Below, one piece after another: positions 1 to 64,000 of a stretch of DNA of 64,000 nt. Under the pieces are notes generated by a model. That model was given only the letters and a program-made list of their open reading frames with translations. It had not been told where the DNA came from and did no database searches. Each line of letters begins with the position of its first letter. The first letter of the stretch is position 1. Source of the DNA: Owenia fusiformis (taxonomy: Eukaryota > Annelida > Polychaeta > Sabellida > Oweniidae); NCBI GenBank assembly GCA_903813345.2, contig CAIIXF020000009.1:31842740-31906739 (forward strand), written 5' to 3'. The position numbers and the translations under genes are program-made.

Positions 1-2399
1 TCTGGTTCACTGAACGGCTCAATAATTAGTAGTAAAGCGTATTTTATAGAGTCCGTAGTCTGGTGGCAGTTTAGAAATCCCGCGTTCGAACACTTATAAT
101 ACTCCTAGATCTTAATATAACAATACGGTTTTTGCAATACGTTGTTTTTATTCACCTGTAGACGCACCTGGTGATCGGAAAATATGAACGGATCGGAGGG
201 GGCGGGGTTGGTGAAGATCTGTTGAATTTTCTATCAAAAATGGGCTGACCTTCCTTCTCTGTTCATTTTGTCCGATCGCTGGGCGTGATAGATAATGTAT
301 TGAACGTTTTTATGTGTTTCTTATTGAACGAAATGTGTATTTTGGACTAATAATGTAATTCATAATAAATACAAGTATTTCAAGAATTGCCATACTGCAC
401 GTAAAACGGGTAGCCGTAGCTTCTTCACTGACATGACTGATGTACGATCGGATATACTACATGTACTTAAAAAAGTTCTGTTGCGACTAATAAAACAGAT
501 CATCTTTAATGTAAAAATAACAGGTGCACTTCATATAATCAATTTTAGATACTGTATTTAGTAATATTATGAATCCCAAACACAACGCATTAATTAAATG
601 CTAAGTGTCAATTAGCCTATTAGAATAAATATATTAAAACTATTATGAACAGATAATTCATTGATATGTATTTATTTATTCAACTCTAATGGGCTTTTCT
701 CTTTTAACTGCTACATGGCTCTCAATTTACAGATTTACAGATTTCGAGCCATCAAAGTCAGATTAGGCGGAGCCCTTATCCTCAATTAAAAAATAATATT
801 GGTAAGGAAGTCGGACATGTTTGATACCATTTCTCATCTCTTTTCTGCTTTTAAAATACCGACTTGAATCACAATTTGTGTACGATCATTGCATCAGATC
901 TGAAAATATCAATATTGTACTCACTGGTTTTGTGATCGAAAGGTAGTTTTTTCGTATAACATATATGAGTTATAGATTATATAATTTGTGTGTTTTTTAT
1001 GAAAAATAACTTGCTACCCGCAGGTGACAAATATTTTGACCACAGCCGTGATACTGTTTTATTTAACTCGTATTTGAAAACAGATTGCGGAGAGACTGAA
1101 TTGTTCATTTTCTTTTAAAAAATATACGACTGAAAACTTACATCGTCAAATTTTGGCCATTGCTATCCCCCCAGCCCCCGGATACATTCCAATATAAAAA
1201 TAAAAAATTAACACCATCAAATCTTTTCATTCCAAAACACAAAACGCCTAGGCGCGTGCCGGTGTGATTTCAGGCATGATCAGTACTGTACATTTCTTAG
1301 AAGAAATGAGATGTCATGGTTTATCATGATGCATTCTCCGATCCACGTTGGAGTTGGCCAATGCATCAAGGAGTGCACCGATCGACGTAGCCAGCTTTCA
1401 GTCAGAGATTTTTTGAGCGTTTTGGCTATACATTGGATCCCAGACAGTGTTATCTAATTCTCAGACATTTGATTAGTCTAGATATTTGTACTTCCTTTGA
1501 CCAGTGAATGGTGTGACTGAAATTCGAATCTAATCTGTTTCATTTTTATGTAAATTGAAAGAAAATAAAGTTTTGTTTTTAATGTTTTAACAATCTTAAC
1601 GTTTTGCGTGCAGCGCAGCTTAATACGACAATCAAAGGAAAGAATAAGAACATGTCTTTTATTTGTTATTTCAGCTCGTACAATATCCCCGTTATAAAAC
1701 CAAAATACGCTCCTTGATCATCGCAGAAATGGTCTTGCAACAAACCTCTATGTGCCCGCTTGTCTCTGTAACTTGATAAATAAAAAATACTAAATATAAA
1801 ATACGATTCTGAATAAAACTTTATAAGAACGTGGTTTGCGTTATTTATTTATTTATTCATTTATACGAACGCGCTCGTCTTTTGAACTGAGTATGGAAAT
1901 ACACCAAGCCAAGTGGCCATTAAGTAATAGTAATTATTGTACACGTATTGCTTTCCAAGAATTATTAATAAATGTACGTTCCCAAATAAAATTTTTAAAA
2001 AAGAAGAATCTGGACAGAATTCCCACTTCTTGCAGTCGATCAATCCAATAAACAATATCAAGTTTAAAATCAGACAATATGCGCCGGCCGTACAAGTTTC
2101 TGAATTTAATAACAAAGTACATGTGACTGTGTAATTATATCCATTGATGTTGTAAACTAGACTACATGAAGGTTCAGGTAGAAACATATAAAACTGCTAT
2201 ATATCTCTGGTTAAAGCAAAACAATTAATTTAGCTTTTAATTATCGATCCTCTGTATATTACACGATCGACCAGGAATAATCGCCACTGTACAGTAGCAT
2301 TCGATTTAGGCGGCTTTTATTAATTCATGAATTTTGTTTCAAGAATATGATTTAAATATAAAATACAATTGAACAATTGCCGGTTGAATTAGACTCACA
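1..2399. other. non-genic AT-rich stretch, no gene recognised
   Basis: No open frame here resembles a known protein and no exon with consistent splice sites was found. The short overlapping frames near 1836-2187 use low-complexity AT-rich sequence and look like chance. A short stretch at about 1320-1395 carries GATCG and GCATC motifs related to the cluster at 2404-2636. Confidence 0.5.
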
Positions 2400-2403
2400 G
2401 TTG

Positions 2404-2636
2404 CCCTGTCTTAATTTTGCATCGATCGATGCATTCCTCAATCCACCGATGCACATTGGACGTTGCATCGAGAAATGCGTCGGTCGGCGCATAAAACGTG
2501 CCGATCGGTGCATCGTTAAAATGCGCCGAGATGCATTAAGGCGCGCCGATGTTGCATCGATCGTCGCATCGATCGTTGCACCGGTCGGTGCATCGATCGG
2601 TGCATCTATCGTCGCACCGAGGTGTGATGGCCGCTC
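2404..2636. repeat. clustered GCATCGATCG-type palindromic motif repeat
   Basis: This GC-richer island inside AT-rich DNA is built from degenerate ~12-bp units such as TGCATCGATCGG and GTCGCATCGATC. The core CGATCG is self-complementary, so both strands carry it. Spacing is regular only in the right half (about 2550-2630). Open frames run through both strands here because the repeat lacks stops; they are not thought to be genes. Confidence 0.7.
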
Positions 2637-2639
2637 TGG

Positions 2640-3400
2640 TCTGTACTGTATTGGCACACTAAAATCAAAAAATGACACATAAATGGGCAAAATGACCTTT
2701 TTTCACTTCAGCACTAGTTGTTTATGTTTTTAGTTGAATGGTGATTAGTGGACATATTTTAGATCATATATATTCAGTTATGTGTCTTGTTATCTTCAAA
2801 GCATGGAAAATGTGTTTTAAACACAAATATACATATTAGAGATGAAATTACTACACTACCATATTTCTAAAAGATTACTCAAAAATAGAATAGTGCGAAA
2901 TAATTTTGTAATTTCACAGTTTACTCTCATATCAATCAAAGGATATGTCTATATATAAACATGATTGTTCACAACTCTCGAACTTAATCCAGCAACAGCC
3001 TGATTTTTCAAATCTCCTTGGTTCTATGTTAGAGCTGCATTTAAGTCATTTTAAAGGTCTAAGATGCTCATGACACCACAAGCTATATATTCAGATATGT
3101 AAGATCTCTAAATAATTTTTATAGTTCTGAGACACTCATCCTAAAATATTGTCCAACGATCTGCACTATGTTGTTTATTGCCACATGGTCAAGTAGCAAC
3201 ACACCCTTGACTAGAAACTTTGTATTTGCAATTCGCTGCCTTTTGTCATTTTACATTTGCGAATTGCCAAGGACATATGTTTCTTGTGTAGCTACGAAGG
3301 TTTGTTTGTGAGTACTGGTACAAGACACCCATCTTTGATATATCTTCAAATAGGAATTGCACTTTGAGATTCATATAGTAATTTAGAATGCTACCTTGAA
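2640..3400. other. no feature seen
   Basis: AT-rich sequence without a supported gene, a clear inverted repeat or a tandem repeat. Confidence 0.4.
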
Positions 3401-3414
3401 GGACATAAGAAACT

Positions 3415-3597
3415 TTAAAAGCTCTTTTTAACTCTCATCCTTCTTTGCAAGCAACATTCTGTATCATCAGACTGAATACAAATTCGCTTAACATTGAATT
3501 CCTTTGTCTTGTCTGTGGCACTGTAATAGACATGGACCATAAGGAGAGTGTCAACTTCTTCATGATCAGTATTTGATAGATTGTCTTTAAGTTGCAA
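3415..3597 (-). pseudogene. fragment resembling a HEEADT-type invertebrate protein
   Basis: The minus-strand frame reads SNTDHEEVDTLLMVHVYY and then ICIQSDDTE. This layout, an HEE-x-DT-xx-MxH block followed by a short spacer and a (S/T)xDT-like block, recalls uncharacterised, often transposon-associated invertebrate proteins containing 'HEEADTR..LH' and 'DTDV'. The frame is short, has no flanking homologous exons and is followed by stops, so it is read as a relic. The family assignment is from memory and weak. Confidence 0.3.
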
Positions 3598-4443
3598 CTA
3601 TCAGTTTTGCAAAGTTCAATAGCAGCTCAGCCATAAGTGAAATTCATCCCATTTTAGAGATACAGTAACATTGCTTCACAAACCAAAGACAGCTTACCAT
3701 TTTGTAATTCTTTCCAAAATCATCTTGTTCTTCATTTCACAATGTTTGCATTTACCAAAATATCCCCAAGCCCAATATCCATCATGAACTTCCCACCCTT
3801 AGGTGTAATATGGAAATCACCAAGCCTTTGACAACATTGCAATTGATAATGAGGGATTTCAACCAATATGGCTTGATCACTGGTTATAATTATCACAGTA
3901 CTATACCCCATTACTTTTAAATATATTCCAAGTGGTGTACTATACATTGCATAGATTCATGAGCAGTTTGCAACGTATTATTACCAGAAAGCACAATGGA
4001 CAAAGATAGAGAATACCCGCTCCATTGATACAGCTCAACTTTAAATGTCTAATTTTTAGACTTGTATACTCATGAAGATCCTGACACATCTGAAAAATAT
4101 CAAATAATACATAGTATTGATCTAGAATATCGACAACTTTGTTAAAGTCTATACTTTGAAATTGTTTGGTTTTCATATTTCTGGTTATTTTTTCAAAATA
4201 AATGGGGTAGGGGCGATATGTAAGCTCTAATATAATGACAGGCTTTCCAATATACATTTCTAAATACCTTAAATCAAAGTAGGCAGGAAAAAGAACAGAT
4301 TTGATCAAGAATCCATCAACCAATCAGCATAAAACTCAAGATATAAGGAACTATATGTTATTGCTAAAAGTGGAAATGATGAAAAATTGATGAAAAATGC
4401 CAAATTTTGTTCTTAAATGTCTAATTTCTCGACACTAGTATAC

Positions 4444-4820
4444 TACCCTGCGTGCAGAGTCTAGTTAAAGTACACTCTGCCTAGTAGATACCATATTACA
4501 GTTTAGTAGCCCCACCCCCATGACGGGTACTGGTGACAGTTTGGGTAATAAATCACTTTTGACCTACGCGCTGACCTTCCTTCCACCAACCCGCGAGCTT
4601 GAAGAAACATACGCCAAATGCGTTCTAATTAAATATGTGCATGTCATTGGTCAATTCCGGGCTCAACGATGACGTCAGAAAGAATGACCATATATAGAAC
4701 GTCGGTCAAATTTGGCCGACGAACACTGATTGGCGCGGTGAGTTCACAGGTTTATTTTAGTTTGAAAGAGTGAAGACGAAGCTCTCTTTTAAGAAGTGAA
4801 GTCAAACGAATGCAAAGGGT
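4444..4820. mobile_element. 377-bp insertion with 10-bp target-site duplication
   Basis: The 10-bp sequence ACTAGTATAC lies on both sides (4434-4443 and 4821-4830). Other copies of the host array have the undivided site followed by the same downstream bases, so the insertion is directly visible. The ends TACCCTGCGTGC and TGCAAAGGGT give weak terminal inverted repeats (ACCCT). A target duplication of 9-10 bp suggests a Mutator-like element; a solo LTR is less likely. The interior has promoter-like motifs, listed separately. Confidence 0.75.
4646..4742 (+). promoter_or_regulatory. promoter-like motif cluster inside the 377-bp insertion
   Basis: In order: an inverted CCAAT box (ATTGG, 4646), a perfect CRE palindrome TGACGTCA (4670-4677), a TATA-like TATATAGAAC (4691) and a second ATTGG (about 4730). 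The spacing fits a compact RNA polymerase II promoter. No downstream gene is evident, so this may be the promoter of a longer parental element or an ectopic promoter. Confidence 0.35.
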
Positions 4821-6059
4821 ACTAGTATACTAATGAAGGTCCTGAAACATAAATTATAGCAATCAATAACACATAAAGAATAGCTACATCTTTGTTAAAG
4901 TTTATACTGGTAGTTTGAAGTTATTTTTTATGTTTTCCAGTCATCTTCCCTAATAAATGGGGTAGGGGAGATTTGAAAGCTCTAATATCAACATTGTTTT
5001 CCACTATACATTTTCAGTACCTTAAATGGAATAAGACATGTACAAGAACAGATTTAATCAAAAATGCATCAACCAGTCAGCATAAAACTCAAGATATGAG
5101 GATCTATATGTTACTGCTGAAAGCAGCATTGATTAAAAAATGCCAAGTTTTGTCCTTAAATGTCTCATTTCTCGCCACTTGAATACCAATAAAAGTTCTG
5201 AAAAATCTTAAAAACATTAAATAACACATAATATTGATATAGAATAGCTACAACTTTATTTTTTCATATTTCTCGTTTATTTTCCATAATTGATGGGGTA
5301 GGGGAGATCTGAAAGCTCTAATATGTACATTGTTTGTCTACTATACATTTTCTATACCTTAAATGGAAGAAGACATGCAAAAGAACAGATTTGATTGAAA
5401 ATGCAACAATCAGACAGCATAAAACTCAAGATATGAGGAACTATATATTACTGCTGAAAGCGAAAATGATTTTAAAAAATGCCAAGTTTTGTCCTTAAAT
5501 GTCTCATTTCTAGCCACTTGAATACCAATAAAAGTTCTAAAAAATCTTAAAAACATTAAATAACACATAATATTGACATAGAATAGCTACAACTTTGTTA
5601 AAGTTTATAATTTCAAGTTATTTTATTTTTTCATATTTTTTGGTAATTTTCCATAATAAATGGGGTAGGGGAGATCTGAAAGCTCTCATACGAACATTGG
5701 TTGTCCACTATATATTTTCTATACCTTAAATGGAAGAACACATGTACAAGCACAGATTTAATCAAAAATGCAACAACCAGTCAGCATTAAACTCAAGATA
5801 TAAGGAACTATATGTTAATGCTGAAAGCGAAAATGATTAAAAATGCCAAATTTTGTCCTTAAATGTCACATTTCTAGACACAAGTATACTAATGAAGGTC
5901 TTGAAACATCTGAGAAACCTAACATAACACAAAATATTGATATAGAATAGCTACAACTTTGTTTGAGTTGAACATTTTGACTTCTTGTAGTTTCCATTTT
6001 TAGCCAATTTTTTCTAAAAAATTCAAGGATTGTCTTCTTCGGACCAGTATTTAGATACG

Positions 6060-6449
6060 TTCGCAAGAGTTATATGCTTCGCAGGCGAAATCCTTTATGC
6101 AGGACACCCTAATAGAATGAAAAATACACAGAAATTCCATCCAGCTCATAAAGTCATTTTTTCCTTAAAAAATTTCTTAGAAAATTTTCCACCCCGAGTA
6201 AGTAAGAAGCATGTAAAAGCTACAGAGGCAATACACTTATCATTCCTTAAATGTTTGCTTGGTGTGAAAAAATCAACAGCTACACCAGATGTTTATGGGG
6301 AGCAAGGACGTTATCCTTTAAAAATTCGTTTCAAAATTAAGCTGATTAAATATTGGCTGCATTTAATGAAATTACCTGAAGAAAATATGCTCAATGAATC
6401 ATATTTCTATGACCTTGAAATGAATGGTTTAGGGCACTTGGTCCAGTAA
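6060..6449 (+). pseudogene. non-LTR retrotransposon ORF2 C-terminal fragment
   Basis: The frame carries HLSFLKCLLGVKKSTATPD followed by VYGEQGRYPLKIRFKIKL and a YW motif. This is the conserved pattern downstream of the reverse transcriptase domain in LINE ORF2 proteins (cLLGv.k.t....vygE.Gr.Pl......k...yW). It starts abruptly at the end of the tandem array and stops at 6449, so it is a 5'-truncated relic and not a cellular gene. Confidence 0.7.
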
Positions 6450-6529
6450 AGTTATTGATATATTACAACAATGTGATTTATGTTTATCACACGCATGTGT
6501 TTACCAAAACACATGGTGGTACAGGTGGT

Positions 6530-7820
6530 AGGTGAACTAGAAAAACAGCAACTCCACGGAGTAGCAAATCCCACCGAACAAAACATGTTCTGATAAAAAA
6601 ATTGAGTCAAATGCATCCACTGGTATTTGAATCATCAAAGATTATGTCTTTATGAAACATGGTTGCCATTTTGAAGTTCAGCTGTCATCTTTAGATTTCT
6701 TCTTTAGCAGAGAATGTCCGTCCAATGGTATCTGGGTTATCAAAGATTAATTTTTTAATGAAAAATGGCAGCCACTTTGAAATTCAGCTATCGCCTTTGA
6801 AATTTTTTCTGAAGCAGATCTCCTTTTTCCCTAAACATCAGCATATAAAATTGGAACCAAATCCATCCACTAGTATTTAAGTTATCATTAATTACGTTTT
6901 TTTACGAAATTTTGAAATTCAGTAGCCATCTTGAAAATTTATTTTTGGGCAGAACTTCTTTGTCTCTAGGCATCAGCATATAGAATTTGAACCAAATCTG
7001 TCAACAGGTATTTGAGTTATCAAAGGTTACGTTCTTTTATGAAAAATGGCTGCCATTTTGAAATTTAGCTACCACCTTGAAAGTCCCTTCTCGAGCAGAG
7101 CTCCTATGTCCCTAGGCATCATCATGCAAAATTTGAACCAAATCCATTCAATGGTAATTGAGTTATCAAAGATAATGTTTTTTTATGAAAAATGGCCGCC
7201 ATTTTGAAATTTAGCTGCCATCTTGAAAATCCTTTCTTGAGCAGAGCTCCTATGTCCCTAGGCATCAGCATCTAAAATTTAAACCAAATCCAATCAATGG
7301 TATTTGAGTTATCAAAGATAACGTTTTTTTACAAAAAATGGCCGCTATTTTGAAATTTAGCTGCCATCTTGAAAATTCTTTCTCGAGCAGAGCTCCTATG
7401 TCCCTAGGCATCAGCATCTAAAATTTGAACCAAATCCATTCAATGGTCTTTGAGTTATCAAAGATAACGGTTTTTTACGAAAATGGCCGCCATTTTGAAA
7501 TTTGGTGGCCATCTTGAAAATGTCTTCTTGAGCAAGGCTCCTTTGTACCAAGGCAACAGCATATAAAATTTGAACAAAATCCATCCACTAGTATTTCAGT
7601 TATTAAAGATTATATTTTTTCCGAAAAATGGCCGCCATTTTGAATTAAGCGGCCATATTGAAAATTCCTTCTCGAGCAGAGGTCCTACACCCATAAGCCT
7701 ATAAAATTTGAATGAAATCCGTCGACCGGTATTTGAGTTATTGCCCGGACACACGAACGGACGGACGAACGGACGGACGGCTTTTCTATATCCCCCTCGA
7801 ACTTCGTTCGGTGGGATAAT
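6530..7820. mobile_element. pearl/Helitron-like element with ~150-bp tandem core
   Basis: The left boundary carries AGCAAATCCCACCGAAC and the right end carries GTTCGGTGGGATAA, an inverted pair. Between them, units of about 150 bp recur roughly eight times, with landmarks 'GAGTTATCAAAGAT', 'GGCCGCCATTTTGAA', 'TCTCGAGCAGAGCTCC' and 'CCCTAGGCATCAGCAT'. The core ends in an ACGGACGG microsatellite (about 7750-7782). This architecture matches the pearl/HINE elements described in bivalves. A related copy lies at 28468-29362. Confidence 0.7.
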
Positions 7821-7829
7821 GACACATAT

Positions 7830-8455
7830 ATATGTATTTAATGGTCTTGATAGCTCATGAATGGAACAGATTGGATGTGGTCAATTTGTCAAACTACATT
7901 TAGGCTAGCTTTCATATCTTGACATGCATTACATAATGAGTATCTTTCCTTTGACAGTTTGTAGTGTGGGCACTTAATGGACATGAAGATAATAATTATA
8001 ATTGTCTGTGTGGTATACATTATACACACACCTGTAAAGAACTTAAAGGCCTAAATTTTTGTTAAGTAGAAACCCAGGGTGTTTTAATTATAGAGCCACT
8101 TAACATACCCATTAAGAGCTGACCAATCAGCTGGCAGTAGAAGTTGCTTTTGTTTACTTGAACCTTTCTTGACCCGAAATCTGATCTTTGACCCCAGCTG
8201 TGGATGATGCTATTGGTTAGATTCAAATTTGGAATTTTTCTACTGAACATAATTAAGTAGCATTTAAAAAACTTTGACTAGTTCTCATTCAAAATTAGAA
8301 TAATATTATACCAAACTTATTATTTTTTTGTCATCTCCAAATGTTCATACATAACCCCAACAAGTTTCAAAACAAACAGCCAATTTATCGAAAACCATTT
8401 AGAAAGAGTTAAATTTACTGGTTTCTGTTAATAGAAAGTTTTCAAACAGACATAT
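7830..8455. other. no feature seen
   Basis: AT-rich sequence without a convincing coding frame. The minus-strand frame at 8062-8250 has no recognisable motif. Confidence 0.4.
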
Positions 8456-8469
8456 TTGGCTGTTCCAAG

Positions 8470-9110
8470 CAACCCCCTTGACCAATGTGGAGTTGTTGGT
8501 CATTTGGCCAAATTTTGTAAATCCCAGTCTTCACTGAAAGTAATTCACTGCAGCCTGGGATATCTTCTAAAAACTCCAATATGTCTATGATTCAGAATCT
8601 GACTCTGCCGAATCATCTTGTCAAACTGATCACTCATATTGTCAGTCATCTTCTTCCGACTTTGAAACTGAAGAATCTGCTAATGTCAATTTCATTGGTC
8701 GAGTGAGCGATTCTGAATCATGCATTCCATGTGAAATTACTGATAATGAGAATTTCAGAATAAATCATAAGGTTAACCAAACAAAGGTCAATTTCATAAT
8801 TGATACTGTTGCAGATAGGACAGTAATGCCTAAAGTACCTTTGAGAATCTCAATCGAGAATGCATCATATTTCACAGACCTGATAAGGTTTTATACACTG
8901 CTAATAAGTCAAAGCTTAATTGCCAGTCGTAGATGCAAGCAGGAGGTATATGTTGTTTGAAATTGTAACACATCCCAAGTTGTTCAAGGGTCTGGGAACT
9001 TTAGATGGAGAATATGACATTAAATTAACTTCAGAGCATGTTCCTTTGCTCTCGATGCTCCTAGAAAAATTGCATCCGTACCCCTGTACAAACTGATAAA
9101 GTCAAAATTA
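8470..9110 (+). pseudogene. decayed Gypsy-like gag zinc knuckle and aspartic protease
   Basis: Three pieces lie in order. First, a zinc-knuckle tail QCGVVGHLAKFCKS (about 8485-8530, CxxxxHxxxxC part intact). Second, a protease-like FIIDTVADRTVMP (about 8790-8830) in which the catalytic DTG reads DTV. Third, a frame-shifted FKGLGTLDGEYDIKL (about 8985-9030), typical of the protease-to-RT linker of Gypsy polyproteins. Frameshifts and the changed catalytic residue mark it as dead. No LTRs were found around it. Confidence 0.65.
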
Positions 9111-9711
9111 AGCAAGATGGAAAACCATGAAAAAAGACCTTTTTTGAACCTTGAAAAGGTCTTTGGAAGGTCAAATCTTAAATAAAAAGTCAGATTTGAA
9201 GTTCTGAAAACATGTAGATGATTTTGAAAAAAAATTGAAGTCAGTCTAAACTGTATTTGTTAAGTTAGTGGAAGTAGTAAGAAGTTGTTACAACCGCAAA
9301 CCATCAACCGATAAAAAAAGATAAAATATGAAATCAAACTATATTATTACAAACATTTATCAAAAGTGTCATATAGTTTTAGACTGATTCTGTTATTTTG
9401 CATTTTTACAACTCTATGGAATGTAAAATTAACAATCAACAAATGTAATCTGAACTTAACCATAACCATAATACATTCATAACATATAACTTCTACAGCA
9501 GTTACGGCCACTGGTTTCCTTACCTATTTACTGAGCCCATAACTGTGAAAATTATATATCTTTAATTGACAAATTGTAATAATGTATTACATGATTACAT
9601 TTGTCACAACAACTCACTAAGACTAATCATGTAATCTATGCATTAAGTGACAATAATCCGCCCATAACAGTGGGAGGTCAGGCCTGTTATGGCATCACAC
9701 TCTGGTTGTTT

Positions 9712-9720
<9 letters not shown>

Positions 9721-9741
<21 letters not shown>
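9721..9741. repeat. (TA)n microsatellite
   Basis: An uninterrupted run of TA dinucleotides just left of the TIR element that begins at 9762. Confidence 0.9.
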
Positions 9742-9742
<1 letters not shown>

Positions 9743-9761
9743 CCTCTAGGTTATATACATA

Positions 9762-10494
9762 CCTGCCAACCTAAGGCCAAAAATTTGCGTAGTTTTTTTT
9801 GATTTACAATATTTAGCAGTAGATTTTTTCAAAATACGGTAGTTTGTGGTATTTTTCAGCAAAAATGAGGGTTTTTTTGAAAAAATTCGGTAGTTGAAAT
9901 GGTAGATTTTGGAAAAAAAACATACTTTTTCGGAAGTTTTTGAAAAATGTGGTCGTTTTACAGTAGATTTTGAAAAAAATGCAGAAGTTTTTGTGTAGAT
10001 TTTTACGGTAGATTTTGAAAAAAATGCAGAAGCATTCATGGAACTCTTTCATAAACAATTTGAGCACATCAGTGTTTTTATAACTACAGTAGAACCTGTG
10101 GTAGTTGATGCAAAAACACTGTTTTGCATCACGATACTCCCAAGCGTGTAGACTACACACCAGTTTACAAACTAGCTTACTTATATAAGTATGCAATAAC
10201 CACTGTCACAGACCTACCGACACCTATTTATTTTCGGGTTGGTAATGGAATATTACAGGGGCAATACAGGAAGACTTCAAATTTCTAGAATTTCCAAATA
10301 ATAATGGTAGGTTTTACGGTAGTTTGACCAAAAATACTGTTAATTTCAGCAGAAATACGGTAGATTTCTAAATATTTAAGGTGTATTTTACGGCCATTCT
10401 TAGTTTTGGTAATTTTTTATAGTAGTTTGTCATTTTTTACGTAAAAACGAAAATTTTACGGTAGATTCACGTAAAAATACGGTAGGTTGGCAGG
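9762..10494. mobile_element. non-autonomous TIR element, termini CCTGCCAACCT, TA target duplication
   Basis: CCTGCCAACCT at the left end is mirrored by AGGTTGGCAGG at the right end, each flanked by TA. The interior is dominated by a degenerate motif (ACGGTAGATTTT and ACGGTAGTTT) repeated many times in one orientation. This explains the long low-complexity minus-strand frames at 9746-10196. The TA duplication suggests a Tc1/mariner-type transposition mechanism. No transposase is encoded. Confidence 0.8.
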
Positions 10495-10779
10495 TATGGT
10501 ATAGCACATTGGATTAGTTCAATATATAAAGTAGGGGAGTTAGCATATTGAAATACCTATACAGTAAAACTTGTATATCTGAACACCTGGCTAATCCGAA
10601 CACATTCCAATTTGAACACTTTTTTTCGGTCCCATATTTTCTTCCCATTGACTCCCATATTAAAAAAACCTTGAAATCTGAACACCTCCTAATCTGAACA
10701 GTGAACAACCAGATTTGAAAAACTGTCTAATCTGAACATTTTTAGAGTTAGTTTTATTCTAGGAATTATAGATGGCTTT

Positions 10780-11400
10780 CATTGTACCCACCTCAAAATC
10801 ATACCAATGGGGTATAACTCTGCACATCATAGTAACCAGTAAACCAACACTGATGAAACTTTCCATGATAGTCAAACATAATGATGTGAATAATATCTGT
10901 TAATTTCAGGACAAATGGTTATTTATTTACTTCAAAAAGTAGGACACAAATAAAGAATTCTTTGGAAAAGTGCCACGTCCCCTTTCTAAATTTATTTGCA
11001 TTGCCATATAATCATCAGCAATAGATTCCACTATGTGGATAAGATAAAACAACAGTTGATTTAATATTATCAAACATACTCTGAACAAGTTTTCTAAAAT
11101 GTTTTCATGGTGATTCCTCCCAATTTCATGAAAATAATATGTGTTTTGTCCCACAAAGTGTCTATGATCTAACCTTTTGACGAAAATGTGTACTTTTTTA
11201 ACATATGATTCCCGTTACCATAGCAACCAGTTGATCAACATTAATGAAACTTGTCATAATGGTAGGACATGATAAGTACATGGTTACCTGTAAATATCAA
11301 GATGATTGGTTGTATATTCTAGGAATTATATATGGCTTTCCTAGTACCCCCCTTAAAATTACACCAGGGGGGTATAAATCTGCATATTTCCAAAATGTTG
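10780..11400. repeat. imperfect direct duplication (~430-550 bp spacing)
   Basis: Sequences around 10760-10910 ('GGAATTATAGATGGCTTTC', 'ACCAATGGGGTATAACTCTGC', 'ATAGTAACCAGT') recur in diverged form around 11215-11390 ('GGAATTATATATGGCTTTCC', 'ACACCAGGGGGGTATAAATC', 'ATAGCAACCAGTTGATCAAC'). Order differs slightly, consistent with two partial tandem copies. Confidence 0.6.
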
Positions 11401-11702
11401 AAAAACTAGACACCATTATTTTCAGAATCAATGTAGAATAATAAACCACAAATAACCTACATGAAGAGAAATTTGCCATCTTTCAAAACCACTTTTACAC
11501 CACGCTCATCCAGTAAAAGGTGTGAATCAAGAAGATAATTGATTTATCATTATTGGAAATTACCTGGATGTTTTTGATTTGGATTAGAGAAAGGTGAGAA
11601 TCAAGGAGATAATTGGTTTATCCTTTTGGAAATTAAATGGATGTTTTTGATTTGGATTATGATCCCATTGGTTTGTTATGACAGCTAAGATTCAATCATT
11701 AA

Positions 11703-11984
11703 ATGTTTATTAATCACAAAGACAACACAGACACACTTGCAGACAAGATCGTATCACGAGAAAGAGATAAAATTCTACTTCATAATATCCTATCACTAAA
11801 ATGCCTCCTAAAAAGGCATATATATGAAATCCTGAATGCCCTTGATATTTTGAAGGATTATACATCATCTCGAATGAACACTCATGAAAAATTCTTGTTA
11901 CTTGAAGAGGACATCTTCTCAAATATTGCTAATGCTAAAAGTGCCAAAAGTAAAGCAGTGCTATACAACCATAATATGGAATAA
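11703..11984 (+). CDS. unidentified 93-residue open frame
   Basis: The frame starts at an ATG and encodes a hydrophilic, helix-prone peptide with KAVLYNHNME at its end and no recognised domain. AATAAA occurs about 135 bp downstream (about 12118), so a terminal exon or short transcript is possible. It lies inside the outer Tigger-like element, so it may instead be carried or TE-derived sequence. No splice partners were identified. Confidence 0.2.
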   Translation: MFINHKDNTDTLADKIVSRERDKILLHNILSLKCLLKRHIYEILNALDILKDYTSSRMNTHEKFLLLEEDIFSNIANAKSAKSKAVLYNHNME

Positions 11985-12280
11985 GTCATTTGAATAGCAT
12001 AAGATTTCGTACGAGACTATCATACATGTCACGTCATATACTTATACAGTTTATTACAAAGTTTTTGTCAAAATACAAGAGTTATTTTCACTAAAATAAT
12101 TAAATTGTTCAAAATGTAAATAAACCAGCATATAAGCTATAGGCCTACTTGTAGAATAAACTCATCAACAACATGTATTGTTTTCTGACTTAAATTAATT
12201 GTGCAATAAAGTTGACTGAACAATGGAAATCCCCCCCCCCGACCAGCAAAAACCTCGAAAGGAGCACATAGGCTATTGCA

Positions 12281-12643
12281 ATGGCGTAGCCTCATATACG
12301 CAAAAAACGCCATTGCGTACTCTCAAATTTGAGAGAAAAATGATTTTTTATAATGAATTGCCCCGCACTTTCCCAACTTTCACCTGTTTTGTGGTTGAAC
12401 GGAATCGAGTTGATGCAATTTTGAAATAGATATAATAAATAATAAATATTGGATAAAAATGACTAATAATTTACATTTAATTGGTCCAGATTAAGTCGGA
12501 ATTTCGTATTTCAAACTGACCCAGGACGCTTCAAATGCAATCTCATTTTAAAATTTTCTTGGGGGAGAACCCCCCCAAACCCCCCTCGAACTCGTTCGCT
12601 CACTCGTGGCGTACTCTCACAAAATACCCACGCTACGCCTCTG
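12281..12643. mobile_element. ~363-bp insertion, ends GGCGTAGC, 5-7 bp target duplication
   Basis: TATTGCA occurs at 12274-12280 and again at 12644-12650. The uninterrupted site TATTGCAAACAATTTCA exists at about 22470 in the relative, giving a direct empty-site comparison. The ends ATGGCGTAGCC and GGCTACGCCT-like CGCTACGCCTCTG are inverted. The interior includes C/G-rich tracts and GCGTACTCTC repeats. Terminal CA/TG bases leave the exact duplication length ambiguous (5 to 7 bp). Confidence 0.75.
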
Positions 12644-13346
12644 TATTGCAAACAATTTCAAACGATTCTAACTTGAATTATAAATTTTTTCTGATCACAA
12701 ACATAGGTGTATCTTTTAGATCCATTCATTATCTTCAAGAAAAGTATATATAATGATAATTTAGTTAACCAGACCTAAGGGATATTGAAGGGGTAATGGA
12801 CCAATCAACATACTTTTTCAGAAATGTTGACCTAATTTTCACCAAAAATGCAACTTTTTATTATAGGTACAAAATTGAATTTCTTTTTAGGGAACATACC
12901 TGTAAAATTGTTAAAATTATTAAGATGGCTTTTGTGCGCACAAGGCAATTTATTTACAACCTGTGATATTGATTTTTGTGTATTAATTTTGTATTTCCTA
13001 TTGTTAAGTCAGGGGAGGGGGGAGATTTCCCAAAGATGACCTTTCGTATTGGCACATTCGAAAACAAATTTTATTAACAGGCCTCATTTGCCATTGAAAT
13101 GGATCTTCAAATGTTCGCTGTTGTTTTATGAGTATTCTTTACAAGTATGGATCGAGTAACTTCAATAGTATTACTGTAGGTTTGAAATGATGATGTTGAA
13201 CTGATGTTAACACCATTGCCATTGATTGTTCACATGATCACATCCTGCAATTTGATTGGAGATGATGCGGGAGATGACGTAATGGGGAATCCCCGAATAC
13301 GATAGAATATGAAAGAATTGTAGGAGCTACTCACTTCTTCTGGTTA

Positions 13347-13777
13347 GGCCATAAGAAGTAGATTCTTTGTTTTGCGTCCTGGCAAAATCCAAATCATGCA
13401 CGGGTACAAGGAAAACAAACACAAACTCAAGAAAAAAACACAAACTTGTTTGCTGAGAAATATATACATTTTAGGGGCATAAAAAAGGATGACATCCCAA
13501 TTTGCAGTGATTACAAACACATATCTATACATTTTATACAATATATAAAAATATAGCTATTATTCAAGGGTAAAAAATAAGAAAAAACACAATGTATGTC
13601 AAATAATTATAACACTGTCAATTTTGACGCACATCAAACTATCCGCCATTTCATCTGATTCTGAAATGCGATGGTACTTTCAGACCCTTGTGATTGCTAT
13701 TTGGATGTGTTTTTTCTGATTTACTCAAAATCGTGCAAGCAAGGGGACGCAAAACAGAGGATCTACTTCTTATGGCC
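13347..13777. mobile_element. Harbinger-like MITE, TTA target duplication
   Basis: GGCCATAAGAAGTAGATTCT at the left is mirrored by ATCTACTTCTTATGGCC at the right, with inverted similarity extending about 33 bp to GTTTTGCGTCC. TTA flanks both ends, as expected for PIF/Harbinger elements. A second copy lacking the left end lies at 27300-27654. The 431-bp interior has no coding capacity. Confidence 0.85.
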
Positions 13778-13782
13778 TTAAC

Positions 13783-13905
13783 AGTGGTTAATAAGCCCAA
13801 TGTGGGCTGGGTAAAATTGCAATTAATTTTTTATATTTTATAATTGAATTGTAAGACTGACCACTATAAATAAATAAATAAACTAAACTAAACTATCATA
13901 TTGTT
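13783..13905 (+). mobile_element. LINE 3' tail (GTGGTTRATAAGCCCAA type)
   Basis: The stretch runs from AGTGGTTAATAAGCCCAATG through GGGCTGGGTAAA to GACCACTATAAATAAATAA, ending in short TAAAC repeats. It matches the tail at 18211-18322 that follows a LINE ORF2 end, so it is read as a severely 5'-truncated LINE. It begins directly after the MITE. Confidence 0.6.
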
Positions 13906-14985
13906 GAATGCATAATTAGAATGAGACATGTTCGATTTCCTAAAAGGAAAAGTTGATTGCTCCAGGGACTTTGAATTTGGATGACCAAAATGAACTGAAA
14001 ACAATGGATAGCATGAGATTTTTCAATGGAGAAATAACATGGGGAACACTTATCTTAAAGCAATTAAGTTTTTCTTTCGAGAAATATTTGATACATTAAA
14101 ATAAAGAATAGTAATGCATTAAACAATGTAAAAAATGATTGAATTTTTGGTGAAAATGAGGTCAACATCTTTGAAGTGTGTTGATGGGTTGATTGGTAGT
14201 TAAATATCTCCAAGTTTGTTTGACTTTATTATTACTGTATATAATTTTCTTTGAGATAATGAATTGATCTAAAAGATAAATCTGTCTTCATTGTCAGAAA
14301 ATAGTCATAATCCAAGATATTTATTTATTTTATTTATTCATGTAATATAATTATGATTAAGTATTACATTTACACACTAGATACCCATAAGTATATCAGT
14401 GCATTATCAAAATTTGAAAAACCATAAAGGTGTACAATTTACATTCTGATACTCATAGCATCTTTCTGTTTCACCTGAAACATGCTCTGATATTATGAGG
14501 CATATTCTGTGATCTGAGCAAATCAGATGGGAAAAGTTATAACTGTCAATAAGTGTGATTGTTATCATGTAATCATCTACCTTAATGTCAATACATTACA
14601 TAATAGGCATTGTATTTAACAGCAGATATTACAACAGGCACAGTTACACAAGTTTAATGACCCCAATTAGATGAAATATGAGCTGGGATGAAAGATCTCA
14701 AAAATCCTCAATTTTGGGCTCTCCTGGATCGCCAAATCAAGCTCATTATATCATGGCATCTCAGGGCTGAGAAGATTTGAGATGGCATGGTTTATCATGA
14801 TGTACAATTTATATGAGTTGAACATGAATACATACAATTTATAATAATACATGTTATAAAATATTAAAATATACAATTACTGCCTGCATGATAAATCCAT
14901 GAGTGAAATTATAAACATTATGGATACAACAAAATGTGGAAAAATAACATTACATGCTCACAGCTTATAGCTCAATAACAATTTA

Positions 14986-15225
14986 TCAATATTTTTTGTA
15001 ATTATATTTAAAGGAGTGTAGAGAGGGTAGAGATTGAAGGGAAGTTGGCAATTTATTCCATATCATTGATCCAGAGTATTGAACTGATTTCTTAGTTAAG
15101 TTTGATTTAAATCTACATGGAATTATATGTCGTATTTGTCTTGTGAGACGAGAGTGTTTAAAATTAAAATACTGTTTGAATAGATGGGATGGAAAAAGTG
15201 CAGGCTCTTTTACAATGTTAAACAT
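14986..15225 (-). pseudogene. non-LTR retrotransposon RT C-terminal fragment
   Basis: The minus-strand frame contains KKSVQYSGSMIWNKLPTSLQ and ends LHSFKYNYKKY. This is the classic tail of Jockey/CR1-type LINE ORF2 proteins (k.si.y.G..iWN.LP......sl..FK..lk). The N-terminal side is missing. It is inserted inside the interrupted AAAGGAGCAC element. Confidence 0.75.
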
Positions 15226-15386
15226 GAATTTTTTTTTTCTTTTTCTAACTTGTGAATATCAAATATATAACCTTCTGAAATTGTTTGCGATAACCTAAGT
15301 GCTTCTTTGAACACCTGCCAATTTGAACACTTTTGGCTGGTCCCATGGGCATTCGGATTAGACAGGTTTTACTGTATGTATATTAA

Positions 15387-16850
15387 ATGCTACGAAAAGT
15401 CTCATTTGATTTTGGGCTGGACAAAGGAAGGATGGCAAAAATCTTCTCTGAGAGTCACCTTAGATGTATTACAATAACATCATTTATTGTAGCATGTATG
15501 GCTAAATTCTGGATTGGAAGTGTGTTTATTTTCAATGTATATTCACTGGCATTGAAACACACCTTCAACTACACACAGGGTGACGTTGATATGATGGCTT
15601 CCATGCAACACTTTGGATTTCATTTTGCATTGCCAGCTGGGATAGTCCAGGATACGTTCGGACCTACGATTACATCAGGCATTGGATCAATCCTAACATC
15701 TACAGGATACTTATTGCTATGGAGCTCAACAAAGAACATCGAGTTTTACACTTCCAAACCAGGATTGTTAAAGTTATATTTCTTCATGATTGGACTGGGA
15801 GTGTCCTTCACATACATGGCAGCTTTGACGACCACTATAAGTAACTTCACCAGCAAACACCGTGTTCAGGCTTTAGCTATTCTGGAGTCATTCTTGGGAG
15901 TGGGTGCCTTTGTATTTTCCCTCTTATATGCTGTTGTTTTTACAAATGGCCACATATATGATGAACAGAACCAAAATTGGTCAGACTTTATAATGATGCT
16001 AACAATCGGTTCAAGTATCGCAAACTGTTGCTGTGTTGCCTTTTTACGAATTGTCCCTCAGTCAGATGACAGTGATGGAGAAATTGAAACCACAGATGAG
16101 AATGAACTAAAGGATATCTTTGATGAAACTAGAGATGCCTCGGAATCTACAGAACTTTTTCATCATGAAAATGCTGAAAGGAGCAATAAGCCCCCGATAT
16201 ATAAACTGATCAAAGAAAGCTGGTTGGATTTCAAAAGGACTTTTATAACTAAAAACTTCCAAATAATGCTCTGGTTATCGAGTATTATCCCACAAGTAGG
16301 TTTTGTATATTTAATAAACATCACGGCAATCTTGAAATCTGCCGGACTTCAGTCATATAATGGTATATTTACAATTCTGTGCCCAATAGCAGAAATGTTA
16401 GCACGTGCTATACTAGCTGTGATTGCTCAATTGCTAAAGGCGAAGTTAAAGAAACCTATTCTTTTTCTTATTACCAACATGGGTTTTGTTGTAGGTCAAG
16501 GATTACTTATTAGTCTAGGCACTAACTTAGCAGCATTACACACAGTAAATATTGTCATGTCCATGGCTCGTTCATGCTCGTTTGTGCTTATTGTGGCAAT
16601 ATTAAGTGATATGTTTTGCCAAAAGAAATTTGGCCGTATTTGGGGATTCATTTTATTAGTGTCCACAATTTTTAGTTTTTTATACCCAATGATATTCGGA
16701 CTAGTCTATGATGCACATACAAAGATTGGCGACGTAGATTGTTCTGGACTAGCCTGCACTCAACTTACATTTATATTCACCAGTGTGTTCACCTTTGCTG
16801 CTTTAATATTGAATGTTGTACTTATTATAGACACACTTCGTATAACCTGA
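15387..16850 (+). CDS. MFS transporter, nodulin-like / monocarboxylate-type, single exon
   Basis: This intact 487-residue frame encodes an integral membrane transporter. Twelve hydrophobic segments are visible, six on each side of an acidic central loop (about residues 228-265, DSDGEIETTDENELKD). The segment between helices 2 and 3 reads ALPAGIVQDTFGPTITSG, a divergent form of the MFS loop motif (G.l.DrfGp) seen in nodulin-like family members. The substrate cannot be inferred; relatives include plant nodulin-like and animal SLC43/monocarboxylate-type carriers. The alternative start at 15432 (MAKIFSESHLRC) removes 15 hydrophilic residues and looks equally good. The frame has no introns, although neighbouring genes are intron-rich, and its start lies 12 bp beyond the Tigger-like terminus. 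AATAAA follows at about 16930. A retrocopy or the last exon of a spliced gene are both possible. Confidence 0.85.
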   Translation: MLRKVSFDFGLDKGRMAKIFSESHLRCITITSFIVACMAKFWIGSVFIFNVYSLALKHTFNYTQGDVDMMASMQHFGFHFALPAGIVQDTFGPTITSGIGSILTSTGYLLLWSSTKNIEFYTSKPGLLKLYFFMIGLGVSFTYMAALTTTISNFTSKHRVQALAILESFLGVGAFVFSLLYAVVFTNGHIYDEQNQNWSDFIMMLTIGSSIANCCCVAFLRIVPQSDDSDGEIETTDENELKDIFDETRDASESTELFHHENAERSNKPPIYKLIKESWLDFKRTFITKNFQIMLWLSSIIPQVGFVYLINITAILKSAGLQSYNGIFTILCPIAEMLARAILAVIAQLLKAKLKKPILFLITNMGFVVGQGLLISLGTNLAALHTVNIVMSMARSCSFVLIVAILSDMFCQKKFGRIWGFILLVSTIFSFLYPMIFGLVYDAHTKIGDVDCSGLACTQLTFIFTSVFTFAALILNVVLIIDTLRIT

Positions 16851-16927
16851 TTTTCTTAGAGGACGCCATTCAAGCAAAAACACAAACGTGAACAACATGT
16901 CACCACCAATGGGTCATACTTTAAACT

Positions 16928-16937
16928 GTAAATAAAC
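16928..16937 (+). terminator. polyadenylation signal of the MFS transporter
   Basis: AATAAA lies about 80 bp after the stop codon. It is the first canonical hexamer downstream. Confidence 0.4.
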
Positions 16938-16949
16938 TAATCACTTGAA

Positions 16950-17088
16950 AAGGAAAGTTTGGTTGATTTAAAAAAAAGTATCTTTTTAATGAAATAAAAA
17001 GTTCACTTTAATTTTTATCTATTTTGAGGTTTTTTTTTAAATTTTTTGAATACTTTTGGTAAATCAACCAAAGAATGGGTAATGATAT
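16950..17088. repeat. ~135-bp hairpin repeat, copy 1
   Basis: The left arm TTGGTTGATTTAAAAAAAAG and the right arm CTTTTGGTAAATCAACCAAA are inverted with a T-rich loop. A second copy with the same arms lies at 17360-17508, in the middle of a larger inverted structure. Confidence 0.65.
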
Positions 17089-17099
17089 GGCGAACTTTT

Positions 17100-17775
17100 T
17101 GAACACACGTTTCTCTTAAACCAGTCATCAAAAATTTCTGAAAATCTTACAAATTGTCAATTTAATGGCCATCTTTTGAATGGTAACAATATAATTTGAA
17201 ATAGATATATACTTTCATCTATATTGTTTTAAAAAACACATCAAACACTTGTTTTGTTCTTGGTATCATGTTTCCAGAGTGAAATGAAACATCTTTCCGA
17301 ACCTCATTGGAACAAAACGACATTAACACAACATGTTTAGGTCTCTCAATATTGTAATTGTACAAAGGAAATTTTGGTTGATTTTAAAAAAGTATCTTGT
17401 TAATGAAATAAAAGTTTTTTCTTGATTTTTGTCTATTTTGGGGGGATTTTGTTTTAATTTTTTGAATACTTTTTTAAAATCAACCAAAAATTCCTTTGTA
17501 TAACTTTAATATTGAGAGGTCTAAAAACATGTTGTATATGCTATTTTGTTCCAACAAGGTTCGGAAAGACATTTCATTTCATTCTAAAGAATTGGTAGAA
17601 AGGAGCAAAAACAATTACACTAAAAAAACAAAAAAATTTAACAAAAACAGTTATATAAAATATTTCTAAATAATTTTCGCATTAAATTGTTGTCAATCAG
17701 TCAACATTACATAAAATACCATGTTTTTTTACAGAATGTTTTCAATGATTGGTTTAAGAGAAAAACATTGTTGAA
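17100..17775. repeat. degenerate ~670-bp palindrome made from LINE 3' sequence
   Basis: The left side reads GTTTCTCTTAAACCAGTCAT, GTGAAATGAAACATC and ACATGTTTAGGTCTCTCAAT. The right side mirrors these as ATTGAGAGGTCTAAAAACAT, GACATTTCATTTCATTC and ATTGGTTTAAGAGAAAAAC. The centre is the second hairpin repeat. Because the right arm continues into a LINE coding tail, the left arm is likely an inverted copy of the same element. Confidence 0.6.
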
Positions 17776-18325
17776 TTCAGTTCTCCATATCGATACCTAT
17801 CCTTTTCCTTTGATTAACTATAATATTGAGAGAGCTAAGAAAATGTTGGATATGCTATTTTGTTCCAACAAGGTTGAGAAACATATTTCATTTCATTCTC
17901 AAGAATTGAAAGAAAGTAACAAAAATTGCATTAAAAATCAAACAAAAATGTGAACAAAAACAGTTTTTTATTTCAATGTACTAGATATCATGATATAAGG
18001 TTAAAATTCTTTCAGAATCTTGACCTAAATAATTTAGAAGAAAGTGAAAAAATGAAACTTCTTTTCAATGAACATACCTGTAAGATAGTTAAATATATCA
18101 AACAAGCATTTATTAAAAGAAGGGAATATATTTATAATCAATGACTTTCTCTTATATACACTTAACAAACAAAGCATAACTGCTGAAATTTTATTTTTAT
18201 AATTTGTAAAAAGTGGTTGATAAGCCCAAGGTGGGTTGGGTAAATAATTGTATTATACTGTATTACTGATATATATTGCATGTAGGACCGACCACTATAA
18301 TATGAAATAAACTAACTAAACTATA
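17690..18325 (+). mobile_element. LINE ORF2 C-terminal end and 3' tail, degenerate
   Basis: Two frames separated by a stop read NVFNDWFKRKTLLNSVLHI and FLFQCTRYHDIRLKFFQNLD, ending in FIKRREYIYNQ. The 'F.C..y..iR.k..' block is the common zinc-knuckle-like end of LINE ORF2 proteins ('HFLfeCp.Y...R'). The non-coding tail (18211-18322, GTGGTTGATAAGCCCAAG to AAACTAACTAAAC) matches the one at 13783. A further partial copy of the coding region follows at about 18330-18480. Confidence 0.65.
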
Positions 18326-20059
18326 AAAAATATATTTAAATAATTTTTGCATTGAATTGTTGTCGATCAGTGACCATTATATAAAGGACATTGTTTTTTT
18401 ACAGAATGTTTTTAATAATTGGAGAAAAACAATGTTGAAATCAGTTCGCCATATCAATACCAATCCTTTATGAAATTATGAAACTGTAAACTAATTGATA
18501 CATTTTAGAAATTAACTTTTAAATCAATGATGGGAGCTATTATTAACAAAGGAATAAACTAGTTTGTAAGATCCCCTTGTGACTTGTTAAGTCCCCATAT
18601 AAAATTTAAATCACTTTGGCTTATATTCTAGTCTTACCTGATGTTATTGAAGTGATATGTGAAACTTTTTTTTCAAAAAGTGGTTTTTGTTTTGTTCAGA
18701 ATATCGTGAATTCGTTTAAGCCTAACTTTTAGAGGTCACACATATCTTTTATTAAGAAAATCGTCCATTGGGACGGCCACACCCCCTTTGAAAATGAAAA
18801 AAAATATAATTTTTTTTATTGACTCATACACTTTGAAGGTGCCAAGAAAGTACCAAATAGCATCTCAAAATTGTAAAATTTTCTGGAGGGGATGGGCCAC
18901 CCCTCTCATCCCTCACAAAACAATGGAAGAGTTCTGAATTTATTTTATGGATAATTTCAGACACTTTTAAAATGCCCAGACATCATCAAGTAGCTCTTTG
19001 ATATAGTCAATGTTTCTTGGGGAATAATACTTGCTCCCCTTCTTGCATCCCCACCCCAACTCCCCCTCTGGCACCCCCCCCCCCCCCCCTCCTCCCTTTG
19101 ACACCCCTCCAAAAAATGGAAAAAATGTGATTTTCTGAAATGTTTTAATTGACTCATACACTTCGAAAGTGCCCCGAGAGCACCAAATAGTGTCTTAAAA
19201 TTGTAAAATTTTCTAGGAGGGGGGTAACCCTCACATCCCCTACAAACCAATTAAAAATTTGAAAAAAATTGTAATTGTTTTTCAATTTTTTTAAGGACTC
19301 ATACACTTTAAAAGTGCCCAGAAGCACCAAATATCATCTTAAAATTGTAAAATTTTCTAGGAGAGTTGGCTACTCCTCACATTCCCCACAAAACAATTAA
19401 AAAAATTCTTAATTTCATATTTTGTCTAAGACATTTTTTAAGTGCCCAGACATCATCAAATAGCACCTTGATATGGTCAATGTTTCTGGGTGACTTTGAC
19501 ACCCCAAAAAGAACTAGAAAAATCACATTTTTTTTTATTGACTCATACTTTGAAGATCCCAAGAAAGCATCAAATAGCACCTCAAAAGAGTAAAAAATTT
19601 TATGGGGAGTGGGCCACTCCTCACACCCCATACAAAACAATTTGACAGTTTGGAAGTTGCATTTGTTGAATTTAAACACTTAAAAACTCACCAAGTGACA
19701 AAATGAAAACCAAAAAATTTCTGGCGCCCAACCCCAAATACTAAAGCATCCATTTACTCAAACATTATTAAAAGTGCTCAGAATTAACCAGACAGCATCT
19801 TGAATACGTCAAATTTTCCTGTGTTGCCCCTTCGCTCCCCTAAGAAGAATATGATTGAAAAAATCTGAATTTCTATAAATTGCTTCTATTGATTCAAACA
19901 CCTTGAAAGTGTCCTGAAATCACTAAATGTAATCTTTAACTGGTAAAAAGTTATAAGGTAAACATTATGCCCTTCTACCACACCCTCCCCCTATTCCAGT
20001 GTTTCTCCAAATTGCTTATACAATATCTAGACTAACAATAAAATACTACAAAATAGGCA

Positions 20060-20150
20060 CAGATGGCAGAATTTTTCTTGGGAAATACCTCCTAAAGATT
20101 AAAGCGCTTTCTTTAGGAGGTATTTCCTAATAAAAATTCTGACATCTGTG
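20060..20150. repeat. perfect-arm hairpin within the CAGGCC-family copy
   Basis: GGGAAATACCTCCTAAAG (left) and CTTTAGGAGGTATTTCC (right) pair around a short loop containing AAAGCGCTT. Outer bases (CAGATGG..GAATTTTT and AAAAATTCTGACATCTG) also pair. Confidence 0.75.
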
Positions 20151-20425
20151 AAAATAGACTGGGTAGCCCCAATAAAAGGAGTAGCCGACCCCCCCCCCCC
20201 TGACTTACGCGATTTGTTCTACGCAGCAAAAAAATTGACAATTTAATATTCATTTTAGTAAAATGTATTTCCTAATAGGTATTTCCTAATAAAAATTCTG
20301 ACATCTGTGAAAATAGACTGGGTAGCCCCAATAAAAGGAGTAGTTGACCCCCCCTGATTTACACGATTTGTTCTACGCAGCAAAAAATTGACAATTTAAT
20401 ATTCATTTTAGTAAAAACCGCACCC
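20110..20425. repeat. ~160-bp tandem duplication
   Basis: 'TATTTCCTAATAAAAATTCT' through 'TTAATATTCATTTTAGTAAAA' occurs twice in succession. The shared interior includes ATAGACTGGGTAGCCCCAAT and GATTTGTTCTACGCAGC. Differences are few, so the duplication is recent relative to the element. Confidence 0.8.
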
Positions 20426-20734
20426 CATTGGAAAAAAGTGTCTTACTGGCCTTTAGTGTCATTACTGAGTTAACACCCTGTATATGTACTAAACTTATCC
20501 ATTACTGTTACTTCACACCACCAAACCAGCAGGTCTGGGCCAAAAGGAGTTCAATTGTGTAGTTAGATAGTCTAAATACCGATTAAAATATAAGCTTATT
20601 CTAAGAAGTACTTTTTCCTTTACTTTCATTTAAACGAAAATTAACGAGAAAACACAGGTGGTACATTTCAGGCCTGACAATGTAGAAAGATCTAATTTTA
20701 TGTTTTTGTGCAATTTAAACACTCATTGTTGTAA

Positions 20735-21275
20735 ATGAATACAAGTACTTATAGTGTATTAGGGTTATTTTTTGACGAGCATCACACTTTTAATACTGCA
20801 ATCAAGACATTGGCATCATCAGCAAACAGAGCAGTCAGTGTATTGATTGCAAAATCATATAAAACAGGTGGTTTCTCCTTTGATGTATTTGATAGATTAT
20901 ATAAATCACTTGTGTTACCAATTTTGACTTATGGCGCGGGAGTTTGGGGCACCAAACCACAGGCAGTTTTAACAAGTGTACAAAATAGAGCAGCCAGATT
21001 TTTTTGGTGTTAACAAATTTTCTCCTACCGCTGCTGTTAAGGGCGACATAGGTTGGCCATCATTCTATGGTATACAGTTAAAAGAGCCAGTGTGTTTATG
21101 GTGTAGACTCATGAATATGAAACAAAACAGACTTACCAAGAAAATATTTAATTGGTCTAGAAATAGAGAAAAATCGTGGGAACAATGGGTCAAAAGAATT
21201 CTAAATGTAAATGATCTTAGAAATATCACTACTGTTAACTGTACATTGGTACCACATGGCAAGTATGGCAAGTGA
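20735..21275 (+). pseudogene. non-LTR reverse transcriptase C-terminal remnant with frameshift
   Basis: The first frame reads VFDRLYKSLVLPILTYGAGV and WGTKPQAVLTSVQNRAARFF; the next frame (after about 21000) continues VNKFSPTAAVKGDIGW and LWCRLMNMKQNRL. The 'lYksLv.PiltYGa.vWg' and 'vQnraaRfflGv.k.sp..av.gdlGw' blocks are diagnostic for the end of the RT domain in many LINEs. A frameshift near 21000 and missing upstream RT motifs mark it as a dead, 5'-truncated copy. Confidence 0.8.
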
Positions 21276-21279
21276 TTTT

Positions 21280-22450
21280 AGACAGTCATATCTTTCACCA
21301 TGAGTACTTTCTGGGCATAAATACAGTTGTTTTTATTAAAATAATATATTTTCTTTCAAGTGAAGTACCCATGATGATAAAAATATCAATCGAACAATTC
21401 AAAAAATTATGAATGGGGACTCCATGTCAACTATTTTTTCAAAAATAGAGGATCTCCTTTTTCTGATTTTTATTGCATGAAAATATTATTCAAAAAGGGG
21501 TTTAAAACTTCTTCAAAAGTAGAATGGTATTGAAAGTCTAGTTTTGGAGATTATTATACTGAATAATTATACTGAAAACAATGGATGGCACGAGTTTCCC
21601 TATGGGAAAATAACATGGGATATGTGGTTTTTAACTTTAACGCATTTCAATATACCAATCCCCTTTTCAGAAATTGTTCATATAGTGAAGAAAAAACTTT
21701 TGATATGGTTAAATTGAGAAAAACAAAATCCTCTTTTTGAAAAATAAGCCTAATACTTTTTAAAAGCGCCAAGTTGGGGTTCTAAACCATAAATTTCCAG
21801 AGAGTTGGATTGATATTTTACTATCATTGGGACTTCACTTGAAAGAAAACATGCTGTTTCAATAAAAGCCTTTGTATTAATGGCCAGAAAAATGATCACC
21901 CTGTATGTCTTCAACAATATGATTTTGTAGGCAGTCCTAATGTTACATTTAAAAAGCTTGGATACCGTAATATTCCTACAAAATTTTACATTTTGTTCAT
22001 TCATCATTGTTCCCAATTATTGGACTAATATTGTATCAATTACACATCACATAGATATTTTACATTTTGTGATGTTGTTAATGTTCCTGACATATTTTTC
22101 ATATCGTGTCTGCAACAATCTTAAATGACATTGTATGATAATTGAAACATTGTTTTATGTTTGATCTGACTTGTAAAACTGCTAAATCAAATTTTAATGT
22201 CTTTGTGATAATTGGTATATGCCTTTGTCTTGTAAACTTTAAGATATAAATCAACAAGAAATCATGGATTCAACAAGGTTGCTAAAAGTTCAATAAAAGA
22301 CAATTAGCTAAAACCTCCATGTAAAATTATTTTATAATGTCTCTTCTCAAATGGTAAAAACTTCTTGATTCAAATACAAGGTATAAATTAAAAATGTTGA
22401 GTATTCTGTATGCTTGTGTTTTAGAGTTGAATATAACTAAAATAAGACTG
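21280..22450. other. no gene; diverged repeat-like sequence
   Basis: AT-rich sequence with A/T runs. The motif CAATGGATGGCACGAGTTTC near 21590 resembles CAATGGATAGCATGAGATTT at about 14000 in the interrupted AAAGGAGCAC element, so part of this stretch is probably older TE. No supported coding region. Confidence 0.4.
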
Positions 22451-22452
22451 TT

Positions 22453-23145
22453 AAAGGAGCACGTAGGTTATTGCAAACAATTTCAGAAGGTTATATATTG
22501 GATTACGACTATTTTCTGACAATAAAGACAGGTTTATCTTTTAGATTATTTCATTATCTTAAAGAAAATTATATGCAGTTATAATAAAGTCAAACAAACT
22601 AGGAGATATTTAACTAGCCATCAACCCATCAACACACTTTTTCAAAGATGTTGACCCCATTTTCACCAAAAATGCAATCATTTTTTACAATGTTTAATGC
22701 ATTACTATTCTCTATTTTGATGTATCAAATAGTTCTTGACAGAAAAACTTAATTGCTTAAAGAAAAGTGTTCCCCATGTTATTTCTCCATTGAAAAATCA
22801 CATGCTATCCATTGGTTTCAGTTCATTTTGGTCATCCAAATTCAGTATCTTTAAAGTCCCTCGAGCAATCAACTTTTTCTTTTAGGAAATCGAACATGTC
22901 TCAAAGCACTTTCTAATTTTGCATTCGACAATATAATAAAAGTCAACATTTTCGAAAAAGTATGTTGATTGGTCCATTGCCCCTTCAATATCACTTAGGT
23001 CTGATTAACTAAATTATCAATATATATTCTTTTCTTGAAGATAATGAATGGATCTAAAAGATACACCCATGTTCATGGTCAGAAAATATTCATAATTCAA
23101 GTTAGAATCGTTTGAAATTGTTTGCGATAACCTAGGTGCTCCTTT
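22453..23145. mobile_element. compact TIR element (AAAGGAGCAC family), ~690 bp
   Basis: AAAGGAGCACGTAGGTTATT and CAAACAATTTCA at the left are mirrored by TGAAATTGTTTGCGATAACC and TAGGTGCTCCTTT at the right, with inverted arms of about 40 bp and weaker symmetry further in. This copy keeps the empty site for the 12281 insertion and gives the model for reading the interrupted copy at 12258-15304. Confidence 0.75.
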
Positions 23146-23149
23146 CCTT

Positions 23150-24850
23150 TCAGCACTGTAACTATTAGACCAGAAAAACCTGGATGATCTTGTATGCCAT
23201 TATGTAACAGAATCACTTAGTGAGCATTTGGTATATCCAAACTGATGTAACATCATGCTGAAAAAATGATTGCTCAATTAGCATTTGAATGGATTTAATT
23301 GCCCACTGCTGAGAAGTCAGATAGCCACCAGCTACCGAGTGGGGATTCACTTTTGATTTATTGATCTTATCTGTTTATCTAATCTTTTAAATGAGGATTA
23401 TCACTCATAATATCAATAGGCTATCCTAGACCCCGTTGCTTTAATAGCTTTATTGCATGATAAGTATCTCAAACTAACACCAAATGACAACATGTTCCCT
23501 GAAAACTTCATAAAACGATTATAATACTTCAGCGCGAGTTGCAATATTTTCTAGCGAATACACACTGAGACCGCTCTATTAGCGACTTAATTTAAGCATG
23601 GAGGTCTGCTAACTGAACCAATTGTAGAGATATATGAAAAATAGGATGTTCCTTGTGAGCTAGACAGTAGACTGTAAATGTAGCAAATCTTGTAAACCTT
23701 GTAAAAACTTATAAATCAAAGATTCAATCAAATCAAAGATAATGTCAAAGATTTGAGGTCAAAATGTTGAAAAAGCACTGAAAATAAATACCTTTGTATG
23801 ATTCAAAAAATCAACATGTAGAAAAATCGTTACTTTTCATTTCTTTATATTTAGTTAGAAAACAGGTACATGGTAGTTTTGGATATCAAAATGGTTATCA
23901 AATGGTACACCCATTGTATCATCATACACAACCCACCCAAGAAGCATGCTCTATCAATGCTATTAACAAATTAAGCCAGACATTATATAAAGGACTGTAG
24001 GGAACAATGGTAACATCTTAACATTTTAGGCTTGTTTTTCCCATGCAAACGTTATAATGCCTATTATCAGATAATTCACTAATTGTTTATTGTTTGGCGA
24101 TGTTGTTCAATCGACGATATTTGTAGAAGTTCCAATGTTAGGGGAATGGATAAATGGCAATTTCAAATTGTTGATTTTTGCCAACCCCCAGAAAGAATAA
24201 TAAAAAACACAATCGAATTCTGCAGTAAGGGGAAGAGTTAGGCAAATCATTGATCTATTTGCTTTACCTAAAATACATAAAATAGTATGGTATTTCTATA
24301 ATGCTTTCAATTTAGGGTTAGATAACTCTCATGTACCATATAATTTTTGAAAATTATGAAAAAACTTCTGATCAAATATATGTTAAGATATTTTTGGATG
24401 AATATGGTAAAATGGTTTTAAACTGTAGGATAAAGGGTATTAGTCCAAAGTAATGACATTGTAGATGTGTTTCTCCATTTCATTGAATTCCTTTTATTAA
24501 AAATGCTGTTTTCAATCAACAATTTTAATATTATACTTAACTGTAATTTTAAAATAATTTAAAGCCATATTATATCAGATCCTTAAACATTATTTTTTGT
24601 TATTACATTTCACAAATTTAGTAATAAAATTTTGACTATTAATTATTTGATGAAAGGAATGAATAAATAAAAAAAATAAAATAAAAAAAATATGAATATA
24701 AATGAATTTTAATGCAGAGAATGCCTTTTTACAGCAGGTATCTGGTGACACCGTTTGGTTACTCATCTTTGCAATCTATGTGCATCCTTTATAAGTTAAT
24801 TGGAAATGACCTCACTTCTTGAAATGCAATAAGTCATTATGATTCTCACT
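23150..24850. other. no gene recognised
   Basis: AT-rich sequence with simple A/T runs (for example around 24660-24700). The 68-codon frame at 23794 shows no family motif. Confidence 0.4.
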
Positions 24851-24859
24851 TTATCTACG

Positions 24860-25030
24860 CTTTGGTGAGATTATTGGCTCGTGCTGAGGCAAGAGACATA
24901 TCTCACTTGGGTTTAGTAGTAAGTGATAACGACAATGGACTGAGGTTTAAACGTTAGTTTACTGGTAGAAAACCTGATGGATTAATATTTATTGATGAAA
25001 ATGAGTTAATTCCTCAAGCAAAAGTTTAAC
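24860..25030 (+). pseudogene. unidentified coding-like fragment with one in-frame stop
   Basis: One frame reads LLARAEARDISHLGLVVSDN then GLRFKR, a stop, and GRKPDGLIFIDENELIPQAK. The amino-acid composition is protein-like, unlike surrounding A/T-rich frames. No family is recognised. It could be a relic of a captured gene or TE protein. Confidence 0.25.
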
Positions 25031-25979
25031 CCTAAGGTGTTATAATAAAATTGCGTTAGAGAGGGTTTCAAACAACATATACGCAATTTTACAACAACAC
25101 CATGAACACTGGGCACTGATTTTCGGCAACATGATTTCCTAAATACGACAAAAAATACGAAATGATTTAGAATTGTGAATAATTTACAGCATTAAAAAAC
25201 TCAAAACATTTAACTATTTTATTTATCTTCGGAGAACGAGAATCAAATTCCATCTTCACTTTTTGATATGTTTGGATGTTTTCTAAGAGGTCTAGGTACT
25301 CAGACCTTCACAATTTAAAGATCTTAATCAGTTCAAAATGTTCGGATTTTTTCTACTTCTGCCGTTAGGTAAATTACAACCGCGTTAAAAGTAAGCATCC
25401 CTATTTATCAATACAATTCATTACAACACTGCAAACATCTCCTTCACACGAGCCTTCATTTTTTTAAAATGATCTCTTGTTTATTCTGTGTTTCTTTCCA
25501 ATGGATGGATGGACAGACTGACAGACGGAGGGCTTCACTATACCCTCTTGAACTTTTTTTTTTTTTTTTTAGTTTATTTATTTCAATTTCCTTGATATTG
25601 ATACAAATACAAAAGTATGCCTTTGTTAACTTAATAACATTATCGGCATAGTAAATATTAAAAATATAACACAGGAAATACAAAATACAACTTGAACTTC
25701 TTTGATTGGGATAATAATGCATTGCTCTAAAACGAAATAGATCCCAATACTCTTCATAGAGACTGACATTGATATCAAATGAATAGTCAAAACTTTACAA
25801 GATATTAAAAGATTTTATAAGATTTACTAGATTTACAGTCTACTGAGTTGGACTATATAAAATGTCATTTACCTTTTATAAGATAAATTACCCTTACACA
25901 GGTTGCAGTTTACAAATTGGAATCCACCTGCTGAATTGAACACTTTTAATAATATCCCAGATGCAAGTCAAACTGATGT

Positions 25980-26345
25980 CATATATGGAATCTACATGTA
26001 AAATTACATTTAGAAATGTGGTTTTGAAAAGAGTTAATCAATTTTGAAAATTTAATTTTCTTTGAAAATGTGACTTCTAGGTTGGGGAGATTCCCCATAG
26101 ACCCCATGTTGTAAAACCACAAAAAGTGAAATATTTTTTCTTGTGTTGGGCAGATAATATTTTGTTTTACTGGACATATTTTAATTTGTATAACTATCAG
26201 ATACATAAGGGTAATATGAAAAGTGAACCACTAAAACTGATGCATATTCAAGTTTAAGGGAATTTTGTAATACCCTGCCATGTTAATTCCCCCGAATCAG
26301 CCACCTGGTGGCGAAACTGGTAACTACCTACTCGCATCTTAGTAA
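25980..26345. repeat. dispersed repeat R1, copy 1
   Basis: Landmarks 'GTGACTTCTAGGTTGGGGAG', 'GATTCCCCATAGACCCCATG', 'CACAAAAAGTGAAATAT', 'GATACATAAGGGTAATATGA' and 'GCCACCTGGTGGCGAAACTG' recur in the same order at 40255-40545 and 57115-57400. The element is probably a SINE or MITE. This copy abuts the long palindrome at 26364. Confidence 0.8.
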
Positions 26346-26363
26346 TTAGAATGCATCCTGTGT

Positions 26364-27266
26364 CACGCGGTACTAACTCACCGGGGAGTATCGAAATCAA
26401 AACGCCCCGCAAAACCGTTAATTTGAATTTCAAATCTACCCTGTCTTTGGAAAATCAATGATTGTGAGTCTCACACTACACCGTTTTTCTTCAAACTTGT
26501 TCTATTGAAACCTTCTCAGATATACCTTTCAGTCGAGACATTGCTTTTTTCACAAAGTCCCTTGTTTTAGCGGCGTTTTGGTCCCCAGATGTGAGAAGTT
26601 GCAAATCCTCAGAATTTTCAACCACAATCCTTGATATCTCGCCACTTCTTCTATCACTCTCCTCCATATTCTGGGCAAGGACTCCCATAACAACCCTCCA
26701 TCGCTGCATCAACATATTTATTACATGAAATTTGGAAAGTCCTACGGAACTGTTCGAAATTCACCAAAATGCCCCGTTGTCTTCCAAAATGCCCCGCAGA
26801 TTCTTTGACTACAAATGTGTACATGCTGATCCAACGGGGCATTTTGGAAGAGAACAGGGCGTTTTGATCAATTTCGAACACATGCGTAGGACTTTTGGAA
26901 ATTGCTGCGTTTAATGTAATAAATATGTTGATGCAGAGATGGAGGGTTGTAATGGGAGTCCTTGTGCAAAATATAGGGGAGAATAATAAAAGAACTGGCG
27001 ATATATCGAGGCTTTTGGTTGAAATCTCTGAAGATTTGCATCTTCTCACATCTGGGGACCAAAACGCTGCTAAACGAGTGACTCTGTAAACAAAAGCAAT
27101 GTCTCAAGTGAAAGGTATTTCTATGAAGGTATTAATAGAACAAGTTTGAAGAAAAACGGTGTACTGTGAGACTCACTATCATTGATTTTCCAAAGAAAGG
27201 GTAGGTTTGAAATTCAAATTAACGGTTTTGCGGGGCGTTCTGGTTTCGGTGAGTTAGTACCGCGTG
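26364..27266. mobile_element. 903-bp foldback palindrome with coding-like arms
   Basis: Outer ends CACGCGGTACTAACTCACC and GGTGAGTTAGTACCGCGTG are inverted, and similarity continues inward through nearly the whole length, leaving a short centre near 26790-26840. Both arms encode similar peptides read from the centre outward: the left (minus, 26715-26491) has MLMQRWRVVMGVLAQNMEES and SEDLQLLTSGDQNAAKTRDF; the right (plus, 26925-27089) has MLMQRWRVVMGVLVQNIGEN and SEDLHLLTSGDQNAAK. The right arm's frame is broken earlier. GCCCCG motifs recur near the centre. A captured exon in an inverted duplication is one reading. Confidence 0.75.
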
Positions 27267-27299
27267 TGTGTATATATCGGGTATCCCAAAAAATGAGCC

Positions 27300-27654
27300 A
27301 GTTAAACACAAACTTGTTTGCTGAGAATTGTATACATTTTATGGGCATAAAAAGGGATGACATACCAATTTGCAGTGATAACAAATGTACATTTTACACC
27401 ATATATTTAAACATGGCTATTATTCAAGGGTAAAAAATAAGAAAATACACAATATATGCCAAAGTTATCAATAACACCGTCAATTTTGACGCATGTCAAA
27501 TTATCCGTCATTTCAAATGATTCTGATTGAACGAAATGCGATCATGGTACTTTCAGACCCTTGTTATTGCAATTTGGATGTATTTGTTTTTTCTGATTTA
27601 CTCAAAATCCTGCAAGCAAGGGGACGCAAAACAAAGAATCTACTTCTTATGGCC
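27300..27654. mobile_element. second Harbinger-like MITE copy, left end missing
   Basis: The sequence matches 13430-13777 in the same orientation (for example AACACAAACTTGTTTGCTGA, GCTATTATTCAAGGGTAAAA) and ends with the same terminus ATCTACTTCTTATGGCC. The left terminus is replaced by GGTATCCCAAAAAATGAGCC, which resembles a mariner end. Confidence 0.75.
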
Positions 27655-27727
27655 TAAGGGATCAGTTGCAATTTATGGGAATATTGTCATGTTAGAAAAA
27701 GCATGTACATCCTATTTCAGTTTATGT

Positions 27728-28003
27728 TCAATGCCCTCCATCTTCCTCTGTAACTAAACGAAGCCGCTTTTTCCAACTAGATATGCAATTGTGTATTTCT
27801 TCTAAAGATATTTCCTCAGACAACATAATTATTCTGTCCTTTAACTCCTCTTTGGTCAATTTGTCCCTCATTCCCTGATAAACTTTCTCTTACAGTGAGT
27901 CCCATATGGCATAATCCATCGGGTTAAAATCAGGGCTTTGGGGAGGCCATTCACCCTTCTTGATGAATTCTGGTGTAGCCTCCTCCAGATGGGCCTGAGT
28001 TGT
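27728..28003 (-). pseudogene. mariner-like transposase C-terminal fragment
   Basis: The minus-strand reading gives AHLEEATPEFIKKGEWPPQ, SPDFNPMDYAIWDSL, a stop, EKVYQGMRDKL and finally SWKKRLRLVTEEDGGH before a terminal stop. The WPPqSPDfNP.DyaiWD block carries the last acidic residue of the DDE/D catalytic triad, and 'RL..v.e.GGH' is the usual C-terminus of mariner-type transposases. One internal stop and the missing N-terminal two thirds make it inactive. Confidence 0.85.
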
Positions 28004-28467
28004 ACTTGTGTGTGTAAGTGTGTAATACAGGGAGGAATACACCCTTCCTCCCTATCAATGTGTCTTTCCCGGTTGGGATTTTAAAATGAATAGAATGTAT
28101 TGTGGTGTGTCATGTGACATATGTACCAATATATCCAACAGGAGATTGATCAATTTAAACTAAAACACATTGGGGAGTGCCTACTTTGCACTAAACCCCC
28201 ATTTGTGTAAACAGAAGACTCCCTTAGGCAATTGAAACAGAGCACATTATACCAGTATTACATATGGAATGAATTACATATAATGTTTATATAATAATGA
28301 AATTGCGAAAAATCTTAAAAGTAATTCAAATTTGCTTTGAACAACAGCAAAAAGTTAATAGGATTTAACTGGTAAGTTTATTACGCTACTAAGCTAAAAG
28401 CTCTTCTGAATAGCTGGACTCTGGTGAATGCACATTAGATGTATTGCATTAATTTAACATGCTATGA

Positions 28468-29362
28468 CTAGAAAAACAGCAACTCCATGAAGAAGCAAAT
28501 CCCACCAGAAAAATCATATAATATCAAGTAGCTATACATTTAACCATAATAGAAATAGCCAGGAAGAAGTACTGCCTTAGCAAATCTTGATCAAACCTAA
28601 AGATTTGCATAAAGGAGGAGAGAAATTGGCTGTACAGATTTTGGACAGTCATATATTTGATTTTGGCCATTTCCTGGGGATTCAAACAGGTGCATATGTT
28701 AGGCGAATGCATTACCTCCAGGAAAATCACTTCTAGAGATGATAAAATAATTTCGACTTTGAGACAGGGTAGATGCAAACAACCCACCCACATGTTTTTT
28801 CTGAAATGTTGTCCTGATTTTCAACCCTTTCCATCCCTGCTTTTTTAATTTTTCTTGCATCAATATGTTGCGTTTTGACACACAGTTAATCCCTTAAAAG
28901 GAATAAATTATTCCTTTTAGATAAAGTGGAAAACAATATTTCCCATGTTATTTTCCCATAGGAAAAATCATTGCTTTCAGCTAAGTTTGGTCACCCGTAA
29001 TGGGTATCTTAAAAAACCCTGAAGGAATCACTTATTCCTTTAAAGTAGCAGGTTATTTCACAAGAAATGGCAATGATTTTGAATTTGTGAGTATATTTTG
29101 GAAATCCCACTTGATTAAGTCCAATTTAAGGGTTAAGTAGAAACAAATGAAGCATTATCAATATCTTGACTAAGACCAAAGAGACATTCAATTGTCATTT
29201 TGAATAAAAGGCATGTTTTTGAAAAGAACTAAATTCGTAAAAAGCCTTTCTTATATCGGACTACTGGTTAAAATCAGTTACAGTAATAACACACAAACGA
29301 ACGAAAGGACAGACAACTTCCCTATATTCCTTTCGAAACTCTGCTCAGTGGGGTAATACCAG
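28468..29362. mobile_element. second pearl/Helitron-like element
   Basis: It begins CTAGAAAAACAGCAACTCCA followed by AGCAAATCCCACC, as the element at 6530 does. It ends with an ACGAACGAAAGGACAGAC stretch and CTCAGTGGGGTAAT, the same right-end layout. The interior is diverged and does not show clear ~150-bp units. Open frames on both strands at 28524-28881 are probably not genes. Confidence 0.6.
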
Positions 29363-30290
29363 AAATGTAAATATATTGGAAATACATCCACTCTACTATA
29401 CTAAGTACCTTCAAAAATACTGTATATTAAACAATTCAAACAGAGTATCTTATGCATTTCTAGGGGTCAGGTATATGAGAGTGACATCAGATGGGTTTGT
29501 CAAGACTTAGACACAAATTGAAAATGTGTAAAAGAAAATTAAAGAGACCATTGGCAGTGTGCCTCTGCACAGGAACCATACTACTAGTAATTGTTAGTAA
29601 GTATGCATATAAAATACATAATTTGATTTGATTTGAAAACTATAATTATCTTTGGAAGCTTTATCAGCACAAAACTGGTCTTCCTAATTAAAATAACAAC
29701 ATATTGTAAATCTGAAATTAACCAAACAAAAATTTGAAATTATATGTACATGTATTAGAACATTGAAAAGTCTGTGATAAATTTTACAATAATGTATCAT
29801 TTTCTTCTATAAATGTAGGTTACCACATTTATTACATGTACTTCGGAGAATATATACATTCCTCCCATTTTCACACTTTGAATCTTAAATATCTTCACCA
29901 ATTGTGGATCTTTTGGAAACTAACAGAGAGATTTAGAAAGTCACGTATAGCATGTTTATTTAAACAACCATAGGGAGTGAGGGGTTCGAAAGCTTTTCTG
30001 CTTAGCCCTAAGGGGTGTATTCGTCGATATTACACCTGCTCTGAGATCTATATTACAATTCGAACATGAAAACTAACCAAAATTTTTGAATATTCATTTA
30101 CTGGTCCGCCATTACTACAGCCCGTTACGATGTCACACATTACTCCTATTACCAGGCGTAGTGTTGCCGTATATATACCCTGGGTGAAATTTTGATTTTG
30201 TTCACAGTTTATAGAAGGTGGGAATACAGTTATGTTCGAATCCCATATAATGTATAAGTTATGAAGTGTTTGATTATGTCATCATTAATT
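29363..30290. other. no gene recognised
   Basis: AT-rich sequence. A short frame near 29460 reads FLGVRYMRVTSDGFVKT but has no extension and was not assigned. The 5' exons of the sulfotransferase should lie in or upstream of this region but could not be identified. Confidence 0.35.
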
Positions 30291-30296
30291 GCGCAG

Positions 30297-30365
30297 CTCT
30301 ATGCATTCATAAGTGTGATATTCATCATCTATGCATAAGAATATCACACTTATGGATGTATAGAG
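30297..30365. ncRNA. 69-nt near-perfect hairpin, pre-miRNA-like
   Basis: Arms of 27 nt (30297-30323 and 30339-30365) pair completely if two G-U wobbles are allowed; the loop is 15 nt. The core arm sequence includes ATAAGTGTGATATTC and GAATATCACACTTAT. Size and shape fit a microRNA precursor, but a tiny MITE would look the same. No known microRNA seed was recognised. Confidence 0.3.
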
Positions 30366-30986
30366 TGCACTTTTCAAGTGATTTCGGACCAAAGTTGTGA
30401 AATGTGAACCCCCTAGACTATGGGGCTGACTTCCTGAGGTGCTCAAAGTAGGCAACCTTAGCATAAATAAAATTCTGGTGGGGTATTCCTCTCGGATGCA
30501 CTATACATATTGTGATGTCAAAGCTATCTATTATAATTAAAAACAAACTTCAAACATCACATCAACAATTTTATTCATCAAAAATGTATATCTAATGTAT
30601 AAGAATAATTCATCATGTATGCCCATAACCATAACTTTGTCAATACTAAGTTACATCCAACCGATCAATTTTTATGGGTAGATTTAATTTTAAAAAATCA
30701 AAGACTGTTCGAAAATCTTTTAACATCTTTTAGCCAAAAGTCTTTCCAAGCGAATATACATACAAAATCAAACTTGAAATCCTTTATGTATTCCTCAGAT
30801 TAATTTTTTAAAACCTACATTAAACCTCAACATACTTTTGGCTTCAAATCAGTTAATACTGACACAGTACATCTTAAGTATACGATGATATATTTTGTCA
30901 CTGTACATTGTCGATGGTTAGGCGTGTATAACAAGCATTTTGGATGAGTATAGTCATTAGACAGTCAATTTCCATTTTAATTTCAG

Positions 30987-32176
30987 AAATCTTTGAATTG
31001 AACCCACTGTACAATATTAAGGACAGGAATATACCAACAGAAATGCCAAAATTCAATTTAGCTGAGTTGTCAACAAAGAAAGTCCTCAAAGAAAGACGTG
31101 ACCATTTGGAGAAAGTGTGTGCCAAACACCCAAATATTTCAAAGCAAAATATGCATGGTGGGTCCATAATGGTTGGAAAACATTTCCCTTTTGTATATTG
31201 TGACATCCCAAAGGTAGGCAGTAGCACTTTCAAAAGAATTCTATATAGCCTCGAAAACAACATATCCAATCCTTACAAAATGATGGCAATAAGACTAGGT
31301 GGTAATGTGCGAGATTATGCTGTCAAAAAAGATGACATAGATGTAAAAATATTGAACAAAATAGAGAATTATACTAGAATTTTAATTGTGCGAGATCCAA
31401 TTAGTCGGCTAATATCTGCATATTGGGACAAAATGTACAGCATCAATCCAACATTTTGGTGCAAGCAGAGCATAGTAGGTACTATATTCAATCTTTATAG
31501 AAGTAATAAAAAAGTGTCAACAGATAACACATCAACATTCACTGGGATTGGTGACATGTCAACTAACAAAGATACATCAATTCCTGAATGCATATGTGAC
31601 ATATCATTTAAAGAATTTTTGGGATTTATCATACAAGAGGATACTGAAGACAAAGTACTCAACCGACATTGGCGCCCCCAATACAAATATTGTAACCCAT
31701 GCAAGGATATAAAATACGATGTCATAGCACATTTAGAAACTTTCAATGAAGACACAGATTTTTTCTTAAAGAAAATAGGTGCAACTAGCCTACAACATGA
31801 TGAACATGAAAGTGATGTCGTAACACGAGAAGTTGACATTCTACTGAGGGGTTACATAAAGCTTAAAAAGAAAACTGTGTGTCAATACAGTATGCAGGAT
31901 TTAATAGTCAGGGTCTTTCAAGGCCTTGTTGCTAGGGGCTACATAAGTCGAGGGACAATGCTACCAGCACTGAATCCAGATCCAAGATTCTACACCAGAG
32001 AAAGATTGTATGCACTTTTCCTAAAACTTTATCAAACATCAAATGGATATAGAATTAGCAAAGCAGAACTTAGGAGAAACATGTTAAAACAAGTGCCTAG
32101 TGATATGATCAAGAAAATCTATGATATGTACAAATATGATTTTGAACTGTTTGGTTATGAATATGAAACACAATAA
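30987..32176 (+). CDS. carbohydrate sulfotransferase (HNK-1/chondroitin ST family), terminal exon
   Basis: This exon encodes the catalytic domain of a Golgi type II membrane enzyme that transfers sulfate from PAPS to glycans. The 5'-phosphosulfate-binding loop is seen as FVYCDIPKVGSSTFKRILYS and the 3'-phosphate-binding motif as ILIVRDPISRLISAYWDKM, both in the order and spacing of the Sulfotransfer_2 family. A CxC cluster (PECICDISFKEFL) and HWRPQYKYCNPC follow, as in CHST8-14-type enzymes. The open frame extends back to an ATG at 30944, but TTTCAG ends at 30986, so translation probably enters by splicing at 30987 (1+2 codon phase). The cytoplasmic tail and membrane anchor are then on an upstream exon not found here. 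AATAAA overlaps the stop codon. It runs convergently against MEIOB. The acceptor glycan cannot be inferred. Confidence 0.85.
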
Positions 32177-32178
32177 AA
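32173..32178 (+). terminator. AATAAA overlapping the sulfotransferase stop codon
   Basis: The stop codon TAA is the centre of CAATAAAAT, so a canonical polyadenylation hexamer starts before the stop. Whether it is used is unknown. Confidence 0.35.
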
Positions 32179-32486
32179 TATAACTGAATCATTTTATGAT
32201 GATTTCCTTGTTACAGTGTTTGTAACTTGAGCATGTTGTGATACTTGGCAGTGACCTCCCCAGCATTCAAGCAAGTGGGCTCAGCATCCAGCTGAGATTT
32301 GGTTAACCAGTTTGCATCCACTAGGAAATCCATTTCCACCAACTTGAAAATGAGGCAAATCATAAAAAATAATCATAATTTGACCTTTGGTCTGAACTGT
32401 GATATGAGAATTTTTCACCTGCACCCACTTGAGAAAAAATCCTGTGGAGAACATTGCTTGGTATATTCAATGTAAAATGTACTTAC

Positions 32487-35400
32487 AATCAATGGTGGTG
32501 CTCTCATAATTTCCTGATGTTTCCTCACTGAACTCAGCAGTCTGGGCAAACTGGTAAAGACTATGTGCCTCCTGGGTGTCTACAAGAATATATTGTAAGG
32601 TATGGTTAGGGTAATTAAATTAAATCTTAGGTTTTGGGATATTTGTAAACTGGTAAAGACTATGTGCCTCCTGGGTGTCTACAAAGGATATATTGTATGG
32701 TATAATTATTTTAAATTTTAGGTTTTGGGATATTTGTAAACTGATAGACAATGTGTGAGCCTCTTGTGTGTCTATATGGATATATTGTATGGTATAGTTA
32801 GGGTAGGGTACAGTAGCTTAATTAAATCTTAGGTTTTGGGATGTTGTATAGCAGATTGATAACATCTGTGCAAGCTTGGCTTTCAGACTGACAGAAGGGA
32901 GCTGAGTGAAGGAAGATGATATAATGGTTGAGGCTGTTTATTACTCATTCTCAGAGTCTTTATTTTAAGTTTTAATTTTAAGAGTCAAATTTTTAATTAT
33001 AAAAACCATATAGGGGAAATAAGGGGGTTCAATAAATAAATGATATTGAGAAAGGATCTGTCACCCCAAGTGTCACTATAAATAAGATGTAAATTCAAAG
33101 TATGAATATGTGTTAAATTCTTATAAAAAATAAAGGTTATATTGTTATCTCACTGACTCCATACTAATTTTGAAATTAAATCAAACCAAGGAGATGTTTT
33201 CAGGCGATTCCAAGAGTGACCCATTTCTTTGCCAAAATTGTGTATTTTTCTCTTAATAATCATTTTTCCGAGGTTTATGAATATATTCACATTCAATATT
33301 GTAACAGTTTCAAGATATATGTATGCCTTATACTTTGGAGGCACTCTAATCTTATATTGATTGGATGCAATTAAAGGTGACCTATTTTTTCATACCATGC
33401 TGTGTATGTTTTTTACTTACTTAATGTTTTGAGGTGGCCTATATATTCAAACAGTGCACTGCTTCCGCAGGCCTAATCCACTCTTATCTATGCCTTAATA
33501 TAAACATTATTACAGAGGGCATAGTTTGGTGATGAAATTAGTGTGGCTTAGGCCTGCGGAAGTACTGTTACAGCGAAGTTAAACAAAAAATATAGCACAT
33601 GATTAGGGCAGCCATTTTGAAATGGTCAAACAATTGATTATTATAAAATGATTACCTGGATTTATGGTGAAGATTGTCTTAGAGTTTGCAGATGCTAACA
33701 TTCCCTTTCTAAAGTCATCATAATTCACTCGAACATCAGCAATAAACAGGACTGAAAAATATGTGTACATCAACAGCACTGAAATATATGTGTACATCAG
33801 TAATGAACAGCACTGAAATATATGTGTAAATCAGTAATGAACAGCACTAAAATACATTTGTAATCAGTAATAAACAGCACTGAAATATGTGTAAATCAAT
33901 AATAAACAGCACTGAAAAATATGTGTAAATCAGTAATGAACAGCACTGAAATATATGTGTGAATCAATAATAAACAGCACTGAAATATATGTGTAAATCA
34001 GTAATAAGCAGGACTGAAATATATATGTAAATCAGTAATGAACAGCACTGAAATATATGTGTAAATCAGTAATAAACAGCACTGAAAACATGTGTAAATC
34101 AGTAATAAACAGCACCGAAATATGTGTAAATCAATAATAAACAGCACTGAAATATATGTGTAAATCAGTAATGAACAGCACTGAAATATATGTGTGAATC
34201 AATAATAAACAGCACTGAAATACATGTGTAAATCAGTAATGAACATCACTGAAATATATGTTTAAATCAGTAATAAACAGTACTGAAATATATGTGTATA
34301 TCAGTAATAAGCAGCATTGAAATACATGTGTAAATCAGTAATTAACAGCACTGAAATATATGTGTAAATCAGTAATGAACAGCACTGAAATATATGTGTA
34401 AATCAGTAATGAACAGCACTGAAATATATGTGTAAATCAGTAATAAACATCACTGAAATATGTGTAAATCAGTAATGAACAGCACTGAAATATATGTGTA
34501 AATCAATAATAAACAGTACTGAAATATTTGTAAATCAGTGATGAACAGTTCTGAAAAATATGTGTAATCAGTGATGAACAGTACTGAAATATATGTGTAA
34601 TTAGTGATAAACAGCACTGAAATATATGTATAAATCAGTGATGAACAGCACTGAGTAATAAACAGAACTCAAAATCAGTAAAAACAGCACTGAAATATAT
34701 GTGTAAATCAGTAATAAGCAGCAATGAAATATATGTGTAAATCAGTGATGTACAGCACTGAAATATATGTGTAAATCAGTCATAAGCAGCACTGAAATAT
34801 ATGTGTAAATCAGTAACAAACAGCACTGAAATGTATGTGTAAATCAATAATAAACAACTCTGAAATATATGTGTAAATCTGTAATGAACAGCACTGAAAT
34901 ATATGTGTGAATCAGTAATGAACAGCATTGAAATATATGTGTAAATCAGTAGTAAACAGCACTGAAATATGTGTGTAAATCAGTCATAAGCAGCACTGAA
35001 ATATATGTGTAAATCAGTAACAAACAGCAATGAAATGTATGTGTAAATCAATAATAAACAACTCTGAAATATATGTGTAAATCTGTAATGAACAGCACTG
35101 AAATATATGTGTGAATCAGTAATGAACAGCATTGAAATATATGTGTAAATCAGTAATGAACAGCACTGAAATATATGTGTAAATCAATAATAAATAGCAC
35201 TAAAATACATGTGTAAATCAGTAGTAAACAGCACTGAAATATGTGTGTAAATCAGTAGTTGATATGCTAGATTTAGTATATTTGTACATCAGCAGTACAC
35301 AGCATTGATATGTATTTGTGCATCAGCAATAAAAACACTGATACAATATTTGTGCATCAGCAATTAAATGCATTGTAATCATATTAATACCAGCAGTGAA

Positions 35401-38400
35401 CAGCCCTGAATGTATTTGCAAATCAACAATGAACGGTAGTAAAATGAAGAAATCTTAAAGCATTAAGTAAGAGCAATGTATGCAATTTAAATATCAAGCA
35501 CGTAAATAGACAGCTGAAAATAATACATGTTACCACAAGTATTAAGAGCTCCATCAAACAGAGGCAACATTTGAAATATCATACAGGGTGGTTAAAAATG
35601 GTGACCCTGTAGCTATTTTCTCAAATCTTTGTCATTTTAGGAAATTACTCCCTGATATTTTGCACATATGTACATCATATTTTGTGACCATCAGACTGAT
35701 CTAGTCATAATGTTAACTTACAGCACTAAAACAACTTGCACTGTTAAACAACATGCTCTAGTGACCACTATTGCGCTGTAGGCAAACCTGCACACGTCCA
35801 CCAAAATTCCGTACTTGACTTCTACCTATGGGGATATGCCAAAAATAGAGTGTACAAGAATGGCCTCAATACAATTGCAGACCACAAAAGGGAGATCATT
35901 CATGTCTTTCATGTCTACCTGCTGAGGAATGCAGTCGGGTCATTGACAACTTAAGGTTTGCCTACAGAGTGATGATAGCCACACCTGGGGCATGTTGTTC
36001 AAAATGCTGTAAAATTGCGACTATCAGTCTGATGGTCATGAAATATAGGAGGATGGTAGGAAATTGAATAATGTACATTCAAATGTGCCAAATAATAGGG
36101 TATAATTCCTTAAAATGACAAAGATATGAGTAAAATACAGGGTTGCCATTTTTGACCACCCTGTGATACTTATGTTAACAAAAAATAACAACAAAATAAA
36201 ATTTTCCTTTTCACAACCGAAGTTGAATTTTGTTCTAAACATAACCAGTTTTCCTCATTTTTGTTTATTGCATTGTGAATCTAGCAGAAAGATGTTGACT
36301 TTGGTTTCATAAAATTGAGACTGGAGTGGTGATTTGTAAAATTCATTTGATATGTATTTTACTGTAGAAAACATCCATGATAATTAGACAATAAACAATA
36401 AATGAAGAAATCCAGCTAGCTTCACTTCCAGCAATTTTTTGAACCTGTATCTTTTGGAGTCCATTGCACGGTCAGATTTATATTTTCTTCATCCCACCTT
36501 TTATGTAAAATAAAAAAAAATATACAATATATACAGGGTGTTTCATAATGACCGTCCCCCCATCAACCAACAATCCCAAATAGCATACCAGCATATGTTA
36601 TATATCATATGAAAGCTTGTTCAATTCTGGACTAATTAAAACAACTTTGGATAAGCTCAACAGTCTTTACAACTTGCTAGATACCTCTACAAAAGGAACC
36701 CATTTTACCTTAAGCATAGAATCCGACAGCTACTTTTTTCCAAAATTAGCCATGTGCCATGCAAACAGCTATGATAACCATGCCTCAATACACTATTATC
36801 TATAGTAATGTACACCTTATAACATTTGATGGATGCTGAGGATATATCCCAATAATATTTGAGAGACAAAAGTATTAAATATTTCAAAGAAATACCCAGA
36901 GAGCTCTTGGTGATTCAATGGATTATATAGCAATATGCTCCTCTCTTTAAATCCATTTGAAATGGGAGCCACAAATCACACAAACTGAGGCTATAGTGAT
37001 TATCAAACACAAGTTTACAAATTATGTTCTCATTGACCAGTCATGCTAAAATTTGGCACATAAGTCCAGAATTGAATAACATTTATTATCGTATATAGAT
37101 TATGGGGCCATGTGGTCTAGGATTGGCTGTGGATGGGGGGACAGTCATTATGAAACACCCTGTACAATGTATATTACATTGTAACTAGTGTGTACATACA
37201 ATGTATCACATAGATGGACATAAATGCAGCCATGCAGAACTACTTCCGAGAAGACAATAATACTTTATGTTTCAATATTTCTCTTAAAAACTGTGTGTAA
37301 CTCAACCTTCAATTTATGCTCATACAAAGTGAGAAATAAGAAGTCTTACTATACTTACAGTACTAAAGCTAGGGTAGTGTTAGTGTCATCAAACAACTTG
37401 ATCTCACAACGCTTGGTATGTCTGCCTGACTTTGTTACAATCTCTTTAACAGCTCCAATCTACAGGTAAATTGCACAAAATATTAGATCTGAGGAAACAT
37501 GTATGCCTAAAATAGCATGCTGGCTTTATATTTGGTATATATAACCTATTCATGAAAATACTGAATCTGTACATGAACTGTCGTATCAAAAATATATCAG
37601 TGTGTAAGGTTGTTAGATGTTATACTATACTACCTTTGTTTCGACGTTCAGTGGTTCATGGTTTTCTTATTGGTTCTCACTGAGAATATTCATAAAAGCG
37701 TGTTACACATATTTACTTTCTGTCCCACTCTAACCCATGAACACACTAAACGTCAAAGCTTTCTAGATAATTCAGTGCAGGTCTGTAGCCAGGAGGGTTC
37801 GCAAGGTTCGGGCAAACCCCCCCCCTGGCCAAAAGTTCTTTCAAAATCATGCAGATTTTCACCATTTTGAGCACTTCTCAAGTGATTTTAGCCATATTTG
37901 GGCCAAAATTGTCATATGTGAACCCCTCCTGAAAATTTTTGTTTGGAAGCTGAACCCCCTTTGGCAAATCCTGGCTACGGGCCTGCAGTCCCAAACCTTT
38001 TCCCAGTGTTGGAAATATTAGACTTACTGATTTAATAGCTACTAGCAGGTTGATCAACTCTCCATTTAAATTCTGTCCGTTAGTGACAACATCTAAGAGT
38101 GTGTAGAAATCATTATGAGGCTTGATAGGGATATGTAACAGTGTGTTATACTCGCTGAGATCCCAATCTCCGTAGAGTTTCACTGTGGAGTGCTGTTCAC
38201 TTATGTTCAATACATATGGACTACAAGAAGAAAACTTGGTACATTTGTGATTCAGGAAAATCCTAATTTTATACTTATGAAAAAAAGAATTGAGATATTT
38301 GATCAAATCATGGGCTTTCAATCTATTGAATGACTATGATCAAATATTGAAGTTTAATATTTAAGATGGATGAGTGTCCAAATTCCATAGGTTCTGGGCC

Positions 38401-40060
38401 TATAAAGATGGCAGCACCAGAAAGAGAAACATAGATAAACACAGATCGATTGCCATGCCATCTTTATTTTAAAATTATTTCTATTTACCTTAGCCTATGC
38501 CAAATTCATTAGAATTGAAAACAGGTAATGTTAACAATCAAAGAATTTTTCTGAAACAAAGTCAGAAATGTTGTAAAAAAGCATCTGAGAGTAAGAGAAA
38601 AAAGCATGATGAGATTAAAAATATGAGCCTATAAAATTATGGCCATTTTTAAAACTTTACCTTGGAGTCCACGGTCTGAATTTATCATCCATGTTATCTC
38701 CTCGTTTAGTCTGTATCTGGGCATTGATCACCTCAACTGGAACAGGAAAACTGGATGACTGACATTGCAGGGGGTTTATCAAGAGACATGAATATATCTA
38801 GCAACACAACACCTAATGACCCACTCAGGCAACTGGAAGTCATTAGCAGTGATTCATTGCTTTAACATACAAAATAATAAATGAACGAAAAAAAGATTAA
38901 TTTCTATATAACATTCTCATAATCTTATTATTTATATCTGAATACTGATAAAGACCAGCCAAAAACCTACCTATGTCTCCAATATGGAACATTGCAGCGA
39001 GATCGTGGATATGTTCTTTGCCACCCCAACATGTAGCATTAATGAATTGTGCAGGACTGTCTCGTATTGAAAAGTTCAACAGGAACCTCTCAGTGCCTGG
39101 ATCTACAGAAGCATATTATTTGTTTGTAGACAATTACATGTAAAATGGATTGAATGAGCACCATTGGATGTACATGGACAGATATATATATTGAAAATGA
39201 GGAGTCCAAAAAATATTTTTTGAAAATACCTTCCTTTGTGCCTAGCTTTTAAAAAAGCCTAATTTGAAGTCCAAAATAAACAACATTTTTGAGATCAAAT
39301 TACTAAGTGTCACCTCTCACATCTGCCAGTGTTACAGTATTTTGATGATGAAACATGGACTTAAAATTTAGTTTTCTGTATTAAATCTCTGGTCACCACC
39401 ATGTTGACTCATAGAAACTGAATTGATGTATATATAAGTAGAAAAAATTGTTCATACTTTTCTTGCTTGTGAAAGATTTAGCTTCTTCCTTGGCCAATAT
39501 CACCCCAACTATCCTCTGAAATCAAACATTTCATTTACTTTAAGGATGATGACCCTTAAACATTTCATTTTTTATTTTACAAGTAGCTAAGAGTAGGCAT
39601 CAAAAGTTTGACGTCGAATTGGAAACTAAATGAATCTAGTTAGGGGGATGGGGTTCAAAGCCATTTCAGTTTACTATCCGACTTTCAACATTTCATTTTT
39701 TGTTATTTCGACTCAGAATGCCTTGGAATGGTTTAAAAACAAACATACTGTATTACCTAATAATTTGTAATTTTAATCATATACTTTTAAATTATATAAA
39801 AGTTCTTATAATGTAGTTATACCTTAATAAAAAATTTATCTTCAAAAGAGAAAAATACTTTGGATACTTACGGTATTTCCTACTCCTGGTGACAAGTCAC
39901 TAATTGCTGCCTTCCCTCCAGAGCTTGGGGCATTACTAGTACTTGGGCCTCCATTGTTCTGTTGATGAGTACGAGGATGTTTATGAGACTGTATCTTTGG
40001 GGCGATCACATCTTCTTGCCAGTCATTTCCAAAGTCAGAGAATCCTGTCGTCCATGCCAT
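32487..40060 (-). CDS. MEIOB: MEIOB, meiosis-specific OB-fold protein (nine exons, 3' part missing)
   Basis: MEIOB binds single-stranded DNA with SPATA22 and stabilises meiotic recombination intermediates; it is an RPA1-like OB-fold protein. Nine GT-AG exons join with matching phases: 40060-39872, 39515-39458, 39102-38971, 38736-38661, 38220-38028, 37459-37359, 36497-36445, 33751-33656 and 32579-32487, giving about 330 codons. Diagnostic blocks in order are RIVGVILAKEEAKSF, NFSIRDSPAQFINATCWG, NISEQHSTVKLYGDWDL, VVTNGQNLNGELINLLVAIK, RCEIKLFDDT, WDEENINL, ADVRVNYDDFRKG and SKTIFTINPDTQEAHSLYQF, each matching vertebrate MEIOB. The N-terminus is longer than in mammals, with a QNNGGPSTSN linker. 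Exons for the zinc ribbon and C-terminal OB fold were not found; the next space holds the convergent sulfotransferase. A CAG acceptor just before the ATG suggests a 5' UTR intron. Confidence 0.92.
32551..32840 (-). repeat. three tandem copies of the MEIOB exon 9 acceptor and exon start
   Basis: Units start at 32551, 32650 and 32741 (99 and 91 bp apart). On the minus strand each contains the intron end, a TAG acceptor and the first ~37 nt of exon 9 (ACACCCAGGAGGCACATAG in the two nearest copies, ACACACAAGAGGCTCACAC in the third). Only the copy nearest 32579 continues into the full exon. Confidence 0.9.
33752..35260 (-). repeat. ~34-bp satellite (about 45 copies) derived from the MEIOB exon 8 acceptor
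   Basis: On the minus strand the unit is ACACATATATTTCAG followed by TGCTGTTCATTACTGATT. The real exon 8 junction reads ACACATATTTTTCAG followed by TCCTGTTTATTGCTGATG. The satellite therefore consists of the last ~15 nt of the intron and the first ~18 nt of the exon, repeated directly upstream of the exon. Most copies retain TTTCAG. Copies vary by substitutions and one- to three-base indels, and a few higher-order duplications are visible (for example around 34740-35130). Confidence 0.9.
35583..36165. mobile_element. mariner-like element remnant in a MEIOB intron
   Basis: ACAGGGTGGTTAAAAATGG at the left is mirrored by CCATTTTTGACCACCCTGT at the right. Inside, the plus strand near 35805-35895 reads LDFYLWGYAKNRVYKNGLN and ADHKREI, the conserved region of mariner transposases around the third catalytic residue ('LdfyLWGy.K..VY'). 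Most of the transposase is deleted. It lies between MEIOB exons 7 and 8. Confidence 0.8.
36534..37162. mobile_element. mariner-type MITE, ends CAGGGTGTTTCATAATGAC, TA duplication
   Basis: CAGGGTGTTTCATAATGACC at the left and GTCATTATGAAACACCCTG at the right are inverted, with G-runs just inside each end and TA on both sides. The 629-bp interior has only short frames. It lies between MEIOB exons 6 and 7. Confidence 0.85.
37778..37985. mobile_element. CAGGYCTGTAGCCAGG MITE in a MEIOB intron
   Basis: CAGGTCTGTAGCCAGGAGG at the left and CCTGGCTACGGGCCTG at the right are inverted. The flanking 5 bp CAGTG and CAGTC match at four positions. The 208-bp body is close to the copies at 59046 and 59430 (for example GCACTTCTCAAGTGATTTTA). 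It lies between MEIOB exons 5 and 6. Confidence 0.8.
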
Positions 40061-40064
40061 ATTT

Positions 40065-40250
40065 CTTTCACTGTAAAGGAATCATAGTCTATTGTAATTT
40101 ATATGTAATGACCCAGGGATGCCCAAGGGGAATGACTTACTTACAAGCATACTGTAACAAGCCAGATAAAGAAATTGAAAGAAAGTGTGCTAAATAGACT
40201 AGATGGGTCCTGGGAGTAGAAATAATCTTGATTTATGTCATCAAATATTC
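40065..40250 (-). repeat. SINE-like body joining the MEIOB exon 1 acceptor
   Basis: The stretch shares TAACAAGCCAGATA, AGAAA..GAAAG and GGATGCCCAAGGGG-type sequence with the tRNA-headed repeat at 48430-48577. Its minus-strand end runs directly into the MEIOB acceptor (TTCCTTTACAG). Part of this junction is also present at 49780-49848. Confidence 0.5.
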
Positions 40251-40254
40251 AAAA

Positions 40255-40545
40255 TTCAGTCAAAAGTGATTTCATATTTGAAATCTACATGCACATTGAA
40301 AATTCAATTTTTTTGAAAATGTGACTTCTAGTTCTGGTTGATTCCCCATAGACCCCATGTTACAAAATCACAAAAAGTGAAATATCTTTTCTTGTATTTG
40401 ACAGATAACACTTTCTTTTCACTGGACATATTTTAATTCGCTATTAGATACATAAGGGTTATATGAAATTTGAACCACTAAAACAGATGTAATTTAAGTT
40501 AAAGGGAACTTTCTACTATATCCGCCATGCTACCTGACCCGAACG
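40255..40545. repeat. dispersed repeat R1, copy 2
   Basis: Same landmarks and order as at 25980 (GTGACTTCTAGTTCTGGTTG, GATTCCCCATAGACCCCATG, ATACATAAGGGTTATATGAA). It sits just upstream of MEIOB and is followed by the tRNA-like sequence. Confidence 0.75.
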
Positions 40546-40559
40546 CATCTGCGTTATTC

Positions 40560-40640
40560 AATGCACCATGTGATAATCAAAACTAGGACCCTTGGATCTA
40601 AAGACTGATGCTCTACCAACTGAGCCGTATAAAGGTTAAA
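40560..40640 (-). mobile_element. tRNA-Lys-like SINE head, diverged copy
   Basis: The minus strand reads CGGCTCAGTTGGTAGAGCAT (A-box region) and CAGTCTTTAGATCCAAGGGT, followed by a decayed B box (TAGTTTTGATTATC). The layout is that of tRNA-Lys, but the T arm is degenerate, so this is a SINE-type pseudo-tRNA. Confidence 0.65.
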
Positions 40641-40849
40641 GCCACTACAGCCTGACACACTCAAATGACCTACCTCAATAAATTCCTGAGTATCTAAGAA
40701 TTCTTTGTAACAAAATCGTATGGGTTAATCCACAGAATGAGGAAAATTTCGTTTTTGATAACAAGTTATTTCAACCTTCAAAATTCCTCCATCTATATCC
40801 AGCTTCTGCAGCACCAGACCAGGATGTTATTTTGGGGATTCCTTCTAAA

Positions 40850-41185
40850 ACCTACTGTCATCTTGAAAAGAAGTGCAATCTTTCTTGATTAAAAACAAAA
40901 ATTTCCTCATTTAACCCATACAATTGGGAATTCATCGACATAAAAAGAATTATAAACTACTCAGGAATTCACTGAAGTAGGTATAGTCTATATCCAATAG
41001 ACTGAATATCCTGAATATCCTACTGCCATCTTGAAAAGAAGTGCAATCTTTCTTGATTAAAAACAAAAATTTCCTCACTTAACCCATACAATTGGGGATT
41101 CATCGACAGAATTCAAAACTACTCAGGAATTCACTGAAGTAGGTATAGTCTATATCCAATAGACTGAATATCCTGAGAATTCAGT
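40850..41185. repeat. ~168-bp tandem duplication
   Basis: 'CTTGAAAAGAAGTGCAATCT', 'TTCATCGACA', 'CACTGAAGTAGGTATAGTCT' and 'ATATCCAATAGACTGAATAT' occur twice about 168 bp apart with very few differences. Confidence 0.8.
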
Positions 41186-41189
41186 CTAT

Positions 41190-42110
41190 TGATCATTATG
41201 TCCCTCCTGTGGGAAAAAACAAGAAATTTCAAGCACAAAATTATCAATTTTAGGAAGCTTCACTTCCCAAAAATAAACATTATAACAATTCAATTAAGTA
41301 GTAAGGTACAATTAAATGCTATAAAAAGTAACACAGCGTATTCACAAATGGAAATAAAGCTAGGGAAAGTAACAAATATGCAAATTAATTTACTCCATCG
41401 GCCATTTTGAATGGCACTTTCTACATATGTGGGCTAAAGTCTGAATATTTTCATTCCAAATTTCAAAAAATTTCAGACTAGAGGATATAGTCTAGAGGTA
41501 GGGAGGGGTTGACTTTTCTCCCATGTCGCAGATCTAACCATACAGTAGTCCAACAACATTAGACCTAGCCCGGGCCTCGTTTCTTATCTGACATGTGTTA
41601 TGGCCCGGCTAGGTCTAACCTCCATGACCATTTTGCCTTTGATGCGTTAATTTAATCGTTCAGCAGGTTTCGACAAGCGGAACTAATTGAACCCTGAAAA
41701 CATGGCAATATTACACAAAGAATGTGATTCAAGCATGCATACATACCTTATAAACACATACACCCTGTCCCGTATCCCCCTTAGACCCTATTGATGCATA
41801 ATTACGAAAATATTGGAGACAGGTTTGAAATATGACGAAAATGTCGGTCAGTTTCGGTAACATCGAAATTGCAAATCGTTTCAGGAATTAACCGTCATCA
41901 CGGCACTGCATTAACGAACAGTTGGTTTGCAATTAATAACTATTTTGCGTGTATATACGCGCTATATAAATTAATCAAAGATACCTGTTATCCTCAAAAT
42001 TGATCTTTTTATCCCGAGTAATCGCGATAATAATTATCAATCTATTTGACAACAATTTCGTTTCGCTGGTAGTTTAATTTTACGATCCGGGACACTCAGA
42101 CGAACAGACA
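41190..42110. other. intergenic region between MEIOB and a plus-strand transcript
   Basis: No coding region is supported. This lies between the divergently oriented MEIOB (minus) and the candidate exons at 42113 and beyond (plus), so it is the likely promoter region for one or both. No TATA box is obvious near either end. Confidence 0.4.
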
Positions 42111-42112
42111 CA

Positions 42113-42512
42113 ATGACGGACATGCGGAAATGTCACTTTAGAGATTGGTAAGTGTAGCCTCATTTTACTCGTATAAATGAACATTTAACACAATAATATT
42201 GTGTTAAATCGCTTGATGTTATGTGTTTTTATATTATTGTCAAGTATCAGTTGCACGTTATCGCGGAAAAATGGTTTCGATGGATTCAGAACTTGCATCA
42301 AAGGAAAGAATAGTAAGGAGGTTAAACTCAATAATGGCCCCAAGAAAATTCCTAATAATAAAGAACGCCATTATTGAGTTTAACGACGTTGCACTAACCA
42401 TACAGCAGCCATTCTGGACATTCAGATTGAAAGTGCTGTCACATTATAAAGTGCAAGGCCCAACTGTTGTAACTCGGGTATTACACGATGTCTGTTGTTT
42501 TGGGTATTTTTG
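42113..42512 (+). CDS. possible two-exon unidentified coding segment
   Basis: A short ATG-led segment (MTDMRKCHFRDW) ends at a strong GTAAGTG donor at about 42149. An acceptor (CAAG or TATCAG) about 100 bp on leads into a long frame: MVSMDSELASKERIVRRLNS and PRKFLIIKNAIIEFNDVALT, continuing to YFWK before a GTATCAG donor. The two frames do not join in phase, so the first exon may be untranslated. A perfect 18-bp inverted repeat lies inside. No family is recognised, and it may be non-coding. Confidence 0.25.
42321..42384. repeat. perfect 18-bp inverted repeat with 28-nt loop
   Basis: GTTAAACTCAATAATGGC (42321-42338) and GCCATTATTGAGTTTAAC (42367-42384) are exact reverse complements, centred in the open frame of the candidate coding segment. 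Confidence 0.85.
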
Positions 42513-42599
42513 GAAGGTATCAGATGACATACAGTGCTGGTATATATTAATTGATCAGTCGTTTAATTGGCATATTTTCTTGAATTTTAACATTTAATG

Positions 42600-43800
42600 T
42601 CCCAAACTCCCACAAACTGCAGAAAAGTATACCCCATAAATCATATTTACCAAAATGAGTGTCTCCAAGGCTTCACACCAGCGTATGTATAATGCATTTG
42701 TCACGAGTTTGAGCTGAAATTTCGCCAAAATGAAGTAGGCTAAGGGTAGTCTCTGCCAGGTTTGTTTATTGTGGTAAGCTTGTAAGTGCTCAGAACCAAA
42801 TAATTCATGTGCGCAAAATAATCAAATAATCTGATTGGTCTAAACTTTGCTGCACATGCGCACAATGTGTGCCATGTTTTTTCTAGTGATTTCGTTTCGT
42901 TTCATGGAGTTTGCATTTCAGTGTAACTTCCGCTAAAATGGCGGACCATGGACAGAATTAACAGGTAAAATCACTTCAGAATTTCAAGAGAACTTTTTAC
43001 CTATAACATGGGCTTTCAACTAGTTGAAAGTTGAAAGCCCATGCCTATAATAGCAAAACTTTTGTTTTATTTGTGCATTGTATCTATCAGATAAGAGTTT
43101 CAGGGGTATGTAGGAAAATTCATTTTGGTAGGAGCACTCTGTTTAGTTTGAAAACGCACCCTTTATTATTATATATCGGCACTGTAGGACCAGTGTTTAG
43201 CTTATCAATGAAGTGAAAAGGTCCGTCTGTGTCCATGGCTGGTCCGTCCTGGTCCGTGGCTGGGTAAACTGCAACCAGACTCCTGAGACTAATGCCCGGG
43301 GACTAATGCAACCAATCCTATGGTTGCTACAATTAATTGGTAAGACTGCACAATTTGCAGTTTGCACACTTCGAAGTGAAAATGCTGATTTTTAGTTTTT
43401 TATCAAAATCTTTCAAATAACTTTACACGCTCTTAGTAGGGAGAATCCATGCACATTACTTGCATTCTATAGGACTGATCGTTAGTGATATGCGTAAAGA
43501 TATATATATAAACGAAAAGTGCATAACTACTCAAGAAAAAGGCAGTAAAAGAATAACAAAATAATATGAAAACTTACCACCGGGCGATAATTGATAACAT
43601 ATGAGTAAGTAGTTTCTAATTTTCAGATAGCTTTGAGCTAAAGTATTATTATATAATTCATTGTAAATAATGGAGTAAACAAGTGCAAAATATATGTCTG
43701 AATTATAATTTATTGCTTTATATGTAATTTGTACATCAATATTTCAAACATTTACCTTTACTTATTTTTCTTTATTGGAAATCAAAACGTATATGCTCCC
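42600..43800. other. non-coding upstream region of the 12-exon gene
   Basis: A short palindrome (ATGGGCTTTCAACT and AGTTGAAAGCCCAT, about 43009-43043) is the only clear structure. The two short plus-strand frames at 43031-43395 carry no recognised motif. The promoter of the gene starting at 43807 should lie here. Confidence 0.4.
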
Positions 43801-43806
43801 TTGAAA

Positions 43807-46800
43807 ATGGAGGAAAATTCAGATTTTTCAACATCTTCAGATAAAACGAATAAAATACCCCAAGCTGGTCGATATTATGCTTTGTATACACTTTTGAATA
43901 ATAAGTAAGTATATCGATATTAGCAGACTAACGCAATGTCCTACTTCATTTCTGTCTAGGTGAAAAATCACTATTATTAAACCGGAAGTAAAATATTTTC
44001 CTGTTTTTATTTATTTTTCACTAGGGGCAATCTGCGCGAGATGGGATAACTCCACAGATGGCGCTAGTGAAAAGGTAGAAGACAAAAAATCTAAATTTAT
44101 AATTGGGATGATGGTTGATTGAAATCAATATTTATCAGTGCAATCACCAGTGAAAATGTACAGATTTTATATTTTATTTTGTTTATCTCGTGTGTATATA
44201 ATTTTACAAAAAGTATGGCGAAATGATTCGGTTCACTTCAAATATTTGACTTTTTGTGACGGTGGTCTTGAGTTTGAAATCTATTGAAAATTGTTTAAAA
44301 TTCGGATAGATGGCGGAAAAAGCAGTCATATCTTTTTTTCTCAATGGGTGTTCTATGCAATTTTTGTTTTGATTTGAAAGGGGACATATGGAGCTATCCC
44401 GTGGTATATGGGGTTATGTACCGAAAATCCTCGTTTTTTCATAATCAGTCCAAAGATTTCAATATTTTCACATTGGATTACATTACAGCATTTATCTGTG
44501 GAATTGTCCCTATTAGCAACATAAGAAATTACTAAAACTGCTATTATTTGGCTCAAAACCACTCAGAATAAGAGATATGTGACGTGAAATGTTTATTGGA
44601 CGATGGCCCATAAGGATCTGATCGGGAGAAACTAAAAAATAATGCTGAATCAGCATTTTTCTTTTTTTGACTTCAAAATTACGGGTATTGACGATTATTA
44701 GGCACTGTTTGGCATTAACCATCGGAAAGTTGCCTGAAATGTCATTGTTTGTAGGCCTGCAAACTGTCATATAAAATATTGAATATTTTTTGCCATATTT
44801 TGCTTGGTAAAGGATGTATTGTAACATTTTTAGATGTCAGAATTTTTCAGCCTAATTTTTCCGAGAGATGTCAACATATTTGAACGAAATAAATGGCTGA
44901 ATTTGATTTTTTTAAGGCTACAATTGGGAATAATTTCACGAATGGTATCTAATTAGCTAAAATTAATCTATAATTTTGATTTAAGAAGAAGTTAAACAAT
45001 AGAAAACCAATGAAAACTGACTAATTTAGTCAGCTTTTGGCTTATTTTGCCCAAAAATTGGCCTAATTAATGTGTCATGGTCCAGTGATTTTTGCCAATA
45101 AAACACTTTGATCAATATAAATAAGTTTGCTCGACTCTTTGGAAGCTCAATTCTATAGATCCGAGTTAATGTAACCATTTAAATGCAGAAATGTTGAATT
45201 CTCAAGAAAAAAGTTTGGCCTAAATTCGAACCACCCAAAGGTTAGTTTAGTACCCATAAAATGCCCAATTGTCTATAGATTATTCTTAAACTGCACAAAC
45301 CATCTTGAAACACTTCATTCTTTCATAAAAATATCATTTTTCACCAAAAATCATCGAACCATGGCACTATTAGGGATAACTCCACAGATGGCGCTAGTGA
45401 AAAGGTAGAAGACAAAAAATCTAAATTTATAATTGGGATGATGGTTGATTGAAATCAATATTTATCAGTGCAATCACCAGTGAAAATGTACAGATTTTAT
45501 ATTTTATTTTGTTTATCTCGTGTGTATATAATTTTACAAAAAGTATGGCGAAATGATTCGGTTCACTTCAAATATTTGACTTTTTGTGACGGTGGTCTTG
45601 AGTTTGAAATCTATTGAAAATTGTTTAAAATTCGGATAGATGGCGGAAAAAGCAGTCATATCTTTTTTTCTCAATGGGTGTTCTATGCAATTTTTGTTTT
45701 GATTTGAAAGGGGACATATGGAGCTATCCCGTGGTATATGGGGTTATGTACCGAAAATCCTCGTTTTTTCATAATCAGTCCAAAGATTTCAATATTTTCA
45801 CATTGGATTACATTACAGCATTTATCTGTGGAATTGTCCCGATTCCATTTTTAGGTTCGGTTTTTAGCGCATGCGCATTAAATCCAGCAATTTAATTGGT
45901 TCAAATTATTATCACGCATGCGCGATTAATAACTTAGTAAGAACATATAATTTGAGATAGATGTCACTTACATTCATTATTTCACAGCAGTCCTTACCCA
46001 TAATGCACCATATATTGTGGGAATATTTTTGTTTTGTGTCAAAACAAAAAGAATACACCCAAAACAAATGTAGTGACATAATATCAACCTGCCCCAGATT
46101 TGTAGACGTGTGTTGTACAAACTTAAACCGAACCGATGGCAGAAAAGCACTTTGAATCATGGGAATGAAATACTTCCTTTAATGAAAAACCGAACCAAGT
46201 AAAAACCGAATCTCGCGCAGATTGCCCCGACTCTTATTTTTCTCAGAATTTAAGGACAGGGTGCATGTTGGGAAATTTTCTGCATTTCTCAATTGAGTCA
46301 CATGTTATTTTTCAAACATGAATAACTCCTTCCCCACATTGTCTACATCTTCCAAGTTTGTACAAAGAGTGCACTTCTGTGCCTAGAAAAGCCTTGTGGG
46401 AAGGTTTGTTTTGTAAAATGTATAAAAAATGAGAAAATTCAGTGAAAAAAATTTCTGAAATTTTTCTGATTTTTTTCACTGAATTTTCTTGTTTTTTATA
46501 GACTTTATCAAAACATTCTTCTCACAAGTCTTTTCTAGGCACATACGTGCACTCTTTGTGCAAAACTGGAAGATATAGACAGTGAAGGGAAGGAGTGATT
46601 CTTGTTTGAAAAATAACATGTGACTCAATTGAGGAATGCAGAAAATTTCCCATCATGCACCCTGACCTTAAACATAATCATATCAGGACTCCACCTGCTA
46701 TGGCTTAGAGAGCAAAGGTTACAGGGCTGTCAACTTGGGACCACCTAATATGAGTGACTTCAAAATGTTGGACACCTAAGTCCAAATCTGAACACTTTTG

Positions 46801-49800
46801 TCCAAATTTTGAACACCTTTGGCCAACTTTTAAACACCTTTGGCCAAAGTTTGAGCACCTTTGCCAAACTTTGATCACCTCACATTTTTCGCGCTCGCTA
46901 CGCTCGCGATGTCGTCAACGGGGGGGGGGGGGGGGGGGTAGGGACGAAAAATTTTCAATGAACATGCGTGACACATACGGGATTCGCGTGACAAATCCGA
47001 ACAAATTGCGTTCGGTTTTTTCCGACGTTCGTATTTTTACCGTGTCGTAAACATATTTCGAAAAAATTTCTACAGAAATATTTTTGCGTGACAATTGCCA
47101 GGTAAAATGCGTATTTTGCGTGACATTTTCTGTCACGCAAAAAAAACTGGCGTGACTTCAAATTCTTCAGCAAATGCGTGACAAATACGCAAATTGCGGG
47201 ACAGTTGACAGGCCTGAGGTTACCACTATTGCTTAGCCCTGGATAGGTCTACATGATGTTTTGACTGAGTTGTCCATGACTACATGACATGGTTTGTACA
47301 TGTATGTGTGCATGCATGTGGGTATATTAGTCTACCCTGCCCTGTCAACCCTCACGCCGAACGGCGAAAAAAGCGACCGCATTTCGTTTGGTCTTTGCAC
47401 GCGATTGCCGATTATGTCATGCATTTGGTACAAAATATGTGTATATATCACGCATTTGTTTCGAAAATTCTTGAAGTGAAAAAATCTAGCCCATTTTGAA
47501 TAACTGCTGTGCTGAGTAGCGCTTATAATAAACTATATATTTGAATCAATACATCATTTATTTGTTGTTACCTTATTTTGATCCTTCAACAGTCTGTTGA
47601 CGCAAATCAATGTTCTATCAGACAACAAAACTTTTGAATTTTGACTTCAGCCATTTTAGGTCTCGCGAGATCTCTTGACTTTCGAAAGTAAAGATTTGCT
47701 ACAAAATAACTCGGGTTAGCTAAATATGAATAGTCACATGATCTTTACTTGAACGGTGTGTCAGCTGGCTTTTGAGCCAGCTGTGTTCAGTAATCATGTT
47801 ACATAAATGTAGTCACATTTCATATAAAAGAACACAGGGCCTCTCCTTACTTAGGTCCAAAGCCATCTCTATATAATTTCCAGCTCTGAGTGAATGTAAC
47901 AGCAGACGTGGTATTCAGTATTTGTAAATCATTGTGACACATGCACAGATGTTACAGCATATTGATACAAAGCATACCTTTATGCATAATATCAGCTCAT
48001 GTCCCGTCTTAATCAATTGTTATATAAGATTTTCATATCAAAATGAACTCTATTTTTCTGCTGAATGAGCTGTATAAATGACGAATCTGTTGAGTTTTCA
48101 AAAAAAAATTTGAAATATCAAAATTCAGACAATCAACAGGACAAGCTCAATAGTCAATATAATAAATATTTATAAAAATTATGAGATAGGAGTTGCAGGT
48201 ATGTGTGACACTTTTTCAAGAGTACATACGAGATCAATGAAGTCACATCATCTAGATGTAAGCTAGAGACTTGAGTAAGGCTCTCCAAGGGGTTTCTTGC
48301 TCTGCCTTCAAGTGTACAATATGTAAAATATGGTATACTGTACAGTGTAACAATGAGGTTTTGCTGGCCAAAATCTGGCGGCAAACAAAATACATTACAA
48401 TTAATACTATTAATACATGAGGGCGCCCCAGGGGAAAGACTAGATTAAACATAGTGTAACAAGCCAGATACAGAAATGAAAGAGTTTGCTAAATTCAATG
48501 CTCTGTGTAGGAATCGAACCTAGGACCCTTAGATCCAAAGACTGATGCCCTACCAACTCAACTGAGCTATAAAGGCTTAAGCTTATCCCGTTCCCGGACT
48601 ATAGTCCTGCACTGATCGCATTCATTTGCCTGTACGATTACAACTTGGGAGAATTATCTACGCCCCTTACACTTAAGATACCTACCTCAATGCATTAAAG
48701 AACTCAAGATGTAACTTCTAATATATTGGAACCGCCGATTGTCTGGGTATATCGGCAGAACGGGAACATTTTCTCTTTTTCATCGAGAGAGATTCCATCA
48801 CTTTTCAAAATGGCGGTTGGATTTAAAAGGGGAATCCCCCGTTTGGCTGTCCCGGATGTAGCCCGGAAGTACCAATATGGAGGAATTTGACGGTTGAAAT
48901 AAGTTAAATGTTACACGCAAATATTGCGATCAAAAACGAAAATGTCTTCGTTCTGCCGATAAACCCAGACAATTGTGGATTCAACTACACGAAAAGAATG
49001 CTTAATTACCAAGGAATCTATTGAAGTAGGTGTCTGAAGTGTAAGATCAGTAAAAAATTCTCCCATGTTGTAATCGCACAGGCAAAAGATTGAGATGTTC
49101 ACAGGACCATAGTCCGGGAACGGGATAAACTTAAGCCATTACAGCTGGGCAGTAGTAGCAACTTGCTATCCAAGGTCCTTACAATACAATACATAGGAGG
49201 CCCAGGAACATGTTATCAGTAATGTAATCAGTAAATAATCAGTGTTTAACTTTGTCCTATCAGGTGCTTACCCATCCATCTACTTATTTTCTGCTAATGT
49301 GTTACCTCATTTAAAAAATTGTATTTACAAAATTATAAAGAACTAATTCACATATTTAAGGTAGTTCTGTACCCTTGAAAACATTGATAGCTTCTTAATT
49401 GGAGTCCTATTTTTTCAGGTTTATATAAACCAATTTAAACATGGTCTTCATCAATATCAATTAGTTTTGCATAAATGCACCTAAAAAATTATTAGTTACT
49501 TGGATTAATGAATTAGTGACCTATATTTGTTTTCTTTTAAAAAGTTGGTCATTGAATTTTCTAAATTTTCATACATTATAGAAAAGTATCATCTGATAAC
49601 TGATGTACATTTATGAACTCTTTGTGTGAAACTAAAAGATGTAGTCTATGTATTAATTTATAATTTCCTGAAATAACATGGGACTCTTCTAATTTTGAAG
49701 CCAATAATGAATATTGAACAAATATTTCACTCTATTGAGGTGAATACCTGTACATCTTTCACAAGTGATATTCCACGAAGCCTTGGGTGGGCATCCCTGG

Positions 49801-52800
49801 GTCATTATAGACTATGATTCCTTTACAGTGAAAGAAATATTTGTTTTATTATATCCCGGGAGCATGGGATATCGCTAGATATCTCACGGTTGTCTTATCT
49901 GATTAGCATTGCCATTGAATATCGCCAGATATCCCACGACATGTGACCCGGTTTTGACCAATCATACTGTCGCTAGCTAGATACACAGGCTGGTATCGAA
50001 ATATTTGTCCGCTGTGATGGAGCATGCTATTTCTCATAAAAACACTAAGAATACTTCACGATTTATTTTTTAACTTATATGCAGGCCCGTAAGACACTTT
50101 TCTCCAAGGGGGGTGCGGTTTTTACTAAAGAGAATATGAAATTGTCAATTTTTTGCCGCGTAAATCAAATCGCGTAAGTCAGAGGGGGGGGCGGTTACTC
50201 CCTATATTGGGGCCATTCAGCCTATTTTGTAGTATTTTATTGTTTTTAGACTAAATATTGAATGAGCAATTTGGAGAAACACTGAAATAGGGGGAAGGTG
50301 TGCTGGAAGGGCATAAATGTTTACCCGAAACTTTTTACCAGTTCAAGATCACATTCAGTGATTTCTGGACACTTTAAGGTGTTTTAATCAATAGAATCAA
50401 TTAAAGAAATTCAGATTTTCAATCAATTTCTTCTTAGGGGAGCGAGTGGGCATCACAGGAAAATTCTACCAATTCAAGATGCTGTCTGATTAATTCTGAG
50501 CACTTTTAATGCGTTTGAGTAAATGAATGCTTTAGTTTTTGGGGTGGGGTACCAGAAAATTTTATGATTTCATTATGTCACTTGGTGACTGTTTAAGTGT
50601 CCAAACTGTCCAATTGTTTTGTATGGGGTGTGAGGAGTGGCCCACTCCCCGTAGAAAATTTTACACTTTTTAGATGCTATTTGGTGCTATCTGGGCACTT
50701 TCAAAGTGTATGAGTCAATAAAAAAATGGGAATTCTTTTGGGGGTGGTGTCAAAGAGGATGAGAGGGTGAAGTGTGGGGTGCCAGAGGGGGACCAAGTGG
50801 TTGTCCCATCGAAACGTTGACCATATCAAGGTGCTATTTGATGATGTCTGGGTACTTTAAAAATGTCTGAGACAATATTAAGTGAAATTCAGAATTTTTT
50901 CACTTGTTTTGTGGGGGATTTGAGGGATGGCCAACTCTCCAAGAAAATTTTTAAAATTTCAAAATGATATTTGGTGCATCTGAGTACTTTTAAAAGTGTA
51001 TGAGTCAATAAAAAATAATTGTCTTTCTCAATTTTTGAGGGTTGTCAGGGGGGGGGGGTGCCAGAGGGGGATGTTGGGTGGGGATGCCAGAGGGCGAGTA
51101 AAAATCATTGACTATTTCAAGGAGCTATTTGATGATGTCTGGGAACTTTAAAAGTGTCTGAGACAATACACAAAATTCAGAATTATTTCAATTGATTTGT
51201 GGGGGATGTGAGTGGTGACCAACCCTCCTAGAAAATTTTACAATTTTAATATGCTATTTGGTGCTTTCTAGGCGCTTTCAAAGTATATGACTCAACAAAA
51301 AATATGAAAAAATCACAATTTTTTCAATTTGAGGGGTTTAAAGGGGGGGGGGGGTGCCAGAGAGCGAGGTGGGGTGGGATGCCAGAGGGCGAGTAAGTGT
51401 TGGTCTCCAAGAATCATTGACTATTTCAAGGAGCTACTAGATTATAGTATTTGATGATGTCAGGGCACTTTAAAAGTGTGAGACTATACATAAAATAAAT
51501 TCAGAACTTTTGTTTTGTGGGGGGTGTAAGAGGTGGCCCCGCCCCCCCCCCCCCCCTGAAAATTTTACAATTTTGAGATGCTATTTGGTGCTTTCTGGGC
51601 ATTTTCAAAGTGTATGAGTCAATGAAAAAAAAGATTCAAAAAAATATTTTCAAAAAAATTTATTTTTTTTCAAATTTTTTTGGGGGGGTTTCAAAGGGGG
51701 TGCGGTCGCACCCATCGCACCCCCCCATCTGACGGCCCTGATATGTTTCATTATACCAAAGAAAATTACTTACTCCATGCAATGGATATATCATTTGCTG
51801 GTAACTTTCACTTCTGTTTGAAGTCCAATTACGCTGGGATGAAAAGCTATTGAAAATGGCGCCGAAGTATCATACTTCAAAATGTACCATTTCTTGTTTA
51901 ACTTTCTAATGGCACGATATAGCGACACGATAATATTTACACATGGTTTCAGCATTACTATGAAGGTATAAATGAGATGTTGATGTATTTGGTCTTTCTA
52001 ATTCTTTTATAAAAAATAATGTTTAATTTTTCTGTCCGCTGTGACGGAGCAGTTGCAAATGTAAACTGTGAAAATGCTCCGTCACATCGGACAAAAAATA
52101 TTCGTATTATTTTTTATAAAAAAATTAAAAAGACGAAATGCGTTAATATCTCATTAATACATTTAGAGTTATGCTGAAAACATATTTCAATATTATCGTG
52201 TCACTATATCATTGCCATTAAAAAGTTTAAAAAGAAATGGTACATTTTAGAGTTTGATACTCTGGCGCCGTTTTCAATAGCTTTTACTCCTAGCGTTATT
52301 GGACTTCAAACAGAAGTGAAGGTTACCCACAAATGAATACCCATTGCATGGAGCAAGTAATTTTCCTTGATGTAACGAAACATATGAGTTAAAAAATAAA
52401 GTGTGAAGCATTCTTAGTGTTTTTACGAAAAATAGCATGCTCCGTCACAGCGGACAAATCTTTCGATACCAGCCTGTGAGATAGTGATATAATAATATTT
52501 CTTATTAATCCAGAATTACCTAATACATTAAAGAAAATGAAAGGGAATGTTATATAGTGGCTATAGTTTCAACCAATCAGAATTCTTATTTACTGTTCAT
52601 TATAAAACAACAATGAATGGTTTTAGTGAATAACTGTTTTGTTCAAATCCGTGACTGAAACCAAGACTCAATACTGTAATATACAAATATGATGAATTCC
52701 ACTTGTTCACCAGTAGACAACAATCTCAAGTTTGAATTCATTATTCCTTTAATGTAATTAAGTCAATTATTTTCAGAAACAGTCAGTCAGATGAAAACAA

Positions 52801-55800
52801 AACTGAGAAAGGAAGTGAATCAGAATCGGGATCTGAAAATTCCAGCAATAACATAACACAAGAGAAAAGGTAGGCATTCATCATTGGCTACATAGATGAT
52901 CCCTATTTCATTTAGAGTACAGACTCTATCTAGAATATACTAAATAAACCCTGATTTATATTATGAATTTTGTCTTACAACAATCTATGATTTTTTATTC
53001 AATTAGCGTATCTGTGGTTGCTAGTAACTTGACTGCAGATGGAGAGACCCAATTAAGAAAGTATGTCACTAAGCGTGTTGCTAAGGGTAACCTACATCCT
53101 GGCATTGGAAGCATCACCAATCTGGATATTGGGTAAGTATCGTATAGTTCACAGTATATCTGTACAATTATGGGGATTTAATAGACTTAGAATGCCCATA
53201 ATGTAATTCTCACATATCTGATTTTTATATCTTTAATTTCATTATATTTTACTACAGTTTTAATGTTAGAAATAATCACAGACTCTTGCCAGATTGTTTG
53301 TAGTAGTATCAGTAGCTTCAGAATAATTCCTCACTTTATTTTACGCTGTCTCATCTTGAAAAGGGATTGTGCTACTCTCCAGAAGGATATTATCAGAATT
53401 AGTAGAAATTATTTTTAAAAAGCCAATATTTTGAAGTAAAAATATGAGATGTCTGTTCAAATATAGAAGTTATTGACAATATGAGGTGCAGAAATGTCAA
53501 AAATCTTTAGAATAGAATTGATCAAAGGATTATCTTGAGAGTCAGAACTGTTAGACTTTTGTTGGAATAGGCATCACATTGAATGATGAGCAAAAATATT
53601 GTAAAATTGTGACGATTTTTTTTATCTCTTTCCTATCCATTCTACTTTCTATTAATGATTGTATTTCAGACCAGAAGAGTCAACAGTGATATCATGCTGT
53701 TACTACTGTATATCAATGATTGTATTTTAGACCAGATGAGTCAACAGTGACATCATGCTGTTACTACTATATATCAATGATTGTATTTTTGACCAGATGA
53801 GTCAACAGTGACATCATGCTATTACTACTATATATCAATGATTGTATTTTAGACCAGATGAGTCAACAGTGACATCATGCTGTTACTACTGTATGCTTCA
53901 GAAGGATGTGACATCATCCGATGACAGCGACGTCTTAGAATGGATGGTTTGTTACATGACTATGGGACAGCATTCTCTCGACCAGTATCCTTTATACTGC
54001 TTTATAGATAGTCAGGGGGTATCTCTTATAGGGTGTTTTGAATGCAAAAAATGTAACTTTATGTGATTAAAGTAAACCGAATTCTTGTTGTGTCATAAGA
54101 AATCACAAAAGGCAACATTAGAAAACACAAAACAACTCAGTGACTTTAAGTTATAAATATATGTCTCATTGTTTAATATGGTAATATTTCACACTGTGAC
54201 CCAAAAATGTAATACTTGATTTTATTTTTCATAATGTTTATTATAAAAATGTTTTTCCTTAATTCGTGTTATATTCCAAACTGAGCTTGACCAGTATAGC
54301 CATGGCCTTGTCAGACATCTAGATGAGAAGGTAACAAAAGTTAAATTTTATTATTTTCTACATTTACAAATGTTTTAATGTATTTTAATTTGATGATCGA
54401 TTCTGGGCTTCCTGTTCTATTTTCTATTGTCCTACAATTCTATTCAAACATCTGAGTTACTATGTTTTATATTACAGGGAGTTGAAACAAATCCTTTGCA
54501 GGAGGTTTGTTTTTTAATATGAAATAATGTATTGCTAGTCTTGCTTCGTCAACATTAGTTTTTTTAGATTCATATACGCGTATCTATGTTTTTATTTATA
54601 TTTTTTGTTCAGGTTTGAAAGTTATTATATTCATTTAAAACCTACGAATGGCTAGACTTCATGCATGGTTTTATGATTGTGTATCTCACTTAACACTAAT
54701 GCATGTATGAAAATTATGATTTGCTTGTCATAGTATGCCCAATTTCAGTTTTAATGCCCATAATTGAGTAAAAGATGGCAGCAATAGGCCCTGTATTGAT
54801 TTGTACATTTTGATGTAATCTGAATGTATTGCAAATTAAGAGTTTTGTTTTACAAAGCGCATGCGTTAGTGTGTGCTGTGGTTATTTTACTGTCTAGTAA
54901 TTGAAAGTTGAATTGAAGAATACCAAAGGTAAAAAACCCACAATTATAGCATGTAGATTTTATCATGAAGAACAATGGTGACATTTGATTATAGTGATCA
55001 TGATCGATCATGGTATTTAGATCATGATCAGCCAGCCCTTGTACTCACAGAACATAACTGTTATTTCAAAGAATTGTCTATTAATAAGCTACATTAAAAA
55101 TAGTAATTTACTCATTTTAAGTTTGATATAATTTTGTACATACACTGTGTAATGTGTTCATGCATCATCACTGGTAATGTTGCAGATGACAGAACTGACA
55201 AGCAGAGTGGGCCCCTATCTAGATGCTTGGTATGATGCTTCCATACAGTTTATGTCCTACCCTGTACAGTGGCTATTTAATGACCTAAAATTTCTACTCA
55301 GTGCTGTAAGTTAAATTCTATACATATTTACCATATTCTGCACAAATAGGGCCTCGGGCACTTTTGAATTCAAATTTCCATTGAAAACCATTACAAAGAG
55401 GGCCAAGAAACCAATCAATTTTACAATTGTAAGGTCAGTAATAAAGAATTTTAGATCATTTCAGGCATTTTATTGACATGTATAAGTAAAACTCATTTCG
55501 AAGAGTCGCTACATGACATAAAGTCATATGACAACCCAAATATTACAATGATTTTGCTATGTGATAAAAGACCTTATGAAATACAATGGGAATACAATGT
55601 ACATACATGTACAATCTTTTTGTCTTTCAGGCATTATCAAGTAGTCCAATTAGTTACGGCTGTAGTGAAAAGGAAAAGGATATTATAACCAGGTAATTAT
55701 TGTTTAGCGTCAGGGGTTCCATTTGGAGAAGGCAACAGGCAATTTTCTTGTGGTTGGTTTTGCACGTTTTGAGAAATCGTTTGATAATCTCCATGTTTAA

Positions 55801-58800
55801 ATTATAGTTTCTTCTGATTTTACCTGTTTTTCATTGTTATTTCACCACAAGAAGTAGTGACATTTTGTTATAGCCTACAACTTTTTGTGGACAGTGTTCG
55901 GCATCCATCAGTCAGCATTCAGTGTCTGTAACAAATGGAAAGTGTTGACATTTTATGTGTTAATGCTTTGTTTTGCCGGCAAGAATGGATCAATATCCCC
56001 CTGTTAGTTCAATACTGTGGACAGTTCTCTTATAATACAATTTGTTTTTTAAAATGTAAAATAAGTGAATCAAAAATTTGGATATCCAACATTCGTTTCA
56101 GTTTTTCAATTGCTGTATATCGTACTCAGTAATGATTTCTTGTGTAGATTACAGTGTCTGCCATAGAGTGGTGGAAAGATTCAAGCATGTTTTACAATCA
56201 ACCGAACTAATGTGTTCTTTACCATAATTTGCTAAATTCAAACATAATATTGTAACTTTGCTGCTCATTTATAAGTATAAAAGTGTAATTTCTCTAAAAT
56301 AAGAAATGTTGCTTTTTTAAGAAAATGATGACACAAATGCATTTTAGGTTTATCAAAACATGTAGCATAGCAGAAGAATTAACGAAGAGTCCTCGAGGTG
56401 GAAATGAAATAACAGATGATCCTTTAGCAGATACTGTCCTGGTTGACATAGCAGATGTGAAACATTCCAAACCTGATTCCACACTCCACATTGATGCCAA
56501 TTTTAAATTAACAAATAAACAAGGTATGCTCCTCCATGCTTTCATAAAGATAACACACACTTGTAATATATTTTCTGACACTGACCCTCTCTTTCAATTT
56601 TTGCTTAATTTTTATCAATTAAAAGAATTCAGTCAAAGTGATGTCATATTTGAAATCTGCATGTACATCATTTGAGACTGAATACTCTATCTTTTATGAG
56701 TACTAGTATCTACAACTATTTTTGATGTTATGAGTATTGGCTATCAATTTTTTCAATTTTTCTTCAACATTGTTCAATATTGTAATGACTTCAGTATGAA
56801 TGAAATGTCCCTTGGTGTTCTGGTCCTGGATTGTGATATTGGTTCTCGATTGGAGGGGGGAGGGGGATGTTAGACATTGTTTCTTTTCACGTTAGATTAT
56901 GGTTTTGGTATATATAGGGTCTACTTTTCTTATGACAGATTTACACTTACAGTTTGCTTTTCTTGTTGGGTTTCTTTAAAGTTTTTAGTCACCCTTCCCT
57001 TTGGCATTTGTGCTTATATATTCTAGGAATATACAGTTTGCTTTTCTTGTTGGGTTTCTTTAAAGTTTTTAGTCACCCTTCCCTTTGGCATTTGTGCTTA
57101 TATATTCTAGGAATATGGTTACAGAAAATGTAATTTTTAGTTCGGGGAGATTCTCCATAGAGCCCATGTGTTAAAGTCACAAAAAGTTAAATATCTTTTC
57201 TTGTAATGGAATATTTTCTTTAACTCGACATATTTTAATTCGCAAAACTATTAAATACATAAGGGTGATATGAAAATTGAACGGCTAAAACAGATGAATA
57301 TAAAGTTAAAGGGAACTTTCTCCTATACCCGCCATGCTATCTGACCCGAACAAGCCACCTAGTGGTGAAACTGGTAACTACCTACTCGCATCTGAGTCAT
57401 TAGGAAGAATTCTTGCCATAAAGTCTTGCCCCGATACTGTGTACCCCCCCCTGTATTTATACTTCACAACACAAGGTGAAGGTGAAAGACAAAGAGGGCA
57501 CACAAGACTACTTGCCTAGTAGTGCATAGAGTAATAATCTTTGCTTTATATGTACCACTTGTATGTACATGTGCTCTATTTGTAGATTGTACTCCATTCT
57601 GCGAGGAGTGGGCTAGTACATTGCTTAGTGGAGACACAACAGATGCTCATTATGTACGCCAGGTCTGTGATACCTACAGACTCAAGGTATGCCATTTTCA
57701 GATATGTACAGGTGCAAGTTAGTCAGTTCATTTTCACATGTTGGTTGCAAATAATGTAAATAAACAAGCCCCTTGAGGATTGTTGTACAGCTCCACATAG
57801 TATCAGTGTACGTTTTCATATAGAAGTAGTACATGTACAGTAAAACCTGTTAACTGGAACACCTTTGATACCTTTAAAAAGTGTTCCACCTATAGGTTCA
57901 TAGTGGTTCATTTATCATTAACTTAGTTGGTCTTGGGATTCTGAAAAGTGTTCACTAACTGAGGTGTTCTATTTCTAGAGGTGTTCCACTTTATAGATTT
58001 CACTGTAGTTAATTTGTCATGTTTATCCCTACCTTATGAATTCCAGTTAAACTACAAAACAAAAAGAAACGTACATGTATTAAACTCATGTGAAACATAC
58101 AGGAAATGTACTTGTTGTTGTTTATTGTATACTTCCAGGCTGTCCAAGACATTAACAGTTTACAGAGACTGGTGCATAAAGCTGAGAGTGACCACTATGC
58201 CCTATACAGGTAATGTGCATGCCTAATGTTGACTTTGCATCTTGGGAGACATAATGTCCAAATGTTGAAATTGAACATATTGTCATAGTCTCCAATTTTT
58301 TGTGGCAGCAGTTGGTGTTTGGCATGTTGGTGTTTGGCAGTTGCTGTTAGGTGTCTGTAACAAATGGCAGTTGTGACATTTTGCATGTTAATACCTTGTT
58401 TTCATTATGGTTCCACCCCATGGCCTACCTCAGATAAAAGTAGGTAAATGTATATAGAGAGCATTGCTGAGAAATTTCTGTTTATCTGTAACTCCTCTTC
58501 ATACATAGAATTGGTTCAGAATGTGTCGTGAGGATTTAAGACCTACTAGTCAAAATTGAATTTTGGATCAGTTGATCAGTTATGCACTTTTCTAAACATG
58601 TTAAAACAGCAGTTGAAACCAACTTGGCTCTGTGTTTATTATACATCACATTATCCTCCATTTATTGATTGAATTCTTTTTATATCTTTTATAGGGCATT
58701 GGTTTTTCTCCAGAGGTCAGATAATGCTTCTATGTTATTGGAACGTGCTAGACATGAGACCACTACCAAGGAGACACTAGCAGTGCTGGACTCCCTTAGG

Positions 58801-58842
58801 GAATACATACAAAATAATGGAGGATTTAAATTGGTGACGTGA
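43807..58842 (+). CDS. unrecognised ~410-residue protein, 12 exons
   Basis: Twelve exons join with consistent phases: 43807-43904, 52777-52869, 53007-53132, 53853-54018, 54286-54330, 54478-54504, 55186-55305, 55631-55692, 56348-56523, 57586-57686, 58139-58209 and 58695-58842, totalling 411 codons with the stop. The N-terminus (MEENSDFSTSSDKT) and exon 2 (GSESESGSENSSNNI) are acidic, serine-rich and probably disordered. Later parts look folded and helical: LRKYVTKRVAKGNLHPGIG, a cysteine cluster SCCYYCMLQ, DAWYDASIQFMSYPVQWL, DAHYVRQVCDTYRL and a C-terminal helical end with YRALVFLQRSDNASMLLERA. No signal peptide or membrane span is seen. No family is recognised with confidence; some resemblance to vertebrate C12orf56-type proteins was considered but not established. 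The exon 4 donor is the least certain junction, because LDQY is encoded near both its end and the start of exon 5. Confidence 0.8.
44043..44510. mobile_element. 468-bp element, copy 1 (ends GGGATAACTCCACAG)
   Basis: The ends GGGATAACTCCACAG and CTGTGGAATTGTCCC are imperfect inverted repeats. The whole unit is repeated, apparently without a single difference, at 45373-45840. The shared open frame (MGVLCNFCFDLKGDIWSYPV) is presumably incidental. Confidence 0.85.
44511..45372. other. 862-bp spacer between the identical 468-bp repeats
   Basis: It begins TATTAGCAAC and ends GGCACTATTAG, so TATTAG adjoins both inner repeat edges. No coding region is recognised. The text between is unique in the window. 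Confidence 0.6.
45373..45840. mobile_element. 468-bp element, copy 2
   Basis: Identical by eye to copy 1. It is followed by GATTCCATTTTTAGG, while copy 1 is preceded by GCGCGAGAT, so GAT adjoins both outer edges. Confidence 0.85.
46252..46672. repeat. ~420-bp palindrome (foldback)
   Basis: The left arm starts TTAAGGACAGGGTGCATGTTGG and the right arm ends ATGCACCCTGACCTTAA. Pairing continues through CAATTGAGTCACATGTTATT, GTGCCTAGAAAAG and GAAAATTCAGTGAAAAAAA to the centre near 46460. Arms of about 205 bp carry scattered differences. No coding region. Confidence 0.85.
46722..47216. mobile_element. hAT-like MITE, ends CAGGGCTGTCAACTTGGGA, 6-bp duplication
   Basis: CAGGGCTGTCAACTTGGGA at the left is mirrored by GCGGGACAGTTGACAGGCCTG at its right end in inverted form. 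AGGTTA lies at 46716-46721 and again at 47217-47222. The interior holds a run of about 18 G (46920-46938) and many GCGTGAC/TTTGAACACC words. Frames on both strands are repeat-derived. Confidence 0.75.
47217..48430. other. no gene recognised
   Basis: Short open frames at 47284-47499 and 48154-48452 lack recognisable motifs and lie in intron 1 of the 12-exon gene. No repeat structure was noticed. Confidence 0.4.
48431..48580 (-). mobile_element. tRNA-Lys-like SINE
   Basis: The minus strand reads GCCTTTATAGCTCAGTTGAG then TTGGTAGGGCATCAGTCTTT (A box and anticodon region) and CCTAGGTTCGATTCCTACAC (B box with intact GGTTCGATTCC). This follows tRNA-Lys closely, but a 3-nt insertion in the D loop and an anticodon loop that no longer reads UUU rule out a functional tRNA. 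The body that follows contains AACAAGCCAGATACAG-type sequence shared with 40100-40200. Confidence 0.8.
49780..49848 (+). repeat. dispersed copy of the MEIOB exon 1 acceptor junction
   Basis: GGGCATCCCTGGGTCATTA, then ACTATGATTCCTTTACAG and TGAAAGAAATAT, match the minus-strand sequence just upstream of the MEIOB start, including the first 12 nt of the exon. Here it is in intron 1 of the other gene, in opposite chromosomal orientation, and stops where the MEIOB ATG would begin. Confidence 0.75.
49984..52479. mobile_element. ~840-bp foldback element split by a 1659-bp insertion
   Basis: CACAGGCTGGTATCGAAA at the left and TTTCGATACCAGCCTGTG at the right are exact inverses. Inward pairing continues through TGTCCGCTGTGATGGAGCAT, ACTTCTGTTTGAAGTCCAAT and GGCGCCG to a centre near 52050 that itself contains CCGCTGTGACGGAGC and GCTCCGTCACATCGG. 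The left arm alone is interrupted at 50082-51740. No coding capacity. Confidence 0.85.
50082..51740. mobile_element. CAGGCC-family element, complete copy, 5-bp duplication ATATG
   Basis: CAGGCCCGTAAGAC at the left and CTGACGGCCCTG at the right are inverted. ATATG is duplicated at 50077-50081 and 51741-51745; the intact other arm of the host palindrome has a single ATATG at the equivalent place, which proves the boundaries. The interior consists of about six ~200-bp modules ('TTGGTGCTTTCTGGGC', 'AGTGTATGAGTCAATAAAAA', 'GGGGTGCCAGAG') separated by G/C runs. No transposase. Confidence 0.9.
53670..53913 (+). repeat. 61-bp tandem repeat (4 copies) of the exon 4 acceptor and start
   Basis: Units start at 53670, 53731, 53792 and 53853. 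Each carries the intron end GATTGTATTT(T/C)AG and the exon start ACCAGATGAGTCAACAGTGA. The acceptor AG is present in units 1, 2 and 4 but reads TTTTTG before unit 3. Only unit 4 continues into the full exon; units 1-3 hit a stop (the TAG of the next acceptor) in the coding phase. Confidence 0.92.
56948..57115. repeat. 84-bp tandem duplication in intron 9
   Basis: TACAGTTTGCTTTTCTTGTT through CTTATATATTCTAGGAATAT occurs twice in succession, apparently without differences. It directly precedes repeat R1 copy 3. Confidence 0.9.
57115..57400. repeat. dispersed repeat R1, copy 3
   Basis: Same landmarks as copies 1 and 2 (TTCGGGGAGATTCTCCATAG, CACAAAAAGTTAAATATC, GCCACCTAGTGGTGAAACTG, GTAACTACCTACTCGCATCT). 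It lies in the intron before exon 10. Confidence 0.8.
57838..58005. mobile_element. 168-bp Tigger-like MITE, TA duplication
   Basis: CAGTAAAACCTGTTAACTGG and GAACACC at the left are mirrored by GGTGTTCCAC and ATAGATTTCACTG at the right, with TA at both edges. The ends match those of the long element at 10562-15374. It sits in the intron between exons 10 and 11. Confidence 0.85.
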
Positions 58843-58954
58843 TGATATGAGGGCTCATTTAAATCTGAAGAAAATCATAATAGCATCATTTCAGTACATG
58901 TGTACTTGCTTTGGCCAAATGGAATATGGGACTTGAGTATGTGTTGGTAGTTTG

Positions 58955-58984
58955 CAATAAAGGACTACATTTATACAATAAAGT
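58955..58984 (+). terminator. two polyadenylation signals after the 12-exon gene
   Basis: AATAAA occurs at about 58957 and again at about 58978, 115 and 136 bp after the stop codon. This fits the 3' end of the transcript. Confidence 0.55.
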
Positions 58985-59045
58985 TTCCTGGTGAAGTTGA
59001 TCACAAAAATGAAACATTAAGTTAAACTCAGTATCATATGGTAGT

Positions 59046-59244
59046 CAGGCCCTTAGCCAGGATTTGCCAAGGAGGGTTCAGTTTTCAAAAATTTTCTTGA
59101 GAGGTTTACGACAATTTTGGCCCAAATATGGCTAAAATCACTTGAGAAGTGCTCAAAATGGTGAAAAATTGCATGATTTTGAAAGAATTTTTGGCCAGGG
59201 GGGGTCGCTCGAACCCTGAACCCCCCCCCCTAGCTACGGGCTTG
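59046..59244. mobile_element. CAGGCCC MITE with 5-bp duplication GTAGT
   Basis: CAGGCCCTTAGCCAGGATTT at the left and TAGCTACGGGCTTG at the right are inverted. GTAGT flanks both ends (59041-59045, 59245-59249). The body matches the MITE at 37778 in reverse orientation. Confidence 0.85.
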
Positions 59245-59429
59245 GTAGTGTAAGCTGAGACATTCCCAGACAGTGTTGTTTCAGCATTACAGTACCATGG
59301 ACACCTTCGTTGTTCCAGTATATAATGTAGTACCATATTCACAGTATTTGCTGCACCATTGAGTCTATTCTACTGAATTGCACCATATTAACCTACATTG
59401 TACACTTGTAAATGTTGTTATACATTATT

Positions 59430-59602
59430 CAGGCCTGTAGCCAGGATTTACCAGGGGGGTCACGATATAAAAATTTCCATGGGGTTCTCTTTTTACAACT
59501 TTGCCCCTAAAATGGCCAAAATCACTTGAAAAGGGCTGCATGATTTTGAAAGAATTTTTCGCCAGGGGGGTTAGACCCCCCGAACCCCCTGGCTACATGG
59601 GG
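59430..59602. mobile_element. CAGGCCTGTAGCCAGG MITE, second nearby copy
   Basis: CAGGCCTGTAGCCAGGATTT at the left and CCCCCTGGCTACATGGGG at the right, with GGGCTGCATGATTTTGAAAG in the body as in the copy at 59046. The right edge is degenerate. Confidence 0.7.
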
Positions 59603-59984
59603 TAATTGTAGTTGATATGGCACTGTTGCTGAATGTTTTGTGAAACATTGAAATCTGTGTGATACTGATGCTCCGATAACATACATGTACTCCTGATGTA
59701 TTTTCCCATATTTAATTCAAGTCTTGTATTGATACATATGTTTAAAAATTAAAGACATAATAAGAATATGATGTTTAAATGAATCACAATCTATGAAAAT
59801 GGTACTTGATTGTAAGTCAAGTTTTCTAGTCATTGCTACATGGGACATGGTGCATGTAACCTGGCACAGTTTGTTCAGAAGGACATTATACTGTACCTGT
59901 ACCCTGATAGATAATGTAGTACAGTTCTACATTAAATGTCAATCTGTTAATTGTTAAAAGTACTGACTGATTTGCAGTTTTCCA

Positions 59985-60543
59985 GGTTTAGTCTTAGTAT
60001 TTTGTAGTGAAGGTTTAGTCTTAGTATTTTGTAGTGAAGGTTTAGTCTTAGTATTTTGTAGTTAAGGTTCAGTCTTAGTATTTTGTAGTGAAGGTTTAGT
60101 CTTAGTATTTTGTAGTGAAGGTTTAGTCTTAGTATTTTGTAGTGAAGGTTTAGTCTTAGTATTTTGTAGTGAAGGTTTAGTCTTAGTATTTTGTAGTGAA
60201 GGTTTAGTCTTAGTATTTTGTAGTGAAGGTTTAGTCTTAGTATTTTGTAGTGAAGGTTTAGTCTTAGTATTTTGTAGTGAAGGTTTAGTCTTAGTATTTT
60301 GTAGTGAAGGTTTAGTCTTAGTATTTTGTAGTGAAGGTTTAGTCTTAGTATTTTGTAGTGAAGGTTTAGTTTTAGTATTTTGTAGTGAAGGTTTAGTCCT
60401 TGTATTTTGTAGTTAAGGTTTAGTCTTAGTATTTTGTAGTGAAGGTTTAGTCTTAGTATTTTGTAGTGAAGGTTTAGTCTTAGTATTTTGTAGTGAAGGT
60501 TTAGTCTTAGTATTTTGTAGTGAAGGTTTAGTCTTAGTATTTT
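59985..60543. repeat. 27-bp minisatellite, about 21 copies
   Basis: The unit GGTTTAGTCTTAGTATTT plus TGTAGTGAA repeats in near-perfect register. Two units carry GTAGTTAAGG instead of GTAGTGAAGG, and single substitutions mark others. One frame is open in the consensus unit, but the two variants place a TAA in it. Confidence 0.95.
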
Positions 60544-61285
60544 GACAACTATTTAAAAGTGCCATATTAGATATTAGTTGTAAGTTGTATCACTCACTAA
60601 TCAAACATATTAAAATGCATTCCATGCTTCACTTATTTACTGGTAGGCTGACTGGCTGAGATCATATTTTCATATTTTATGACCAGTATTTTTAAGTTTT
60701 TCTCATAATGACACCCTGGATGTTAAATTAGAGTAAGTCATAAAACCTGGTATGTTTATAATGGTACAGAATGGAATTTTGAAAAAACACCTAAGGGTGA
60801 TATAATGAAGGGGTATCATACGAGAAAATGTGGTACACTGGTTGGATCATATATAACGGGTAATTTTGACAGGCAAAGTAAATTTTATATACAAGTGTTC
60901 ATGTACAAGTGTATGTATCTGTGTTATATTTTTGGATGATGGAGGGATATTGAGTTTCCAGCCCACTTTGTTATGAATGGGGTGATGTGTTGTCTTACAG
61001 ATTAAAGCATCATGTAATGTACTAGGATTGATAATGGATGAAAAAATAATTATGTTTGTTTGAGTAATGGCACTGTGCCTTACTTGTGATATGTCTTATG
61101 ATATAGAAGCAAGATATCCTGTTTAAAATAAAGAACATATTATTTATTTTCAATCAGAATTTTCGGTTTGATTTTTATTTGACCATCTAGAGAACCACTG
61201 ATTATTGCACTTGCTACTTCTGCCAATCAAAGGGCTCATGAACAAATTCATGTCTGGTTAATTATCATGGCCTATTTTTTTTAAT
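60544..61285. other. no feature seen
   Basis: AT-rich intergenic sequence without a supported gene or repeat. Confidence 0.4.
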
Positions 61286-61287
61286 AT

Positions 61288-62373
61288 AGTACCCCGGACA
61301 GGTTGTATGATGCAGTCTTGTTTTTACTCTGCATTTGCAATGGAACAACCATATTTATTGACATTTTCAAGTTTTATTCTAGAGACAATTTCCAACATGG
61401 AAAATAAATATTTTATCAAAATTTCCAATTTTATGATTTTGACAGGATTTTTTCAAAAAAACTACACTGTCAATAATTTACAGGTTTTTGCTTGAACAAT
61501 TGATTTATTAACGTCATTTCAAATATTGTCTGGCTATTGAATTTTCTGCCACCTAAAGTCTTTCCAGATATATATTTTGGCATAATAATTATTGCTGATT
61601 ATTGTTATTCAATTTAGTCATATTCAATATTATTACAGTGCATTAGGCCAATAAAAAACGTGTTGCTCTGGGTTTCGTTTTGTGAAGCCTTCGCTCGATA
61701 AAGCCCAGATAGAGGAGGTCAATCTACTTGTTCACAGACAAAAGTTCAACCCGATTGAACTGTTCAATACTGTCCAAAATGAAGTAAAACATTACGAATC
61801 TCCAACTTCAAGTATTCCTGGTATTAGATACTTCAGACATGTTAATACAGCTGTTTCAAATTAGATATTATCTTGAAACCTGACATTTTCAAAGCATGGT
61901 TCAATTTATGTACCACAGGGTTGCTTACTGAGTGACGGTTGTGGAAAACCCCAGTGGTGAAAAAGGTGCGTTATCAGAGGAAATGTGACCCAGAGTGACA
62001 AGTTTTTCAATGGCCTAATGCACTGTAATAATATTAGGCCTACTGAATATGACAAAAATGAAAAACAATAATCAGCCATAATTAATATGGCATCAAATAC
62101 ATCTGGAAAGACTTTAGGTGGCCAAAAATTGAATAGCTAGACAATCTTTCGAATGACGTTAATTGTTCAAGCAAAAACCTGTATTCTTTTGACAGTGGGG
62201 TGTTTTTGAAAAAAGCCTCTCAAAATCATAAAATTAGGAATTTTGTTAAAATATTTTTTTCCATGTTGGAAATTGTCTCCAGAATAAAATATGAAAATTT
62301 CAATAAGAATGGTTGTTCTATTGGGAATAAAGAGTAAAAACACGACTGCATCATACAACCTGTCCGGGGTACT
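61288..62373. mobile_element. 1086-bp foldback element with 363-bp arms
   Basis: AGTACCCCGGACAGGTTGTA at the left and TACAACCTGTCCGGGGTACT at the right are exact inverses. Arms are 61288-61650 and 62011-62373 (363 bp each, with scattered differences), around a 360-bp unique centre. The centre includes a 60-codon frame (KPSLDKAQIEEVNLLVHRQ and YFRHVNTAVSN) with no recognised family. The long arms and AGT ends resemble foldback or miniature Polinton-type termini, but nothing else supports the latter. Confidence 0.85.
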
Positions 62374-62379
62374 AATTAA

Positions 62380-62510
62380 TAAATTAGTAATATAATGCCC
62401 AGTTGATAATGAACTATGCACAGAAACAGCATTGTTTCAATTAGTAATTTATGGCATAATACTTGATAAACAATTGAATAATATAATGCCCAGTTGGCAA
62501 TCAACTACAA
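62380..62510. repeat. short diverged tandem pair
   Basis: TAATATAATGCCCAGTTG followed by ATAATGAACTA recurs about 90 bp later as AATATAATGCCCAGTTGGCA and ATCAACTA. Each is followed by CAGAAACAGCATT- or AGAAGAAACTGC-like sequence. Confidence 0.55.
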
Positions 62511-64000
62511 GAAGAAACTGCTTTCTGAAATATATTGATTCACAGATAATGCTAAGTCATAAATAATATAACCGTGTACATCCATTTTTGAACCTGGTAG
62601 GATAACTGGTGAAATGTAGAAAATAAATCACCCTGTATATTAGTCTCTGAAGTGAATCAACTTGACTTAATTAATGCAATACCAGAGAGATGAATTTACA
62701 CAGAAAAATTCCTTAATATAGTTATTTACATGTACACATATATTCATCATACTGTGTTAGTTCAAGAGTTTTTTCCTTTCTTGAAAATATTGATAAACCT
62801 TCAATTTCAACTAATCCTACTAAAACTTAAATTGATCCAATTTCAGAGATGTTTGAATTTTGTCCACAATTTTTGATGATGCTTACTCCAGAAAGTCTCA
62901 TCCTACTATGGACTAATAAAAAAAGCACTTTCCAAACTGTAAAATTCTTGAATCAATATATCTACATATTGCTAGACACATCCTTTGGAAAACAGATAAA
63001 TCTTTCAACTCAGCCTGGTTCTCAACACCAAGATTAGTTTATCCCAGCATAGGACTAATCCAAGGCTATGTAGCTGTAGTCATGGTAGTATACAAAAAGA
63101 TTATCCTATTAACATAGCCGTAGGGACCAGGGGTTCAATGGGTTCGGCCGAAGCCCCGGTCGGAATTTCCCCCAAAAGTATTTGTGGAAAAATTCATTGC
63201 AATAACCAGAAACATATATTCAATTTATATGACCAGTAGATCAAAATAGTAAAAGTTACACTTCTCTCCAAAAGTTTGGCAACCTTAGGCACGGGTGGGA
63301 TTGTCTAATTTTGGGAAGACCCCGGAGCATCATGACATTATGCAAAGAAGAAATATCAATAATTTCGCACAACTTATTTTCTAACTTAAAAGCTGCTCCA
63401 TCTACGGTGAAATAAACCAACTGTCTTAATACTGATGAAAACACATTTTCTTTCAAATCTGTGCACCTCCGTTTTGTTTTATTTCAAACAAAAAAGCTTG
63501 CTAAGTCCCCGGAGCTGATAAGTCCTCAAAAGCAAATATTAAATAATAGAAACATTTTGAAATTAGTCACTATTCAAAGCATACACGCATGTATCATTTA
63601 TAAACACAAGCATTTGATCGAATGGGTATTTATTATCCATCACTTTTTAAGGAAAAATAAATCCATGCGAAAAAATCAGTGTTTTTTCAGATGCACGTTT
63701 ATCTCGGAAATTATTTTAAGTTTAAATTGTTGCTGTTTCAGTGCATTTAGTATACGCTCTATTTTCGCGAATATCAAACTTAAGTGGATCGTGTTAATGT
63801 CATTAATTATATATGTTTAGCAAATAAATGGATTAAAGGCGGCAATTAGGTGAGTATGTCTCTGACAATGTGTCTCTGGTACTAAATACAAGTGTAAGCT
63901 AAAAAGGTACCCACATTACGTGCAGTGGAAAGTTCCGTCCATTAAAAAAGCCAGATGCAGTCATCTTTCTGGAGGAAAGCAAGGGCATAAGAAGGATTAT
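62511..64000. other. no gene recognised to the window end
   Basis: Open frames at 62849, 63256 and 63461 lack family motifs and splice support. The stretch at 63115-63180 has GGGTTCGGCCGAAGCC, a short GC-rich palindrome, possibly part of another MITE. Confidence 0.35.

Follow-up and report, generated by a model that had tools for sequence, protein, structure and literature searches.

Tandem copies of splice acceptors in two Owenia fusiformis genes, most likely mirage-type minisatellites

In a 64,000-nucleotide stretch of the genome of the annelid Owenia fusiformis (the window), three splice acceptors in two genes each stand at the end of a tandem array whose unit comprises the end of the intron, the acceptor AG, and the start of the exon. 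The acceptors belong to exons 8 and 9 of a MEIOB gene and to exon 4 of a C17orf75/Njmu-R1 gene, and the gene models and TRF agree on all three, as the initial annotation of this DNA had proposed. Its further points, that the units differ in length and that no single repeat family seems to have spread, also hold: the units are 34, 93–99, and 61 bp long, with 49, 2, and 3 extra acceptor positions, respectively, and a by-eye comparison found no sequence shared between the three. We consider it very likely that these are mirage minisatellites, that is, products of ordinary local tandem duplication over an exon boundary and later unequal exchange, which are tolerated since the copy on the donor side keeps the coding exon.

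The two genes and their arrays

The MEIOB model, built from reading frames, lies on the minus strand, extends from 40060 to 32487, and joins nine exons into a single open frame. Its N-terminal part matches the Pfam family OB_MEIOB_N (E 5.1e-31), and its segment TVLFIADV resembles TVIFASDV, which we take to be the human MEIOB sequence. The query for the Pfam and PDB searches had a wrong start of exon 4 and lacked exon 7; the best PDB match with it had an E of 0.16, and nothing credible was returned. C-terminal exons of MEIOB were not found on the minus strand in 20000–32486, and a human segment used as query gave, as the better of two matches, an E of 4.9. The gene may be truncated here, or it may contain one very long intron. 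Past exon 9, on the opposite strand, positions 30932–32176 hold a reading frame of the sulfotransferase family (Pfam PF03567, E 8.8e-40).

The C17orf75/Njmu-R1 model, likewise built from reading frames, spans 52777–58842 on the plus strand, where 11 exons were seen. Its identity comes from Pfam PF15053 and from the solved Njmu-R1 protein (PDB 24id_C, E 5.2e-33), and its exon numbering fits that of the initial annotation if one upstream exon, outside the model, is exon 1. Intron 4 (53985–54281, plus strand) has GT-AC ends, a donor GTATCCTTT, and a branch-like TTCCTTAAT at 54255, and it looks U12-type by motifs that we assume to be characteristic of that class. The AC at 54281 is the frame-keeping end among those tried, and splicing to it gives ELDQY, where the solved Njmu-R1 protein has ELDKY. 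No Rfam family was matched at gathering scores. Two further tandem repeats lie in and near this gene. One, at 56948–57116 in an intron (56937–57126 at its widest), is a perfect 84-bp duplication that overlaps no exon of either model and appears recent because its matches are 100%. The other is a 27-bp minisatellite downstream of the gene (59984–60544), with about 21 copies at 97%, open on both strands.

The exons and their arrays are as follows.

33656–33751, minus strand: MEIOB exon 8, real copy (AG acceptor between 33752 and 33751, GT donor, nine-exon open frame)
33752–35460, minus strand: array of 34-bp units, each running from the intron end through the AG into the exon start, with 49 full decoy acceptor positions and a degenerate distal end (wrap-around alignment, TRF)
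32487–32579, minus strand: MEIOB exon 9, real copy (splice sites, nine-exon open frame)
32580–32852, minus strand: two upstream copies of the exon 9 acceptor and exon start, with decoy exon starts at 32678 and 32771 (repeat alignment)
53853–53984, plus strand: C17orf75/Njmu-R1 exon 4, real copy (splice sites, frame, PDB match)
53642–53852, plus strand: three upstream 61-bp copies of the acceptor and first part of exon 4, with exon starts at 53670, 53731, and 53792 (TRF, repeat alignment)

At exon 8, TRF reports a period of 34 with 43.9 copies over 33772–35257, and the wrap-around alignment carries the array beyond this, to about 35431; the 49 full decoys are accompanied by 50 upstream exon-start segments. 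At exon 9, the TRF row (32612–32800) has a period of 91, and the copies are spaced 99 and 93 bp apart. At C17orf75 exon 4, the row covers 53642–53894 with a period of 61 and 4.1 copies. By our own reading of the alignments, the exon-derived part of the unit is about 19–20, 32, and 33–42 nt, respectively. The acceptor AG is intact in 40 of the 49 full decoys at exon 8, in both decoys at exon 9, and in two of the three at exon 4, where the copy at 53792 has TG instead.

The arrays stand apart from the other splice junctions of the two models. For a 40-mer centered on the junction, the best ungapped match within 1.5 kb was 40/40 at C17orf75 exon 4, 34/40 at MEIOB exon 8, and 30/40 at MEIOB exon 9. 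None of the remaining 16 acceptors or the 19 donors exceeded 25/40, and no donor-side copies were seen at these donors. These matches, like the counts of tandem loci, placements, and positions given below, used edges of 53985/54286 for C17orf75 exons 4 and 5, later set at 53984/54282.

Descent from the exons and history of the arrays

The arrays descend from the exons, because these exon starts are coding and because in the 34-bp array two exon-like variants are restricted to the ends. At unit columns 4 and 10, the exon-like bases are carried by 7 of the 50 upstream exon-start segments, and these seven are the five farthest from the exon and the two nearest to it. None of 200,000 shuffles was as extreme, with the caveat that both columns were picked post hoc after inspection of the array. 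A third base that distinguishes exon from array, at column 28, does not follow this rule and tells against it: a single one of the 49 decoys has the exon-like C, and that decoy sits deep in the interior. The coding exon starts and the exon-like edge segments also lead us to reject the alternative that an intronic minisatellite invaded the exon. CYYC, encoded inside the 61-bp unit of C17orf75 exon 4, is common to the solved Njmu-R1 protein.

The 34-bp array is thus uniform in its interior and divergent at its edges. Among lags of 1–12 units, identical pairs are most frequent at a lag of six (four pairs), as unequal exchange would be expected to leave. The simplest history is one in which the interior grew from a derived unit and the edges kept older states, comparable to the globin mirages (PMC3087553). 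For the 61-bp array, the word CTACT occurs in the intron at 53642 and in the first exon copy at 53703, 61 bp apart and hence separated by exactly one unit, a pair that would fit duplication aided by matching bases; at MEIOB exon 9, a comparable pair of words could not be discerned.

The course of events that we favor is accordingly simple in outline. A short tandem duplication, probably arising by slippage or by end joining aided by a few matching bases, would happen to span an intron–exon boundary, and the copy number would later be altered by unequal exchange or slippage. The arrays would be tolerated because the donor-adjacent copy holds the whole coding exon and the additional ones fall within what is spliced out as intron; use of the last acceptor would then yield a normal protein. 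The last copy would be favored by its closeness to the donor and to the exon body. Such a history does not need a process directed at acceptors.

Chance, acceptor bias, and decoy function

The recurrence of acceptor-spanning repeats is probably not pure chance. When single units were placed at random, the probability of covering at least three acceptors was 0.0009 with the 4 gene-body loci and 0.008 with the 16 window loci; for any junction, it was 0.0066 and 0.03, and when the units were restricted to the ten no longer than 100 bp, the values were 8e-05 and 0.00064. These tests are post hoc, the hypothesis having been drawn from the same data, and the 16 loci and their unit lengths were listed by hand from TRF and a tandem scan, some of them approximately; the scan itself gave 25 stretches, nine of which had no pair inside the stretch. 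Comparison with intronic points, which had been suggested as a check on enrichment at acceptors, cuts both ways within the window: repeats were found at 3 of 19 acceptors (15.8%) and at 1975 of 11,545 intronic points (17.1%), hence no enrichment, but outside the arrays the intronic rate was only 138 of 9346 (1.5%). The points behind the 17.1% rate come mostly from these very arrays. Among exonic points, 23 of 1325 (1.7%) were repeated.

Whether this recurrence reflects something particular to acceptors is a separate matter. The initial annotation suggested a local process acting at 3′ splice sites, such as the repair of breaks linked to R-loops or the branch point. In a wider form that includes breaks at the polypyrimidine tract, duplications would start at acceptors more often than elsewhere. 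In its favor, three of the four tandem loci (shift of 20–400 bp) in the two gene bodies span an acceptor, the random placement of units gives the low acceptor probability of 0.0009 noted above, and none of the 19 donors carries copies. Yet the contrast of 3/19 acceptors with 0/19 donors gives p = 0.23, mirages at donors are also on record (PMC3087553, PMC3902484), and the idea was prompted by the data on which it was tried, from one window and two genes. Acceptor specificity is therefore not established, and the claim is not upheld by these data. All three cases do lie at acceptors and the placement probabilities are low (8e-05 to 0.03), so some bias may exist; still, we regard targeted mutation of 3′ splice sites as unlikely. 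The same holds for the bolder proposal that tandem duplications arise preferentially at the 3′ splice sites of this lineage, beyond what tolerance would produce, leaving the spliceosome to pass as many as 49 surplus acceptors in a row; we think this improbable.

A different reading is that the extra acceptors have a function, as decoys or as alternative sites through which splicing is tuned, and have been retained for it. The AG does persist in most copies, and the unit adjoining MEIOB exon 8 (33752–33778, minus strand) is shortened to 27 nt, so that its acceptor is the sole one among 47 upstream AGs that is both in frame and open; its use would add nine residues. On the other hand, the G of the decoy AG ranks third least conserved among the 34 unit columns of the exon 8 array, and the absence of the AG from one of the three 61-bp decoys likewise speaks against retention. 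Use of an upstream AG nearly always shifts the frame or adds a stop: reading from any of the 12 upstream AGs examined at MEIOB exon 9, or of the 12 at C17orf75 exon 4, meets a stop codon before the exon ends, and at exon 8 the same is true of, or the frame is lost with, 46 of the 47. From these reading frames, the upstream AGs look like a liability, and the suggestion that decoys were retained is not supported; we judge it very unlikely. Acceptor strength, scored with a small home-made matrix from 15 acceptors, varied among the loci and does not always favor the last copy, which counts against the favored reading. At exon 8, 30 of the 47 upstream AGs score at least as high as the real acceptor, at C17orf75 exon 4 the real site scores 10.3 versus 11.3 and 10.3 for two decoys, and at exon 9 the real site is best (9.7 versus 7.2 and 3.6).

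It could also be asked whether assembly error created all or some of the arrays, the 34-bp one in particular, the more so as one lancelet mirage seems to have been misassembled (PMC3087553). The copies differ from one another, however, with a mean column conservation of 0.906, which is not what an assembler duplicating a single read would produce; moreover, lancelet repeats of this kind in PGBD5 were confirmed by re-sequencing (PMC3902484). We give this explanation hardly any weight, but the copy number of the arrays could be wrong.

Relation to known mirages and implications

Mirages have been described in amphioxus, in Adh3, the globins BflGb6 and BflGb9, TnC, and PGBD5, as minisatellites whose tandem unit (10–72, 60, 108, or 150–160 bp) crosses an exon–intron boundary, at either the 5′ or the 3′ end of the exon (PMC3087553, PMC3902484). 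Many but not all copies retain the AG or GT splice signals, and array length is unstable between haplotypes and, at Adh3, somatically as well (PMC3087553, PMC3902484). The edges of the BflGb6 mirage escape homogenization, and RT-PCR suggests, according to the authors, that the lancelet genes are spliced regularly (PMC3087553). The three Owenia loci resemble these in having units that run across a splice site from the intron end into the exon start, in their variable unit length, and in the presence of AG in most but not all copies; the edges of the 34-bp array escape homogenization as in BflGb6 at columns 4 and 10, though not at column 28. The lancelet mirages occur at both exon ends; here all three lie at acceptors (3 of 19, with 0 of 19 donors), and one array has 49 decoys, compared with at most seven copies in the portions seen of PMC3087553 and PMC3902484. 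The genes, MEIOB and C17orf75, are also different.

A related case is known from potato, where a tandem duplication crossing an acceptor created an intron (PMC4974935). The Owenia arrays share the duplication over an intron–exon boundary at the acceptor and differ in that their reading frames are explained without a new intron; PMC3443670 and PMC2812944 provide broader context. A strict literature search for duplicated acceptors on a genome-wide scale found none, and print may still hold some. Among the matches listed for MEIOB together with minisatellites, mirages, or intron–exon boundaries, MEIOB appeared only in a review of the human germ-cell genome, which is not proof of absence. The G+C content of amphioxus, about 41%, is higher than that of the window (33.7%). 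The structure is of a known kind, here in a lineage other than the lancelets, as the lower G+C content would also suggest, and MEIOB and C17orf75 are not among the genes named in the parts of PMC3087553 and PMC3902484 available to us.

With the present loci, MEIOB and C17orf75, both conserved genes, contribute three further clear mirages, and the 34-bp array has far more copies than the lancelet cases considered here (PMC3087553, PMC3902484). They offer natural tests of how the spliceosome chooses among many similar acceptors, and mirage arrays are possible raw material for new introns. If the bias toward acceptors were true across the genome, it would point to a source of mutation linked to splice sites.
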